Assembly (NCBI RefSeq): GCF_000376945.1
Contig: NZ_AQXU01000017.1
Coordinates: forward strand, 1-64,000
Source: Leeia oryzae DSM 17879
Lineage (GTDB): Bacteria > Pseudomonadota > Gammaproteobacteria > Burkholderiales > Leeiaceae
Direction of reading: 5' to 3'
DNA length: 64,000 bases
Shown piece after piece: positions 1 through 64,000 of this stretch (the stretch's first letter is position 1; each line of letters starts with the position of its first letter). Made by a program: the position numbers and the translations under genes. A model generated the notes under the pieces. The model was not told where the DNA came from, searched no databases, and was given only the letters and a program-made list of their open reading frames with translations.

Positions 1-16
1 AAACTCTTAAGTTCAA
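1..16 (-). rRNA. rrs: 16S rRNA, extreme 5' end (rest lies left of the window)
   Basis: Read on the minus strand, the first bases end in AAGAGTTT, the start of the universal 5' motif AAGAGTTTGATC of bacterial 16S rRNA. Only about 14-16 bases of the mature RNA are inside the window. The assignment is supported by the complete rrn leader that precedes it (boxA and promoter). The exact mature end is estimated by analogy with E. coli 16S. Confidence 0.8.
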
Positions 17-140
17 TCTTTAAAACTGGCTTACGTACACTCAAAAAAATTTCTTTTCTTGACTGTGTAAGCACTTATTTCTTTGCAGACCCGAAGGTCT
101 TTGTCCGAAACAAGCACTCACACTTATCGGTTGTTCGTTT

Positions 141-151
141 GTTAAAGAGCA
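141..151 (-). promoter_or_regulatory. rrn antitermination boxA in the 16S leader
   Basis: The minus strand reads TGCTCTTTAAC, the boxA element where NusB/NusE load for rRNA antitermination. It lies about 130 bases before the 16S start, within a leader running from about 225 to 17. Just downstream on the same strand comes AAGTGTGAGTGCTTG, resembling boxC, and a small hairpin (GACC-CGAA-GGTC) around 88-99. Confidence 0.8.
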
Positions 152-231
152 GTTGCAACCAACTTCAAACTTTCGTAAACTCAGCGATTAATCGCTTCGT
201 TTCGTCGTCTGCGTCAGCAGCAGAGATGCGA

Positions 232-260
232 ACTATACGCACCATCTCCACAACCGTCAA
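232..260 (-). promoter_or_regulatory. sigma70 rRNA operon promoter
   Basis: On the minus strand TTGACG (260 to 255) is followed after exactly 17 bases by TATAGT (237 to 232), a near-consensus sigma70 promoter. Transcription would start near 225 and enter the boxA-containing 16S leader. No second rrn promoter was identified between here and the terminator at 389. Confidence 0.75.
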
Positions 261-388
261 CTCCTTTTGACGACATCTTCTGCAAATTCACTCCAAATTC
301 ACAATAAACCACTGTTTATATTGGGAAATTATTTTAGCAGAATTTTAACACCCAAAGCACTGTCACGTGAACCGGGCCCTGCAAATGC

Positions 389-414
389 AAAAAACCACCC
401 GAAGGTGGCTTTTT
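389..414 (-). terminator. Bidirectional intrinsic terminator (tetraloop hairpin)
   Basis: CCACC (395-399) pairs with GGTGG (404-408) across a CGAA loop, with six A before and five T after, so it can act on either strand. It lies 24 bases beyond the stop codon of the leftward transglutaminase-like gene and would end that operon before the rrn promoter. Confidence 0.7.
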
Positions 415-437
415 GGGTGCAGCATCAAATGCTTGTT

Positions 438-1241
438 TTACTCGTTCAGTTGCCAGACTTGCGCAACCGCCTTCAGGCTTTCATCAGCCCCTCCCCGCCT
501 TACCCCCCTGACAGGGCACGCATCCATATAATCCAGACCGATCGCCAGCTGTACATGGGTTTCCCCCGGACGGTTGCCGTTGCTGATATCAAAGCCGTGC
601 CAGCCGTCCTCGAGACGGACCTCCGCCCAGGCATGCGTTGCGACATGCGAACTATCGTCTACTGCATGGAGGTAGCCACTAATATAACGGGCAGGCAAAC
701 CTAACAGACGGCAGACGGTTAAGAACACATGGGTATGATCCTGACAAACACCACTGCCTTTGGCCAGAGCTTCGCTTGCGGAGGTGGCAACATCCGTCAC
801 ACCAGACTGATATGGCATATATTCCAGAATGCGGGCGGACAATTGCTCCAGTCCCATTTGATGATTCTGGCTGATTACACCTGCAAATTCTTCCGCAAGC
901 TCTCGAAGCGCATTATCCGGACAAGTCAGTGCAGTATCCCGCAGGAACCACCCCAAAGGTAACAGCGGAATATCAGGTTCTGTGGCAAGCCCGTCCCGAA
1001 CCACATCAACAACACCCTCTGCAACAATGCGGATTTCTGTATGCGGCTTATCAACCGTCAGCACGGCAACCGAATTCTGGAACATGTCTTTGGTGATAAA
1101 CCAGGGCATTGGCGTTTCCAGCGTCCAGTTACTGACTTGTTGCAAAGGCCCATTCCGGGGCAACAACCGCAGATACTGTGTACTGAGCAGCGCCGGGCTA
1201 CTGTATGTATATATAGTTTCATGCCGGATCTTGAGCAACAT
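438..1241 (-). CDS. Transglutaminase-like (papain-fold) protein
   Basis: A 267-residue protein of the bacterial transglutaminase-like superfamily. The N-terminal beta-rich part (IRHETIYTYSSP) is typical of the family. The catalytic Cys lies in GSGVCQDHTHVFLTVCRLLG, and the His and Asp in HAWAEVRLEDGWHGFDISNG. I chose the internal ATG at 1241 because AAAGGAGA precedes it; the longer frame to 1274 lacks such a site. It is the last gene of a three-gene operon with the alpha-E and ATP-grasp genes. This trio recurs in many bacteria and is thought to build or modify a peptide or amide-linked product (established association, product unknown). The real substrate cannot be read from the sequence. Confidence 0.85.
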   Translation of the reverse strand: MLLKIRHETIYTYSSPALLSTQYLRLLPRNGPLQQVSNWTLETPMPWFITKDMFQNSVAVLTVDKPHTEIRIVAEGVVDVVRDGLATEPDIPLLPLGWFLRDTALTCPDNALRELAEEFAGVISQNHQMGLEQLSARILEYMPYQSGVTDVATSASEALAKGSGVCQDHTHVFLTVCRLLGLPARYISGYLHAVDDSSHVATHAWAEVRLEDGWHGFDISNGNRPGETHVQLAIGLDYMDACPVRGVRRGGADESLKAVAQVWQLNE

Positions 1242-1288
1242 ACATTCTCCTTTGAGGATTTGCGTGTCTGGCATGACGCCATGACATG

Positions 1289-2218
1289 TTATGCCGCATC
1301 AAGGTAGGCCACATGGATCAAGTCTCCTATCTCTTGGATATCCTTCAGAAAACGACCGAGCCAGTTCTGCAAACCTTCATCGAATACTTCTTGTATATCG
1401 GTATACCCTAATCGAGCACACACTTCAGCAACTTTACGCTTGGCTAGCCGGCCATTTTCACCCTGAATAAACTCGAAAATGGTATGCAGTTCGTTCATGC
1501 AGGCAAGCAGCGCACGAGGCATGTCCTTGCGCAAAATAAGTAATTCACTGACGGTTGCCGGGGTAATTTCTTCCCGATAGATTTGCTGATAGGACTCAAA
1601 GGCAGAAATGGACTTCAGGAGTGCGCTCCAGTGATAAAAGTCTGGTGCCTTGTTGTAGTCTGCCGGTTGAATAAGGTGTGAATTAACATTCAGAATACGA
1701 GCGGTGTTGTCTGCACGCTCGAGGAATGTCCCTAACCGGATAAATGAATAGGCCTGGTTTCGCAAAATGGTGCCGTAGGTGACACCTCGAAACAGATGTG
1801 AGCGTTCTTTGACCCATTCAAAAAACTGCCCTGGGTTCTGGGATTGATTGAGTGCGAGCTTTCTGACCTCAAGCCAGGTAGCATTGATGTTCTCCCACAT
1901 CTCCGAGGTAATCTGCCCCCTGACCGCGTGGGCGTTTTCTCGCGCGTTCTTCAGACAAGACAAAATACTGGCAGGATTGTCTTGATCCCATGCCAGGAAA
2001 TGCAGCAGAGCCTCCGGGGTGACTGAGCCATGCTTTTCCTGGTACATCGCCAGTGTCCCGGTGGTAGACAGCGGAGCGGAAATTTCCAAAGTGGTATCCC
2101 AGCTTTTTTGACGCAGCAGTGATAGCGTAAAACTGACGTCCAGCATGCGCGCGAGGTTCTCTGCCCGTTCAAGATAACGGGACATCCAGAATAAGTGTGA
2201 TGCAGTTCTACTTAACAT
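1289..2218 (-). CDS. Alpha-E domain protein (DUF403 family)
   Basis: A 309-residue, all-helical protein starting MLSRTASHLFWMSRYLERAENLAR, the signature N-terminus of the alpha-E family; the second half keeps the conserved YLDAA end. The start at 2218 is preceded by GGAGG seven bases upstream, inside the end of the ATP-grasp gene, so translation is probably coupled to it. The function is unknown. By family association it works with the ATP-grasp ligase before it and the transglutaminase-like protein after it. Confidence 0.85.
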   Translation of the reverse strand: MLSRTASHLFWMSRYLERAENLARMLDVSFTLSLLRQKSWDTTLEISAPLSTTGTLAMYQEKHGSVTPEALLHFLAWDQDNPASILSCLKNARENAHAVRGQITSEMWENINATWLEVRKLALNQSQNPGQFFEWVKERSHLFRGVTYGTILRNQAYSFIRLGTFLERADNTARILNVNSHLIQPADYNKAPDFYHWSALLKSISAFESYQQIYREEITPATVSELLILRKDMPRALLACMNELHTIFEFIQGENGRLAKRKVAEVCARLGYTDIQEVFDEGLQNWLGRFLKDIQEIGDLIHVAYLDAA

Positions 2219-2220
2219 GC

Positions 2221-3648
2221 TTAATCCTCCAGAACCCAAGTATCTTTTGTGCCACCACCTTGTGATGAATTCACCACTAGCGAACCATTTTTCAGTGCCA
2301 CCCGCGTCAACCCGCCTGCCACCATGGTGATTTCTCTGCCTGTCAGTACAAAAGGCCTTAAATCGATATGACGCGGTGCAATACCGGAATCTACAAACGT
2401 TGGACAGCTAGAAAGAGACAATGTGGGCTGAGCGATGTAATTGGACGGATTAGACTTGATCCTTACCCGAAAATCTTCCAGTTCCTGTTTGGAGGCTGTC
2501 GGTCCAATGAGCATCCCGTACCCGCCAGCTCCATGCACTTCTTTCACCACCAGCTCCGATAGATGCGCAAGAACGTAGTCCATTTCTTGCGGCTTTCGGC
2601 ATTGCCATGTAGTGACATTGTTAAGAATGGGCTCTTCACTTAAATAAAAACGAATCATGTCCGGAACATACGGGTAGATGGATTTGTCATCCGCAACACC
2701 GGTGCCGATGGCATTGGCTAGCACAACATTGCCATTGCGATACACCGACAATAAGCCCGGCACCCCTAGTAGAGAGTCCGCGCGGAAGGCCAACGGATCC
2801 AGAAAGGCATCATCAATCCGCCGGTAAATGACGTCTACCTGTTTGTGCCCTGCTGTCGTCCGCATATAGACACGGTCATTCTTGACGAACAAATCACGCC
2901 CTTCGACCAGCTCTACCCCCATTTGCTGAGCAAGAAACGCATGCTCAAAATATGCACTATTAAAGTGCCCCGGCGTTAATACAATGACGGTTGGATCATC
3001 CACATGGGTGGCATGTCGCAATGTTTTTAGCAAGAGACTTGGATAATGCTCTACCGGTGCAATGGTGTGACGGGAGAAGAGCTCCGGGAAGAGTCGCATC
3101 ATCATGCGCCGGTCTTCAATCATGTAAGAGACACCTGACGGTACTCGCAGGTTATCTTCCAGCACATAAAACCCCCCATCATTGTGACGGATGATGTCTA
3201 CCCCGGTGATATGGGCATAGATCTGATGCGGGAGTGCAACGCCTTGCATAGCCGGCTGGTACTGAGCATTCTGGTACACCTGCTCTTCCGGGATTAGTCC
3301 AGCCTTCAGGATATGCTGCTCGTGATAAATATCATGCAAGAATGCATTGATTGCCGACACGCGCTGGCGCAAGCCTGCCTCCAGATGCTGCCACTCAGCG
3401 CCCGGAATGATACGGGGGATGGTGTCAAACGGGATCAGGCGTTCGGCACCACTTTCATCACCATAAACCGCAAAGGTAATTCCGACCCGTCGGAACAGCA
3501 GATCTGCCTCCTGATGTTTTTGTGCCAATGTTTTGGGGGATTGCTCGTGCAGCCATTGTGCGAATCGCTGGTAATGGGGCCTGACAACGCCACTGGGTAA
3601 CAGCATTTCATCAAACAGATGTGCAGCGGGTAAAGTTAAAGCATGCAT
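2221..3648 (-). CDS. Circularly permuted ATP-grasp protein (DUF404/DUF407 type)
   Basis: A 475-residue protein with blocks of the circularly permuted ATP-grasp type 2 family: the GVSYMIEDRRMMMRLFPELF region, HYPSLLLKTL, TPGHFNSAYFEHAFLAQQMGVELVEGRDL, and the nucleotide-binding end VVKEVHGAGGYGMLIGP followed by PRHIDLRPFVLTG. Such enzymes are predicted amide-bond ligases using ATP. It is first in the operon; the start ATG at 3648 follows CAGGAA. Its acceptor and donor substrates are not known. Confidence 0.85.
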   Translation of the reverse strand: MHALTLPAAHLFDEMLLPSGVVRPHYQRFAQWLHEQSPKTLAQKHQEADLLFRRVGITFAVYGDESGAERLIPFDTIPRIIPGAEWQHLEAGLRQRVSAINAFLHDIYHEQHILKAGLIPEEQVYQNAQYQPAMQGVALPHQIYAHITGVDIIRHNDGGFYVLEDNLRVPSGVSYMIEDRRMMMRLFPELFSRHTIAPVEHYPSLLLKTLRHATHVDDPTVIVLTPGHFNSAYFEHAFLAQQMGVELVEGRDLFVKNDRVYMRTTAGHKQVDVIYRRIDDAFLDPLAFRADSLLGVPGLLSVYRNGNVVLANAIGTGVADDKSIYPYVPDMIRFYLSEEPILNNVTTWQCRKPQEMDYVLAHLSELVVKEVHGAGGYGMLIGPTASKQELEDFRVRIKSNPSNYIAQPTLSLSSCPTFVDSGIAPRHIDLRPFVLTGREITMVAGGLTRVALKNGSLVVNSSQGGGTKDTWVLED

Positions 3649-4019
3649 AATCGGTTCCTGTCAGACAAATGTTCTTCTATATGACCTAAGCAATTCACAG
3701 CTACTGTATATACGCCTTATGGGCAAGACCCATACCAATAGTCAGATGTACAGAGGGCTATAGGTCAGTAGAAGCAAAAGCCATACCTGACGAGAAAAAC
3801 CGTACAGGATAATTTTTTATAGGTAATTTTTGAGGGAAAAGCAGGAAAACATGCAGATAGCACTCACACAGCAAGTGCATAGTGCTCAATGAGAATGCGC
3901 GATTCGCACCAGAATGGGGCAAGAAGAATGTCAGTCAGGTGGTAACACCAGAGCATCATTGATATAGAAAGAAATAGCGCCGAGATGGGGCATTCCAGCT
4001 TGTTCTGGAACAGCCATAG
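3649..4019. other. 371-base gap between the ATP-grasp operon and the flagellar genes
   Basis: No coding sequence is visible. It must hold the promoter of the leftward ATP-grasp operon, but no convincing -35/-10 pair was found. ATGGG/CCCAT (3719-3733) form a small inverted repeat. TTCCAG/CTGGAA (3993-3998 and 4005-4010), just beyond the fliT-like stop codon, form a six-pair hairpin without a T-run, a weak candidate end for the flagellar transcript. Confidence 0.4.
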
Positions 4020-4319
4020 CTAAGGTGTATGGTAGGCTCGCTGAAGTTTTCTAGATTGCTGCGCACTTTCATTCTCACCTACCAAGTCTTGCATACGAGC
4101 AGCGAGAAACACCGCGAGCTTTTGCAGCTTCGCGTCAATTTCAGCGATTTGTGATGCAGTCGGTCTATCTGATGCAGGCAGTGCCATGCACTCATCAATT
4201 AACTCAGAAAATTCTGGCAGGCGAGAGACCAGCTCATCTCCGGCATTATTCTCGGTCAAAAGATCGAGATCAGCTAGTATTAGCTGTAGCTGATCCCACT
4301 TTTTAAGTAACTCAGACAT
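4020..4319 (-). CDS. Probable FliT-like flagellar chaperone
   Basis: A 99-residue, mostly helical, acidic protein directly after fliS. Size and position fit FliT, the export chaperone of the FliD cap protein, but primary-sequence similarity in this family is low and no diagnostic motif is visible. The start ATG overlaps the fliS stop codon as TAATG (4317-4321), implying translational coupling. It could instead be an unrelated small helical protein of the flagellar cluster. Confidence 0.5.
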   Translation of the reverse strand: MSELLKKWDQLQLILADLDLLTENNAGDELVSRLPEFSELIDECMALPASDRPTASQIAEIDAKLQKLAVFLAARMQDLVGENESAQQSRKLQRAYHTP

Positions 4320-4762
4320 TAGACTTTGCCATAACTAATAGTGGCGGTAGTGTCACCAGAAGACTTTTGCTGCCCCGTCATACCTGATTTGGACAGCTCT
4401 TCCCAGGCCCCTCGCAGTTCTGCCAATAACTTATGAGCCTCGTCCAGCAGGGCAGGATCATTCTTCAAATTGGCTTCCATCAGAGTCTTTTCAACATAAA
4501 GGTAGAGATCCTGAAGATTCAGGGCCAACTCACCACCTATCTGCAAATTCAAAGCACCTCTTAATGCAACGACAATATTGGTTGCTTTGGAGATCAAAGC
4601 AGATTTCGCTGGGAAATTTTTCTGCTCAATCTCACCCTTGGCACGCATGATAGCTGCCATGGCACCATCGTATAGCATCACGATTAGCTCTACAGGAGAA
4701 GCAGATAATACAGCCGAGTCAATATTGACATTACGGTATGCATCCAGCGCACGTGACACCAT
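4319..4762 (-). CDS. fliS: Flagellar secretion chaperone FliS
   Basis: A 147-residue protein with the FliS core: ALDAYRNVNIDSAVLSASPVELIVMLYDGAM at the N-terminus, then the ISKATNIVVALRGALNL and LQDLYLYVEKTLMEAN blocks. FliS binds the C-terminal helix of flagellin in the cytoplasm and prevents early polymerisation before export. It follows fliD by 35 bases and has AGGA before the start. The C-terminal tail (about residues 125-147, Ser/Thr-rich) is longer than in the shortest homologues. Confidence 0.92.
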   Translation of the reverse strand: MVSRALDAYRNVNIDSAVLSASPVELIVMLYDGAMAAIMRAKGEIEQKNFPAKSALISKATNIVVALRGALNLQIGGELALNLQDLYLYVEKTLMEANLKNDPALLDEAHKLLAELRGAWEELSKSGMTGQQKSSGDTTATISYGKV

Positions 4763-4797
4763 ATACTATATTCCTAGCCTTGATGATGAGAACATTA

Positions 4798-6144
4798 TTA
4801 TAACCTTGAGATATAGCTTGTCATTTGGGTAATTTTTGAAAGCGCTGTCTCCATCGCCGTAAACTGCTTTTTATATCTTGCTTCAACATCTACGAGACGT
4901 AACTCCATGGCATCAATGCGATCTTGTGCATCTACCTTCTGCTTATTTAGGCTATTTGTTCGTGTAGCAATCAAGCCATCACTCTTGGTAATGTCAAACG
5001 CCGTGTTGTAAATCTTGTTTGCAAATCCACCACTTGCATCCGAAAACAGACCTTGAACCGCTGAAGGGTTGTCATTGATGGCTTTGGATAACACCGTTGA
5101 ATCCAAAGCTAGAGAACCGTCCTTCTGAAAGGTGATCCCGATCTGAGATAAATAGGTGTAGTTATTACCACTAATTGATGTCGATGAGCCAAATACCGAT
5201 CTCATCTGATTCATGATGGTCAGGGAGGTATTATCCGCCTCTAGCCGCCCACCTTTGGAATGCATGGTATCGAAATTCCCCTTGAAGGAATTATATGCAT
5301 CAACCAATGCTTTAACCTTGGCGGTCATGGCTGCTACGTCTTTTGTAATGGCCAATGTAGAGGTTTTTGGGGTAACAAGATCAGCAGATTTCAGTGTAAG
5401 CGTTACACCATCAATCACATCAGAAAAAGTATTGGTACTACGCGTAAATGAGATGCCATCAATTTTGAAAGAGGCATCCTGTGCTGCTTGTACGGTGTCA
5501 TAAGCGCTTTTGGTAGTATCAAAAACATCCAGACCGGCACCGCCTGTGGAGCTGGTATTTGTGACGGAAATACCGGAGGAAGCACCTGACGACTTAGCGG
5601 TGAGTGTTAAACGATTGGTTGTGCCATCATTAATGATGGAAGCAACTATAGATGTATTATTGTTATTGGAATTAATAGCATCCCTGATTTGCTCCAGAGA
5701 TGAATCACTCGCCAACGTAACATCAAAAGCATTGGTCCCTGAACTGAGATGCAAGCTTCCGGCGGTATTAGCAATTGCCACTGAGGTTGAGGCAAAGGGG
5801 TTCGCGACCTTTGTAATCAGTTTGTTAGCTTGCGCCAACAGGGACACACTCAGACTATAATTGCCAGTAGCAGCACTTCCCGTGGAGGAGACAGTTGCGA
5901 CATTAGTATCGCTGCTTGTAGAAGCACTTAAACTCAAGCTGCTACTGTCTTTTAAAGCAGCTGCGGCAGCTTGGATACCAGACACACTACTAGTGATTAC
6001 GCCTAAAGCAGAAATGGTTGTAGAAAAACTTTTAAGTTTTGCTTGTAATAATAGCTCTGGCTGGCGTTCGACTGACATCAAACTCGACACAAGACTGTTC
6101 GTGTCAATACCACTAATAAGCCCAGTAGATGATGAGATACCCAT
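4798..6144 (-). CDS. fliD: Flagellar filament cap protein FliD
   Basis: A 448-residue hook-associated protein 2. The N-terminus (SSSTGLISGIDTNSLVSSLMSVERQPELLLQAKL) and the C-terminal coiled region with RIDAMELRLVDVEARYKKQFTAMETALSKI are typical D0 parts. The middle is rich in Ser, Thr and Ala. FliD forms the cap under which flagellin subunits fold. AAAGGAC precedes the ATG. It sits in the order flaG-fliD-fliS, common in proteobacteria. Confidence 0.93.
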   Translation of the reverse strand: MGISSSTGLISGIDTNSLVSSLMSVERQPELLLQAKLKSFSTTISALGVITSSVSGIQAAAAALKDSSSLSLSASTSSDTNVATVSSTGSAATGNYSLSVSLLAQANKLITKVANPFASTSVAIANTAGSLHLSSGTNAFDVTLASDSSLEQIRDAINSNNNNTSIVASIINDGTTNRLTLTAKSSGASSGISVTNTSSTGGAGLDVFDTTKSAYDTVQAAQDASFKIDGISFTRSTNTFSDVIDGVTLTLKSADLVTPKTSTLAITKDVAAMTAKVKALVDAYNSFKGNFDTMHSKGGRLEADNTSLTIMNQMRSVFGSSTSISGNNYTYLSQIGITFQKDGSLALDSTVLSKAINDNPSAVQGLFSDASGGFANKIYNTAFDITKSDGLIATRTNSLNKQKVDAQDRIDAMELRLVDVEARYKKQFTAMETALSKITQMTSYISRL

Positions 6145-6181
6145 GATATTGTCCTTTACACGCTCAGCCTGTTCGCCCGAG

Positions 6182-6592
6182 TCAAGCTTTTTGCTTGGTT
6201 AGCAAACTTTGAAACTCTTCTATTCTCTTGGCCAAGTCCATCATGTCTTCAGACGGGATCTGGCGAATAACTTCTTTTGTGTCTTTGTCCATTACTTTAA
6301 ATACTACTGTGCCACTATCATCATCAATTGATAACTCCAGGGATGCGGCCATTTTCTGAATGGTCTTGTTAATCTGCTCAGCAACTTCTTTCATGCTTTG
6401 CTGGTTGGGAGCATCTTGCTGTGCATCTTTGCTTTGCTGCCCAGCCTTGGGGTTATCAGCTTGAGATACTGCCTGAGGAGTTTGACCTTGTACACCAGCA
6501 GCAGTTGCACCATTCACCTTATCAGGCTGGTTATTTTTGACTGGTGGCACCGTGTTCATTGGAAGAACAGAGGTGAGATTCTTAATGTCCAT
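6182..6592 (-). CDS. flaG: FlaG family flagellar protein
   Basis: A 136-residue protein with a disordered, Gln/Asn-rich N-terminal half (about residues 15-70) and the conserved FlaG C-terminal domain (about 70-136) with LELSIDDDSGTVVFKVMDKDTKEVIRQIPSE. FlaG proteins influence filament length in several genera; the mechanism is unclear. The gene lies between fliC and fliD with AGGAGAG before its start, downstream of the fliC terminator. Confidence 0.9.
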   Translation of the reverse strand: MDIKNLTSVLPMNTVPPVKNNQPDKVNGATAAGVQGQTPQAVSQADNPKAGQQSKDAQQDAPNQQSMKEVAEQINKTIQKMAASLELSIDDDSGTVVFKVMDKDTKEVIRQIPSEDMMDLAKRIEEFQSLLTKQKA

Positions 6593-6612
6593 ACTAACTC
6601 TCCTAGCACAAA

Positions 6613-6643
6613 CGCCGGAATCGCCTTTTCAGCGATTCCGGCG
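6613..6643 (-). terminator. Flagellin gene terminator hairpin
   Basis: A perfect 12-base-pair stem (6613-6624 with 6632-6643) around a seven-base loop lies 24 bases past the fliC stop codon. The T-tract on the minus strand is short (TTTG), so it may act as a partial terminator or a 3' stabiliser. That would let abundant fliC mRNA be made with limited read-through into flaG-fliD-fliS. Confidence 0.65.
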
Positions 6644-6666
6644 CTAACTCATTATAACCCTATTGC

Positions 6667-7572
6667 TTAACGGAGCAAGGACAATGCTTGCTGAGGCACA
6701 GAGTTAGCCTGTGACAGAATCGCAGTACCAGCTTGTTGCAGAATCTGGTTACGAGTCAGTTTTGCAGTTTCTTCTGCGAAGTCAGCATCCTGAATACGGC
6801 TGCGAGAGGCAGACAGGTTCTCGACATAGTTTTGCAAGTTTGCAATCACGGCTTCAAAACGGTTTTGAATCGCACCGAAGGTTGAACGTGAGTTTGATAC
6901 GATACCGATGTCGGCATCAATTTGTGCAATCGTTGCAGAAGCTGCACCAGTATTCAGAACACTAATAGTGCCTGTTGCTGTCAGAGAAGTTGCGTATGAG
7001 TTCAAGCCACCACTTGTTGCTGTAGTTGAACCACCCAAACCGGAAGCCAGGAACAAATCACCAGATGCAATGGTAACCTGGTTAGTCGCGCTACCATCAG
7101 AACCAACCTGGAATGTAAGACCGGCGGCCGCAATACCACTAGCAGCTGCACCAGTTACAAACAAGTGCGTACCGTTAAATTCTGTTGTAGTAACGATACG
7201 TGAAATCTCTTGAGTCAGCTGGTCAACCTCTTTTTGAAGCTGCGAGCGGTTGGTATCACTTACTGTACCGTTAGAAGCCTGAACAGCAATCTCACGGATA
7301 CGTTGCAAGTTATTACCGATTTGACCCAGTGCACCTTCACCAGTTTGAGCCAGAGAAATACCGTCATTGGCATTTCGGATCGCTTGCTGGTCACCACGGA
7401 CACGTGAATTCAGCCCTTCAACAATCGCCAGACCGGCTGCATCATCTTTTGCACTGTTAATGCGCAAACCTGATGACAGACGCTGCAAGGAAGTGGAAAG
7501 TGCTGAGCTGGTAGTAGACAAGTTACGTTGGGCATTCAGCGAGGCAACGTTTGTATTGACGATAAGAGCCAT
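6667..7572 (-). CDS. fliC: Flagellin
   Basis: A 301-residue flagellin. The N-terminal D0/D1 region (MALIVNTNVASLNAQRNL, then SLQRLSSGLRINSAKDDAAGLAI) and the C-terminal region (SRIQDADFAEETAKLTRNQILQQAG ... ALSLLR) are canonical. The central region (about 140-220) is short and rich in Ser, Thr, Gly and Ala, offering many possible O-glycosylation sites. It has its own sigma28 promoter (7650-7676), a CTGGAG ribosome site and a strong terminator. Glycosyltransferase genes lie directly upstream. Confidence 0.95.
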   Translation of the reverse strand: MALIVNTNVASLNAQRNLSTTSSALSTSLQRLSSGLRINSAKDDAAGLAIVEGLNSRVRGDQQAIRNANDGISLAQTGEGALGQIGNNLQRIREIAVQASNGTVSDTNRSQLQKEVDQLTQEISRIVTTTEFNGTHLFVTGAAASGIAAAGLTFQVGSDGSATNQVTIASGDLFLASGLGGSTTATSGGLNSYATSLTATGTISVLNTGAASATIAQIDADIGIVSNSRSTFGAIQNRFEAVIANLQNYVENLSASRSRIQDADFAEETAKLTRNQILQQAGTAILSQANSVPQQALSLLR

Positions 7573-7649
7573 GATTTTTCTCCAGTTTTTCAGCCACCGG
7601 CCGAATTTGCTTTACACGAGAGGGGCACTTGCCTCGCTCTTTGAATACT

Positions 7650-7676
7650 TTATCGACCCGGCTTTGAAAAACTTTA
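7650..7676 (-). promoter_or_regulatory. sigma28 (FliA) promoter of fliC
   Basis: The minus strand reads TAAA (7676 to 7673), 15 bases, then GTCGATAA (7657 to 7650), matching the flagellar consensus TAAA-N15-GCCGATAA with one mismatch. It lies just 10 bases past the stop codon of the TPR glycosyltransferase gene and about 78 bases before the fliC start. Confidence 0.8.
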
Positions 7677-7685
7677 GGAAAATTT

Positions 7686-9380
7686 TTAACTTTTTTTATC
7701 AATCTGCATTTGTTGCTTCAATGCATTGGCAACCCGGTTCATGACATTTCCCCAATCCCCGAAAGATATCTGCCTGAATTGATAAACAGACGAGTACCAG
7801 TCACAGTCTGTTCTGTTGTGGCCCCATCTCCAGTCTGAGTCATATCGATTAAGGAGCCACACCGGCACACCGAGCGCCCCTGCAAGATGCACGACAGAGG
7901 TGTCGACAGAAATCAGCAAGTCGAGTTGTTGAAGATACGCGGCCGTATCTGCAAAATCTTCAATATTTACCGTTAAATCTACCAGTTGAAGTTGGCGTGC
8001 AGCATCAACGTCTGGTGCAATCCCTTTCTGTAGACTATGAAAAGTAACATTGGGGACAGCAGCCAGGGGTGTGAATAAAGAAAGCGGAATGCTTCTGCGG
8101 TTATCCAGCCATTCTGAGCGCGCAAAACCTTGGCGGCGGCTACCTTGCCACACTAGTCCAATTTGCACTTGCTGTCTGCCTTTGTAGGGCGCTAACAGAT
8201 CAGACCATTTTGCCACCTGTGTATCCGGTACCTGCAAGTACGGAATGTCACACAGTGGCTTGGCCCCCCTATCTAGCCACAATGGCAAGTTCATGATAGG
8301 GACATGGTATTCGGTTTGCACATCAAATTTGTCTGCAAACTGGACGTTAGGCCATGTCTGTTTGCACAGGGCGTGCAAAGGGTTTGGGATATCCAGGTAA
8401 ACCGTCGCCCCCTGGCGAAGTAACATTGGCACATAACGAATAAAATGAAGGCAGTCTCCCAGACCCTGCTCTTCGAATACCAAGATCCGTTTGCCATCAA
8501 GTGATTCGCCTTGCCAGAGTGCAGATTTCAGCTCTGGCATACGGCCGTTAATTGCAGCCCGCCATCGCCAAGTATACGCTGGCCATGCCTCTGCGTAGTG
8601 CCCCATCTCAAGCAAAACTAAACTTCGGTTCCAGTTTGATAACGCATGATCTGGCCGCAGTGCCAGCGCATTGTCAAAAGCGACTAGCGCCTGCTGCAAT
8701 TTTTGCTGTCCATGCAGGACAATTCCATAATCACACCAGAGCTCGGTGCTGCGTGGGTCCAGCGCCAAGGCTTGTCTTAGCAATCTTGATGCAGAAACCC
8801 AGTCATCCAGATAACGGGCTGCAAGGGCTCGAAGCATGAGTGGTTCAGCGGCAACCGAATCTAGTTGACACGCTTGATCTGCAAACTGGCAAGCGTCCTG
8901 ATATTGCCCTAGTTCAATACATAGCGCAGCCAAACGGCAATACGGAATAATCGACGCTGGATATATTGACAAGGCTTTATGATATGTAGCAAAAGCCAAG
9001 TCATATTTCTCTAGCTCACAAAATGATTTTCCCAGTAAAGACAACGCTTCCAGAGACTCAGGCAACTCGGATGGATATGCCCAAAGGCAATCTATAACCC
9101 CCTGCCAATCTTCTTTCATAAACAAGAGTTCGGCTAATACCAAGGTCAGTCGATTGCAAGCATCCTTGGGGGCTTGACCAATCAATCCGCGTAATGCCTG
9201 CTCATCTTGCTGGCGTTGATATACCAATGCAAGGTTACCCCACGAATCAAGATGATCCGGAGCAATTTTCAGAATCTCCTGATACAGCGCAACTGCCCGC
9301 TCCGGCGCAGATGATTGGCATGCAACAGCCTCACTAAACCAGGCTTGTAATGTATTAACGATATCCTGAACATCCATCAT
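7686..9380 (-). CDS. TPR protein with C-terminal GT-B-type glycosyltransferase domain
   Basis: A 564-residue protein. Tetratricopeptide repeats fill about residues 1-260 (for example APERAVALYQEILKIAPDHLDSWGNLALVYQRQ). The C-terminal half has glycosyltransferase-like blocks: LVFEEQGLGDCLHFIRYVPML, IGLVWQGSRRQG and SVDTSVVHLAGALGVPVWLL. This architecture is common in bacterial SPINDLY/OGT-related and heptosyltransferase-like proteins. Its start overlaps the upstream gene's stop as TAATG, so it is coupled to the giant glycosyltransferase. A paralogue lies at 42229-43590. Lying immediately before the fliC promoter, it is a candidate flagellin-modifying enzyme (inference). Confidence 0.8.
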   Translation of the reverse strand: MMDVQDIVNTLQAWFSEAVACQSSAPERAVALYQEILKIAPDHLDSWGNLALVYQRQQDEQALRGLIGQAPKDACNRLTLVLAELLFMKEDWQGVIDCLWAYPSELPESLEALSLLGKSFCELEKYDLAFATYHKALSIYPASIIPYCRLAALCIELGQYQDACQFADQACQLDSVAAEPLMLRALAARYLDDWVSASRLLRQALALDPRSTELWCDYGIVLHGQQKLQQALVAFDNALALRPDHALSNWNRSLVLLEMGHYAEAWPAYTWRWRAAINGRMPELKSALWQGESLDGKRILVFEEQGLGDCLHFIRYVPMLLRQGATVYLDIPNPLHALCKQTWPNVQFADKFDVQTEYHVPIMNLPLWLDRGAKPLCDIPYLQVPDTQVAKWSDLLAPYKGRQQVQIGLVWQGSRRQGFARSEWLDNRRSIPLSLFTPLAAVPNVTFHSLQKGIAPDVDAARQLQLVDLTVNIEDFADTAAYLQQLDLLISVDTSVVHLAGALGVPVWLLNRYDSDWRWGHNRTDCDWYSSVYQFRQISFGDWGNVMNRVANALKQQMQIDKKS

Positions 9381-12300
9381 TACTTACCGGCAGGTCTTGT
9401 CAATGCAGACAGCCATTCCTGGGCATGATCTTCGATCATGTAATGATCATGAACCCACTGCCGGAGCTGATCACCCTTCTGCGCTGTTGCATCTAGATCT
9501 GCAATATGAGACCGAATAGCTTCAATCCAGGCAGAAGCATCATTAGGAACACGGCACACGGGGGCATTATTGGTCTGATATGGATATATATCCGTACAGA
9601 TCACCGGCCAGCCCAAGGCGCCGTACTCAAGCAAACGAAGGTTACTCTTCGCCTCGTTGAAAGCATTGATTTCCAAAGGCGCAATCGCCAGATCAAGATT
9701 AAGTGCAGCAATGCCTTGCGGGTATTTATCATATGTCAGCCACTCGGTATTCACTTCTGCAACATACGGGCGAATGTCATCCGGACACATCCCCTGGAAG
9801 ACCCAATCCACTTCATGACCGGTGGCTTTGACCACGTCGGTCATCAATGCCAAATCACCTGCATGCTGCTGAGCCCCCACCCAACCAACACGGGGCTTCT
9901 TGCCTGCCCGACGCTTGGATACCAAATCTCCCCAGACAGATCGCTCTAGCATGTTGGGTACGACAATAATGTCATCAATCATGTCTTCAGCAAATGTTCT
10001 CAAGGGTTCTGTACTGACGATCAAACGGTCGCAAAATTTAAGCGATTTGCGCAGTCGTGCTTTCGCATCACGCCAGTTCTTCTGAAAGTGCCGTTTAAAA
10101 CTGCTGGCATCAGGGATTTCAGTTAGCAAGTCATCAAGCATTTGAATTCTGAAGACGCTGGGCAAATATTTCTTGTACATCTCCAGCATTCGAATAAACT
10201 CATCCGCAAGCGCATTCTGAACCACAAATACATCCGGTGCATTTCTGGCCAGCTCGGTTATGGATGGTAATCTAGCCTTTGATGTCATATTAGACAGGAC
10301 TATTTCAGCCAATGCAGAACGCTCTAATGTTCTGAAAGGCATATTCACGCGATATTCACCACTTCCCCCGACCAAGGCCATACCTTGCAATCGCGGACGC
10401 GCTGACGGAATGTCATCCCAAAGCGGTGTATGCGTGCAATCAATTGTCCCATTGCATTCAGATTTATCTAACAAGCGATGATAATAAGGGTCATTGGCGA
10501 TAATATCCAACCAATGGGAAAGCATATATTCGCGCTCTTGCCGGGTTTGAATGACCATCATCAGATGTTTTTCATGATCTGAATTTGAATTCAGCGTTTT
10601 ACCCGTATGGTGAACTAACGTTGAGAACGGTGTCCAGACAACTGACTTATGCAACTGCCTGATGCGAAGACATAAATCAACATCACCATAAAGTACGGCC
10701 AGATTTTGCTCATTCATTCCGCCTACTTGCTGGTAGAGCGACTTCCGGACCAGCAAACAAGCACCAGTAACTGCAGAATAATTCTGTACTACTTTTGTTC
10801 TATTCAGTGATACATCTTTGTCTACAGGAAAGTTCATATAGGGGAACTGGAAAACTTCATCCGGATATTTCCCGCCAAGCACAATACCAGCATGCTGGAT
10901 TGTCACGGTTTCAGGAAACACCAAGCGGGCACCAACTACACCAACATCATTACGCTGCGCATGCTGCATCATGCGCTCAAGCCAATTTGCCTGAACAATC
11001 TCGGTGTCATTATTCAAGAATAGAATAAAGTCACCACGAGCAGATTCTGCACCCAGATTACATTGGGCTGAAAAGTTGAAAGGATTATCATATTGTATAA
11101 CCTTTACATTATTCGCAAATCTGCTCTCAATCTCTTCATAATAACTTAGCGTATCTGGATCCGTTGATTGGTTATCAACAATAATCACTTCAAACGCAGG
11201 GTATTGAGTTACCTTCATTAAGGTCTCAATGCACGGAGCCAAAAATTCATGCTTGTCTTTATTAGGAATAATGATTGAAACAAACGGTTGTTCCGAATGA
11301 TGGTACTGTACCAGGAAGGTTCCAGTAACATAGCCCTCTTCGATACTGGCAGAAATGTTATTTCTGTGGAGATGCTCTTCGAGCGCCAACTGCATTGCAG
11401 CCACACGAAGGGAGTTTTCTGGCTGATTTTCCGGAAAAGTCATCACGGGTTCAGGAAGGTGCTCTATTGTCTGAGGACCATAGTTATCCAGCATCCTGAA
11501 ACAGGCTTCATATGTTCTGGCACCGGGGAATGAGGCAAATCCTCCAACAGCGGCGAGAGAGTCAGTACGAAAGAATATAGATGATCCAATGTAATCCTGA
11601 GATCTCAACATATCAAGATTGAATGCGGGTTTAAGGACAGGGTCCTTAATCATCCCATCATCAGAAACATAGTCATGATCTGTATAAATAACACAAGCAC
11701 CACCGTTAAGCAGAAGCCGATCACCCACTTTAAGGAGGGCTGTACTTGTAAGCCTTGTACCGACGGGCAGTATAGTGACCCAGTCTGAAGGCACTTCTGC
11801 CAAAACCCCATTAAATGCCTGAGTCAACAGATTTTCATCTTCTACAGTCTCAAGCGTTAACCACCCTAGAACTTCATTATTGATAAAACTCTCATCAGGG
11901 GCTTCAAAATCAGAAATGACAATCAGTTTCCAGCCAGAATAAAGCTGCTGACAAAAGCTATCGATTGTATTGGCCAGCAGATTTTGCTGGCTTTGCTTAA
12001 CAACCATCACAATCATAAACTGGTACTGCTTACTCCACTGCAGCATCATTCTTTCTGCAAGAATTTGCACGGCCAGTTCATTAGGCTGCCTAGCATTAAC
12101 CCAGCCTTGGTATGAGTTCTCGTTTTTAGGAGTAACATCCTGACGGTTTGATAGCGAATTTATCAAGCTTTGCCGATTAGCTAGAATGGACTCGTTTTCA
12201 ACCGGATGTTTTGCATAGATTTTCTGATGATATGCGAGAAGCTTATCTGCATTTGCACGCAGTGTATGATCATCTCTAGATCTGTCACTTCTAACTTCAA

Positions 12301-15300
12301 CAGTAGTTGCATTGACTTGATAAAATTCAGTGACTTTAGAAGCACGCAACAGAAAATCCCAATCCTCCAGAATTTCCAGAGACTCATCAAAGTCACCAAT
12401 CGTATCGATCAGTTCTTTGGTGTGCGACCATGTTGGTGTTGGAATAAAATTACTGACCAATAATTGAGCTCTAGAGTAGGATATGCCCGCATATCTACGC
12501 TCTCTGCCAAGCTCGATCAGTCGACCTTCTTTTCTTTCTTGAATTAAATATTCACAATTGGTATAGATGAATTTCTCTGACCTGCCCTTGTAGGCATCGA
12601 CCAGTTTCTCAAGATGGCTATCAAGATAAACATCATCGTCATCCAGATACGCGATAATTCTGCCTTTGGCTAATTTTAGCGCACGATTACGGGATGCAGC
12701 AGCGCCACCGGATTGAGATGAACGTACGTAGGAAATTTGTAATTGATCACTAAAGAAATCTACAATGCCACCGATATCACAACCGCCATCATTATGAATG
12801 ACTACTTCAAAGTCTTTGAATGTTTGATAAGTCAGACTTTCGAGAGCATTGGCCAATAACCCCGGGCGGTTTTTAGTTGGGATGATGACGGATATAACAG
12901 GCCCGGCCCCTTTTCTTAGGTAATCCTTTATATTATTTATGCGACTAAGCAAATGTTGAATTTGATTTTCAGGATAACTGGATGCACGATTGTCCAAATG
13001 TGCAATTATTTCTTCTTTAGCTTTTAGCAGATACTTAACAGCAACCTTACGATCAATTATGGACTCAACAATACGTATATGATCTTCAAGAGGAGCAGTT
13101 GAGGCATAAAAATCAACTGAGTTATTTCCAGAGTGCTGCCTATAGCATACCCCAGGCTGTTTTCGGAAAATAAAAGCAGGTGAAATTTCTGCAATCCTGA
13201 TCCAGAGATCCCAATCGATCGCACCTTTCAAATGCAGATTCATCGAACCAATGCGATTGAGTGTTTCCCGTCTTATCACGGCAGCTGATGGCGTAATATA
13301 GGAATCAAATTTAAGAAGATCTGAAATTTCATCACGCCCGCCAACATAGTCACTCTCTAAATGTCCAGGGTGATTCAACGTACCTAATGGTTGATCATGC
13401 TCATTAATCCATAGGCATGGGGTGTAGTAAAGTGATGACGCTGGATTTTCATCTAGCCGCTTTACTGCTTGCTCAAGATGACCAGGAAGTAATAAATCAT
13501 CCGCTGACAACATAACAACATATCGACCTGTCGCAAGCCAGGTCGCATGATTCCAGTTATGCTGAACACCTATATTCCAGCGATTACGGATAAGCCTGAC
13601 CTGTGGATAATCTGCAAAAAATTGCAGCTGTGACCAACTGTCATCCGTAGATGCATTATCAAGCACCAGTAATTCAACCGAAACATTTTGATTAAGTGCC
13701 GAGGTAATTGCTGATACGACAAAATTTCCGTGATTATAATTAGGCACGACAACGCTTACATCGGTTCGCTCATGCGGGAAAAGACAATCCTGCACAATTG
13801 TACGAGTGATGGTGTTAATAAAGGCATCAGCGCTGAAAGGATAGGCCTTCCCTCCCAGAAAGAACTGGCGAATATTCTCCAGATAGTCGGCATGAACTTC
13901 TTCAGTCATGCTTATCAGATAGGTATATAACGCATCAGTATCTGGAAACTTGCCACTATCAATAAAGCAATTATCCGGAATCCAGTCTGCAATATTAGGA
14001 GCACCACTATAAACAGGGACCACGCCTGCCTTGAAGCAATCTATGATTTTCTCGGTAATATATCCAGGAAGTTCTTTGGCATTTTCATAACAGAGGGAAA
14101 AGCGATAGCCTTTTAAAACTTCGAGCTTATCGTCAATCTTACCCTTATAACTAGGGTAGTCACTAGCACTCCAGCCCATACCGTAAAGATCAAAATGTTC
14201 AGGGTGATGCGACTCAAACCACCGGATAACTTCGATCCGCTTGCTGTATAGCTCAAATGGATGGGATACCAGTTTATTACCAGAAATATTGCAGATGAGT
14301 TTCTTTTGAAGGTACCCCTTTCTCGCTGTTTCTTCAAAAGGAGCAGTCAGACTCTGCGCTGATTCAATCCAGGGCATTAAATCTGTTACATAATTGACTT
14401 TAATGTATCTATGGTTATCCACCAGTCCGTCGTGCCATGTGAATATACGGGTAAATAGCTCATGCAGTGATTGCTGCCAGTTATCAGGTTTGATCAACTC
14501 ACACTCAAGCAGACACAGATATTTCTTGATATCTAGCTGCATGACGCTGGAAACCAGTGGGCTTCTCATGTTTGGTGCATCAAAAAACAATACGGCATCT
14601 AATGTAGAAAGATCTGCAACGAGATCTAACGTAACGAACTCAAGATTATGAGCTTGGCCATATTGATACAGCTGATTGAAAGGCTTTAGCAGTTCATGTC
14701 CAATGGGCGCATTTTTATTGAGGAAAATATAGTTATTCTGATAGAACTCCTCATAAAAACCCCATACGCCAATCCTCAGTTTTCGGCCGCGAACATCACC
14801 ACCTGCAATCTGCAACAATGCAGTAGATGTATTTTCGGCTTCTTTCTTACCGTCTCCAGTGACATCTACAACGCGCCATTGTGGTGGATAGCATGGCTGC
14901 AAAACTTCGCCGTAAACTTGCAAAAGCCAAGGATCATCCTTCCTGAAAAACTGGGATGGGACAATGGTTAAACCGTCTTGATCAGCAAGCCTTGAGGCCC
15001 AAATCGAGAACGTACTATTTGCCACAATACGATGCCTGGCTTTTGACATCAGGATCATGTCGACAAAGCCGTTGTCTATGCCCTGCCCTCTAACCACAAC
15101 TTTTGGCGCAGGGATATCAAGGTGTGCTTCGACCCAGTCAGGATCATCCGAAAAACAATAAAAGACAGCATCCGGCTGCTGATCAAGCACTAGCTTGATG
15201 GCATCGCGATAATATTGCTGAGGTAACAGGAAGCAATTCGGGTTAGTAACATAATCCCCACGGCGAACATGCAAAGCAACCGCATTTGGCGCAGAGAGAT

Positions 15301-15688
15301 TCATCGCCAACGCTTGTTGCTCAGGGGTTAACGGGTCCATCAGTGTAAAGACAGGCTTCAGTTCTCCCCAAACAGATTCAGAATACCGGTAGTCTGCCCA
15401 GTAGCCATCAAGATACATACCATCCTTGACAGCACTGACCAGTGAATCGTCAAATCGAAAACTGGTTTCAGTAATCACGCCCATCGATTTGGCATGCTCG
15501 ATTTCTTCCAATGAGGCGATCGGGGCTGTAATTTCAAAATTATGCAGACCATAAGGCCAGAGTTTATAACTTTCGAATGCGGTTATATCCAGTTTAAAGG
15601 GGACACCAAGTCTTTTTGCACATGCATGTGCAAAAGCATATTGCATCATCTGGTTGCCCAGTCCACCGATAATTTTGACGATAATCAT
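9380..15688 (-). CDS. 2102-residue multi-module glycosyltransferase (GT11, GT10, several GT2, GT-B)
   Basis: One uninterrupted frame with seven apparent modules. About 1-270: GT11 alpha-1,2-fucosyltransferase-like (GGLGNQMMQYAFA, HVRRGDYV, STFSIWASRL). About 303-600: GT10 alpha-1,3-fucosyltransferase-like (GYRFSLCYENAKELPGYITEKI, VPVYSGAPNI). About 643-850: GT2 (VSVVVPNYNHG, LSADDLLLP). About 930-1135: GT2 (VISVIIPTKNRPG, AYLDDDDVY). About 1224-1430: a degenerate GT-A-like module. About 1467-1735: GT2 (VSIIIPNKDK, FLNNDTEI, a rhamnosyltransferase-like C-part). About 1765-2098: GT-B-like. It probably assembles an entire fucosylated oligosaccharide in the cytoplasm. No membrane segment or signal peptide is seen. 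The ribosome site is weak. Target (LPS or flagellin) unknown. Confidence 0.85.
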   Translation of the reverse strand: MIIVKIIGGLGNQMMQYAFAHACAKRLGVPFKLDITAFESYKLWPYGLHNFEITAPIASLEEIEHAKSMGVITETSFRFDDSLVSAVKDGMYLDGYWADYRYSESVWGELKPVFTLMDPLTPEQQALAMNLSAPNAVALHVRRGDYVTNPNCFLLPQQYYRDAIKLVLDQQPDAVFYCFSDDPDWVEAHLDIPAPKVVVRGQGIDNGFVDMILMSKARHRIVANSTFSIWASRLADQDGLTIVPSQFFRKDDPWLLQVYGEVLQPCYPPQWRVVDVTGDGKKEAENTSTALLQIAGGDVRGRKLRIGVWGFYEEFYQNNYIFLNKNAPIGHELLKPFNQLYQYGQAHNLEFVTLDLVADLSTLDAVLFFDAPNMRSPLVSSVMQLDIKKYLCLLECELIKPDNWQQSLHELFTRIFTWHDGLVDNHRYIKVNYVTDLMPWIESAQSLTAPFEETARKGYLQKKLICNISGNKLVSHPFELYSKRIEVIRWFESHHPEHFDLYGMGWSASDYPSYKGKIDDKLEVLKGYRFSLCYENAKELPGYITEKIIDCFKAGVVPVYSGAPNIADWIPDNCFIDSGKFPDTDALYTYLISMTEEVHADYLENIRQFFLGGKAYPFSADAFINTITRTIVQDCLFPHERTDVSVVVPNYNHGNFVVSAITSALNQNVSVELLVLDNASTDDSWSQLQFFADYPQVRLIRNRWNIGVQHNWNHATWLATGRYVVMLSADDLLLPGHLEQAVKRLDENPASSLYYTPCLWINEHDQPLGTLNHPGHLESDYVGGRDEISDLLKFDSYITPSAAVIRRETLNRIGSMNLHLKGAIDWDLWIRIAEISPAFIFRKQPGVCYRQHSGNNSVDFYASTAPLEDHIRIVESIIDRKVAVKYLLKAKEEIIAHLDNRASSYPENQIQHLLSRINNIKDYLRKGAGPVISVIIPTKNRPGLLANALESLTYQTFKDFEVVIHNDGGCDIGGIVDFFSDQLQISYVRSSQSGGAAASRNRALKLAKGRIIAYLDDDDVYLDSHLEKLVDAYKGRSEKFIYTNCEYLIQERKEGRLIELGRERRYAGISYSRAQLLVSNFIPTPTWSHTKELIDTIGDFDESLEILEDWDFLLRASKVTEFYQVNATTVEVRSDRSRDDHTLRANADKLLAYHQKIYAKHPVENESILANRQSLINSLSNRQDVTPKNENSYQGWVNARQPNELAVQILAERMMLQWSKQYQFMIVMVVKQSQQNLLANTIDSFCQQLYSGWKLIVISDFEAPDESFINNEVLGWLTLETVEDENLLTQAFNGVLAEVPSDWVTILPVGTRLTSTALLKVGDRLLLNGGACVIYTDHDYVSDDGMIKDPVLKPAFNLDMLRSQDYIGSSIFFRTDSLAAVGGFASFPGARTYEACFRMLDNYGPQTIEHLPEPVMTFPENQPENSLRVAAMQLALEEHLHRNNISASIEEGYVTGTFLVQYHHSEQPFVSIIIPNKDKHEFLAPCIETLMKVTQYPAFEVIIVDNQSTDPDTLSYYEEIESRFANNVKVIQYDNPFNFSAQCNLGAESARGDFILFLNNDTEIVQANWLERMMQHAQRNDVGVVGARLVFPETVTIQHAGIVLGGKYPDEVFQFPYMNFPVDKDVSLNRTKVVQNYSAVTGACLLVRKSLYQQVGGMNEQNLAVLYGDVDLCLRIRQLHKSVVWTPFSTLVHHTGKTLNSNSDHEKHLMMVIQTRQEREYMLSHWLDIIANDPYYHRLLDKSECNGTIDCTHTPLWDDIPSARPRLQGMALVGGSGEYRVNMPFRTLERSALAEIVLSNMTSKARLPSITELARNAPDVFVVQNALADEFIRMLEMYKKYLPSVFRIQMLDDLLTEIPDASSFKRHFQKNWRDAKARLRKSLKFCDRLIVSTEPLRTFAEDMIDDIIVVPNMLERSVWGDLVSKRRAGKKPRVGWVGAQQHAGDLALMTDVVKATGHEVDWVFQGMCPDDIRPYVAEVNTEWLTYDKYPQGIAALNLDLAIAPLEINAFNEAKSNLRLLEYGALGWPVICTDIYPYQTNNAPVCRVPNDASAWIEAIRSHIADLDATAQKGDQLRQWVHDHYMIEDHAQEWLSALTRPAGK

Positions 15689-15885
15689 TGCGCATCAACC
15701 ATTCAGGAAAGATGAATTCATCTGGTTTACATTTTTGTTAAGCTGGCACTTTTTTCGGCACGGAATCTGGCCGAAAGACTTGCCTGATAGCCACATCACG
15801 TGCAGCATAGCACATGACAAATACTTGCTGCGCAATCAGGACAAACAAGACCTGTCTTTCAAACAATAAAAGGGGACTCAAGCAA

Positions 15886-16662
15886 ATGAAAGCCGTTATT
15901 TTGGCAGGTGGACTAGGCACCCGAATCAGTGAGGAAACCCAAAGCCGCCCGAAACCAATGGTTGAAATCGGGGGTAAACCCATTCTGTGGCATATCATGA
16001 AAATCTATTCCCACTACGGTATCAATGATTTTGTGATTTGTTGCGGTTTTAAGGGTTATGTAATCAAGGAGTATTTTGCAAACTACTTCCTGCACATGTC
16101 GGATATCACGTTTGATATGGCCAATAACAGCATGGAAGTGCATCATATTCATACAGAACCCTGGAAAGTGACGCTGGTTGATACCGGTGAAGATACGATG
16201 ACCGGTGGCCGTCTAAAACGGGTCAGAGAATATATCGAGCATGAAGATGCCTTCTGTTTTACTTACGGGGATGGTGTTGGCAATATCAATATCAAGGAGT
16301 TGGTAGATTTTCACCGGCAACAAGGCGGACTCGCCACGCTAACGGCTACCTACCCTCCTGGGCGTTTCGGCGCCATTGATCTGCAAGCAGATCAGCGGGT
16401 TCGGTCATTTGTTGAAAAACCTCGTGGTGATGGTGCTTTAATCAACGCAGGCTTTTTCGTCTTGTCTCCCAAGGTGCTGGACTTGATCACTGATGATGAG
16501 ACAATCTGGGAACAAGGTCCGCTGGATACGTTAGCACGTCAAAATCAGCTATCTGCTTTCAGGCATAATGATTTTTGGCACCCCATGGATACATTGCGGG
16601 ATAAAAATCATCTCGAAGACTTGTGGAGATCTGGAACCGCGCCATGGAAAGTATGGGAATGA
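15886..16662 (+). CDS. rfbF: Glucose-1-phosphate cytidylyltransferase
   Basis: A 258-residue nucleotidyltransferase making CDP-glucose from CTP and glucose-1-phosphate, the first step to CDP-3,6-dideoxyhexoses. The start [41 protein letters not shown] carries the nucleotide-binding signature; [16 protein letters not shown] and [13 protein letters not shown] are specific to the RfbF branch. The ATG at 15886 follows AAAAGGGGA; the upstream extension has no ribosome site. It begins a rightward operon divergent from the giant glycosyltransferase. Its end overlaps rfbG by ATGA. Confidence 0.93.
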
Positions 16663-17732
16663 CTTCATTCTGGTCAGGAAAAAAGGTCTTTGTGACAGGC
16701 CATACCGGTTTCAAAGGAGGATGGCTAAGCATCTGGCTGCAAATGCTGGGGGCTGATGTTACCGGTTATGCACTGCAAGCTCCAACAAATCCTTCCATCT
16801 TCGAAACTGCCCGGGTTGCAACCGGGATGCATTCGATCATCGGGGATATACGCGATCTTGCATGTCTGCAACAAGCCATTTCAGATAGCAAACCAGAGAT
16901 CATCCTGCATTTAGCCGCTCAACCATTGGTTCGTTATAGCTATGCAAACCCTGTAGAAACTTATGCGACCAACGTGATGGGGAGCGTTCACTTACTGGAA
17001 TCCGTTCGCAACTGTTCAAGTGTGCGGGCGGTCGTCATGGTGACCAGTGATAAATGCTATGAAAACCGTGAGTGGCTATGGGGTTATAGAGAAAATGAAG
17101 CCATGGGGGGTTATGATCCCTATAGCAATAGCAAAGGGTGTGCAGAGCTGGTCACCAGTGCTTATCGCCAGTCGTTCTTTAACCCCGAGCAGTACGATCA
17201 GCACGGCATAGCCATTGCATCAGCAAGGGCTGGTAATGTGATTGGCGGCGGAGACTGGGCCAATGACCGCCTGATACCGGATATCTTGAAAACCCTAGAC
17301 ACAGGTCACGAGGTACTTATCAGAAGCCCTCATGCCATCCGTCCTTGGCAGCACGTGCTGGAACCTCTGGCTGGATACTTGATGCTGGCAGAAAAACTGT
17401 ACACGGAGGGTGTGCATTTTGCTGAGGCATGGAATTTCGGTCCTGACGATCAGGACATGTGTTCGGTTGGCGCGCTGGTGAAACAGTTACAACCTCTCTT
17501 TGGAGACCGGCTGGACATCGCATTAGCACAAACACCTCCGGCCCTGCACGAAGCCGGTCTGTTAAGATTGGATAGCACCAAGGCTCGCACTCAACTTGGT
17601 TGGCGACCACGCTGGCGCATGAAAGAAGCTGTGCAGCAAATCCATGGTTGGCATACAGCCTGGCTGGCTGGGAATGACATGAGAACAGTGACCGAAGCCC
17701 AGATTCAGGCCTACATGACAGGCAATACTTAG
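16659..17732 (+). CDS. rfbG: CDP-glucose 4,6-dehydratase
   Basis: A 357-residue extended SDR enzyme converting CDP-glucose to CDP-4-keto-6-deoxyglucose using bound NAD. It has the Rossmann motif [21 protein letters not shown], a Thr-Ser-Asp-Lys segment ([11 protein letters not shown]) and [13 protein letters not shown] with the YxxxK pair. The start at 16659 overlaps the rfbF stop (ATGA) and gives the usual family length; the longer frame starting at 16623 is less likely. Confidence 0.92.
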
Positions 17733-17745
17733 ATTGTTATCGGAC

Positions 17746-19077
17746 ATGACACAGATGAATACAGAAGAACTCACCCAGTTGCGCCAGAGAATTCTGGCAG
17801 ACACGGCGCGCTACGCAGAGTCTGCATTGGCACCCAAGACATTTGAACCGGGCGTTACACCAATTCCGGCAGCCGGGAAAGTCATTGGGGCACCAGAGTT
17901 GCAAATGATGGTAGACGCTTCGCTGGATGGCTGGTTGACAACCGGCCGCTTTAATGAAGCCTTCGAGCAAAAGCTGGCCAACTATCTTGGCATCAAATAT
18001 GTTTTAACCACCAACTCGGGATCTTCTGCAAATTTACTGGCATTTTCGACCTTGACATCACCCCGACTCGGTGACCGGGCAATTCAAAAGGGAGATGAAG
18101 TAATCGGCGTAGCTGCGGGCTTCCCCACTACAGTGAATCCGATTCTGCAGTTTGGGGCTGTACCCGTTTTTGTCGACGTGCATTTGCCTACTTACAATAT
18201 CGACCCGGCCAAGATAGAAGCCGCCATCACCCCAAAAACCAAAGCCATCATGTTAGCCCATACGCTTGGTAACCCGTATAACCTTGATGTGGTGACCAGC
18301 CTGTGTAAAAAATATGGCTTGTGGCTTATTGAAGACTGCTGCGATGCATTAGGATCAAGTTATCAAAACCAGTTGGTTGGTTCGTTCGGAGATATAGGTA
18401 CACTTAGTTTTTACCCGGCGCATCACATCACCATGGGCGAAGGCGGCGCGGTCTTTACCAATAATCCAGAATTAAAACTGATTGCAGAAAGTTTCAGGGA
18501 CTGGGGACGAGACTGCTATTGCCAGCCTGGTAAAGACAATACCTGTGGCAAACGTTTTTGCTGGAAACTGGGTGACTTGCCTGAAGGGTATGACCACAAA
18601 TATACCTATTCGCACCTGGGTTATAACCTGAAGATTACCGATATGCAAGCCGCTTGTGGGCTGGCACAGATGGAGCGTGTGGATGGGTTTGTAACAGCCA
18701 GGAAGCAGCATTTTAGCTGGCTGAAAAACCGTTTAAACAGTTGTGAAGAGTTTCTGATGTTGCCAGAGGCGACAGAGCATAGCGACCCGTCCTGGTTTGG
18801 TTTTCCTGTCACCCTTAAACCAGAGTCAGGCATCAACCGGGTAGATGTATTGAATTACCTTGATCAGAACCGCATTGGTACTCGCCTTTTGTTTGCAGGC
18901 AATTTGACCCGCCAGCCCTACATGAAGGGACAAGTGTACCGGGTTAGTGGAGAGCTAACCAACACTGATCTGGTGATGAACAACACCTTCTGGATTGGTG
19001 TACATCCAGGGTTGACAGAAGAAATGCTGGCCTTTGTGGCGGATAAGCTAGAAACCATTTTGGGTGTAAATTTTTAA
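17746..19077 (+). CDS. rfbH: CDP-6-deoxy-4-hexulose 3-dehydrase (E1, RfbH)
   Basis: A 443-residue PMP-dependent, iron-sulfur dehydrase that removes the C-3 hydroxyl. Two E1 hallmarks are visible. The usual aminotransferase lysine is replaced by His in [16 protein letters not shown] cysteine cluster ([17 protein letters not shown]) fits the [2Fe-2S] ligands. E1 normally needs the reductase E3 (AscD/DdhD), and no E3 gene is seen in the window. The start is placed at the ATG at 17746; the next ATG at 17755 is also possible, and no clear ribosome site decides between them. Confidence 0.92.
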
Positions 19078-19159
19078 AATGCTCTACGCGATTTATTATC
19101 CACATAAGAAATCAAGGCAATAGCAGAATATACATATCAAAAGATTCTCGGAGGCAACT

Positions 19160-20248
19160 TTGCCTATTACCTTCTTAAAATCCAGCATGATTGCTGACCA
19201 AAATAGAATTATTGCGGAAGATATTAGCTGGATTATTTCTTCTGAATTGCCGTGGAAGCATCTTGAAAACAAGACTATTCTGGTGACTGGCGGAGGAGGA
19301 TTTCTTGCTTCATATATTGTGAAATCACTTCTTGACGCCAATAAAAACTTTGATCTTCATTTGCGAGTAGTTTGCATTGCAAGAAATATGCAGAGTATTC
19401 AGCGGCGTTTAGCTGACTACTTGCATCTTGAGGCGCTGCAAATCTTTATTCATGATATCACCCTACCTCTTCCAGATAATTTTCCTGGTGCGGATATCAT
19501 CATTCACAGTGCCAGTCAGGCAAGCCCTAAGTTTTATGGGATAGATCCGGTGGGTACATTACTGGCTAATACAGCTGGTACTATGTATTTACTGGAACAT
19601 GCCAGGAAACTTGGAACCAGCAAATTTCTTTTTTTTAGCAGCAGTGAAGTGTATGGCTCACCAGCAAACGCTGACAAACCACTGACTGAAACAGACTTTG
19701 GCTATCTGGACCCGATGCAAGTCAGATCATGCTATGCAGAGGGAAAAAGAATGGGAGAAAACATGTGCATCTCCTGGTTAAAACAGCACAAAATTCCTTC
19801 TGTGGTTGTCAGGCCATTTCATACGTATGGGCCAGGCATGGCCTTAGACGATGGCCGAGTCTTTGCAGATTTTGTCGCAAGTGCAGTCAATAAAAGTACC
19901 GTCCAGATAAAAAGCGATGGGTCTGCTATGCGCGCATTCTGCTACATTGCAGATGCAACGCTAGGTTTTCTGACGGTACTCCTGCAGGGAGAATCTGGAG
20001 AAGCCTATAATATTGGTAACCCAGAGGGTGAGCTCTCCATCAAGGCATTAGCAAATCTCATTGTTGGTTTATATCCAGAACGAAATCTGAATATACAATT
20101 TGATGCGCCAGCTACTTCCCATTACATGAAAAGCCCGACCAATCGTTCTTGCCCCTGCATTGAGAAAGTGCAGCAAATTGGATGGCAACCTTCCATTTTG
20201 CCGGAGGAAGGCTTCCGCAGAACAATTTCGTCCTTTCTGACGATGTAA
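19160..20248 (+). CDS. NAD-dependent epimerase/dehydratase or reductase (extended SDR)
   Basis: A 362-residue extended SDR with NAD motif VTGGGGFLASYIV (about residues 41-53), HSASQASP, FFSSSEVYGSP and a catalytic Tyr in RSCYAEGKRMGE (YxxxK). After RfbH it could reduce or epimerise the CDP-4-keto-3,6-dideoxy sugar, as paratose/abequose synthases do, but the sequence alone does not fix this. The start is probably TTG at 19160, because GGAGG lies five bases before it; the first ATG (19187) has no ribosome site. The gene looks more AT-rich than rfbFGH. Confidence 0.75.
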   Translation: MPITFLKSSMIADQNRIIAEDISWIISSELPWKHLENKTILVTGGGGFLASYIVKSLLDANKNFDLHLRVVCIARNMQSIQRRLADYLHLEALQIFIHDITLPLPDNFPGADIIIHSASQASPKFYGIDPVGTLLANTAGTMYLLEHARKLGTSKFLFFSSSEVYGSPANADKPLTETDFGYLDPMQVRSCYAEGKRMGENMCISWLKQHKIPSVVVRPFHTYGPGMALDDGRVFADFVASAVNKSTVQIKSDGSAMRAFCYIADATLGFLTVLLQGESGEAYNIGNPEGELSIKALANLIVGLYPERNLNIQFDAPATSHYMKSPTNRSCPCIEKVQQIGWQPSILPEEGFRRTISSFLTM

Positions 20249-20267
20249 CAAACCAAAGGTCATACCG

Positions 20268-21206
20268 ATGAAATCACTCCACAGCACACGACACGAATTT
20301 CAGCATGGCCTCATTGATAAGCCTACTTTCATCAGGACGATGTATGAGGAGCACCATTACGCCCTCTATGATTATGCAAGCTATATAGGCCAAACGAATA
20401 TCAGGAAAATAGAGATCGAAGATAACCAGGTTATCATGACAACAAAAGACCGAGGGATTCGTCTTTTATGTTCCGCAAAAGACTATCGAATTGCGCCGAT
20501 TGAAATTTTAAATTTTTTAGATTATGAAAAAGATGAATATTCAATGATTGACAATTTATCTGCTGAATGCAGAAGCATCATTGATATAGGTGCAAATATT
20601 GGCCTATACGCACTTAATATGGCGGTATCCAACAGATCTGCAAAAATTTTCTGCTTTGAACCAATACCAAAAACCTTTTCTGTTTTACAAGAAAATATAC
20701 GACTTAACTCAGTTAATAATATTCATGCTTTTAACTTTGGACTATCTGATGAGAATAATGAATTCTTGTTCTATTATTATCCGGAGGGTTCAGGAAATGC
20801 TTCATCTGTCAACGTATCCGAAAGGTCGGATATTGAGACGGTAACCTGTCAAGTCAAAAAGATGGATACATATTTTGCGACAGAAGGTATTCATGCCGAT
20901 TTTATAAAATGTGATGTAGAAGGTGCCGAGCTGCTCGTTTTTAAAGGCGGTCAGACCGTGATTTCCCGGGACTGTCCAATTGTCTTCTCAGAAATTCTAA
21001 GAAAATGGTCAGCAAAATTCAATTATAACCCCAATGAAATTTTCACTTTTTTTGCCAACTTAGGGTACCGTGCATTTACTGCAAAAAATAACTATCTGCA
21101 TGCTTTTTCTGTCATGGATGAAAAAACTGTTGAGACAAATTTTTTCTTTTTGCACAATGAAAATCATAAAGAGCTTATTAAGCGATATGAATATATGACC
21201 GCTTAA
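20268..21206 (+). CDS. FkbM family methyltransferase
   Basis: A 312-residue SAM-dependent methyltransferase of the FkbM family. The SAM site is IIDIGANIGLYALNMAVS (about residues 104-121) with an acidic end to the next strand (FCFEPIPKTF). The family motif IKCDVEGAELLVFKGG follows near 220-235. It probably O-methylates a sugar of the glycan made by this cluster. It is visibly AT-rich compared with the flanking genes, consistent with horizontal exchange of sugar-modifying genes. AAAGG lies before the ATG. Confidence 0.82.
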   Translation: MKSLHSTRHEFQHGLIDKPTFIRTMYEEHHYALYDYASYIGQTNIRKIEIEDNQVIMTTKDRGIRLLCSAKDYRIAPIEILNFLDYEKDEYSMIDNLSAECRSIIDIGANIGLYALNMAVSNRSAKIFCFEPIPKTFSVLQENIRLNSVNNIHAFNFGLSDENNEFLFYYYPEGSGNASSVNVSERSDIETVTCQVKKMDTYFATEGIHADFIKCDVEGAELLVFKGGQTVISRDCPIVFSEILRKWSAKFNYNPNEIFTFFANLGYRAFTAKNNYLHAFSVMDEKTVETNFFFLHNENHKELIKRYEYMTA

Positions 21207-21228
21207 CGCGAGAATCAGAAAGTACACT

Positions 21229-22035
21229 ATGCATGACACAGTGCAATTAGCTCTTTTGATACGCCAAACCTGTCTGACGCTTTGTCACACCAAAAATGCC
21301 TCTCATTTAGGTGGGGCATTTTCTGTGGCTGATATCATGGCAGTATTGTACGGGCATAGTCTGGAACATAACCCGCAGCAACCGCGTATGCCAGAGCGCG
21401 ACCGCCTTTTCTACAGCAAAGGCCATGCTTGTACAGCACTCTATTCGGCACTCGCACATTCAGGATATTTCCCGGTCGAGCAATTATTGAATGAGTTCAC
21501 CGAGAACGGCAGCTTTTTCACTTCGCACGTCAATCACCATGTACCAGGTGTTGAACTATCAACGGGCAGCCTGGGGCATGCACTGGGTGTGGCAGCGGGA
21601 GTTACCTTGGCTGGTGAACGTCGCCATAAAGATTATCGTGTGTATGCCATCTTAAGCGATGGTGAGCTGGACGAGGGATCAAACTGGGAGGCTATCCTGT
21701 TTGCGGGGCACCATCATTTATCCCGGCTGACGATGGTCATCGACTACAACAAGATCCAGAGTTTTGGCCATGTTGAAGATGTACTTGGCCTTGAACCGCT
21801 AGCAGACAAACTGACGGCATTTGGGTGGGCGGTGGCAGAAGTGGATGGTCACGATCACGAGGCACTGAAAACCGTTTTCTCAATGGCCACTAGCCAACCA
21901 CTTGCGGTGATTGCGCATACGGTAAAAGGTAAAGGGGTTTCCTTTATGGAAAATCAGTTAGCCTGGCACTATAAGTCGCCCAAGCATGATGAATACGCGC
22001 TTGCCTTGGCTGAACTTGGTGGAGCACAGCCATGA
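21229..22035 (+). CDS. Transketolase-like protein, N-terminal (TPP-binding) subunit
   Basis: A 268-residue protein matching the N-terminal third of transketolase: KNASHLGGAFSVADIMAVLYG, FYSKGHACTALYSAL, GSLGHALGVAAG and the TPP/Mg signature SDGELDEGSNWEAILFAGHHHL. The pyrimidine-binding part is supplied by the next gene, overlapping by ATGA at 22032. Split transketolases in polysaccharide clusters are thought to move a two-carbon ketol unit onto or off a sugar nucleotide rather than serve the pentose phosphate pathway (inference from context). Confidence 0.85.
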   Translation: MHDTVQLALLIRQTCLTLCHTKNASHLGGAFSVADIMAVLYGHSLEHNPQQPRMPERDRLFYSKGHACTALYSALAHSGYFPVEQLLNEFTENGSFFTSHVNHHVPGVELSTGSLGHALGVAAGVTLAGERRHKDYRVYAILSDGELDEGSNWEAILFAGHHHLSRLTMVIDYNKIQSFGHVEDVLGLEPLADKLTAFGWAVAEVDGHDHEALKTVFSMATSQPLAVIAHTVKGKGVSFMENQLAWHYKSPKHDEYALALAELGGAQP

Positions 22036-22937
22036 GAACCACGTTTATCAACACACTGATTCTTGAGGCGCGACAGAACCCGGATATTTTTTTGCTGTGT
22101 GGTGATTTGGGCTACTCTGTGCTGGAACCCTTTGCCAGCGAGTTCCCAGACCGGTTTCTCAACGTGGGCATTGCCGAACAGAACATGATGCAAATCGCGG
22201 CAGGCTTGGCATTGGAAGGCTATAAAGTTTTTGTCTACTCCATTGGCAACTTCCCGACACTCCGCTGCATGGAGCAAATTCGCTATGACGTCTGCTACCA
22301 CAACCTGGATGTCAAAGTAGTGGCAGTAGGTGCTGGTTATGCGTATGGCCCTTTGAGTACATCGCATCATACAACGGAAGACTTGGCCATGCTTAGAAGC
22401 ATTCCTGGCATGGTGGTGACTGCACCAAGTGACCCAAAAGAGGCAGAGGCGCTGACTCGTTATCATTGCCAATATGCTGGGCCAGGCTACTTGAGAATTA
22501 ATAAAGCAGGTGAGCCAATCTTGCACAAAACGGCTATTTCGGTTGTCGCTCCACAAATATTGCCGCTATTAGACAGACAAGACTGTGAAACTGTGGTGAT
22601 TTCTACAGGCGCAATTACAGAGTCTGCGCTAAGTGACATTGAGGAAAACAGCCTTGGGTGGGCACTGTGGAGCATGCCATTTGTTAACCCGGTTGACAGA
22701 CAAGGCTTGATTCAGCTGGCGAAGCAGTACCAGACAATTATTACGCTCGAAGAACACCAGTTAAACGCAGGCGCAGGCTCTGCGATTATTGAAACATTAA
22801 TGGATGCATTTGCCAGCGGAGAGCTGCAAACCATCCCGAAAGTTCATCGAATCGCTATTCCCAATACTTTTCAGCATGTGGCAGGAAGCCAGCAATGGCT
22901 GCGGCTTAAATCTGGTCTGAAACTTTCCAAATCATAA
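22032..22937 (+). CDS. Transketolase-like protein, C-terminal subunit
   Basis: A 301-residue partner with the Pyr domain (ICGDLG-like start LCGDLGYSVLEPFASEFPDRFLNVGIAEQNMMQIAAGLA, where the Glu activates TPP) and the transketolase C-terminal domain (about 180-301). Start and stop overlap with the N-terminal subunit indicates stoichiometric co-translation. It is the last gene of the rfbF operon, followed by a hairpin at 22951. Confidence 0.85.
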   Translation: MRTTFINTLILEARQNPDIFLLCGDLGYSVLEPFASEFPDRFLNVGIAEQNMMQIAAGLALEGYKVFVYSIGNFPTLRCMEQIRYDVCYHNLDVKVVAVGAGYAYGPLSTSHHTTEDLAMLRSIPGMVVTAPSDPKEAEALTRYHCQYAGPGYLRINKAGEPILHKTAISVVAPQILPLLDRQDCETVVISTGAITESALSDIEENSLGWALWSMPFVNPVDRQGLIQLAKQYQTIITLEEHQLNAGAGSAIIETLMDAFASGELQTIPKVHRIAIPNTFQHVAGSQQWLRLKSGLKLSKS

Positions 22938-22950
22938 GCGCTTATAGACT

Positions 22951-22987
22951 CAACATTGCCTTTGACCTGATGTCACAGGCAATGTTG
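22951..22987 (+). terminator. Hairpin ending the sugar-biosynthesis operon
   Basis: An 11-base perfect stem (22951-22961 with 22977-22987) with a 15-base loop lies between the convergent ends of the transketolase operon and the phosphorylase gene. No good T-run follows, so efficiency is uncertain. It could serve both strands. Confidence 0.5.
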
Positions 22988-23000
22988 TTCAGCCATCTAT

Positions 23001-23780
23001 CTACTCCGCCACAGCAGCAGCCGAGCCACTCAGCGCACAAAACTCGTCGGCACAGATAGCCCCCAGAATGGATAGCACCTGTTGCATGTGGTCGTCCAAT
23101 ATTTGGGTGGCAGCGCCGATATCAATGTGGTGTTTGTTTTCGCCTTTGCCGGCTGCGTAGTTGCCGACCAGACAAATCGTGGCATAGGGCACGCCCAGTT
23201 CGCGGGCGAGGACGGCCTCTGGCATGCCGGTCATGCCGACCATGTCGGCGCCGTCGCCTTCCAGTCGACGGATTTCTGCAGCAGTCTCCAGGCGGGGGCC
23301 TTGGGTGCAGGCATATGTACCGCCATCTACCACGGGAATGCCCTGGCGTCTGGCAGCCAGCAGAATGCAGGAACGGGCATCAGGTGTGTAAGGGTCAGTA
23401 AAGTCTACATGCCTGACCGGTTGCAGGGAGCCTTCAAAAAAGGTATTGGCTCTGCCATAGGTGTAGTCGATCAACTGGTCTGGCACAACGAGCGTACCCG
23501 GTTTCAGGTCTTTCCGGATACCGCCCACAGAGCCAACAGAGATGATCCGGCTGACTTTTTGTTCTGCCAGCGCCCAGATATTGGCCCGGTAGTTGATTTC
23601 GTGCGGTTGCAGGGTGTGCGCATAACCGTGACGTGCCAGAAAAACCACATCCAGACCGTTAATGTCGCCAAAGGTCAAACCGCAAGAAGGTTCACCGTAT
23701 GGGGTTCTGACCACCTGGCGGCGGGTGATTTTGACGTGAGGAAGCTCATTCAGGCTGCTACCACCGATAATGGCTAACAT
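23001..23780 (-). CDS. Methylthioadenosine/methylthioinosine phosphorylase family protein
   Basis: A 259-residue purine nucleoside phosphorylase of the MTAP/MTIP family: phosphate-binding MLAIIGGSSL, FLARHGYAHTLQPHEINYRANIW, RIISVGSVGGIR, TYACTQGPRLETAAEI and GADMVGMTGMPEAVLARELG. It cleaves methylthio-purine nucleosides with phosphate for methionine and purine salvage. The MTGMPEA segment and His in place of some MTAP base-site residues leave open thioinosine preference, as in Pseudomonas. The start ATG at 23780 follows AAAGGACAC; the longer frame upstream is not supported. Confidence 0.85.
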   Translation of the reverse strand: MLAIIGGSSLNELPHVKITRRQVVRTPYGEPSCGLTFGDINGLDVVFLARHGYAHTLQPHEINYRANIWALAEQKVSRIISVGSVGGIRKDLKPGTLVVPDQLIDYTYGRANTFFEGSLQPVRHVDFTDPYTPDARSCILLAARRQGIPVVDGGTYACTQGPRLETAAEIRRLEGDGADMVGMTGMPEAVLARELGVPYATICLVGNYAAGKGENKHHIDIGAATQILDDHMQQVLSILGAICADEFCALSGSAAAVAE

Positions 23781-23839
23781 AGTGTGTCCTTTTATATTCT
23801 TGTTATTTCTTGTTATGGGTACAGCATGCGGCGATGCCC

Positions 23840-23873
23840 TTGCCTGATTCAAACATAGCATTGAATCTGGCAA
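23840..23873. repeat. 13-base inverted repeat after ligA
   Basis: TTGCC-GATTCAA type arms (23840-23852 and 23861-23873) are inverted with one mismatch around an eight-base loop. They sit 11 bases beyond the ligA stop codon and about 60 bases before the phosphorylase start. It can act as a transcript end for ligA without a T-run, or as an operator for the next gene. Confidence 0.5.
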
Positions 23874-23883
23874 TCTGCAGCAC

Positions 23884-27257
<3,374 letters not shown>

Positions 27258-27427
27258 TTAAGAAGTCCTCACGGGCTTTCTAGTATTAATCTTTTTTGTT
27301 GATGGCATGACCCGACCGTATGCATGACAGGCAGGCTTGCCGCTACATCTGGCGTTGCATGTTGCCTGATGCACAAATACTACAACATTTTTCCGGCATT
27401 CATGCCAAAGCTGGCCTGTATTCCGGC

Positions 27428-27464
27428 AAAAAATGGCCAGTCATACGGCTTACAGTGCCATTTT
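27428..27464 (-). terminator. Probable smc terminator
   Basis: On the minus strand AAAATGGC and GCCATTTT (27430-27437 and 27457-27464) pair as eight bases with a 19-base loop, followed by TTTTTTG. It lies about 43 bases past the smc stop codon and suggests that zipA-ligA have their own promoter in 27258-27430. Confidence 0.5.
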
Positions 27465-27506
27465 AGCCTATAAGCGTCAAACCCGCACATCTGCAACAGC
27501 ATATTG

Positions 27507-30500
27507 TCATGCGGTTTGTGCAGCCAGCGCCATGGCCTCGTCCACATCTACGGCCACAATCCGCGAGACCCCTTGCTCTTGCATGGTGACCCCGACCAGT
27601 TGTTCGGCCATTTCCATGGTGATTTTGTTATGACTGATATAAAGGAATTGGGTTTCTTCGGACATGCGTTTGACCATGTCGCAGAAACGGCCAGTGTTGG
27701 CATCGTCCAGCGGTGCATCGACTTCATCGAGCAGACAGAACGGAGCCGGGTTCAGGCGGAACAAGGCGAAGACCAGCGATAGCGCCGTGAGCGCCTTTTC
27801 TCCGCCAGACAGTAGGTGGATGGTGCTGTTTTTCTTACCGGGGGGTTGCGCCATCAGGTGCAGGCCGGAATCCAGGATTTCCTCGCCAGTCAGCTCCAGC
27901 TGCGCCCTGCCGCCGCCAAACAGCATGGGAAACAGCTCTGCCAGCGACGTATTGACCTTGTCGAAGGTGTCTTGCAGCAGACTGCGGGTTTCCCGGTCGA
28001 TCCGCCGGATGGCAGCTTCCAGCGTCTCGATGGCCAGGTTCAGGTCGTTGGCCTGAGATTCCAGATAGCCTTGCCGCATGACGGCCTCGCCCAGTTCATC
28101 CAGTGCCGCCAGGTTGACCGCGCCCAGCGTTTCGATGGCCTTGCCCAGACGCTGGACTTCCCGCGCCAGACTGGCCGCCTTGAACTGGGTGATGGACTCG
28201 CCCGCCAGCACAGTGTCGGTATCCACACCTTCCAGCACTTCTGCCAGCTGGCTGATGACCAGATGTGACTCTTGCGCCTGCAACTGGATGGCCTGCAAAG
28301 TCTCCCGCAGCGGGGTTTGGGCGTGCTCGCAAGTCAATCGCTGCTCGTCCAGCTGCCGGAACTGCTGGTGCCCCTGTTCGAGGGTATCCCTGCACTGTTG
28401 CAGTTGCTGTTCCCCCGCTTGTTGCCGGGACAGGGCGCTTTCCAGTTGCTCTGCCAGTAACTGGTCGTTATCGTCGGTCATGTCGAAGAGCAGGTCTTCC
28501 AGTTGCTGCTGCAAACTGGTGCGATGCTCTTGTGCATCGGTGATACGGGCAGCTAGCGTGTTGACCTGTTCTGCCAGACGCGTCATCTCGAACCGGGCTT
28601 TCTGCACGGCCTGTTCGGCATGCCGGATATTAGTTTGATGCTGGTTCCATTGGGTCTCGGCATGCAGCACAGCCGCTTTTAAAGCGTCCTGTGCCTGCTG
28701 GCTGTGCGCGACGGCATCCGGATGGTCTGTGGACTGCGTCTCCAGCGCCGTAAGTTCTGCCGTCAGTTGTTGCAAGCGAAGACTGGCTTCTTGCTGCTGC
28801 TGGGACAAGGTGGCCTGTTGCTGATCAAACAACAGCAAACGCTGGCGATTATCCCGCGCGCGGATTTCCAGCTGATGCAAGGCGGTTTGCGCCTGTTGCC
28901 ACTGTGTCTGGTGTTGCTGCCGTTGAAGGCGGATATCCTGCCACCGCTGTCTGGCCTCTGCCAGTTGCTGCTCGCAGCGCTGCATCTCGTGCTGTGCATC
29001 GCCCAGTTGCTGTTGCAACACTTGTTGTTGCTGCGCATATTGCAACGCGGCATCGACAGGGTTCATCGGGTAATAGCGCAGGCCGTCACGGGTAAAAACC
29101 CAGCCATCTGGCGACACCAGTGTCACGCCGGCAGGTAATTGTTTACGCGCATACCAGGCAGAAGCGGCATCCAGCAGATAGACGCCAGCTAGCAAGTCAT
29201 CCAGCTGGCGGGTGATGGCTGAATCCGTCGCAGATACCAGCTGCCGCAGTCGGGTACCGACAGGCCAGACGGGTTCCACCACCGGCTCTGCTTCCCTGTT
29301 GGCAAGCCAGCAAGCCGCTGCTGGCGGTGGGGTCTCCGGCAGTGCAGACAGTGCGTCCAGCGGCCGGGCCTGCAAGCGTTCATGCAGTACGGCCGCCAGC
29401 GCATGGGTATGGGCGGCGTCAATGCTTAATTGTTGCCATAGCGGCATCCCGCCACCATCAGGGAGGGTCTGCCACCAGCGTTGCAAATCCTGACTGCCTT
29501 CCGACGCTTTCAGCAAGGTTTCTGTGGCTGCCAGCTGGCTTTTTAAGCCGGTGTACTGCCCGGAGGCCTGCTCGAACGCTTTTCTGGCTTCCTCTACCCG
29601 CTGCTCCTGCTCGGCTTCTGTATCGGTCAATTGCCGGGTTGTTTCTTCTAGCAAGGTCACTTGCTCTGCAGCCAAGGCAAGCTCGCTCTCCAGCGCACTA
29701 GAGAGGGTTGAGTCCGGCGCCACCAGTTGTGCGACCTGCTGTTCGATCCTGGTCAGGCGCTGCATCTGCTCTTGCTGCTGCCGCGACAGTTGCGTCTTTT
29801 GCTGTAGCGCAAGCGCATGATGCTCTTTGGCTTGCTGCGCCACTTGGCGGGCTTGTTCCAGTTGCTCTCGTTGCGCGTGCAGTGTGGCTTGTAAATCCGG
29901 GCCATCCAGCATCAAGGTTTCCAAATGCAGCGTGGCTTCTTCCAGCACCAGTTGCGCTTCTTCCTGAGCCTCAACCAGTGCGGTCTTCTCGGCACCCCAT
30001 GCTTGTGACTTGCTGTCATGCTGGGCCAACTGCTGCTTCAACTGGGCTTCTTGCTGCAACAGCCGCTGCCGCTGGGCTTTTTGATGCTGCCTTTCCTGCT
30101 CCAGGCGCACCACTTGGGCATTGGCATCAAACAGGGCGGCCTGGGCCGCATGCAGCGCATTGTTATCGGCAAACTGTTGTTCACGGATGTCGATCAGTTG
30201 GGCTTCCAGCTGGCGCTGTCTGGCGATTTCGGCATCCAGCAGCAACTGGGTGGCGCGCAGTTGGTCATCCAGTTGCTGAAGACGTATCCGCGCATCAAAT
30301 TGCTTGACCATGGCCAGCAAGGTCTGGGTTCTGGCTAGCTCTTCCTGAAAAGCACGGTATTGTTTGGCCACGGCCGCCTGCCGCTCCAGCCGTTCTATCT
30401 GCTGACTAAGCTCCAGGCGAATATCATCCAGTCGCAACAGGTTTTCCCGGGCATCGGTCAGACGGTGTTCGGTTTCCTTGCGGCGCTCTTTATAGCGGGA

Positions 30501-31010
30501 GACACCGGCCGCCTCTTCCAGAAAGGCACGCAACTCTTCGGGGCGAGCCTCGATGATGCGCGAGATCATGCCTTGCTCGATCACCGCATAGCCGCGCGCG
30601 CCTACCCCGGTTCCAAGGAAAAGATCGGTAATGTCTTTGCGGCGAACCACTTGCCCGTTGATATGGTAGGTTGAGGTGCCGTCGCGGGTCAGAATGCGCT
30701 TGATGGCGATTTCGGTATAAGGCGCCCAAGGACCGACTACCCGTTGCAGGGTATTATCAAAGACCAGTTCGACACTGGCGCGGGAATGCGGCTTGCGACC
30801 ACCACTGCCATTGAAAATGACATCCTGCATGGACTCGCCGCGTAGCTGGCGTGCGGAGGACTCCCCCAATACCCAGCGAACCGCGTCAATAATGTTGGAT
30901 TTGCCGCATCCATTGGGGCCAACCACGGCCACTAGCTGGCCGGGCAATGCAATATGCACCGGGTCCACAAAAGATTTAAAGCCAGCAAGTTTTAGCTGTT
31001 TCAGCCGCAA
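27507..31010 (-). CDS. smc: Chromosome segregation SMC ATPase
   Basis: A 1167-residue SMC protein, full length. The N-terminal ATPase half has Walker A GPNGCGKSN (about residues 32-40). Two long Gln- and Leu-rich coiled coils (about 165-480 and 690-1000) flank a hinge near 500-680. The C-terminal half has the signature LLSGGEKALTALSLVFALF and Walker B FCLLDEVDAPLDDAN. It would dimerise and compact and segregate the chromosome with ScpA/ScpB, which are not in the window. The start is TTG at 31010, six bases after AGGAA; this gives the canonical MRLKQLKLAGFKSF N-terminus. Confidence 0.95.
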   Translation of the reverse strand: MRLKQLKLAGFKSFVDPVHIALPGQLVAVVGPNGCGKSNIIDAVRWVLGESSARQLRGESMQDVIFNGSGGRKPHSRASVELVFDNTLQRVVGPWAPYTEIAIKRILTRDGTSTYHINGQVVRRKDITDLFLGTGVGARGYAVIEQGMISRIIEARPEELRAFLEEAAGVSRYKERRKETEHRLTDARENLLRLDDIRLELSQQIERLERQAAVAKQYRAFQEELARTQTLLAMVKQFDARIRLQQLDDQLRATQLLLDAEIARQRQLEAQLIDIREQQFADNNALHAAQAALFDANAQVVRLEQERQHQKAQRQRLLQQEAQLKQQLAQHDSKSQAWGAEKTALVEAQEEAQLVLEEATLHLETLMLDGPDLQATLHAQREQLEQARQVAQQAKEHHALALQQKTQLSRQQQEQMQRLTRIEQQVAQLVAPDSTLSSALESELALAAEQVTLLEETTRQLTDTEAEQEQRVEEARKAFEQASGQYTGLKSQLAATETLLKASEGSQDLQRWWQTLPDGGGMPLWQQLSIDAAHTHALAAVLHERLQARPLDALSALPETPPPAAACWLANREAEPVVEPVWPVGTRLRQLVSATDSAITRQLDDLLAGVYLLDAASAWYARKQLPAGVTLVSPDGWVFTRDGLRYYPMNPVDAALQYAQQQQVLQQQLGDAQHEMQRCEQQLAEARQRWQDIRLQRQQHQTQWQQAQTALHQLEIRARDNRQRLLLFDQQQATLSQQQQEASLRLQQLTAELTALETQSTDHPDAVAHSQQAQDALKAAVLHAETQWNQHQTNIRHAEQAVQKARFEMTRLAEQVNTLAARITDAQEHRTSLQQQLEDLLFDMTDDNDQLLAEQLESALSRQQAGEQQLQQCRDTLEQGHQQFRQLDEQRLTCEHAQTPLRETLQAIQLQAQESHLVISQLAEVLEGVDTDTVLAGESITQFKAASLAREVQRLGKAIETLGAVNLAALDELGEAVMRQGYLESQANDLNLAIETLEAAIRRIDRETRSLLQDTFDKVNTSLAELFPMLFGGGRAQLELTGEEILDSGLHLMAQPPGKKNSTIHLLSGGEKALTALSLVFALFRLNPAPFCLLDEVDAPLDDANTGRFCDMVKRMSEETQFLYISHNKITMEMAEQLVGVTMQEQGVSRIVAVDVDEAMALAAQTA

Positions 31011-31089
31011 ATCGGGTTCCTGCCAGAGGTGTTGATTTGAAAGTGGATAACCCTACCAGATTTTTCGTGCCGAAGGCTATAATCTGCGC

Positions 31090-31590
31090 ATGACAACGTC
31101 CATATTCAGCATTCCGTTTGAGCGCCCGCTGCGGATTACACCGGCCAGCGAGGCAAACCCGCCGTACACAGCAAGCTGGTATAACCTGCTGCTGCTGCGC
31201 GGCATTGCCCAGCTGCATGAAGCCGACAATGAACCCGGCCATGAGAACCAGCAATTGACACGACTGGAAGGCAAACTGGATGTTGCGCTGCTGTTGCTGG
31301 CAGAGGTCGTTGGTCAGCACCATCCCTTGCCGCCCATGGCCCGCTTCAGCCTTGGGACAACCTCACTGACCCTGAACACGGATACAGCCTACACGGCAGG
31401 TGAAACCTGTCTGCTGGACATCTATCTGGAAGAACGGCTGCCGCTGGCCCTGAAGCTAAGCGCCACGGTGGAATCTTCCGTACCCGGGGAATGCCGGTTT
31501 GCCATTGCCGAGCTTCCCGACGAGGTGGATCACTGGCTGGGACAAATCCTGTTCCGCCACCACCGCGAACAGCTGAGAAAGCAAGGCTAG
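31090..31590 (+). CDS. Atypical PilZ-domain protein, probable c-di-GMP receptor
   Basis: A 166-residue protein resembling the atypical (tetramer-type) PilZ family. It has an N-terminal helical part with QLTRLEGKLDVALLLLAEVV (a likely helix for oligomerisation), then LPPMARFSLGTTSLTL and a beta-rich PilZ-like half. The canonical RxxxR and DxSxxG motifs of classical PilZ domains are not visible, as in this subfamily, so c-di-GMP binding is uncertain. Divergent from smc. The next gene starts six bases after its stop. Confidence 0.6.
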   Translation: MTTSIFSIPFERPLRITPASEANPPYTASWYNLLLLRGIAQLHEADNEPGHENQQLTRLEGKLDVALLLLAEVVGQHHPLPPMARFSLGTTSLTLNTDTAYTAGETCLLDIYLEERLPLALKLSATVESSVPGECRFAIAELPDEVDHWLGQILFRHHREQLRKQG

Positions 31591-31595
31591 CCTCC

Positions 31596-32600
31596 ATGCA
31601 GGCCGCTAACGCATCCCGCAAGGAAGCCGTGTGGCATGTGTACTTTCCGCTGTTTGAGGGCGTATTGCTGATGGATCTGGCGGGCATTGCCGATCTGCTA
31701 CGGATGGCCAACCAGCGCCTGCCCCGGTTTGTCTGCCATCTGGTATCGCCGGATGCACAACCGCAAACCACCTCGATTGGCCTGGGCCTTACCGCCAGCG
31801 AAGCGCTACCGGACCAATTGCCAGACAATACCCTGCTGTTTGTGCCCAGCTCGCATGATGTCAGGCAATCCATGCGTGCGGCCTCCACCGGGCACGTCAT
31901 CCGCTGGCTGGCCCGCATTGCACCGCAGGCCAGACGTATACTTACCGTGTGTTCCGGCAGCTTTCTGGCCGGAGAAGCCGGCTTGCTCGACGGATACCAA
32001 TGCACCACCCACCACACCCTGTGCGCTGACTTGCAGCAGCGTTACCCGAACACCCGCGTACTGGAAAACCGTATCTTTGTGACCGACGGAAAACTCTGGA
32101 GCAGTGCCGGCATGACGACCGGCCAAGACATGACCCTGCACTTGATAGAGGAGGTCTGTGGCCCACAGATAGCGGCCGACGTGGCACAAGAAGCGGTCAT
32201 CTACTTCCGCCGCAATGCCCGTGATCCGCAGCTTAGCCCTTGGCTAAAGCACCGCAATCATACCCACCCGGTTGTGCATCGGGTGCAGGATGCCTTGTTG
32301 TGCGAACCCCAGCTTGAGTGGGATACCCCGACACTGACGCGGCTGGCCGGTATCTCCCAGCGGCACCTGAACCGCTTGTTTGAAATGCATGCCGGACTTT
32401 CCCCAAGGCAATACCTTAATCATCTGCGCGTCGCAAAAGCCTGCGAATTGCTGCAATCTGCCCGCATGCCATTAGAAAAAGTTGCAGAAGCCTGCGGGTT
32501 CAGTTCGGCACAGCAGCTGCGACGCCAATGGCAACAGTCTGGCATGCAAACCTCCCCTGCCCGGTTTGCCATGTCCGGAAATGAAGCAAACCCGTCCTGA
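31596..32600 (+). CDS. GlxA-type AraC family transcriptional regulator
   Basis: A 334-residue regulator. The N-terminal DJ-1/PfpI-like domain (about 10-190) has CSGSFLAGEAGLLDG, with a Cys in the nucleophile-elbow position, and THHTL. The C-terminal AraC domain has two helix-turn-helix units (DTPTLTRLAGISQRHLNRLF and MPLEKVAEACGFSSAQQLRRQW). The start at 31596 gives the family's usual N-terminus. It may be cotranscribed with the PilZ-like gene. Targets are unknown. Confidence 0.88.
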   Translation: MQAANASRKEAVWHVYFPLFEGVLLMDLAGIADLLRMANQRLPRFVCHLVSPDAQPQTTSIGLGLTASEALPDQLPDNTLLFVPSSHDVRQSMRAASTGHVIRWLARIAPQARRILTVCSGSFLAGEAGLLDGYQCTTHHTLCADLQQRYPNTRVLENRIFVTDGKLWSSAGMTTGQDMTLHLIEEVCGPQIAADVAQEAVIYFRRNARDPQLSPWLKHRNHTHPVVHRVQDALLCEPQLEWDTPTLTRLAGISQRHLNRLFEMHAGLSPRQYLNHLRVAKACELLQSARMPLEKVAEACGFSSAQQLRRQWQQSGMQTSPARFAMSGNEANPS

Positions 32601-32671
32601 ATCGACGCGACAAGCCCGTATTGTTTTTTGCATGATGTCACCAAGCCTACAACAGACAGAAAGCCGGACAC

Positions 32672-33178
32672 ATGACACGACGGACATGGGCACTGATAGC
32701 AATTGCCAGCCTTGGTATCTCTACCCTGGCACATGCTGATATTCTCAAGAACTGGTTTGATGACCCGTTTTTTCAGGTTCGCAATGGCATAGCAGACTGC
32801 CCCACACCACTAGGCCCCTACACGACTGAAACGGTCAAAAAACAGGAATCCCACTGGCGGGTGGAGCGTGGCACCAGTTGCTGGATTGCCGGCAAATGCC
32901 GGTTGCCAAACTCCTACTATTACGACAAGGACATTGCGGCAGCAGTCAAACACACCATGGACACTACGCCAGCGTTTCAGGCCGACAGTATCTGGCTGAT
33001 GTTCCAGCGGCGCTTTGTCTGGATTGAAGGATGCATTGCCGACCCGGCAGATGCAGAGGTGCTCAAGGCACTGGTCGCCGCAACGCCGGATGTAGAAGAA
33101 GTGATTGTGCATCTGCGCAGCAACCCGCAGGACCCGTTACCCTACCCGCAGATTCCGGCAGATGCCATATTGCAATGA
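32672..33178 (+). CDS. Secreted protein with possible BON-like C-terminal domain
   Basis: A 168-residue protein with a clear signal peptide (MTRRTWALIAIASLGISTLAHA, cleavage after AHA). Mature residues include three Cys in the first third (DCPTPLG, SCWIAGKC). The final 70 residues (AAVKHTMDTTPAFQADSIWL ... VEGCIADPADAEVLKALVAATPDVEEVIVHL-like) have the alternating pattern of BON domains, which bind phospholipid or cell-wall surfaces in the periplasm. This is a pattern-based guess; no family was firmly recognised. Confidence 0.6.
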   Translation: MTRRTWALIAIASLGISTLAHADILKNWFDDPFFQVRNGIADCPTPLGPYTTETVKKQESHWRVERGTSCWIAGKCRLPNSYYYDKDIAAAVKHTMDTTPAFQADSIWLMFQRRFVWIEGCIADPADAEVLKALVAATPDVEEVIVHLRSNPQDPLPYPQIPADAILQ

Positions 33179-33211
33179 CCCGCAATGACCCACATTGGTC
33201 GACAACTGCGG

Positions 33212-34120
33212 TCAGGCGTGCTCTTCTTCCGTATGCGCCAGCTGGCCAGAGAACAGGCTGGCAGCGACAATCATGATGCCGCCAATCCACTCGCGTAAGG
33301 ACATGACTTCACCCGCTATCCACCAGGTTGTCAGTGCCGCTACGACCAGTTCAAACAGCATGATCACGATGGCCTGTGTAGCGCCGATATAGCGCAGGCC
33401 AACCTGCATCAATACGCTGGCCATCACCAGCAGACAGCCAATAAAGATCAGCACGCCCCAGACATCTACAGGCATTTGCGCCAGCACCTGCGGCTGGCCT
33501 TTGAACAGTACCGTCGCCAATAGCGCCATGATCAGACAGCCGGACCAGACGCTGAAGGATTTGACGGCCGGGTCGATATGGCTGGCCTTGCGGGATAACA
33601 CATTATTCAACGCAAAGGCCACGCCACCTGACAAGGCAACCCATTCATAGCCGTTTTTGGGCACAGGCGCACCCAGCGCCGGTTGCCACAGCATGCAAAT
33701 GGCACCAGCAAAAGACAGGACAAACACCAGCATGCCGTAACGATTGGGCTTCTCACCCAGTGCAAACCAGGCCAAGGCCAGTGTCCATACAGGAGCCAGA
33801 TAAAACAGTAGCGTGATGCGCATCACGTCGGCATGCAAAATGGCAAATACATACCCGACATTGGACCAGCCGGCAGAAATACCCATCCAGGCGATTTCCT
33901 TGCTGAAGGCCCATGGACGCTTCATCACGCCAAACAGCACTACCCCGCCCAGCGTGACGGCAATTGCATAATTGGCAATCTGGGCAATATCCGGACCTAT
34001 GGCGTGAGCGGCCAGCCAGCGATACGGGAACCACAAGGCGCCCCACACCCCGGCTGCAAACATCAGGCCAAACACACTGAGAATATGGCGGTGACGGGAT
34101 CTTTCGACCATCTCAAACAC
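33212..34120 (-). CDS. EamA/DMT family transporter
   Basis: A 302-residue inner-membrane protein with about ten hydrophobic segments in two EamA repeats (first FGLMFAAGVWGALWFPYRW, second starting near WVALSGGVAFALNNVLSRKAS). The family exports amino acids or metabolites; the substrate cannot be inferred. The start is probably GTG at 34120 with GGAG upstream; an ATG three codons in is the alternative. Confidence 0.85.
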   Translation of the reverse strand: MFEMVERSRHRHILSVFGLMFAAGVWGALWFPYRWLAAHAIGPDIAQIANYAIAVTLGGVVLFGVMKRPWAFSKEIAWMGISAGWSNVGYVFAILHADVMRITLLFYLAPVWTLALAWFALGEKPNRYGMLVFVLSFAGAICMLWQPALGAPVPKNGYEWVALSGGVAFALNNVLSRKASHIDPAVKSFSVWSGCLIMALLATVLFKGQPQVLAQMPVDVWGVLIFIGCLLVMASVLMQVGLRYIGATQAIVIMLFELVVAALTTWWIAGEVMSLREWIGGIMIVAASLFSGQLAHTEEEHA

Positions 34121-34179
34121 GTTAATCTCCAGAAACCCTGCGATGGAAAAAACTTTTCAGCAAAACACGAAAAGCCACC

Positions 34180-34218
34180 TATAATCGTGGTTTTATCATT
34201 TTTTGCATACGATATAAT
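34180..34218 (+). promoter_or_regulatory. Candidate dapD promoter region
   Basis: Two exact TATAAT hexamers occur at 34180-34185 and 34213-34218 in the AT-rich gap before dapD. Neither has a good -35 at the right distance (TTTTCA at 34154 is 20 bases before the first), so the active one cannot be decided. Confidence 0.4.
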
Positions 34219-34365
34219 GCTTTGTGATTGCCAGCCAACCGGCACCAAGCAGTTGTATACAATCGACAAGCTCATTCTACGAGGTTTGTGGTCGAATAGC
34301 GATACATGCCCCCAGAGCTGACCGGATACGATAGTGCACCAATTGAAATGACTGGAGTTTTAAAC

Positions 34366-35220
34366 ATGTCTGTAGATCTGAAGATTAGCCCTGCCCACCA
34401 ACACCCGTTGCAAGTCGTGATTGATGCCGCATTCGAAGACCGCGCCAACATCACGCCAGCCACTGTCAGCCCGGAACTGAAAAGCGCCATCAACCAGGTC
34501 GTGGGTGAGCTGGACCGTGGCACACTGCGCGTTGCAGAAAAAATCGGCGGTGAATGGGTTACCCACCAGTGGCTGAAAAAAGCCGTGCTGCTGTCTTTCC
34601 GCATTCGTGACAACGAAGTGATGAGCGACGGCTACAACCGTTACTTCGACAAGGTGGACAACAAGTTTGCCGACTACACGGCAGCAGATTTCCAGCAAGG
34701 CGGCTTCCGCGTGGTACCGCCAGCCGTGGCACGCAAGGGTTCTTTCATTGCCAAGAATGCCGTACTGATGCCATCTTACGTGAACATTGGCGCATATGTG
34801 GACGAAGGCACCATGGTAGATACCTGGGCGACCGTTGGCAGCTGCGCACAAATCGGTAAAAACGTTCACCTGTCTGGTGGTGTAGGCATTGGTGGCGTAC
34901 TGGAACCATTGCAAGCCAACCCGACCATCATCGAAGACAACTGCTTTATCGGGGCACGCTCTGAAGTGGTAGAAGGCGTGATTGTGGAAGAAGGCTCCGT
35001 GATTTCCATGGGCGTTTACATTGGCCAGAGCACCAAGATTTACGACCGTGAAACCGGCGAAGTCAGCTACGGCCGCATCCCTGCCGGCTCGGTAGTGGTC
35101 AGTGGCAACCTGCCATCGTCCGACGGCACTTACAGCCTGTATTGCGCAGTCATCGTGAAAAAAGTAGATGCCAAAACCCGCGGCAAAGTAGGTATTAACG
35201 AACTGCTACGCGGTATTTAA
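34366..35220 (+). CDS. dapD: Tetrahydrodipicolinate N-succinyltransferase
   Basis: A 284-residue enzyme of lysine and meso-diaminopimelate synthesis, adding succinyl from succinyl-CoA to tetrahydrodipicolinate. It shows the N-terminal helical domain ([28 protein letters not shown]) and a left-handed beta helix of hexapeptide repeats (about 110-240: [68 protein letters not shown]). The start at 34366 follows GGAG; the longer frame is not supported. Confidence 0.95.
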
Positions 35221-35255
35221 GCCATCGTTGTGATCTGCACACGATAAAACCCGGT

Positions 35256-35290
35256 TTGTGTTTACTGCAGATGGTTTGCGGTAAACACAA
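35256..35290 (+). repeat. 10-base perfect inverted repeat downstream of dapD
   Basis: TTGTGTTTAC (35256-35265) and GTAAACACAA (35281-35290) pair across a 15-base loop, 35 bases past the dapD stop codon. No T-run follows. It may end the dapD transcript or be an operator for the GST-yciB operon that starts at 35416. Confidence 0.5.
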
Positions 35291-35415
35291 GCAAGGGCAA
35301 TTGATGTACGCTATTATCCTAGGCAAAAATTCTTTTGCTGATATTGCTGGCCAATGCCAAGTCTCATGCATGATAAGTTGACCAACACCCTGTTATTTCA
35401 ACGGAAGAATCATCC

Positions 35416-36096
35416 ATGTTGACGCTCTACATCGGAAATAAAAACTACTCGTCGTGGTCGTTGCGACCCTGGCTGGTACTCAAGCATTTCAATATTCCGT
35501 TTACCGAAGAGTTGCTGCCGCTGAATACCCCGGAAGGCATTGCCGCCCGCCTGGAGCTTTCACCCACAGGCAAGGTGCCCGTCCTGAGAGACGAAACGCT
35601 GCTAGTCCCGGAATCACTGGCCATTTGCGAGTATCTGGCCGAACACTTCCCGGATCTGCCGTTGTGGCCAGACCAGCCGAATGCCCGCGCGCATGCAAGA
35701 GCCATCTCGGCAGAAATGCACAGCGGGTTTGCCGCCTTGCGGACCAGCATGCCGATGAACGTAAAAGCCCGGTTGCCCGGCGCAGGTTTGACCGAAGACG
35801 TGCAAAAAGACATTAACCGGATTATCAGTATATGGGTAGAATGTCGGCTGAAATACAATCAGGATGGCCCATGGCTGTTCGGGAACTTCAGTATCGCCGA
35901 TGCCATGTATGCACCGGTGGTCAGCCGTTTTCTGACATACGGTGTTGAACTTCCGGAAATCGGCCGGTCTTACATGAAGACTGTGTTGTCGCATCCGGCC
36001 ATGCAGGCCTGGATGGATATGGCTGCCGTTGAGCAGTGGTTTATACAAAGTGCAGAGCCTTACGCCAACTGCTCGTTTAATCAAGATGAACGTTAA
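35416..36096 (+). CDS. Glutathione S-transferase family protein
   Basis: A 226-residue cytosolic GST. The thioredoxin-like N-terminal domain starts LTLYIGNKNYSSWSLRPWLVLKH and has the cis-Pro segment GKVPVLRDE and ESLAICEYLAEHFPD (glutathione gamma-Glu site). The helical C-terminal domain has FSIADAMYAPVVSRF. The SxSxxS-like active region suggests a Ser-type enzyme. It overlaps yciB by TAATG. Substrate unknown. Confidence 0.9.
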   Translation: MLTLYIGNKNYSSWSLRPWLVLKHFNIPFTEELLPLNTPEGIAARLELSPTGKVPVLRDETLLVPESLAICEYLAEHFPDLPLWPDQPNARAHARAISAEMHSGFAALRTSMPMNVKARLPGAGLTEDVQKDINRIISIWVECRLKYNQDGPWLFGNFSIADAMYAPVVSRFLTYGVELPEIGRSYMKTVLSHPAMQAWMDMAAVEQWFIQSAEPYANCSFNQDER

Positions 36097-36644
36097 TGAA
36101 AATATTATTTGACCTGTTCCCAGTCATCCTGTTTTTTGTTGCTTATAAAGTCACACACGAAAACATCTACATTGCCACTGGCGTGACGATTGCCGCCTCC
36201 ATTGCCCAAATCCTGTGGCTGAAACTGCGTAAAAAGCATATCGACGGCACCTTGTGGTTCAGTGCCGGTCTGGTGACGGTCATGGGCGGTGCCACCCTGC
36301 TATTTCACAACAAGTCTTTCATCATGTGGAAACCCAGCATTCTGTACTGGGGCTTTGCCGCTGCCTTGCTGGCCGGGCGTTATGTCTGGCAAAAAAACCT
36401 GATTCAAACCATGATGAACCAGCAGATCAGCCTGCCGGCCCCGATCTGGGAGCGTCTGAATATGGCGTGGTCAGTCTTCTTTCTGGTCATGGGGGGCGCC
36501 AACCTGTATGTGGCCAAGCACTTTCCCGAGTCTGTCTGGGTGAACTTCAAACTGTTTGGCACATTGGGCCTGACCATTGTATTTATCATCCTGCAGGGCT
36601 TTTACCTGGGCAAATACATTCAGGAACCGGAAAGCCAGTCTTGA
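36096..36644 (+). CDS. yciB: YciB / septation protein A family inner-membrane protein
   Basis: A 182-residue polytopic membrane protein with five to six hydrophobic segments, starting MKILFDLFPVILFFVAYKV and containing WKPSILYWGFAAALLAG and NMAWSVFFLVMGGANLYVA, all typical of the YciB/IspZ family. It is linked to envelope and septum synthesis in E. coli and Shigella. Start overlaps the GST stop codon. The yciB-yciI-bolA-ppiC run is common in Neisseriales. Confidence 0.92.
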   Translation: MKILFDLFPVILFFVAYKVTHENIYIATGVTIAASIAQILWLKLRKKHIDGTLWFSAGLVTVMGGATLLFHNKSFIMWKPSILYWGFAAALLAGRYVWQKNLIQTMMNQQISLPAPIWERLNMAWSVFFLVMGGANLYVAKHFPESVWVNFKLFGTLGLTIVFIILQGFYLGKYIQEPESQS

Positions 36645-36719
36645 ATACATGCATCCCGGCTGGCACGCCAGACTCCGTCAAACTGCACACACTCGCTTGA
36701 AACCCAAGGAAACTACCCC

Positions 36720-37019
36720 ATGTTATACAGCATTGTTGGTGAAGATGTCGCAAACAGCCTGGAAAACCGCCTGGCAGCAAGGCCCGCACATCTGGCACGA
36801 CTGAGTGCCTTGAACGAGGCTAACCGCCTGCTACTGGCTGGCCCTAACCCTGCCATTGACAGTAATGACCCTGGTGCGGCCGGCTTTAGCGGCAGCATCA
36901 TCGTTGCCGAGTTTGAATCACTGGAAGCAGCCCAGGCATGGGCCGCTGCCGACCCTTATGTTGCCGCTGGCGTGTATGCCAAAGTGACCGTTAAACCGTT
37001 TAAGAAAGTATTGCCTTGA
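36720..37019 (+). CDS. YciI-like family protein
   Basis: A 99-residue ferredoxin-fold protein: [31 protein letters not shown], then [33 protein letters not shown], matching the YciI family, whose conserved His and Asp (RPAHL, ADPY) are present. The function is poorly defined (possible hydrolase or dehydratase). It overlaps the bolA gene by four bases. Confidence 0.88.
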
Positions 37020-37282
37020 GCAGTGACATTGAAGCCTTGTTTGCCGAACGGCTGGCGCCGTTATCCCCGGAATCCTTCACGCTGACGGACGAAAGTGGTG
37101 ACCACGTCGGACATGCGGGCAATACGGGCGGCGGGCATTACTGGCTGGCGGTGGTATCTGCCAAGTTTGCCGGACAAAGCCGGCTGGCACGCCACCGGAT
37201 GGTCATGGACTGTTTTACAGAGCTGATTCCGGCTAAAATACATGCGCTTAGCATCACGGCACATACGCCGGATGAACTCTAA
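37016..37282 (+). CDS. BolA family protein
   Basis: An 88-residue BolA-like protein: [60 protein letters not shown] ending with [13 protein letters not shown]. The His residues are those that bind [2Fe-2S] with monothiol glutaredoxins. Translation appears to start at TTG overlapping the YciI-like stop (TTGA, 37016-37019); no in-frame ATG is available near the conserved N-terminus. Confidence 0.9.
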
Positions 37283-37408
37283 CCCGCTGCCAATGTCTAG
37301 CCAAGGTTGCCGAAGTCACTGAAGGCAAGTAAATTAGCACCGGATTCGTATCTCGTCATATCCGTCATATTTAGTGTTGTAACCAAACATTTCCTAGAGA
37401 GGAATAAA

Positions 37409-38197
37409 ATGCGTAAAACCCTTCTGGCGCTTGCAATTTCTACTGGCGCATTGTCTATGGCACATGCCGCTAATATCACGGTAAATGGCGTGGTCGTGCC
37501 TGAAGCCCGCATTGATGCGATGGTAAAAGACATGGTTGCCCACGGTCAGCAAGATACGCCAGAACTGCGTAACATGGTCAAAGACCGTCTGATCCTGACT
37601 GTTGCCTTGTCCCAGAAAGCCGTTGAAGCCGGTGTGGACAAACAGCCAGCCTTTATCGAACAAATGGAAGTTGCCCGCACCAACCTGCTGGCCCAAGCCT
37701 TTGTGCAAGACTACATGGCCAAAAATGCCGTGACCGAAGTGGCCATGAAAGCCGAGTACGACAAGCAGAAACCGGTTTGGGAAAAAGAAGTAGCCGGTGC
37801 TGAGAAAATGTACAAGGCACGCCACATTCTGGTGAAAACCGAGAAGCAAGCCAAAGACCTGCTGGCACAGCTGAAAAAAGGTGCCAACTTTGCAGACCTG
37901 GCAAAGAAATTCTCGGATGACAAAGGTTCTGGCATGAACGGTGGCCTGCTGGACTACGCAGCCCCGGGCAACTACGTGAAAGAGTTTGCCGATGCACTGC
38001 GCAAGCTGCCTAAAGGCAAGATTACCGATGCACCAGTGAAAACCCAGTTCGGCTGGCACATCATCCAGGTAGAAGACATCAAAGCGCAACAAATCCCTGC
38101 TTATGAAGACGTGAAACCACAGATTCAGCAAGCACTGCAACAGCAACAAATGCAGAAATTCCTGGAAGACATCAAAAAGTCTGCCAAGGTTCAGTAA
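37409..38197 (+). CDS. Periplasmic parvulin-type peptidyl-prolyl isomerase
   Basis: A 262-residue SurA/PpiD/PrsA-like chaperone. Signal peptide MRKTLLALAISTGALSMAHAA, an N-terminal helical chaperone part (about 25-125), then a rotamase domain (about 130-230) with KARHILVKTEKQAKDLLAQLKKGANFADLAKKFSDDKGSGMNGGLLDYAAPG and TQFGWHIIQVED. It helps fold exported proteins. The start at 37409 follows GAGAGGAA; the upstream frame extension is not a real N-terminus. Confidence 0.93.
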   Translation: MRKTLLALAISTGALSMAHAANITVNGVVVPEARIDAMVKDMVAHGQQDTPELRNMVKDRLILTVALSQKAVEAGVDKQPAFIEQMEVARTNLLAQAFVQDYMAKNAVTEVAMKAEYDKQKPVWEKEVAGAEKMYKARHILVKTEKQAKDLLAQLKKGANFADLAKKFSDDKGSGMNGGLLDYAAPGNYVKEFADALRKLPKGKITDAPVKTQFGWHIIQVEDIKAQQIPAYEDVKPQIQQALQQQQMQKFLEDIKKSAKVQ

Positions 38198-38241
38198 GTG
38201 TTTGCATGCAGTTTATCCGTCCTGACGGATAACTGACTGAG

Positions 38242-38276
38242 AAAGCCAGTCGGCCTTGGTCGCTGGCTTTTTCTTT
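38242..38276 (+). terminator. Intrinsic terminator after the parvulin gene
   Basis: AAAGCCAG (38242-38249) pairs with CTGGCTTT (38263-38270), followed by TTCTTT. A second small hairpin, TATCCG/CGGATA (38214-38219 and 38226-38231), lies just before it. Together they separate the gene from the FKBP gene. Confidence 0.7.
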
Positions 38277-38382
38277 ATACTGGCCTTGGACCATTGGATT
38301 GGAACCCGACCGGGCGCCCTGCATGCACAGTCTGCATTTACCTTCTACACTCTTTTATTCTTTATCCAGAACAGGAAGTCTC

Positions 38383-38802
38383 ATGAAATCACGTTTCGCC
38401 ATTGCAGCAGGCTGCATCATGCTGGCAGCGTTTGCCCAATCTGCCATTGCTGCCCCTGCCCCAGCACAGAAGTCGGCCTCCGGGTTGATTTATCAATCGC
38501 TCCGGGATGGCAAAGGCAAGCAGCCAACAGCTACTTCTAACGTGATGGTTAACTACCGCGGCACGCTAGCCAATGGCCAGGAATTTGACAGTTCCTACAA
38601 GCGCGGCGAACCCGCCGTGTTTCCGCTGAATCAGGTCATCCCGTGTTGGACGGAAGGTGTTGCCAAGATGAAAGAAGGCGGCAAGGCCAAACTGGTGTGC
38701 CCGGCCAATATTGCTTATGGTGCAGCCGGTGCAGGCAATGGCTTGATCCCGCCAAATGCCACCCTGACCTTTGAAGTTGAGCTGTTGAAAGTCATGCAGT
38801 AA
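38383..38802 (+). CDS. Periplasmic FKBP-type peptidyl-prolyl isomerase
   Basis: A 139-residue FKBP with a signal peptide (MKSRFAIAAGCIMLAAFAQSAIAAPA). The domain has VMVNYRGTLANGQEFDSSYKRGEPAVFPLNQVIPCWTEGVAKMKEGGKAKLVCPANIAYG and ends GLIPPNATLTFEVELLKV; the FKBP aromatic and Asp residues are present. Two Cys in the domain could form a disulfide. The start at 38383 has AGGAAG upstream. Two different isomerase folds in a row suggest a local protein-folding cluster. Confidence 0.93.
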   Translation: MKSRFAIAAGCIMLAAFAQSAIAAPAPAQKSASGLIYQSLRDGKGKQPTATSNVMVNYRGTLANGQEFDSSYKRGEPAVFPLNQVIPCWTEGVAKMKEGGKAKLVCPANIAYGAAGAGNGLIPPNATLTFEVELLKVMQ

Positions 38803-38815
38803 GTCAGTCGACACA

Positions 38816-38844
38816 GGAAGCGGGTGCCTCATGGGCCCGTTTCC
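38816..38844. terminator. Hairpin between convergent FKBP and solute-binding genes
   Basis: GGAAGCGGG and CCCGTTTCC (38816-38824 and 38836-38844) form a nine-base stem with one non-Watson-Crick pair, 14 bases after the FKBP stop codon and 17 before the end of the convergent gene. No T-run; weak evidence. Confidence 0.35.
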
Positions 38845-38860
38845 GGCCAGTATTAGCCCA

Positions 38861-39703
38861 TCATGGTGCCAGACCTGCAGGGACGCGTCGGGACTGATAA
38901 ATGGCTTCTTTGGTCTCGGCCAGCATCCGGTTCAGGTAACCGATCTGGCCAAGTGAGGCCAGACCGCGGTTAAAGCGCTGCACCAGTTCCGCCGCACGCG
39001 GATGCCCACGATAAATCTGTACATGGACGGGCACTTCCCAGATCGCCTTTTCATTGGCCGTCAGCTGACGCTGTTCTGCCGCAGACAAACTTCCCGACAT
39101 CAGGAAATATCCCGCTTCGTACTCCATGGGAAACAAATCGATACGTCTGGCCAGCAACTTACGCAAGCCGGAAATATCGTCATGCCCTTCATCGACTCTT
39201 AGCTGACGCTTCTGTTGTAAGGCGGAGAACTCATCCGAGACAAAATTCCCTTTGGTCACGCCAATCAGATACGGCGACAGCTGGGGCAGTGTCTTCCAGT
39301 GGATATTCCGGTCCCTGCGCTGGAAAAATACCATGCGGAAAGTGTAAATCGGCTCGGTATACAGCAGCTTCTCTGCGCGCTCCGGCGTATAGGCCCAGCC
39401 ATATGCGCCGTCGTATATCCCGGCCATGGGGCCGACAATGCCACGGTTATTGGTCACCGGTACAAAGGTCACCTTGACATCTTCATGAGCAAATACTTCC
39501 GCAACAAGCCGGCTGAGAATCCCTTTATAGGGCAGGTTTTCCCCCATATAGGGCGGGTATTCTTCCAGTGTCAGACGGATATTCAGGCGGTCGGCAAAAC
39601 AGGTGGACATCAACAGCAGGACTCCGGCCAGACAACCCATGACAAGGTGTCGTATCTGGCTGGCAAGTCGATCAACGGGAAGATTGACTGCGTTTGGCTC
39701 CAT
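38861..39703 (-). CDS. Periplasmic solute-binding protein (SBP family 3-like)
   Basis: A 280-residue protein with a membrane/signal segment at about 18-37 (HLVMGCLAGVLLLMSTCFA). A mature domain like family 3 amino-acid binding proteins follows: LTLEEYPPYMGENLPYKGILSRLVAEVFA, YDGAYGWAYTPERAEKLLYTEPI, ISGLRKLLARRIDLFPMEYEAGYF. No transporter genes are adjacent, so it may be an orphan binding protein or sensor partner. The ATG at residue 22 is an alternative start. Confidence 0.82.
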   Translation of the reverse strand: MEPNAVNLPVDRLASQIRHLVMGCLAGVLLLMSTCFADRLNIRLTLEEYPPYMGENLPYKGILSRLVAEVFAHEDVKVTFVPVTNNRGIVGPMAGIYDGAYGWAYTPERAEKLLYTEPIYTFRMVFFQRRDRNIHWKTLPQLSPYLIGVTKGNFVSDEFSALQQKRQLRVDEGHDDISGLRKLLARRIDLFPMEYEAGYFLMSGSLSAAEQRQLTANEKAIWEVPVHVQIYRGHPRAAELVQRFNRGLASLGQIGYLNRMLAETKEAIYQSRRVPAGLAP

Positions 39704-39842
39704 ACTTGTCAGTATAGATTCACAGACATGAAAGACAATGTGAAACAGGGATATGGATGATGTAGCTCAAGGGTTATGCAAAGAATGCCTGGCTCAGTGG
39801 CGACTTGAAAAACATTCGCACTGCATTGGCCGGATATAAAAG

Positions 39843-40625
39843 CTAGGTCATCAACATGCTGGAAAGGCTGCGGTTCAACAGTTTAAATCCATGCTGCGCA
39901 TAGAATGCTTCCAGTTCAGTTGTCTGCGCATGGACCATCAACACAAGTGCTGATGAAGAAGCAGTCGCCACCTGCCGGTAATGCGAGATGGCAGCGTTGA
40001 CCAATGCACGCCCCAACCCTTGGCCTTGATAGCGAAGATCCACCGCTAAATGCCGCAAATACATCACCCGAATGGCTGGAGGCAGATTCATGCCGTCTTT
40101 TTCCTTTACACTTGACGGTGCCATCAGAACCTCTGGCTGGAGAGTGGCATATGCAATGACAGCGCCCTCGCGACAAATAGTCAAGGTATTGGTATAACCA
40201 ATCAGTTGGCCAGCCAAGGCAGTTTTGATGATCCAGCGATTCAAGCCTTCATTGCCGCAATCAAATGCCTGCGTATCCAGTTCAATATCAAGGGATTGCA
40301 CGGGTATGACTTGCTGCGGGTGCTCGGCTTTGGAGGAGGATGGTGTTGGCGCTGTTAAACAGATAGAGACATAATCAGACTCATCAAACTGTACTCGGCA
40401 ACGATGCGCGAGGATAAACTCTGCCCGCTTTACGGCACTAACCTGTTTGAACTCCTCTACGGACTCTCCAATCATCAACGCGACTTGCGTAACTGCAAGT
40501 TGATCTCTGGAAATGTGTTTTAACACCCCCGCAGATTCAAAGGCTGTCTGGTTGAGTTCTACAGGTAACTCGCCCAATGTCTTTTCCTCGTTAAACGAAT
40601 TCAGGTTCTCTATCCTTGATCGCAT
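39843..40625 (-). CDS. Apparent TacA-TacT fusion: antitoxin-like N-part with GNAT toxin-like C-part
   Basis: A 260-residue frame (from ATG 40625). Residues about 41-92 (LAVTQVALMIGESVEEF ... RAEFILAHRCRVQFDESDY) follow the pattern of DUF1778/TacA antitoxins: a ribbon-helix-helix-like helix pair, then the toxin-binding tail. Residues about 112-260 are a TacT-like acetyltransferase: FDCGNEGLNRWI, LRHLAVDLRYQGQGLGRALV (acetyl-CoA loop) and LEAFYAQHGF with the catalytic Tyr. TacT toxins acetylate aminoacyl-tRNA. The two are normally separate overlapping genes; here no stop separates them. The start is uncertain and overlaps the Hint gene by 35 bases; the longer frame to 40739 is probably spurious. 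Confidence 0.65.
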   Translation of the reverse strand: MRSRIENLNSFNEEKTLGELPVELNQTAFESAGVLKHISRDQLAVTQVALMIGESVEEFKQVSAVKRAEFILAHRCRVQFDESDYVSICLTAPTPSSSKAEHPQQVIPVQSLDIELDTQAFDCGNEGLNRWIIKTALAGQLIGYTNTLTICREGAVIAYATLQPEVLMAPSSVKEKDGMNLPPAIRVMYLRHLAVDLRYQGQGLGRALVNAAISHYRQVATASSSALVLMVHAQTTELEAFYAQHGFKLLNRSLSSMLMT

Positions 40626-41112
40626 GGGGGCTGGTTTGACGCAACCACTCAGCATGATTATCAAATAATATCCTATTACCATCATCGACATAACTTTCTG
40701 CTGGCAAACCATTTGCCAGCAGAATCTCCCACCGATCAAACTCGAGGTGATAATAGGTTATTTCAGGCAGTGTCCCCAGAACACTAACCCCTGGTTTACC
40801 AACCAGGCTCCCCGCAGTAACGAGTTGTTCATCATGAAAAACTGAATGCCCCCAGGAAATAACCAGATCCGTGGTGGGCAGATGATCAGTCAAGGAGCGT
40901 GCAGAAATATGCACAGGCCGATTCAAGAAAGCATCTTGCTCTGACAACAGGTTGAAAACGATATGTCGCTTGCCAATCCATTTTAGTGGAGTGATTCCAC
41001 TCGACGTGATAACCGAATCCCCTACCGTCAGGTCCTCAATTGGCTTTTCCCCTTTATCCGTTAAAATCCGGGTGCCTTTTGCAAAGCAGGTTGCTGATGG
41101 AAGAATCGCCAT
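40591..41112 (-). CDS. Stand-alone Hint (Hedgehog/intein-type) domain protein
   Basis: A 173-residue protein that is almost only a Hint domain: CFAKGTRILTDKGEKPIEDLTVGDSVITSSGITPLKWIGKRHI at residues 9-51, with the nucleophile Cys at 9, then PVHISARSL, DLVISWGHSVFHDEQLV and ILLANGLPAESYVDDGN. This matches the Hint_2 family of secreted or surface proteins, where the domain usually follows long N-terminal repeats; here only eight residues precede the Cys. GGAG lies before the ATG. It may be a remnant of a larger gene or an intact self-processing module. Its end overlaps the TacAT-like gene. Confidence 0.8.
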   Translation of the reverse strand: MAILPSATCFAKGTRILTDKGEKPIEDLTVGDSVITSSGITPLKWIGKRHIVFNLLSEQDAFLNRPVHISARSLTDHLPTTDLVISWGHSVFHDEQLVTAGSLVGKPGVSVLGTLPEITYYHLEFDRWEILLANGLPAESYVDDGNRILFDNHAEWLRQTSPHAIKDREPEFV

Positions 41113-41231
41113 CGAAATACTCCATGTGAATTACTCTTCTTTGTAATATCGGCTTAAACGGCATATTCTTTAGGCCCTTGCGCATAGCACCAAATTACAG
41201 AGTAAGCAGTGGATGGAGATCATTCTCGCTA

Positions 41232-42098
41232 TCAGGCCACCCCGTTGGCTTTAAACCAGACAAGGCAGCGTGACCAGCCATCTTTGGCGGCAGATTCGAC
41301 ATAGCTTGGCCGGTAATCTGCGTGGAAGGCGTGGCCTGCATCCGGGTAAATGACAAACTGGGACTGGCTATGCCCTTTGGCCAACGCGGCTTTCATCTGT
41401 TCTACCGTATCGAGCGAAATGCCGGTATCTTTGCCGCCATACAGACCCAGCACAGGGGTGGTTAAGGTCGGCGCAATATCCACCGGATGCTTGGGCGTCA
41501 GCTCGGTGGATTGGCCAACCAGCCGGCCATACCAGGCAACACCAGCCTTGATCTTGGGGTTGTAGGCGGAATACAGCCAGGTAATGCGCCCGCCCCAGCA
41601 GAAGCCGGTAATACCCAGCTTATCCAGATTGCCACCATTCTCCCCTGCCCAGGCAACACACGCATCCAGGTCATCAAACACCTGCTGATCGGGTACTTTG
41701 CTGATGACGGTACTCATCAGTGTCGAGATGTCGCTGATCTGTTTGACATCGCCCTGACGGATAAAGAGTTCGGGCGCAATGGCAAGATAGCCAAGCCGGG
41801 CAAAACGGCGTGCGACATCGGCAATGTGCTCGTGCACGCCAAAGATTTCGGAAATCACCAGAATCACCGGCAGGTCTTGCTTGTCAGAAGGTTTGGCCAC
41901 ATAGGCGGGGACCGTGCGTCCGTTCATCTGGACGGTAACTGTGCCGGCAGTCAGCCCCTGCGTACTGGTGCTGATCATGTTATCGGCAGTGACTGGCAGT
42001 ACCGCAGCGGCAAAACCTGCTGTCAGCGTCGCTTTCATGAAAGTTCTGCGATCTGCATCCACGTCCTCTACTGTTTTATTGGTTCCGACATCTGGCAT
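41232..42098 (-). CDS. Dienelactone hydrolase family protein, Tat-exported
   Basis: A 288-residue alpha/beta hydrolase. The N-terminus carries a twin-arginine signal (DRRTFMKATLTAGFAAAVLPVTA). The catalytic Cys lies in GFCWGG, the Asp in YGGKDTGIS and the His in YPDAGHAFHADYRPSY, the dienelactone hydrolase triad. It hydrolyses lactones or esters in the periplasm; the exact substrate is unknown. GGAG precedes the start. Monocistronic by position. Confidence 0.9.
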   Translation of the reverse strand: MPDVGTNKTVEDVDADRRTFMKATLTAGFAAAVLPVTADNMISTSTQGLTAGTVTVQMNGRTVPAYVAKPSDKQDLPVILVISEIFGVHEHIADVARRFARLGYLAIAPELFIRQGDVKQISDISTLMSTVISKVPDQQVFDDLDACVAWAGENGGNLDKLGITGFCWGGRITWLYSAYNPKIKAGVAWYGRLVGQSTELTPKHPVDIAPTLTTPVLGLYGGKDTGISLDTVEQMKAALAKGHSQSQFVIYPDAGHAFHADYRPSYVESAAKDGWSRCLVWFKANGVA

Positions 42099-42228
42099 AT
42101 GGCACTCCTGAAAACGTTAAACGGGATAATCGTTGGGAAAGGCTTTCGTTTCTGATAGCGCTGATGATAGCAGGTTCCCGATGCGGGAAAATATTATGCC
42201 AGGGTACCGTGGCAAGCCAATACAGGGG

Positions 42229-43590
42229 CTAGATGGCGGAACGTGCCTGTAGCAGATAGCGGAGTTCTGACATGACGGATGCCCAATCTCCCGCTTGCGT
42301 CTGGCGAAACAGCTGCATATCCGGATACCAAGGCGTGTCAGGGCGGTCTTTCAGCCAGCGCCAGTCTGGCTTGTAGGCAGGCAACAGCAACCAGCAGGGC
42401 TTACCCATGGCACCCGCCAGATGTGCGACCGCGGTATCGACACTGATCACCAGGCCCAGTTCAGCAATCAGTCCGGCCAGATCGGCAAAATCCCCTATGT
42501 CTCCGCTGGTATCCCGGACCCCCATGGCCTGCATGTAAACAGGGTCGTCCGGCCATGTACCTTTTTGCAGACTGACCAGCTGGATACCAGGCAAATGAGC
42601 CAGCGGCGACAGTACATTGACCGATGGCAAGGAGCGGTCTTGGTCATTTTCGAAAGCGGGATTGCCTTTCCACGCAAGGCCGACCGTTATCCCTTGTTTG
42701 GGTGCCAGACGTGCCTGCCAAACGGCTTGCTGCTGAGCATCTGCGTCCAGATAGGGAATATGCGCCGGTATGGTCTGCAGCGTAGTCTGGCATAGAAATG
42801 GCAGGCTCAACAGTGGCACCCAGTAATCCCACCCGTGTGCAGGAACCGGCAGGCTGATGGGGTAGATGTTGTCCAGGGCCGGCATGCGCTGCAACAACCG
42901 CGCTAGTGCGGGCTGGCACAGGATATCTACCTTGACCGCGCCTTTGGCTTTGAGCAGGCTGGCATAGCGGACAAACTGGATCATGTCACCATGCCCGCCT
43001 TCCAGACCGATGATGATCCGTTTACCGGTCAGGTCCTCCCCTTGCCAGCGCGGGCACTGAAAGTGCAACCCCAGCGGCTGCGGCCAGTCGCGTGACGCCA
43101 GACACTGCCAGCCTTCTTCAAAGCGGCCTTGTTGCAACAGGATATAAGCCAGATTAAAGCGGGCTTTGGCGTAATCGGGCACCAGCATCAAGGCACGACG
43201 GTAAGCGTCTTCAGCTTGCTGCGCATTGCCCAGGCTGGCGTGCAATACGCCGAGGTTAAGCCATGCGGCATGCGCATCTGGCTGCGCGGTGATGGCGTGG
43301 GTCAGAAGCGAGAGGGCTTCTGTAAACTGCTTTTTAGTGATCAGCAAGGCGGCCAGATTGGTGAGCGTATTGGCATTATCAGGCTGCAAGCCAAGCGCTT
43401 GACGATAGGCGGCGGTGGCTTCATCCGGACGACCCAGTTGCTCCAGCACAAATGCCAGGTTGGCATGCGCTTCTGCGATATCGGGAAAGGACTGCAGCAC
43501 CTGATGCAAGGCTGATGCGGCCCCTGGCCAGTCTCGCGACTGGATGTGCTGATCTGCCACCTGAAACAGCTGTGTTACCTGTATATGCAT
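42229..43590 (-). CDS. TPR protein with C-terminal glycosyltransferase-like domain (paralogue)
   Basis: A 453-residue protein with TPR units at about 1-170 (QSFPDIAEAHANLAFVLEQLGRPDEATAAYRQALGLQPDNANTLTNLAALL). A C-terminal half shares blocks with the protein at 7686-9380: IIGLEGGHGDMIQFVRYASLL, VGLAWKGNPAFENDQDRSLPS, VISVDTAVAHLAGAMGKPCWLL, DWRW. A single GT-B-like domain is likely. No sugar genes are next to it, so its acceptor is unknown. Confidence 0.8.
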   Translation of the reverse strand: MHIQVTQLFQVADQHIQSRDWPGAASALHQVLQSFPDIAEAHANLAFVLEQLGRPDEATAAYRQALGLQPDNANTLTNLAALLITKKQFTEALSLLTHAITAQPDAHAAWLNLGVLHASLGNAQQAEDAYRRALMLVPDYAKARFNLAYILLQQGRFEEGWQCLASRDWPQPLGLHFQCPRWQGEDLTGKRIIIGLEGGHGDMIQFVRYASLLKAKGAVKVDILCQPALARLLQRMPALDNIYPISLPVPAHGWDYWVPLLSLPFLCQTTLQTIPAHIPYLDADAQQQAVWQARLAPKQGITVGLAWKGNPAFENDQDRSLPSVNVLSPLAHLPGIQLVSLQKGTWPDDPVYMQAMGVRDTSGDIGDFADLAGLIAELGLVISVDTAVAHLAGAMGKPCWLLLPAYKPDWRWLKDRPDTPWYPDMQLFRQTQAGDWASVMSELRYLLQARSAI

Positions 43591-43817
43591 AAGAATGCCC
43601 GTCGGAAAGAGTCAAAACCAGCCTAATTGATCAACGGTTGTCGGGTGCAACGGGTTTACAACTTTTTACCTGAGTTCACATGAGCGGCAAATACATCTGT
43701 TGCTGCAAAGCAACATTAACTTCATGCTCGTATATTTAGCCAACGAAATATATGTTGACTAATAGTTAGGTTTGCGTGACAATTGATGCAACGCAACAAA
43801 GAAAAGGAAGAAACATC

Positions 43818-43970
43818 ATGTTACAACTGATCACATTTATTAACTGGATTTTGAAGTCTTCAGACGAAGCAGAAAAAGAAGCACGTGATGCCTACCTGGC
43901 CGCTTCAAGCGATATCTATGAGCTGGAATACCGCATGAAATCATGGGATCGCCGCGAAGTAGCTAACTAA
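43818..43970 (+). CDS. DUF3563 family small protein
   Basis: A 50-residue protein, MLQLITFINWIL followed by charged helix EAEKEARDAYLAASSDIYELEYRMKSWDRR, matching the short DUF3563 family found in betaproteobacteria. A hydrophobic N-terminus suggests membrane association. AAAAGGAAG precedes the ATG at 43818. It has a strong terminator (44026-44068), so it is a free-standing gene. Function unknown. Confidence 0.8.
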   Translation: MLQLITFINWILKSSDEAEKEARDAYLAASSDIYELEYRMKSWDRREVAN

Positions 43971-44025
43971 GCACGCAGTACCGCTAGCGGCAACGCCGCA
44001 AATAGCATGCCTGTCACAGGCAGTA

Positions 44026-44068
44026 AAACCATCCAGCAAGCAATCGTTCTGGATGGTTTGTTGTTTTT
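44026..44068 (+). terminator. Strong intrinsic terminator (DUF3563 gene)
   Basis: An 11-base perfect stem, AAACCATCCAG/CTGGATGGTTT (44026-44036 and 44049-44059), is followed by GTTGTTTTT. On the other strand it lies 16 bases beyond the end of the GGDEF-EAL gene and may also stop that transcript. Confidence 0.85.
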
Positions 44069-44084
44069 GGGGCCCGCAAACGGA

Positions 44085-47000
44085 TCAGGTGTCTTGTGCT
44101 TTCCAGGTATCGCACCACGCAGGTAGCACGCTGGCCGGCATGGGCCGGGCAATACCGTAGCCCTGTGCCAGATTGCACCCCAGCTTGCAGAGCATGTCGC
44201 CATGCGCCAGGGTTTCTACCCCTTCTGCAATGACGACACGGTTAAACACATTGGCCAGCTGGATAACCCCTTCCACAATCCGCATGTCGTCCGGGTCTTT
44301 CAGCATGTCGCGCACAAAACTCTGGTCGATTTTCAGGATATCGACAGGAAGCCGCCGCAAATAGGTTAGCGACGAATACCCGGTACCAAAGTCATCCAGC
44401 GCAAAATGCACCCCCAGCTCACGACAATGCCCCAGGATGTCGATGGCCTGTTCCATGTCGGCTATGGCCGCGCTTTCCAGGATCTCCAGCTCCAGCAATG
44501 CCGGCGGAACATCCGGATAACTGGCCAGCGTTGCGGCCAGAAACTCATAGAAACCCGGCATCAGCAAATGATTGGCACTGACGTTCAGACTGATGCGGAT
44601 GCGCAACCCGTCGGCCAGCCAGGCAGATGCCTGCTGCATGACCGTCTTGATGACCCATTCGCCAAAGACGGCTTCCAGATCACTGCCGTAGATTTGCGGC
44701 AGGAACTCGGCAGGAGACAAAACCCCTTTCTCCGGGTGCTGCCAACGGATCAGGGCTTCCACGCCAATGATGTCTCTGGCCACCAGATCGACCTTGGGCT
44801 GGTAATAGAGGACAAATTCTTCATTGCAGAGTGCTGTACGCAGCATCTGCAGGAACTCGCGATGCGACTGGGCCTTGAGGTCGCTTTCCGGGTCGAAGAG
44901 CTGATAACGGTTCTTGCCGGCTTCTTTGGCCATGAACATGGCCTTGTCTGCGTGACGCAGCAGCGTATCCGGATCGACGTTGTCTTCCGGGTATAGACTG
45001 ACCCCCATGCTGACCGTGGTCTTGAGCGTGAGATCACCCAACCGGATGTCTTCCCGCACGCACGCCAGTACCCGCTCCAGCACCATGATGCATTCTTCAT
45101 GCGATGACAGTTCAGACAACAACAGGACAAACTCGTCCCCGCCCAGCCTGGCCACCGTATCGTTCACCCGGATAACGCCATTGAGTTTGTTGGTGATTTC
45201 GATCAGCAACTGGTTGCCGACCTGCACACCATAGTTGTCATTGATGACTTTGAAATCATCCAGATCCAGACAGCAGACAGCGCACAACCTGCCCTGACGG
45301 GCAGAACGCAAAATGGACTGATGAAAACGGTCTGACAACAGACGGCGGTTGGGCACCCCGGTCAGTTCGTCGTAGTGTGCCACGCGCTCCAGCTCGGCCT
45401 CGTGGGTTTTCAGCTGGCTGATGTCAGAGAAGATGCCGATATAGTACTGAATGTCGCCAATGGCATCCCGTACCACCGAAATCGACAATAGTTCGGCATA
45501 CAACTCCCCGGACTTGCGCTTGTTCCAGATTTCTCCCCGCCAGAAATCCTTGTCTTTGATGGTATGCCACATATCGCGGTAGAACGCGGGCGATTGCTGG
45601 TCAGAAGACAGCAGGCTTGGCGGACTACCGACGGCTTCTTCTGCCGAATATCCGGTTATCCGGGTAAACGCCGAGTTTACCCGGGTAATGATTTTGTCTG
45701 CATTGACGACCATAATGCCGTCATAGCTACTCTCAAACACCACCGCTGCCTCCTGCAAGGCCAGCTCTTGCAGCTTTTGGCGGGTAATGTCGGTATACGT
45801 GCCGGACATGATGCTGGGTTTGCCGTCTGGTGTCCATGCAACCACCCGCCCGCGAGAGAGCATCCAGCGCCATTCGCCGGATTTGGTCCGGTAGCGCGCT
45901 TCAACCTTGTGTTGTGGCGTCTCGCCCCTGAGGTGCTTTTGGACAGAATCGTTGACCAGACTGAAGTCCTGCGGGTGAACATATTGAGGCCATGCTTCGG
46001 TGGAGACGTTCATCTCGCCAGGCGTATACCCCAGCATGGTCTCCAGATGGGCACTGACCTGGAACTGGTCTGTCAGCAGGCTCCACTCCCAGTACCCTTG
46101 GCCTGAGCCATCAATAACCCGGGCCAGTTGTTGTTCTCTTTCCTGCAATTTTTCTTCTGCATGCCGCTGCCGGGTGATGTCTCGCGATATCCCGAACAAC
46201 CCATTGACCTTGCCATTAACATCTCGTACCGTGCCTTTGGTAGACTGGAAAACATAGTCCTCCCCGGCCTGGACCGTGACATATTCTTCACTGGTCAGCA
46301 CTTGGCCTGATTCCATGATTTGCCGGTCTTTTTGCATGATGTCACGGGCGGATGCCTCATCAAACAGCGCCAGATCGTCTTTACCCAACACATCTTCCGG
46401 TGTTTTGTTGACGAATCCGGCGGCGGCCGCATTGATCAGCAAATATTGGCCCTGCAGGTTTTTAACAAAAATGGCATCCGATGAGCCGGTCACAATGCTT
46501 TCCAGCAAGTGACGGTTTACTGTGAGCTTGGCTAGCGATTGCCTGAGCAAACCGCTCAAGGTACTGACGGCAATGCCGTTCACGATCAAAAAGGCCCATT
46601 GCATGATGACAAAAGGGGATGAAGCCAATGTATGCAGATGAGGCGTAATCGAGAAATCGATCCAGACGGCCGTGATGAGGGTAGACAATAACCCGGGGCC
46701 CAATCCGCCGATGAGCGCACTGAGAATGATCGGAAGCATGAACAGCACCATCATGGGATGGTCATTCATGTCGACTTGCAGTTTGCCCCTGAGAACCAGC
46801 ATGGACAGGGTAATGACCAGTGCAAAACCATACACCAGCCAGGCAGAACGCTTTTCGTTTGCCAGCCCGGTTGTAATGATGCCCAGCAGAGAATCATGCT
46901 GCGTGACAGCGGCAGAAGGCACTGCGCGGAGCACAAAGAAGAAGATGGCGGTGGAGGCCAGTACAAAAAAGATACCCTTGGCGGTAGACAGGTGCACCAC

Positions 47001-47120
47001 CGTATTCTTGTCTGCCAGCATTTCCAGCATCTGGTCAGACAGGAATATCCATGCCAGTGCCAGAATCAGATAACTGGTCACTGAAATCAGGATAAACCGG
47101 GTGCGAGAAATATTGATCAT
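44085..47120 (-). CDS. Membrane PAS-GGDEF-EAL cyclic-di-GMP protein
   Basis: A 1011-residue inner-membrane signalling protein. N-terminal membrane region with about five to six segments (residues 1-195), the later part like the KdpD-type transmembrane domain. Three PAS domains follow (about 205-325 SIVTGSSDAIFVKNLQGQYLLIN, 330-455, 460-580). A diguanylate cyclase domain has an intact ARLGGDEFVLLLSEL motif. A phosphodiesterase domain has VEALIRWQHPEKG, DDFGTGYSSL and ILKIDQSFV, so the EAL and metal-binding residues appear intact. Either or both activities are possible. Targets are unknown. Confidence 0.92.
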   Translation of the reverse strand: MINISRTRFILISVTSYLILALAWIFLSDQMLEMLADKNTVVHLSTAKGIFFVLASTAIFFFVLRAVPSAAVTQHDSLLGIITTGLANEKRSAWLVYGFALVITLSMLVLRGKLQVDMNDHPMMVLFMLPIILSALIGGLGPGLLSTLITAVWIDFSITPHLHTLASSPFVIMQWAFLIVNGIAVSTLSGLLRQSLAKLTVNRHLLESIVTGSSDAIFVKNLQGQYLLINAAAAGFVNKTPEDVLGKDDLALFDEASARDIMQKDRQIMESGQVLTSEEYVTVQAGEDYVFQSTKGTVRDVNGKVNGLFGISRDITRQRHAEEKLQEREQQLARVIDGSGQGYWEWSLLTDQFQVSAHLETMLGYTPGEMNVSTEAWPQYVHPQDFSLVNDSVQKHLRGETPQHKVEARYRTKSGEWRWMLSRGRVVAWTPDGKPSIMSGTYTDITRQKLQELALQEAAVVFESSYDGIMVVNADKIITRVNSAFTRITGYSAEEAVGSPPSLLSSDQQSPAFYRDMWHTIKDKDFWRGEIWNKRKSGELYAELLSISVVRDAIGDIQYYIGIFSDISQLKTHEAELERVAHYDELTGVPNRRLLSDRFHQSILRSARQGRLCAVCCLDLDDFKVINDNYGVQVGNQLLIEITNKLNGVIRVNDTVARLGGDEFVLLLSELSSHEECIMVLERVLACVREDIRLGDLTLKTTVSMGVSLYPEDNVDPDTLLRHADKAMFMAKEAGKNRYQLFDPESDLKAQSHREFLQMLRTALCNEEFVLYYQPKVDLVARDIIGVEALIRWQHPEKGVLSPAEFLPQIYGSDLEAVFGEWVIKTVMQQASAWLADGLRIRISLNVSANHLLMPGFYEFLAATLASYPDVPPALLELEILESAAIADMEQAIDILGHCRELGVHFALDDFGTGYSSLTYLRRLPVDILKIDQSFVRDMLKDPDDMRIVEGVIQLANVFNRVVIAEGVETLAHGDMLCKLGCNLAQGYGIARPMPASVLPAWCDTWKAQDT

Positions 47121-47639
47121 CAGGGATTATCGTCCAGCATTTTTAACCATTGAACAGCATTGGGTGCATTGCCGGGCAAGTAAGTTCAACTTGGTGGAAT
47201 CCACATCATCACGTCAAGAAAAACAGCGTAGTAGAAGTACATGCCTGATCACTGTTTTTTAAGTTTGCTTAATGTTGTTTATAGCTTACTTTTGGCAAAT
47301 GCGAAGTGCCTCCAGGTCAATTTTTTACGTAACAGACATCGGGCGGTGGATTTTTTATCCTGGATACAACAAGAGAAGCCATAGGAAATGAAACATTAAT
47401 GCACATCATGTTTTTGTTTAGTGCTGTTGATCTGTCAGACCATACGGCACCACTCCCCATGAAAACCGGATGTCATGACGGGTAGACAAACGTGCTACAA
47501 AAACATTCCCTGCCACGCACGCCATGCGCAGTAGTTTTGATACGCGGACAAGAGACCTTAGCGACGCCACATGAACGGATAGCGGCCATGACCTGCCAAC
47601 AGAAAAATGGCAGACGCGCCTGAAGAAGATGAATAGTTG
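47121..47639. other. 519-base gap upstream of the GGDEF-EAL gene
   Basis: No supported gene. It must contain the promoter of the leftward GGDEF-EAL gene. A 25-codon frame on the plus strand (47408-47485, MFLFSAVDL ...) has no ribosome site. No long repeats or structured RNA were noticed, although the composition is more AT-rich than the flanking genes. Confidence 0.4.
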
Positions 47640-48002
47640 CTAACTGCCGATGCAATAGATGGCATGCACCGCAGTAAAGAAGCTGGAGTCGTCCATATTA
47701 CGGGGCAGGCTGTTGGTGGGGGCTGCTACGCTGGACAGCAGGACATCGCTGGCGCTGAAGACTTTGGCTTCCAGCATCTGGTAGGTGCGCTGCTTGCATC
47801 GCAAGCGGGCATGGTAGTAGATATAGCTGCCATCGTCAGCGGGGACGGCAAAGTACAGATCGGTCCAAAGATCTTGCTTTCTGGTTTGCTGCTGGTCCAG
47901 ATAGGCATCGCCGAACTTGCTCCAGCGCGAGCCGGTAAACGACATGCCATGGCACAGCATCGGCAGCACCAGCACGATTAACATCAGCAGACGTTTGAAC
48001 AT
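47640..48002 (-). CDS. Small secreted protein of unknown function
   Basis: A 120-residue protein with a signal peptide (MFKRLLMLIVLVLPMLCHG, cleavage near residue 19). The mature part has an aromatic-rich beta pattern (SKFGDAYLDQQQTRKQDLWTDLYFAVPADDGSYIYYHARLRCKQRTYQML) and two Cys that could pair. AAAGG precedes the ATG at 48002. It lies downstream of cobA and may share its transcript. No family recognised. Confidence 0.65.
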   Translation of the reverse strand: MFKRLLMLIVLVLPMLCHGMSFTGSRWSKFGDAYLDQQQTRKQDLWTDLYFAVPADDGSYIYYHARLRCKQRTYQMLEAKVFSASDVLLSSVAAPTNSLPRNMDDSSFFTAVHAIYCIGS

Positions 48003-48065
48003 GGGCAGACCTTTGCTTGGGGATAGGACGAGTGTAACACCCGCCCGCACGATCCCCAATCTAGA

Positions 48066-48830
48066 TCAGAACGCCTGTCGCAGGGTTTGCGCAACCAGCA
48101 GACCAGAAGCCGGCTGGCTGACGGCGAACTGCATGGCTTCCCCGACCAGTATCACGGTTGGACTGGGGAGCTTGTGCTGCGCGATATCGTCTGCCAGCTG
48201 GCCAATGGTACTGACCAGCCGTTGCTCGTACAGGGTGGTAGCACCAGACACGGCGACCGCCGGTGTACTGGCAGGCAACACGGTTTGCAGCTGTTCACAG
48301 ATATGGCGCACCCGGTTTAGCCCCATGTAGATGGCCAGCGTGCAGCCGCTACCGGCCAGTGTGGGCCAGTCTGGTTCGGTATCGTCTTGCAGATGGGCGG
48401 TGATGAAGGTGATGCCGTGCGCGTGACCACGGTAAGTGAGCGATGCGCTGACTGATGCCGCTGCCGCAGCGGCAGAGGTAATGCCGTTGACGATTTCCAC
48501 CGGAATGCCGTCTGCCTGCAGAAAGCTGATCTCCTCCCCTGCCCGGCCGAACAGCAGCGGCTCGCCCCCTTTGACCCGGGCCACCTGCTTGCCTTGCCTG
48601 GCATAGCGGCGCATCAGCCGCAGGATAAAGGCTTGCGGTGTGGATTTGCAGCCACCCCGTTTGCCCACGTAGATCACTTTGGCCTGCGGGGCAAACTTGG
48701 TGATTTCCGGGTTGACCAGATCATCCACCAGCAGGATATCTGCCTGACCAAGGTAGCGTACGGCCTTGAGCGTGAGCAATTCCAGATCGCCCGGGCCGGC
48801 ACCGATTAACCATACTTTTCCTGTTGCCAT
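48066..48830 (-). CDS. cobA: Uroporphyrinogen-III C-methyltransferase (SUMT)
   Basis: A 254-residue SAM-dependent enzyme making precorrin-2, the route to siroheme. Motifs: VWLIGAGPGDLELLTLKAVRYL, VIYVGKRGG, ARVKGGEPLLFGRAGEE and VEIVNGITSAAAAAA. Siroheme is the cofactor of NirB, so its place at the end of the nirB-nirD-nasA operon makes functional sense. AAGGAGA precedes the start, 24 bases after nasA. No CysG oxidase/ferrochelatase part is fused. Confidence 0.93.
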   Translation of the reverse strand: MATGKVWLIGAGPGDLELLTLKAVRYLGQADILLVDDLVNPEITKFAPQAKVIYVGKRGGCKSTPQAFILRLMRRYARQGKQVARVKGGEPLLFGRAGEEISFLQADGIPVEIVNGITSAAAAAASVSASLTYRGHAHGITFITAHLQDDTEPDWPTLAGSGCTLAIYMGLNRVRHICEQLQTVLPASTPAVAVSGATTLYEQRLVSTIGQLADDIAQHKLPSPTVILVGEAMQFAVSQPASGLLVAQTLRQAF

Positions 48831-48854
48831 GGTGTTCTCCTTGATGGCGTACTG

Positions 48855-51572
48855 TTAGGCCGTTTGCAAGATACGTGGGGCGTTTTGCAGCATGCGCTTG
48901 ATTTCCGGCACGCAAGAGCCGCATTGGGTGCCGCATTTGTGCTGTTGCTGCAGGTCTTCAAACGAGCAGCCTTTGGCGATGGACTGTTTGAGCGTGGCTT
49001 CTGACACCCCCAGACAGTTGCAGACGGTTTTGGCGGGCTGATAGCTGCCGTCTGGTGGTGTGGCCCTGGGAGCAAACGCCTGAAGGCGCGCCCAGCGCCA
49101 TTCGCCCCCCTGACGGATGACATCCGAAAGCCAGTCTGCCGCTTTGGTTTCGCCTGCCAGCCTAAAGCCGGTCAGACGGCCGGCATCCCAGCGCCCGCGC
49201 TTGTTGATCTGGCGGGCCGGGTCGAGGTAATCCTGCGTTTCCGGGCTGCTGTGTAGGTGAATGGCGGTATCCAGCGCGTTGATCAGTCCATCGGGTTCGG
49301 ATTCGTCGGCAAAACGCACCAGCAAGGCGGGGTTTTCCCGGCCAATCAGGGTAGCGCTGGCAAAGCGGCTTTGTTTCAGCAACGGACGAATCGCCTGCAT
49401 CAGTTCGTCGACATCCCCCTGCCGCACAGCTACACATTGCCATGGCAGGTTCACCACATCGATACGGACTGCGGCGTGCTTAAGCTCTGGCTGCAAGGAA
49501 TATGGGTCGGCCTTGGCCGGCATCAGGCGGTTGGCACCCGGTTCGCTCCAGAACTGGGCGTTCCAGTGCATGGGCAGAAACACGCTGCCGGACGCGACTT
49601 CGGCCGAGGCTTCTACCGGCACCAGAATTGACCCTCTGGCATTGGCGACCTTGACCAGCTGACCGGACTGGATGCCACGGCGGGCCATATCGTCTGCGTT
49701 CATGGACAGGCAGGCTTCCGCAACGTGCTCCAGCAGTTGGCTGACACGGCCGGTCCGGCTCATGCCGTGCCACTGGTCACGCAGCCGGCCGGTGATCAGG
49801 TGAAACGGATAGCGGGCGCTGGTTTTGTCTGCGGTGCCGATGTGGCGCACAGCATGAAAACTGGCTTTGCCGCTGGCGGTAGGAAACACGCCATCACTAT
49901 AGCGGCGGGCCAAACCGGTAGTCGCCCCCGCCGGGAACGGCCATTGTTGCGGCCCTTGATTTTCCAGCAAGGCGTAACTCAGCCCGGTGATATCCAGATC
50001 CATTCCTTCGGTGGTTTTCCGGTGCTCGTTGAAGACGGCTTCCGGGGTATCAAAAGCAAAGCGGCTCATCTTGAACGGCGTCAGGTGCTTTTCCAGCCGT
50101 TTGGCGACCTGGGTAGCAATCCACCAGTCCCCTTGTGTCTCGCCTGGGGCGGCAATGGCGGCGCGCACGCGGGAAATGCGACGCTCGGAATTGGTCACGG
50201 TACCTTCTTTTTCTGCCCAGCTGGTGGCCGGCAACACAACATCTGCAAACGGCACGGTGTCGGTATCCAGAAAGGCTTCTTGCACCACCACAAACTCGGC
50301 GGTTTTCAGGGCCTCGGCAATCAGGGCCTGTTCCGGCATGGAGTGGGCCGGGTTGGTACAGGCGATCCAGACGGCTTTGACCTGCCCGCGGCGAATCGCG
50401 TCGAACATGTCTACGGCAGACAGGCCGGGGGTATCCGACAGGTAATCCACGCCCCAGATGGCGGCCATCTCCGAACGATGGGCCGGGTTCTGGATGTCCC
50501 GATGGGCAGCCAGCATGGTGGCCATGCCCCCGACTTCGCGCCCGCCCATGGCATTGGGCTGACCGGTCAGCGAAAAAGGCCCGGCACCGGGACGACCCAT
50601 CTGCCCGGTAGCCAGATGCAGGTTGATGACGGCCAGATTCTTGTCGGTCCCCTGGATAGACTGGTTGAGCCCCATGGAATACAGCGAGGTGACGGCCTTG
50701 GCCTGGCCAAACCATTGGGCTGCAGTGATCAGGTCGGTGTCAGAAATGCCGCAGATATCCGCTACCAGTTTCGGCGTGTATTCCCGCACCATGTCCTTGA
50801 CGGCCTCAAAGCCTTCGGTATGGGCATCGATATAGCGCCGGTCGGCATAGCCTTCCCACAGCAGCAGGTGCAGCAGCCCGTTAAACAGGGCCACATCCGT
50901 TCCGGGGTTAATCGCCAGATGCAGGTCAGCCATGGCGGCGGTGTCGGTACGGCGCGGATCGACCACAATCCAGCGCTTGGACGGATCAGCGGCCTTGGCG
51001 GCCTCGATGCGGCGGAACAGCACCGGATGCGCGTAGGCCATATTGCTGCCGGCAATCAGCAGCAGGTCGGCCAGTTCCAGGTCTTCGTAGTTGCCGGGTG
51101 GGGCATCGGCGCCAAAGGCTTTTTTGTAGCCCATCACGGCGCTGGACATGCACAGGCGCGAGTTGGTATCGATATTGTTGGTACCAATCAGCCCTTTGGC
51201 CATCTTGTTGAACACATAGTAGTCTTCCGTCAGCAACTGGCCGGACAGATAGAAGGCCACACTGTCGCGTCCGTGCTCGCGGATGATGTCGGCAAAGCGG
51301 TTGGCCACCGTGTCCAGTGCCTCGTCCCAGCTGACCCGCTGGCGTGGCAGGCGGCGGTCTGTGCGCATTTCCGGATACAGTGCCCGGCCGGTGGGGGTCA
51401 TGGTCAGTGGCAGGGTTCTGCCCTTGGTACATAAACGCCCCAGATTGGCGGGGTGGAATTCATCCCCTTCGATGCCCAGCACGCGTTGACCATCGCTGGC
51501 GATACGGACGCCGCAACCCACGCCGCAATAGCAGCAGGTGGAGTGTGTCTGTTGAATTGGCTTGAGTGTCAT
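48855..51572 (-). CDS. nasA: Assimilatory nitrate reductase catalytic subunit
   Basis: A 905-residue molybdopterin (MGD) oxidoreductase reducing nitrate to nitrite in the cytoplasm. N-terminal [4Fe-4S] cysteines: CCYCGVGCG ... LGRLCTKG. Mo-cofactor blocks include YLSGQLLTEDYYVFNKMAKG, SRLCMSSAVMGYKKAFGADAPPG and GRPGAGPFSLTGQPNAMGGREVGG. The C-terminal MGD domain follows. A final BFD-like [2Fe-2S] domain (about 845-895) has CNCLGV ... CGTQCGSC, as in Klebsiella NasA-type enzymes. No signal peptide, as expected for NasA. Confidence 0.94.
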   Translation of the reverse strand: MTLKPIQQTHSTCCYCGVGCGVRIASDGQRVLGIEGDEFHPANLGRLCTKGRTLPLTMTPTGRALYPEMRTDRRLPRQRVSWDEALDTVANRFADIIREHGRDSVAFYLSGQLLTEDYYVFNKMAKGLIGTNNIDTNSRLCMSSAVMGYKKAFGADAPPGNYEDLELADLLLIAGSNMAYAHPVLFRRIEAAKAADPSKRWIVVDPRRTDTAAMADLHLAINPGTDVALFNGLLHLLLWEGYADRRYIDAHTEGFEAVKDMVREYTPKLVADICGISDTDLITAAQWFGQAKAVTSLYSMGLNQSIQGTDKNLAVINLHLATGQMGRPGAGPFSLTGQPNAMGGREVGGMATMLAAHRDIQNPAHRSEMAAIWGVDYLSDTPGLSAVDMFDAIRRGQVKAVWIACTNPAHSMPEQALIAEALKTAEFVVVQEAFLDTDTVPFADVVLPATSWAEKEGTVTNSERRISRVRAAIAAPGETQGDWWIATQVAKRLEKHLTPFKMSRFAFDTPEAVFNEHRKTTEGMDLDITGLSYALLENQGPQQWPFPAGATTGLARRYSDGVFPTASGKASFHAVRHIGTADKTSARYPFHLITGRLRDQWHGMSRTGRVSQLLEHVAEACLSMNADDMARRGIQSGQLVKVANARGSILVPVEASAEVASGSVFLPMHWNAQFWSEPGANRLMPAKADPYSLQPELKHAAVRIDVVNLPWQCVAVRQGDVDELMQAIRPLLKQSRFASATLIGRENPALLVRFADESEPDGLINALDTAIHLHSSPETQDYLDPARQINKRGRWDAGRLTGFRLAGETKAADWLSDVIRQGGEWRWARLQAFAPRATPPDGSYQPAKTVCNCLGVSEATLKQSIAKGCSFEDLQQQHKCGTQCGSCVPEIKRMLQNAPRILQTA

Positions 51573-51621
51573 CGCTGGCCCTGCCTGTCTGTGTCTTTGC
51601 GTCTGTCTGATACGGTCTGGC

Positions 51622-51945
51622 TTAAGCGGTAACCTGCCGCAGCAGGTACACGGTACCGCCTTCTACCTTGACCGGGTGTTTGCCGGCACAGCCTTCATCT
51701 GGTGCGCATGCTTCGCCAGAAGAGAGGCTGATCTGCCAGTTATGCAGCGGGCAGGCGACGTTCTCGCCATACACAATGCCTTGCGACAACGGGCCACCCT
51801 TGTGCGGGCAGCGGTCTGTCAGGGCAAACACCTGATCTGTCTCGGTACGGAACACGGCGATGTCATCCTTGCCGCTTTCCTTGACGACCCGCGCGCCCAG
51901 TTTGGGGATATCGGTCACCTGACACACAACAATCCATTCACTCAT
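51622..51945 (-). CDS. nirD: Nitrite reductase small subunit (Rieske-like)
   Basis: A 107-residue NirD with Rieske ligand pattern CPHKGGPLSQG and CPLHNWQISL (Cys-X-His and Cys-X2-His). It pairs with NirB to reduce nitrite to ammonium with NADH. AAGGAAG precedes the ATG. Two tandem hairpins (51973-52040) separate it from nirB. Confidence 0.93.
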   Translation of the reverse strand: MSEWIVVCQVTDIPKLGARVVKESGKDDIAVFRTETDQVFALTDRCPHKGGPLSQGIVYGENVACPLHNWQISLSSGEACAPDEGCAGKHPVKVEGGTVYLLRQVTA

Positions 51946-51972
51946 GATGCTTCCTTTTCATCATCCAGAATC

Positions 51973-52040
51973 ATGGTCGCCCCGCCCACCGGGGCGACCA
52001 TCCTCACACCCGACACGGCATCTGCCACAGATGCCGTGTC
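51973..52040 (-). promoter_or_regulatory. Two tandem 12-bp hairpins between nirB and nirD
   Basis: Stem one: 52012-52023 with 52029-52040 (12 perfect pairs, five-base loop), starting two bases past the nirB stop codon. Stem two: 51973-51984 with 51990-52001 (12 pairs, five-base loop). Neither has a T-run. They could attenuate transcription, protect the nirB 3' end, or set different nirB and nirD/nasA levels within one operon. Confidence 0.6.
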
Positions 52041-52041
52041 T

Positions 52042-54480
52042 TTAGGCCGGCATGGGTATCAATGGCACATATTCTTCTTTCCGCGCCCCGTCGATGCGTG
52101 CCTTCCATGGGTCTTGCAGACCGTCCAGCGCAAACAGCAGGCGCTCGAACAAGGCTTGACGGGTCTCGGCGTTCTCCACGATGCGCTGCTTGATATAGTC
52201 CATCCCGACTCGGTTCAGGTAATGCACGGTACGATCCAGGTAGTAGGCTTCTTCGCGGTACAACTGCAGGAAGGCGCCGCTGTATTCCTTGACCTCTTCC
52301 GCGGTTTTTACCTTGCACAGGAACTGGGCGACTTCAGTCTTGATACCGCCATTACCGCCGATATACAGCTCCCAGCCGGAATCCACGGCAATCACACCGA
52401 CGTCCTTGATTCCGGCTTCGGCACAGTTGCGCGGGCAACCGGATACCGCCAGCTTGACCTTGTGCGGGCTCCACATATTGGCCAGCATGGTTTCCAGATC
52501 AATCCCCATCTGGGTGCTGTTCTGGGTACCAAAGCGGCAGAACTCGGAGCCGACGCAGGTTTTGACGGTACGGATGGATTTGCCGTAGGCGTGGCCGGAG
52601 TTCATGCCCAGGTCTTTCCAGACACTGACCAGGTCTTCTTTCTTAACGCCCAGCAAGTCGATACGCTGCCCGCCAGTGACCTTGACCAGCGGTACCTGAT
52701 ATTTGTCGGCCACGTCAGCAATGCGGCGCAGCTCGGACGCATTGGTCACGCCGCCTTTCATCTGCGGAATCACCGAGAAAGTACCGTCTTTCTGGATGTT
52801 GGCGTGGGCACGCTCGTTGATGAAGCGGGATTGCGGATCATCCACGGCTTCTTTGGGCCAGGTAGAAATCAGGTAATAGTTGAGCGCCGGGCGGCAGGTG
52901 CCGCAACCGTTGCTGGTGCGCCAGTCCATGGCTTTCATCGCGGCCGGAATGCTGGTGAGGTGCTGCTCGCGGATCGCCTGGCGAACATCGGCATGGCTGC
53001 GGTCGGTACAGCCGCACACGGCCTTGTTCTTTGGCGTTTCCTGAAAGTCTGACCCCAGCGTGTTCATCAGGATCTGTTCCACCAGCCCGGTACAAGAGCC
53101 GCAAGAGCTGGCCGCCTTGGTGGACTTTTTCACTTCGTCCAGCGTAAAGAGGCCTTTTTCCTTGATGGCTTTCACAATGGTGCCTTTGCACACGCCGTTA
53201 CAGCCGCAGATTTCGTCGCTGTCCTGCATGGCCATGGCTTTGTTCTGGCCCTGATGACCGGTATCGCCCAGGTTGCTGCTTTCGCCAAACATCAGGTGAT
53301 CACGGATATCCGCAATCGGCCGGCCTTCACGCAGCAATTTGAAATACCAGCTGCCATCAGAAGTATCGCCATACAGGCAGGCGCCGACCAGTTTGTCGTT
53401 CTGGATCACCAGCCGTTTGTAGACACCGGCAGACGGGTCGGACAACACAATGTCTTCGGTCCCTTCTCCGCCGGCAAAATTACCGGCCGAGAACAGGTCA
53501 ATCCCGGTGACTTTCAGCTTGGTAGACAGGACAGAGCCCTGATAGCGGCCGTAGCCCATCAGCGCCAGGTGGTTAGCGGCGACTTTGGCCATTTCGTACA
53601 ACGGCGCGACCAGACCATAGGCAATGCCACGGTGGTTCACGCATTCGCCCACGGCGTAGATGCGCGGATCGAAGGTTTGCATGGTGTCGTTGACCTTGAT
53701 GCCACGGTCGCACGTCAGCCCGGCAGATTCGGCCAGGGTAAAGTTCGGGCGAATCCCCACCGCCATCACCACCAGCTGGGCGGGCAGTTCTTCGCCAGAG
53801 GCAAAACGCACCGCGCGCACACGGCCATGTTCGTCGCCCAGCAGCTCCTGGGTTTGGGCTTGCAGGCGGAACTGCAAACCACGCTCAGCCAATGAGGCTT
53901 CCAGCATCTTGCCGGCGGTTTTGTCCAGCTGGCGTTCCAGCAGCCATTCGCCAATGTGCACCACGGTCACGTTCATGCCGCGCAGTTTCAGGCCATTGGC
54001 AGCCTCCAGCCCCAGCAAACCACCGCCGATCACCACCGCGTCGGTGTGTTCTGTGGCGGCGGCAATCATGTCGTTGGTGTCCTTGATATCGCGGTAGCTG
54101 ATCACGCCTTTCAGGTCTTTGCCCGGTACCGGCAGGATAAACGGATTAGACCCGGTCGCCAGCAGCAGACGGTCGTACTCGGCCTCGGTGCCGTCGCTGG
54201 CAATCACCTTGCGGTTGATGCGGTCGATTTTGCTGACCATCTTGTCCATGTGCAGGGTGATGTTGTGCTGCTTGTACCAGTCCAGATCGTTCAGGATGAT
54301 CTGCTCGATGGTCTGCTCGCCAGCCAGCACGGGCGATAGCAAAATCCGGTTGTAGTTCGGATGAGGTTCGCTACCAAACACGGTAACGTCGTACATGTCT
54401 GGCGCCAGGGCAAACAGTTCTTCCAGCGTCCGCACACCGGCCATGCCATTGCCAACCAGGACTAATTTGGGTTTACTCAT
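52042..54480 (-). CDS. nirB: Nitrite reductase (NADH) large subunit
   Basis: An 812-residue enzyme reducing nitrite to ammonium. N-terminal FAD/NAD domain: LVLVGNGMAGVRTLEEL, VVIGGGLLGLEAANGL and FDPRIYAVGECVNHRG. A BFD-like [2Fe-2S] domain has CGCNGVCKGTIVKAI and SSCGSCTG. A C-terminal sulfite/nitrite reductase half has the siroheme-[4Fe-4S] ligands CVGSEFCRFGTQNS and SGCPRNCAEAG. GAGGAAG precedes the start. A palindromic element lies 23 bases upstream, between this gene and the kinase gene. Confidence 0.95.
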   Translation of the reverse strand: MSKPKLVLVGNGMAGVRTLEELFALAPDMYDVTVFGSEPHPNYNRILLSPVLAGEQTIEQIILNDLDWYKQHNITLHMDKMVSKIDRINRKVIASDGTEAEYDRLLLATGSNPFILPVPGKDLKGVISYRDIKDTNDMIAAATEHTDAVVIGGGLLGLEAANGLKLRGMNVTVVHIGEWLLERQLDKTAGKMLEASLAERGLQFRLQAQTQELLGDEHGRVRAVRFASGEELPAQLVVMAVGIRPNFTLAESAGLTCDRGIKVNDTMQTFDPRIYAVGECVNHRGIAYGLVAPLYEMAKVAANHLALMGYGRYQGSVLSTKLKVTGIDLFSAGNFAGGEGTEDIVLSDPSAGVYKRLVIQNDKLVGACLYGDTSDGSWYFKLLREGRPIADIRDHLMFGESSNLGDTGHQGQNKAMAMQDSDEICGCNGVCKGTIVKAIKEKGLFTLDEVKKSTKAASSCGSCTGLVEQILMNTLGSDFQETPKNKAVCGCTDRSHADVRQAIREQHLTSIPAAMKAMDWRTSNGCGTCRPALNYYLISTWPKEAVDDPQSRFINERAHANIQKDGTFSVIPQMKGGVTNASELRRIADVADKYQVPLVKVTGGQRIDLLGVKKEDLVSVWKDLGMNSGHAYGKSIRTVKTCVGSEFCRFGTQNSTQMGIDLETMLANMWSPHKVKLAVSGCPRNCAEAGIKDVGVIAVDSGWELYIGGNGGIKTEVAQFLCKVKTAEEVKEYSGAFLQLYREEAYYLDRTVHYLNRVGMDYIKQRIVENAETRQALFERLLFALDGLQDPWKARIDGARKEEYVPLIPMPA

Positions 54481-54503
54481 CGTTCTTCCTCTTCTCTTAC
54501 TAA

Positions 54504-54769
54504 GGGCCTGTTCACACTATTTTCTTGAGTGCGAACCGGGTAAAAACAGCGTCAATCTAGGCGCGCGACGACACCCAGACTGGACGTCTGGGTGAGGAGC
54601 GCAACAACGAGTGGCGCTGTTTTCACCCGGTTCCCTTCGGGTTGCGCCCAAAAAAGTTATGCGCTGCGTTGCGAAGCCTTGCCGGGGGCCTGCCCCGACG
54701 ACGTTTCGCGCCTTGCGCATAATTTTTTTGAGCTGCAACGCATCTCAAAAAAATAGTGTGAACAGGCCC
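54504..54769. mobile_element. MITE-like palindromic element with 26-base terminal inverted repeats
   Basis: The ends GGGCCTGTTCACACTATTTT and its inverse continue for 26 bases with one mismatch (54504-54529 and 54744-54769). TAA flanks both sides (54501-54503 and 54770-54772), fitting a 3-bp target duplication. Inside are two further arms. The first is 54533-54551 with 54615-54633 (19 pairs, one mismatch), enclosing a nine-base hairpin (54572-54580/54586-54594). The second is AAAAAAGTTATGCGC near 54650 with its near-complement near 54714-54728. No transposase is coded. TNA duplications and GGG-starting ends suggest an IS5-type origin (inference). Confidence 0.75.
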
Positions 54770-54799
54770 TAAACGTGGTGCACTGCGGGGTGATGGCGC

Positions 54800-56467
54800 T
54801 CAGTGCAACAGCCATGCGTACAACAACAAAAAATTGATCAACAACGACACCAGCGCGATGGTTTGCCAGACCCGCAAGGGCTGGCGTTGCATCAGCGGCA
54901 TCCGTCTTGGCATCAGCGACATGCTTTCGCCGCGCTCCAGTGCCAGGACAAATTCCTCAGCCGTTTCAAAACGCCTGGCAGCAGTCGGCGCCACGGCTTT
55001 TAACAGCACGGTTTCCAGCCAGGCCGGCAAGTCCGGCCGGTACCTGGCTGGCGATACCGGTTCTCCAAAATGCGGCCGTTGAAACGGCTCTATCTCGCCA
55101 TACGGGTAGTGACGGGTCAGCAACCAGTACAGCGTTACCCCGGCGGCGTACAAATCGGTTGAAGCCGTCGCCACCTCGCCCGCCAGCAACTCCGGCGCCA
55201 TGAAACTCGGCGTGCCGGGCATGTTGTCGGGCCGTTCTTCGGTCACGCCCGGACAACAAGCGGCGCCAAAGTCCAGCAAACGCAAGCGGCCATCTGTGCC
55301 CCAATGCAGGTTCTCCGGCTTCACATCGCGGTGCAGTACGTTGCGGCGATGCAAAATCCCCAGCGCCTTGCCCAGACGAATCCCCATCTGGATCACTTGC
55401 GGCACGGTCCAGCCATCCGGCTTGTGACTGGCCTCCGCCAGCGATGCCCCGGCGTATTCCTGCATCAGCAGATACAGGTGCCGGCGCTCCGGATGCAGAT
55501 GCAGCTCCGGGAAGTAATGGCTGGCCAGACGCCGCAACAGCCATTCTTCGGTCAGCAAAGCCCGCTCCGCCTGCACATCCCCCTGCCCGCTCGGTGGCAG
55601 GGTTTTCATCAGCCAGGGGCGGCCTTCGGCATCCCGCACCCGGTACAGCAAACAGTTGCGGGATTCACGCCATAGCGACACCACCTGCAAACCGTCGATC
55701 ACGTCACCAGCCTGCAAGCGGGGCGGTACCGGCAAGCTGCCCAGCCCGACCAGCTCGTCTCCCAGCGACCGGGCCGGCAACTGCTGAATATCCACCACCA
55801 GCGCGGTCACGTTGTCTTCGCTACCGGCCTGCAGCGCGTTGCGTACCAAAGTCTGTGCTGCACCTGCCGCATCCGGAAAATGCTGTACCAGCTCATGCAA
55901 CCGGCTATCGCCCAGGGTTTCCCACACGCCGTCGGTCACCAGCACAAAGCGGTCGCCCACCTTGAGCTCGCCCTCGGCAAAATCGGCCATTACCTGCTTG
56001 TCCAGCCCCATGGCCCGTTTCAGAACATGCTGCAAACCGGGCTGAGCCCAGCTGTGATCCACGCTCAGGCGTGTCATCACACCATCGCGCAGCAGATAAC
56101 AGCGGGTGTCCCCCAGGTTGGCCAGTACATAGCGCTGACCACGCAGCACCAGCCCGCACAGGGTGGTCATCAGCGGTTGTACGGTCTGGGACAACAACCA
56201 CTGGTTCTGGGCCTCAATCAAACTTTGCAAGGCAGGGATCACATCCCAGGTATCGGGCAGGGTGTAATAGTCTGCCGCCAATTGGCGCACGGTGGCTTTG
56301 GCCGCCAGAGCACCATCGGCGCAGTCGCTCACGCCATCGGCCAGCAACAGCAGCAGGCCTTTGTCCTGTGGCAGCGGGGCTTCAGGTTCCACCACCAGCC
56401 AGGCATCTTCGTTGGATGCCTTCTGGCCGGCCTGGCTGTCTATCCCCCACGCGATACCGGGTAACAT
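54800..56467 (-). CDS. PP2C phosphatase - Ser/Thr kinase fusion protein
   Basis: A 555-residue protein combining opposing activities. Residues about 1-235 form a PPM phosphatase (SNEDAWLV, LLADGVSDCADG, LVTDGVWETLGD, SEDNVTALV with the metal Asp residues). Residues about 260-510 form a protein kinase (Lys in WLMKTLPP, HRDVKPENL, DFGAACC, PSFMAPELL). A C-terminal membrane anchor lies near 530-555. It sits four bases after the narK stop codon, inside the nitrate operon, so it may tune transport or assimilation enzymes by phosphorylation. Substrate unknown. Confidence 0.92.
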   Translation of the reverse strand: MLPGIAWGIDSQAGQKASNEDAWLVVEPEAPLPQDKGLLLLLADGVSDCADGALAAKATVRQLAADYYTLPDTWDVIPALQSLIEAQNQWLLSQTVQPLMTTLCGLVLRGQRYVLANLGDTRCYLLRDGVMTRLSVDHSWAQPGLQHVLKRAMGLDKQVMADFAEGELKVGDRFVLVTDGVWETLGDSRLHELVQHFPDAAGAAQTLVRNALQAGSEDNVTALVVDIQQLPARSLGDELVGLGSLPVPPRLQAGDVIDGLQVVSLWRESRNCLLYRVRDAEGRPWLMKTLPPSGQGDVQAERALLTEEWLLRRLASHYFPELHLHPERRHLYLLMQEYAGASLAEASHKPDGWTVPQVIQMGIRLGKALGILHRRNVLHRDVKPENLHWGTDGRLRLLDFGAACCPGVTEERPDNMPGTPSFMAPELLAGEVATASTDLYAAGVTLYWLLTRHYPYGEIEPFQRPHFGEPVSPARYRPDLPAWLETVLLKAVAPTAARRFETAEEFVLALERGESMSLMPRRMPLMQRQPLRVWQTIALVSLLINFLLLYAWLLH

Positions 56468-56471
56468 CGGG

Positions 56472-57683
56472 TCAGACTTTCGCCGTGGTCATGGCGGCAG
56501 AGCCCCAGGTAGTACGCCACCGTTGCTTGACGTTGCTCAGGCCGACCCAGGCGATGATGCCCAGGCTGGCAAACAGCCACAGACCGACCGAGTAACCGCC
56601 GGTTGCCTGCTTCACGGCACCCAGACCGGCTGCCAGCAAGAAGCCACCCACGCCACCGGCCATGCCGATCAACCCGGTCATCACGCCGATATCCTTGCGG
56701 AAGCGCTGCGGCACCAACTGGAACACCGCACCGTTACCCATGCCCAGGAACAGCATCGCCAGAATGAACAGGGTCACGGCTGTACCGGCACCGCCAAAGC
56801 CAAAGCCGGCGGCGGCAATCAGCAGAGAAGCCGCGGTATACACCACCAGCAGGGCACGCACCCCGCCAATACGGTCGGCCAATGTGCCACCCAGCGGACG
56901 CATCACCGAACCGGCAAACACACAGGCGGCGGTATAAAGACCGGCCACTTTCGGATCAAACCCGAACTGGTCGTGGAAGTACGCTGGCAAGCCGCTGGCA
57001 AAACCGGAGAAGCCACCAAACGTCACACAGTAGAAGAACATGAACCACCAGGCATCTTTGTCACCCAGCACCTTCAGGTAGTCGGCCAGCTGTTTCTTGG
57101 GCGCGTCGCCTGGTGCATCCTTGGCAAAGATCATGTACAGCACAAAGGCAATCGCCACCGGGATGGCTGCAAACGCAAACACGTTGCCCCAGCCAAACAT
57201 CATCGCCAGTGCCGGTGCAAACAGCGCGGCCAGCACGGTGCCAGAGTTACCGGCGCCAGCAATGCCCATGGCCGTGCCCTGGTGCTCTGGCGGATACCAG
57301 CGAGAAGCCAGCGGCAAGGCCACGGCAAAGGATGCCCCGGCGACGCCCAGAAACAGGCCCAGCACCAGCGCCTGGTTCAGAGAGTGAATGCCAAATTGCC
57401 ATGCACCCAGCAAAGCCACCATCACGATCACCTGGCCAATGGCGCCGGCCATTTTGGGTTTGACGCGGTCTACCAGCACGCCCATGAACAGGCGCAAAAT
57501 GGCACCGGCCAGAATCGGGGTTGCCACCATCAGGCCGCGCTGTTGCGGGTTCAAGTGCAAATCGGCTGCTATTTGCAGCTGTAATGGGCCCAACAGGTAC
57601 CACACCATGAAACTGAGATCGAAATACAGAAACGCGGTGAGTAGTGTCGGTGTGTGTCCCGCCTGCCAGAAACGCTTATCCAT
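56472..57683 (-). CDS. Nitrate/nitrite transporter (MFS, NarK/NasA type)
   Basis: A 403-residue major facilitator with about 12 membrane segments. Family signals include ILAGAILRLFMGVLVDRVKPK, GIAGAGNSGTVLAALFAPALA (the GAGNSG-type nitrate signature of the NNP family) and NGAVFQLVPQRF. It imports nitrate for assimilation. The start ATG at 57683 follows GGAGG; the longer frame to 57806 reads through the leader RNA and is not real. It is the first gene of the operon controlled by the leader at 57711-57870. Confidence 0.92.
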   Translation of the reverse strand: MDKRFWQAGHTPTLLTAFLYFDLSFMVWYLLGPLQLQIAADLHLNPQQRGLMVATPILAGAILRLFMGVLVDRVKPKMAGAIGQVIVMVALLGAWQFGIHSLNQALVLGLFLGVAGASFAVALPLASRWYPPEHQGTAMGIAGAGNSGTVLAALFAPALAMMFGWGNVFAFAAIPVAIAFVLYMIFAKDAPGDAPKKQLADYLKVLGDKDAWWFMFFYCVTFGGFSGFASGLPAYFHDQFGFDPKVAGLYTAACVFAGSVMRPLGGTLADRIGGVRALLVVYTAASLLIAAAGFGFGGAGTAVTLFILAMLFLGMGNGAVFQLVPQRFRKDIGVMTGLIGMAGGVGGFLLAAGLGAVKQATGGYSVGLWLFASLGIIAWVGLSNVKQRWRTTWGSAAMTTAKV

Positions 57684-57710
57684 CTTGTCAGTCCTCCAAA
57701 TCGCTAAACC

Positions 57711-57763
57711 AAAAAAGAAAGGCGTCCGCGCATCACTCCTGTCAGGGAATGTGCGTGGACGCC
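57711..57763 (-). terminator. Leader (attenuator) terminator before narK
   Basis: On the minus strand GGCGTCC (57763 to 57757) pairs with GGACGCC (57727 to 57721), the inner part continues pairing (CGCA/TGCG and more), and TTTCTTTTTT (57720 to 57711) follows. It is a textbook intrinsic terminator lying before, not after, the first gene, which marks it as an attenuator. Confidence 0.85.
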
Positions 57764-57779
57764 TTTGTCCTGTTCCGTA

Positions 57780-57837
57780 TCGCCCGTCATTGGGCAAATT
57801 GTTCAACTATCGATGGGCCGCCTTTGGCGCCAACATC
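57780..57837 (-). promoter_or_regulatory. ANTAR-type two-hexaloop antiterminator RNA
   Basis: Two hairpins precede the attenuator. Hairpin 1 (57837-57812): GATG/CATC base, GG-CC, a bulge, GCC/GGC, with hexaloop AAAGGC. Hairpin 2 (57797-57780): TTGCCC/GGGCGA with hexaloop AATGAC. Both loops have A at position 1 and G at position 4, the defining bases of RNAs bound by ANTAR regulators. NasT, an ANTAR protein, is coded at 59587-60162. Binding should prevent the terminator at 57711 from stopping transcription. Confidence 0.8.
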
Positions 57838-57880
57838 ACCAGCGGAGCATTGCACCTGCTGTGTGACTCACTCCTATATA

Positions 57881-57896
57881 AGCATCAACCGTGCCA
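57881..57896 (-). promoter_or_regulatory. sigma54 (RpoN) promoter of the nas operon
   Basis: The minus strand reads TGGCAC-N5-ATGCT (57896 to 57881), with GG and GC in the required -24 and -12 positions (ten bases between). The start point would be near 57870, giving a leader of about 187 bases that contains the hexaloop hairpins and attenuator. Confidence 0.75.
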
Positions 57897-57960
57897 GATG
57901 TTCAGATAAACCCATAACACATTGTTTTATATGTATTTATTAAAAATTCACCACCATTTT

Positions 57961-57990
57961 ACCTGCTATGCGGGCCTGTTTTTAGCAGGT
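57961..57990 (-). terminator. Inverted repeat downstream of nasS
   Basis: ACCTGCTA and TAGCAGGT (57961-57968 and 57983-57990) form an eight-base stem with a 14-base loop between the nasS stop codon and the sigma54 promoter. No T-run follows on the minus strand, so termination is only possible, not clear. Confidence 0.3.
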
Positions 57991-57994
57991 CATG

Positions 57995-58011
57995 TGCACA
58001 GTTGCAGTGCA
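57995..58011. promoter_or_regulatory. NtrC-type enhancer site
   Basis: TGCAC-N7-GTGCA is a 17-base palindrome equal in length and outer bases to the NtrC consensus (TGCAC-N7-GTGCA). It lies about 125 bases upstream of the predicted start point, a usual enhancer distance. A further GCACC half-site at 58026-58030 repeats the motif and could bind a second dimer. Confidence 0.6.
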
Positions 58012-58037
58012 CCATTCCAAAATCTTGCACCATCCTG

Positions 58038-59258
58038 TTATCCGGCACGTATCTCAAAACCCGCCGCATAATCCTGCGGATTGCGGCCATCCCACACCCG
58101 GCCATCCATCAACCGGCTGCTGCGCATCGGGTCTGCCGGCACCGGCACCTTCAACTGGCTCGCCGCCTCGGCGTACAGGCCAATCTGGTTGACCCGCGTC
58201 GCCACGGCCAGATAATCCGGGTCCGTCTTCAGCATGCCCCAGCGCCGGTGCTGGGTCATAAACCACATGCCATCCGACAGATACGGGAAATTCACCCGTC
58301 CTTCATCAAAGAACTTCATGTGATGGGGGTCATGCCACTGTTTGCCCAGGCCATCGTCGTAGTCCCCCATAAAGCGGGGGGCGATGTCGGCTTCCGGCAC
58401 ATTCACAAAGGCCGGTCGGGCCATCAGGCTGGTCAGCCCCGCCCGGCTGGCACGGCTATCGATATACCGGCAGGCATCCAGCATGCACATCACCAGCGCC
58501 CGTGCCGTGTTCGGGTACTGCTGGACAAACGCCCGTGTCGTCCCCAATACCTTGTCGGGATGATCCGGCCAGATGTCCTGGCTGGTGGCCACGGTAAAGC
58601 CCACCTTGTCGTGGATGGCCCGCGCATGCCACGGGTCACCCGCACAGAAGCCATGCATGTGCCCGGCCCGCAGGTTATCCGTCATCTCCGGTGGCGGTAT
58701 CACCACCGTGTTCACCTCGGTCAGCGGGTTGACACCCAGGCTGGCCAGCCAGTAATACAGCCACATGGCGTGCGTACCGGTCGGGAAGGTCTGCGCAAAG
58801 CAGTAGGCCTTGGGACGCTCATGGATTTTCTGCGCCAGCGATGCACCGTCCCGCACGCCGTCTTCCAGCAATTGCCTTGTCAGCGTGATCCCCTGCCCGT
58901 TCTGGTTCAGGGTCATCAGCACCGCCATGTCGTGAATCGGCCCGCCAATGCCCATTTGCAGGCCATACACCAGGCCATAGAGCACGTGCGCAGCGTCCAG
59001 CTCGCCACTCATCAGTTTGTCGCGCACCCCCGCCCAGGAGGCTTCCTTGCGCAAGGTAATATTCAGGCCGTATTTCTTGTCAAACTGCTGCATCACCGCC
59101 ACTATCAATGGCGCGCAATCCGTCAGCGGAATAAAGCCGATGTTCAGGTCCGGTTTTTCCGGCGCATCGCTCCCGTGCGCCCAGACCATCGGCGAGCAGT
59201 TGCCGCCGCCCGCTTCATCGCCAGCGGCTTGTTGCATACATGGGGGACGATCAAACAT
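58038..59258 (-). CDS. nasS: NasS-type cytoplasmic nitrate sensor (nitrate-binding protein family)
   Basis: A 406-residue protein of the NrtA/CmpA nitrate-binding family: LNIGFIPLTDCAPLIVAVMQQFDKKYGLNITL, ASWAGVRDKLMSGELDAAHVLYGLVYG, FPTGTHAMWLYYWLASLG and HMHGFCAGDPWHARAI. There is no signal peptide or lipobox, unlike transport binding proteins. Together with the adjacent nasT this fits NasS, which holds NasT inactive until nitrate or nitrite binds. AAGGAAG precedes the start at 59258. Confidence 0.88.
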   Translation of the reverse strand: MFDRPPCMQQAAGDEAGGGNCSPMVWAHGSDAPEKPDLNIGFIPLTDCAPLIVAVMQQFDKKYGLNITLRKEASWAGVRDKLMSGELDAAHVLYGLVYGLQMGIGGPIHDMAVLMTLNQNGQGITLTRQLLEDGVRDGASLAQKIHERPKAYCFAQTFPTGTHAMWLYYWLASLGVNPLTEVNTVVIPPPEMTDNLRAGHMHGFCAGDPWHARAIHDKVGFTVATSQDIWPDHPDKVLGTTRAFVQQYPNTARALVMCMLDACRYIDSRASRAGLTSLMARPAFVNVPEADIAPRFMGDYDDGLGKQWHDPHHMKFFDEGRVNFPYLSDGMWFMTQHRRWGMLKTDPDYLAVATRVNQIGLYAEAASQLKVPVPADPMRSSRLMDGRVWDGRNPQDYAAGFEIRAG

Positions 59259-59586
59259 CCGGGCTTCCTTATCACTCTGGGGGTCTCAGACAGAGAACAC
59301 ATCTAAAAAATGGGCGGTCGTCCCGCAACATCCAGGCATTTATTCCGGAGCATCGCGGCCATGCAGATAAACCAGCATTCAGGCTAACCGCTCATGCGCC
59401 ATGGTGGCATCCACCACGGCGCAGAGCAGATTAGAGACTCTCTCCTGTCTGGCCACTTTATTAGCAATTGGTGTGCCAGCAGATTTACCCGGCTCAGGCA
59501 GGCTCATGCCGCCAAAGCCGGTCATCAAGCCCCATATAGGTGCGCCTGGGCCCGATGCCGGCACCACCAGAGTGCGTCATCCCGCC
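59259..59586. other. 328-base gap between nasT and nasS
   Basis: No supported gene. A 62-codon frame here starts at a CTG without a ribosome site. A weak hairpin GCGG/CCGC followed by CCCATTTTTTAG on the minus strand (about 59300-59325) may be a partial terminator between nasT and nasS. The gap is larger than the usual nasS-nasT spacing. Confidence 0.35.
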
Positions 59587-60162
59587 TTACAGCAAGTCCG
59601 CCATGGCCACCAGTTGGCGCGCTACCTCGCCCAGCTTCACGCCTTGTTTCATGGCCTGCTTGCGCATCAGTTCGTAAGCCTCCGGCTCCGTCAGCTGACG
59701 CTTCTGCATCAGGATACCTTTGGCTTTTTCAATGATCTTGCGGTCTGCCAGTTGCTGTTCGGCACTGGCCAGCCGCTCCCGCAGCTGCCGCTCTTCATCA
59801 AAACGGGCTTTGGCCACTTCCAGAATTGGCGCCAGACGAGACGGTGTCAGACCGTCCACGATATACGCGGTCACGCCAGATGCCACGGCAGAGCGGATCA
59901 CCGCCTGGTCTGCCTCGTCAGAAAACATCACCACCGGACGGGGGGCGGAGGCATGCATGACAGACAATTGTTCCAGCGTATCGCGCGAGGGTGATTCCGT
60001 ATCAATGATCACCACATCCGGCATCTGCGCTTCCACCGCATGCAGCAATGCACGTACCGACGATACCTCCGCGATCACCTCGTAGCCCACGGCCTCCAGT
60101 GCAGGACGCAGCGTACCCAAATGCTTATCGGTATCATTCACTAATAAAATTCTTAACTTCAC
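59587..60162 (-). CDS. nasT: ANTAR-domain response regulator NasT
   Basis: A 191-residue protein with a receiver-like domain (LRILLVNDTDKHLGTLRPAL, DVVIIDTESPSRDTLEQL) and a C-terminal ANTAR RNA-binding domain (about 130-191: ERLASAEQQLADRKIIEKAKGILMQKRQLTEPEAYELMRKQAM). A coiled linker joins them. It would bind the two-hexaloop leader RNA before narK and allow read-through when released from NasS. The start is taken as GTG at 60162, giving the family N-terminus; the upstream frame has no ATG with a ribosome site. Confidence 0.9.
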   Translation of the reverse strand: MKLRILLVNDTDKHLGTLRPALEAVGYEVIAEVSSVRALLHAVEAQMPDVVIIDTESPSRDTLEQLSVMHASAPRPVVMFSDEADQAVIRSAVASGVTAYIVDGLTPSRLAPILEVAKARFDEERQLRERLASAEQQLADRKIIEKAKGILMQKRQLTEPEAYELMRKQAMKQGVKLGEVARQLVAMADLL

Positions 60163-60241
60163 ACCACAAGGCCCCCATTGTCTCTCTTGCTGACTCAAGC
60201 AAGAAGCATGCGCGCCAAACGCCAAGAGGCCACCCAGTCAT

Positions 60242-60287
60242 AAAAAAAGGCCTTGCGGGTCTTCATCAGACAATCCGCAAGGCCTTT
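60242..60287 (-). terminator. katG terminator
   Basis: A 13-base perfect stem, AAAGGCCTTGCGG with CCGCAAGGCCTTT (60246-60258 and 60275-60287), is followed on the minus strand by a seven-T run. It lies 57 bases past the katG stop codon and insulates nasT. Confidence 0.85.
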
Positions 60288-60343
60288 CCAGCCGGTATTA
60301 CCCGGCATACTACATCCTGATTTTCAAACAGCTACATGCTGCA

Positions 60344-62587
<2,244 letters not shown>

Positions 62588-62658
62588 TCAGCACCTCAGA
62601 ACCCGGCAGCACGGCAGATTGAAATGAGTCCAGCGATATACGTCCGGCGCACAGCGCC

Positions 62659-62721
62659 TTAGACCATACTCGCCCACAAACCGATCATCAGGCTAAAAAC
62701 AGAAGATTCAACTCGCATCAT
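62659..62721 (-). CDS. 20-residue small ORF in the katG leader
   Basis: On the minus strand AGGAGGAATAAC precedes ATG-ATG and a 20-codon frame ending in TAA: MMRVESSVFSLMIGLWASMV. The ribosome site is the best in the region, better than katG's own. The peptide is short and hydrophobic after residue 7, so it could be a small membrane protein or a leader peptide. A GGCGC/GCGCC hairpin follows right after the stop, then 119 bases to the katG ATG. No homologue is known to me. Confidence 0.5.
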   Translation of the reverse strand: MMRVESSVFSLMIGLWASMV

Positions 62722-62765
62722 GTTATTCCTCCTGAAGTTGTCTGTGTGAATCAATTTATGCTGAT

Positions 62766-62794
62766 ATCTTAGGCCCCATCATTCGATCAAACAA
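62766..62794 (-). promoter_or_regulatory. Candidate katG promoter next to the OxyR-like site
   Basis: TTGTTT (62794 to 62789), 17 bases, then TAAGAT (62771 to 62766) on the minus strand; a moderate sigma70 match whose -35 abuts the OxyR-like operator, as expected for OxyR-activated promoters. The start would be near 62758, before the small ORF. Confidence 0.45.
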
Positions 62795-62835
62795 ATTGAT
62801 TGTTAGTATTTTATTGATAGTAAATTACTATCAAT
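62795..62835. promoter_or_regulatory. OxyR-like operator upstream of katG
   Basis: Four quarter-sites with seven-base spacing read ATTG, GTAT, ATAG, CTAT (62795, 62806, 62817, 62828); the OxyR pattern is ATAG-N7-CTAT-N7-ATAG-N7-CTAT, so two match exactly and two in three of four bases. The right half lies in a perfect palindrome of ten-base arms (62813-62822 and 62826-62835). Confidence 0.5.
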
Positions 62836-63198
62836 AAGGATTCCTACACACCCAGACTTGGGTTAAGAGATATTTTGATATGCAATGTGACGGGATGTTC
62901 CCGCGGGGGGAGTTAACAAGCTTGAGCGGGTTTGGGGAAGAGAGGAAGTGGCCAAAGAGCTGTATCTAGGCCAAGCAGATATTTTTCCTACTAATGCGTG
63001 GACGCCAGAGTCTCCCGGCTAAGTGGTGAGACACCTACCTTGAGTAAGTAGAGTCCCACCGACACCGGGAACAAACCAAACCACTACCTGTGGGTCAGGT
63101 CACCACCTAAGGACATTCTGGATGATGACCACACCCAGACCAGCAACGAGCACAATTCCATTTCGGGAGGGGACGTCAAAAAATTCTGCGACCACATA
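62836..63198. other. 363-base gap between the katG promoter and the GST gene
   Basis: No supported gene. A plus-strand frame without start codon (about 62891-63022) ends VAKELYLGQADIFPTNAWTPESPG and a stop; it reads like protein but could be chance or a gene remnant. The stretch 63023-63180 shows no repeats or terminators that I could identify. Confidence 0.35.
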
Positions 63199-63819
63199 TC
63201 AGGCACTGAACTTGGCGTAATACGCTGCAACCTCAGGGAGACTGGAAACCCGTCGCATGTGCTCGTTCAATGCGGGGGCGACCTTTTCTACAAGATCAGT
63301 GGGTACGTGGTCGAATCGTCCTGAATTGAGGGTGCGTACATCAACAAAGACTTTCAAGTCAGCCACAGTCAGGCGGTTGTCAGCAAAATATTCACCACCA
63401 TGAGCGAGAAGTTGCTTCTGCAGCCAGCGCAAATAAACCGGCATGGACCCCTCAACCAATGCCAGTCGCGCAGCCTTTTGCTCTTCACCCTTCATACGGA
63501 ATGTGGGTCCGATTTTGACGTTGGCTTCTTCAACCACGTACATGACTTCATCACACAAAAGGGCTTGAAACGGATCGGTAGGATAAAGACCGGCCAGCTT
63601 TCCTGCATAGCGTGTAATGGCATCGCACTGCGTGACCTGCACACCATCTACGGTCAATACCGGCACTTGGCCAAAGGGGGTAAATTTCCGAATCTCAGGG
63701 AATTCTGTTCCGGCAAACCGGTGATCCTCAAATGGAACCCCTCCGATGGAAAATGCCAGCCGTGCCGGCTCAGCGCGACCACCATGAAAGTCGAAATAGG
63801 TGAGCTTAATTGTGGGCAT
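63199..63819 (-). CDS. Glutathione S-transferase (sigma/alpha-like)
   Basis: A 206-residue GST, KLTYFDFHGGRAEPARLAFSIGGVPFEDHRF, with the catalytic Tyr at position 8 in the eukaryote-like TYF context, FGQVPVLTVDGVQVTQCDAITRYAGKLAGLYP and a C-terminal helical domain (FADNRLTVADLKVFVDV). It resembles sigma/alpha/mu-type enzymes found in eukaryotes and some proteobacteria, and differs from the GST at 35416. AAAGGAGA precedes the ATG. Confidence 0.9.
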   Translation of the reverse strand: MPTIKLTYFDFHGGRAEPARLAFSIGGVPFEDHRFAGTEFPEIRKFTPFGQVPVLTVDGVQVTQCDAITRYAGKLAGLYPTDPFQALLCDEVMYVVEEANVKIGPTFRMKGEEQKAARLALVEGSMPVYLRWLQKQLLAHGGEYFADNRLTVADLKVFVDVRTLNSGRFDHVPTDLVEKVAPALNEHMRRVSSLPEVAAYYAKFSA

Positions 63820-63899
63820 ATCGGGTCTCCTTTGGCTAAATCTGCCGGCGGCAGTTTAATTGGTATTAACGCTCAGTTGCTCTTAGCGCAATTATCTGC

Positions 63900-64000
63900 T
63901 TAAACGTCAGCATAGGAAACCATGACTGCCTGCGCTTGGCCAACAATCTGCCCTTGTACAGAGTTACCCCACGTCCCCATGTTTCCAACTGTCAACACGC
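63900..64000 (-). CDS. 3' end of an unidentified gene (continues beyond the right edge)
   Basis: The minus strand is open from the window edge to a TAA at 63900-63902, ending ...GNMGTWGNSVQGQIVGQAQ followed by AVMVSYADV. The other two minus frames are closed in this stretch. Only 32 codons are visible, so neither family nor function can be named; it could also be a chance open frame. The GST gene starts 81 bases further along in the same direction and may be cotranscribed. Confidence 0.35.
   Translation of the reverse strand, partial: VLTVGNMGTWGNSVQGQIVGQAQAVMVSYADV

Follow-up and report, generated by a model that had tools for sequence, protein, structure and literature searches.

The window analysed here is a stretch of 64,000 nucleotides from Leeia oryzae DSM 17879 (positions 1 to 64,000 of contig NZ_AQXU01000017.1), and it contains an open reading frame of 2102 codons at 9380-15688 on the minus strand. 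The question raised by this locus is what a single polypeptide with two fucosyltransferase-kind modules and five further glycosyltransferase modules builds, on which acceptor, and with which sugar. The frame has an ATG start and no internal stops, whereas both remaining frames of this strand have 11–40 stops per module (1 and 3 stops in the short linker at residues 247–300). A simple check finds no ribosome-site-like sequence at the module junctions, a weak point given that the true start is also without one. The open frame, the stop-filled alternative frames and, with less weight, the junctions lead us to reject an assembly or frame artefact. Pfam places only glycosyltransferase families in the protein, and the seven modules are ordered from the N- to the C-terminus as GT11, GT10, GT2, GT2, diverged GT2-like, GT2 and a GT4-like GT-B:

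9380..15688, minus strand: seven-module putative flagellin glycosyltransferase (P0001, 2102 aa; open frame and Pfam)
14879..15688, minus strand: GT11 module, residues 1–270 (Pfam and alignment with 13 separate GT11 proteins)
13781..14791, minus strand: GT10 module, residues 300–636, with PGYITEKI (Pfam PF00852, phmmer and fold match)
12914..13780, minus strand: GT2 module a, residues 637–925 (nearest solved sequence, chondroitin synthase 2z87)
12119..12913, minus strand: GT2 module b, residues 926–1190 (nearest solved sequence, beta-1,3-glucosyltransferase 9jma, PglI type)
11309..12118, minus strand: core part 1, diverged GT2-like, residues 1191–1460, with YTDHD at 1335–1339 (weak PF00535 match and core alignment)
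10484..11308, minus strand: core part 2, GT2 module c, residues 1461–1735, with NND and DVDLCLR kept (Pfam, alignment and structure)
9383..10483, minus strand: core part 3, GT-B module of GT4 type, residues 1736–2102 (weak Pfam match and structure model)

Residues 4–246 match PF01531 (GT11; E 8e-20, 71.7 bits against a curated cut-off of 23.9), and the alignment with 13 separate GT11 proteins shows that GGLGNQM, GYW, HVRRGDY (HxRRxDY is the GT11 motif) and FSDDP are kept. The aligner misplaced the last third of the relatives, which was therefore compared by eye; here the module reads ANSTFSIW where the relatives share a C-terminal ANSSFSWW, and IVPSQFF in place of their VIAP..W. Because of these departures from the family near the end of the module, full GT11 activity is not certain, and it is this claim rather than family membership that is lowered. 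The structure matches for the model of the front cover residues 281–639 only, and the GT11 placement rests on sequence. The GT10 module has the TEK motif typical of GT10 within PGYITEKI, matches PF00852 at residues 474–598 (E 2e-12, 47.4 bits against a curated cut-off of 23.9), and finds Helicobacter pylori FucT (2nzw) by phmmer (E 1.9e-11). Among the structure matches listed, residues 281–639 (model mean pLDDT 82.8) best match GT10 enzymes, with H. pylori FucT bound to GDP (2nzx; Z 19.6, rmsd 3.8, 293 aligned) and human FUT9 (Z 19.6, rmsd 3.5, 272 aligned) closely followed by further GT-B enzymes (Z up to 18.1); the module is thus predicted to have the two-domain GT-B fold of H. pylori FucT.

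When modules are searched separately, PF00535 is found at residues 636–925 (E 4e-24), 925–1190 (E 4e-23) and 1460–1735 (E 2e-21), whereas core part 1 (1190–1460) falls below the cut-off (E 0.017). The C-terminal GT-B is similarly weak by sequence (residues 1735–2102, PF13692, E 0.0035, below the cut-off) and gains support from the structure model of residues 1190–2102 (mean pLDDT 91.4), in which 1763–2102 matches GT-B enzymes, one of them titled family GT4 (Z 22.8–26.3), and the region from about 1450 to 1741 matches polypeptide GalNAc-transferases (Z 23–24.3). The single frame, the GT11 and GT10 modules (both above their curated cut-offs), the three clear GT2 modules and the C-terminal GT-B described in the first-pass annotation are thus all confirmed, but its 'worn-out' module is so only as far as the weak GT2 match goes. 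In a 33-row alignment core part 1 is conserved across the family, and by eye a DxD in Y-x-D-x-D context is kept in 29 of the rows, although many rows have lost the region of the first Asp usual in GT2; a dead module is not supported.

The three modules of the core have a homologue in Pseudomonas aeruginosa, where they occur in the same order in a protein that tblastn aligns over 99% of the 913-residue core (31.9% identity, E 3e-112). Its gene lies directly upstream of fliC-flaG-fliD-fliS, and by this gene order we identify it as FgtA (PA1091). When the modules of the Leeia protein are used as queries against this homologue, they match its core alone. In the published account, flagellin of a pa1091 mutant is unglycosylated, flagellin of pa1088-pa1090 mutants keeps the core deoxyhexose only, and PA1091 is described as a glycosyltransferase and a phosphotransferase in one gene (PMC11833859). 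The neighbourhood of the Leeia gene is similar, with the large gene first in a series that continues with a TPR-glycosyltransferase gene and the flagellin genes; the FlaG-like and FliS-like names are ones we presume, with support from the gene order annotated in P. aeruginosa:

7686..9380, minus strand: TPR protein, its C-terminal part weakly GT9-like (Pfam)
6667..7572, minus strand: flagellin, the probable acceptor protein (Pfam Flagellin_N and Flagellin_C)
6182..6592, minus strand: presumed FlaG-like protein
4798..6144, minus strand: FliD (Pfam FliD_N and FliD_C)
4319..4762, minus strand: presumed FliS-like export chaperone
15814..22937, plus strand: CDP-sugar group divergent from the large gene (rfbF, rfbG, rfbH, epimerase, FkbM methyltransferase and split transketolase)

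The start of the TPR gene overlaps the stop of the large gene, and the TPR gene is kept at the same place in both same-genus genomes. The flagellin has 25 Ser/Thr in residues 135–215. The divergent CDP-sugar group is a possible second donor pathway. With both the three-module core and a position ahead of flagellin (here with the TPR gene in between), the large protein is probably of the FgtA type. LPS had been suggested earlier as a target; we set this aside, since an FgtA-type core in the C-terminal half of a protein whose gene heads the flagellin-FlaG-FliD-FliS series makes flagellin the most likely target.

Relatives of the core were examined in the best 34 matching loci of the order (150 genomes searched), each as a 20-kb stretch. 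In 33 of these all three core modules lie at the C-terminus of one long open reading frame, the exception being L110, in which only the first two are within the frame. In 21 loci the next gene downstream on that strand, or the next but one after a TPR gene, encodes flagellin; two more have flagellin inside the stretch but not downstream, and 11 have none in the stretch. The front of the protein is far more variable. GT10 and GT11 are absent from the 20 N-terminal regions scanned and were not found by phmmer in the large open reading frames of the 34 loci, whose front modules include methyltransferase, radical SAM, GT2, GT4-type and RgpF domains; that of the P. aeruginosa relative is described as a phosphotransferase (PMC11833859). 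GT2 module b is present in both same-genus homologues too.

A search for the same domain order elsewhere found the GT11-GT10 front in the Leeia genome only, among 399 genomes of the order (its own included) and 369 of the class (GT11 only; the samples partly overlap, and just two other genomes of the genus are in them). Outside the fusion, no GT10 or GT11 was found in the Leeia genome. Searched against genome contigs, the N-terminal 640 residues give a single match, a GT11 of Parabacteroides, and 16 plasmid records contain separate GT10 or GT11 matches, each over less than 80% of the query. That GT10 and GT11 are normally separate enzymes, as had been stated earlier, is borne out, yet in five of the eight other genomes of the order with both, the pair lies no more than 2.5 kb apart. 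The relatives of the core suggest that bacteria may swap the front modules of an FgtA-type enzyme, with a changed flagellar sugar chain as the result.

The donor is suggested by genes outside the window. The Leeia genome carries manC, gmd, colC and colD, the GDP-L-colitose pathway, on another contig where colD adjoins the ColC-type gene. The protein encoded by colD resembles ColD/WbdK structures at 578 bits (E 5.5e-173) and has the catalytic His, whose role is taken from the literature. The Fcl-like product is 54–63% identical to ColC-type proteins encoded beside colD, 39% to Fcl of Escherichia coli K-12 and 33–34% to two Fcl from colD-less genomes, and in a tree it groups with ColC apart from Fcl (split 100/100). 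A second Fcl was not found in the genome (next match 56 bits), nor was a match to PF07959, the fucose pyrophosphorylase of salvage, so that of the routes to GDP-fucose (gmd plus a true Fcl, or salvage) gmd alone is represented beside a ColC-type gene. The only GDP-deoxy-L-hexose pathway found is thus that of GDP-L-colitose, which is the likely donor rather than GDP-fucose, and both fucosyltransferase-kind modules probably attach colitose (3-deoxy-fucose), a rare sugar, in Leeia. The first-pass annotation proposed a builder of a whole fucosylated oligosaccharide: building a whole oligosaccharide is still the most sensible reading, but 'fucosylated' is probably wrong, since the sole pathway found is manC-gmd-colC-colD with neither a true Fcl nor a salvage enzyme.

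Across the 399 genomes of the order, counted for ColD, GT10 and GT11, ColD is matched at E 1e-100 in 13. Six other genomes have a close ColD (67–70% identity), and all six have GT10 and/or GT11, compared with 43 of the 392 genomes that lack one (Fisher p 2.6e-6); the nearest GT10/GT11 match is 1.5–12.6 kb from colD. Another six of the 13 are only 53–54% identical and were counted apart, because the three stretches fetched from them (L140–L142, L140 being a short contig) have no gmd or colC match. If all 12 other ColD-like matches are kept, five lack both GT10 and GT11 and the association is weaker (p 1.4e-4), and it may partly reflect any GDP-6-deoxysugar and not colitose alone. Phylogeny and gene neighbourhood failed to separate the two sugars. 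On the trees at hand (28 GT11 and 17 GT10 rows) genomes with colD are scattered among the others, and sequence therefore cannot tell colitose from fucose; the neighbourhood is uninformative with the colitose genes on another contig. There they adjoin genes for a polysaccharide flippase-type protein, three GT4-type proteins, an asparagine-synthase-like protein and a protein with PF00953, which we take to be WecA-like, and given this location GDP-colitose may be destined solely or chiefly for the O-antigen.

Taken as a whole, we regard it as probable that the large protein is an FgtA-type flagellin glycosyltransferase in which the core (1190–2102) adds the first sugar or sugars to flagellin Ser/Thr, probably in the cytoplasm, GT2 modules a and b then lengthen the chain, and the N-terminal GT10 and GT11 finish it with L-colitose from GDP-L-colitose. 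The N-terminal half would be the exchangeable part, with relatives keeping the core and carrying other modules. The sequence data show the module composition, the core held in common, the flagellin neighbourhood, the changeable front, the genes for colitose and a search for fucose genes that found none. From these we infer which protein is the acceptor, that the core acts before the N-terminal modules, which donor each module uses and that the chain is colitosyl and Lewis-like; an initiating role is proposed for the core on the strength of published mutants in a homologue of 32% identity, identified as PA1091 by gene order. A more specific version, which we put forward tentatively, is that the one polypeptide builds a doubly colitosylated Lewis b/y-type flagellin chain, a 3-deoxy mimic of a human blood-group antigen: the core would start on Ser/Thr, the two GT2 modules would make a disaccharide, and GT10 and GT11 would add the caps. 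On this view the FgtA family would work as an assembly line in reverse, from the C-terminal core to the N-terminal modules, and evolution would alter the flagellar glycan by exchanging the front along with its donor pathway.

The same flagellin enzyme could instead transfer L-fucose through its GT11 and GT10 modules, with some GDP-fucose formed by ColC acting also on the 4-keto-6-deoxymannose intermediate and with colitose destined for the O-antigen. Families GT10 and GT11 consist mostly of fucosyltransferases, two genomes (L116 and L118) have GT11 and GT10 with gmd and an Fcl-type fcl and no colD, the colitose gene group resembles part of an O-antigen locus, and a side activity of ColC may be compatible with the data; the E. 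coli O55 GT11 colitosyltransferase WbgN is also reported to accept both GDP-colitose and GDP-fucose (PMC11987014, PMC12723683). We judge it unlikely nonetheless, given the grouping of the Fcl-like gene with ColC beside colD, the absence of a PF07959 match from the genome, and the co-occurrence of close ColD with GT10/GT11 in six of six other genomes. Still less probable is a fusion that is recent or decaying, with a partly inactive front and a core that works by itself, which would be compatible with the other readings. It would fit the restriction of the GT11-GT10 front to one sampled genome, the altered GT11 C-terminal motifs and the diverged first core module, but there is no stop or frameshift over 6.3 kb, GT10 keeps TEK and its predicted fold, GT11 keeps its four other motifs, and a donor pathway to match is retained in this genome but missing from the two same-genus ones. 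A role in making a lipid-linked or LPS oligosaccharide, with the place beside flagellin a coincidence, seems to us very improbable. The 11 core loci without flagellin in the fetched stretch and the earlier mention of LPS point that way, against flagellin directly downstream in 21 of 34 loci and in P. aeruginosa, the published flagellin mutants of the homologue identified by gene order (PMC11833859), and the restriction of Pfam matches to glycosyltransferase families.

Should the favoured reading, an FgtA-type enzyme finishing its chain with colitose, be true, the flagellin glycan made by a GT11-GT10 fusion would end in colitose, which has been described as a sugar of LPS. In the literature searched on colitose and flagellin, on multidomain glycosyltransferases with GT10 or GT11 and on fucosyltransferases in flagellin glycosylation, no title or abstract opening pointed to such a case, although one may exist under other wording or in other journals. 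More broadly, a fixed core with exchangeable fronts would let gene architecture predict glycan structure and offer one-pot enzymes for Lewis-like glycans.

Several known systems resemble parts of this protein. The top Foldseek matches of the core are K4 chondroitin polymerase and Pasteurella heparosan synthase 2, which have two GT2-type modules in one chain and make a repeating polymer; with a query-normalised TM-score of about 0.2 and a large rmsd, the module arrangement of the core differs from theirs. The alpha-1,3-fucosyltransferase of H. pylori has the fold and the GYxTEKIID motif in common with the GT10 module at 17–18% identity in structure alignments, but is a separate enzyme that makes LPS Lewis antigens. 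E. coli O55 has gmd, a ColC-type gene and a DegT-family gene, as Leeia does, and its alpha-1,2-colitosyltransferase WbgN is reported to pair GT11 with a GDP-colitose donor as proposed here, although it is a separate 290-aa protein that modifies glycolipids (PMC11987014, PMC12723683); the tree of 28 GT11 rows does not fix its position relative to the module. The Fgt1 and Fgt2 flagellin glycosyltransferases of P. syringae are likewise encoded upstream of fliC, and Fgt1 is reported to transfer rhamnose to Ser, but these are two proteins making a modified viosamine-rhamnose-rhamnose glycan, likened here by description (PMC3927599). FgtA (PA1091) differs in its front, residues 1–700 of which match none of the large open reading frames of the 34 loci at E 1e-5, and in its product, the PAO1 flagellin glycan being described as a deoxyhexose with a phospho-dimethylthreonine-type group and not a colitosylated chain (PMC11833859). 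In the P. aeruginosa strains with b-type flagellin, FgtA nonetheless has the same three-module core, the same position before fliC and, like the large protein of Leeia, several activities in one gene.

The fusion is genuine, and it is an unusual enzyme. Its gene, at 9380–15688 on the minus strand, is a frame of 2102 residues uninterrupted by stops, and the first-pass annotation of a single polypeptide with GT11, GT10, GT2 and GT-B modules holds, with Pfam and the module scans in agreement and the GT-B module weak by sequence. The Pfam search of the translation places both GT11 and GT10 on the N-terminal segments:

Residues 4–246: GT11, Pfam match.
Residues 474–598: GT10, Pfam match.

Pfam also reports four GT2 stretches and a weak GT-B match at the protein end; scanned module by module, the order is GT11, GT10, GT2, GT2, weak GT2, GT2 and weak GT-B. 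By phmmer against solved structures, residues 518–639 are related to alpha-1,3-fucosyltransferases, 644–886 to chondroitin synthase and 931–1132 to a PglI-type glucosyltransferase; the GT11 part has no sequence relative among the solved chains (a single chance match, E 0.37). An AlphaFold2 model of residues 1–640 (23-row alignment, mean pLDDT 82.8) has a low-confidence linker (residues 247–299) joining GT11 to GT10, and GT10 structures are the best matches of segment 281–639 (Z 19.6). In the model of the C-terminal core, residues 1190–2102 (33-row alignment, mean pLDDT 91.4), about 1450–1741 resembles polypeptide GalNAc-transferases (Z 23–24.3) and 1763–2102 resembles GT-B enzymes (Z 22.8–26.3), the top Foldseek matches being the polymerases K4CP and PmHS2.

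The fusion is most likely an FgtA-type flagellin glycosyltransferase bearing a new front, N-terminal to this core. The next gene on the same strand, its start overlapping the large gene's stop, codes for a TPR protein whose tail is weakly GT9-like, and is followed by flagellin, FlaG-like, FliD and FliS-like genes. The core query matched in 114 of 150 Burkholderiales genomes, many of the matches being generic GT2; setting aside the window's own, the 34 best-scoring places were retrieved together with their flanks. All three core modules are C-terminal in one long ORF at 33 of these; the exception is L110, whose ORF has only modules one and two, a match to the third lying on a separate contig of the genome. 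At 21 of the 34 loci flagellin comes immediately downstream in the same orientation, separated by a TPR gene at most; at two (L093 and L106) it lies in the stretch but not downstream, and at 11 it was not found within the fetched stretch. In the two same-genus genomes the core is 59% and 55% identical, in ORFs of 1492 and 2106 aa, each followed by TPR protein, flagellin, FlaG, FliD and FliS genes; GT11 and GT10 were found in neither genome.

At another locus (L083, 4244–7792, minus strand) a 1182-aa protein lies between the large glycosyltransferase and flagellin; it matches the TPR-glycosyltransferase protein repeatedly and is apparently a duplicated fusion. By eye, ORF lists of L081, L082 and window positions 1–23000, one genus by name, differ in the outer neighbours of the flagellin-glycosyltransferase group, and GC in 2-kb steps differs strongly, at 0.36–0.43, 0.57–0.65 and 0.41–0.50, respectively; the group may be a mobile cassette, or the genus a broad one.

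The fronts are varied. Among 20 scanned loci they include GT2 (nine), methyltransferase (eight), GT1/GT4-type (four), radical SAM (one) and RgpF (one) modules, some fronts holding more than one kind and two having no recognised module; GT10 or GT11 is present in none of the 20, and the remaining 14 loci were searched with the window's own modules only. The radical SAM domain of L084 (7805–13435, minus strand) is N-terminal in an FgtA-type protein, followed by two GT2 modules and the core. Of the 399 order genomes sampled, 33 carry PF01531 and 26 carry PF00852; for PF01531 the figure in Gammaproteobacteria is 18 of 369 (overlapping samples, own genome counted). The longest frames bearing them, other than the window's own, are 626 and 743 aa, respectively, so within these samples the GT11–GT10 front is confined to its own genome, where each module occurs once, inside the fusion. 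The closest GT10 module found (342 bits; L046 253–2478, minus strand, genome G128) is fused to about 385 residues matching no window module. In L116 (6449–16237) and L118 (6876–16294), separate minus-strand genes run gmd, fcl, GT10, GT11, GT2, GT2, possibly with others intervening, a content much like the fusion's modules; both genomes are without colD. GT11 and GT10 acting on a two-GT2 disaccharide would presumably yield something resembling Lewis b or y, and only on the boldest reading is this the fusion's product.

The annotation also proposed a fucosylated product and saw no GDP-fucose synthesis genes in the window. The latter stands as far as tested, with the two gmd/Fcl matches inside the window weak (44 and 54 bits) and the strong own-genome matches on another contig:

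Contig C25: GMP/PMI (567 bits), gmd (581 bits), Fcl-like (300 bits), DegT-family and galE genes.

The proposed fucose is better taken as a GDP-L-6-deoxygalactose-type donor, most likely colitose; C25 carries gmd, ColC-type and ColD genes. The DegT-family product scores 578 bits against ColD/WbdK crystal structures, retains SHHIATMEGG including the histidine described in PMC8987622 as marking 3-dehydratases, and is by sequence ColD. The Fcl-like product, below the 500-bit Fcl cut-off, is 59–63% identical to ColC-type proteins beside colD in six order genomes and 54% to that of E. coli O111, against 39% to E. coli K-12 Fcl and 33–34% to Fcl of two colD-less genomes; a 12-row tree places it with the ColC-type proteins, apart from Fcl, with 100/100 support, K-12 Fcl being a long branch. 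The own genome yielded neither a further strong Fcl nor a fucose pyrophosphorylase, and the two same-genus genomes neither a gmd over the cut-off nor ColD. Close ColD (67–70% identity) is present in six other genomes of 399, all with GT10 (three), GT11 (one) or both (two), the nearest match 1.5–12.6 kb from colD; GT10 or GT11 occurs in 43 of the remaining 392. GT10 accompanies only one genome among six further ColD-like matches (53–54% identical). Three proteins of that identity, in L140, L141 and L142, have neither a gmd nor a colC match within the sequence fetched and are possibly a different 3-dehydratase or aminotransferase. GDP-colitose is the natural donor of WbgN, the GT11 of E. coli O55, which tolerates GDP-fucose, according to PMC11987014 and PMC12723683. 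Against colitose as the fusion's donor, neither the GT10 nor the GT11 tree tells colitose from fucose, and C25 may be an O-antigen locus using colitose itself, since it also holds a flippase-type gene, a WecA-like protein and three GT4-type genes.

A second sugar could be supplied from beside the large gene:

15814–22937, plus strand, divergent from the large gene: rfbF, rfbG, rfbH, epimerase, FkbM methyltransferase, and transketolase split in two genes.

These CDP-glucose pathway genes could give a branched or extended 3,6-dideoxyhexose, which might serve one GT2 module. They have no close match in the fetched same-genus stretches, their sole counterparts being rfbH-like matches of 115 bits in L082. 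Homologues of rfbF and rfbG lie upstream of FgtA-type genes in L085 (2065–3957, G091) and L087 (1957–3954, G048), so the family may use a CDP-sugar more than once.

The core aligns over 99% of its length (31.9% identity, E 3e-112) with a 1694-aa P. aeruginosa protein named as a CDP-glycerol glycerophosphotransferase family protein, whose record is the only one of 298 in a plasmid collection to cover 80% of the query. L147 (NZ_CP131792.1), which is 846,886 bases long and listed as a P. aeruginosa conjugative plasmid, bears flagellar genes, among them fliC, fleQ, fleS and fleR, and may be a piece of chromosome. The gene for the 1694-aa protein is preceded by methyltransferase, HAD phosphatase and NTP-transferase genes and followed by B-type fliC, flaG, fliD and fliS; because this order fits pa1088–pa1091 of PMC11833859, we infer that the protein is FgtA/PA1091. 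At E 1e-5, nothing in the large ORFs of the 34 loci matches its residues 1–700. PMC11833859 describes unglycosylated flagellin in a pa1091 mutant and a core deoxyhexose alone in pa1088–pa1090 mutants, and its authors assign glycosyltransferase and phosphotransferase to one gene, pa1091. By analogy with this one published system, the core would start the chain and the front would act on it later, and a fixed starting core with an exchangeable front is the simplest reading of the fusion.
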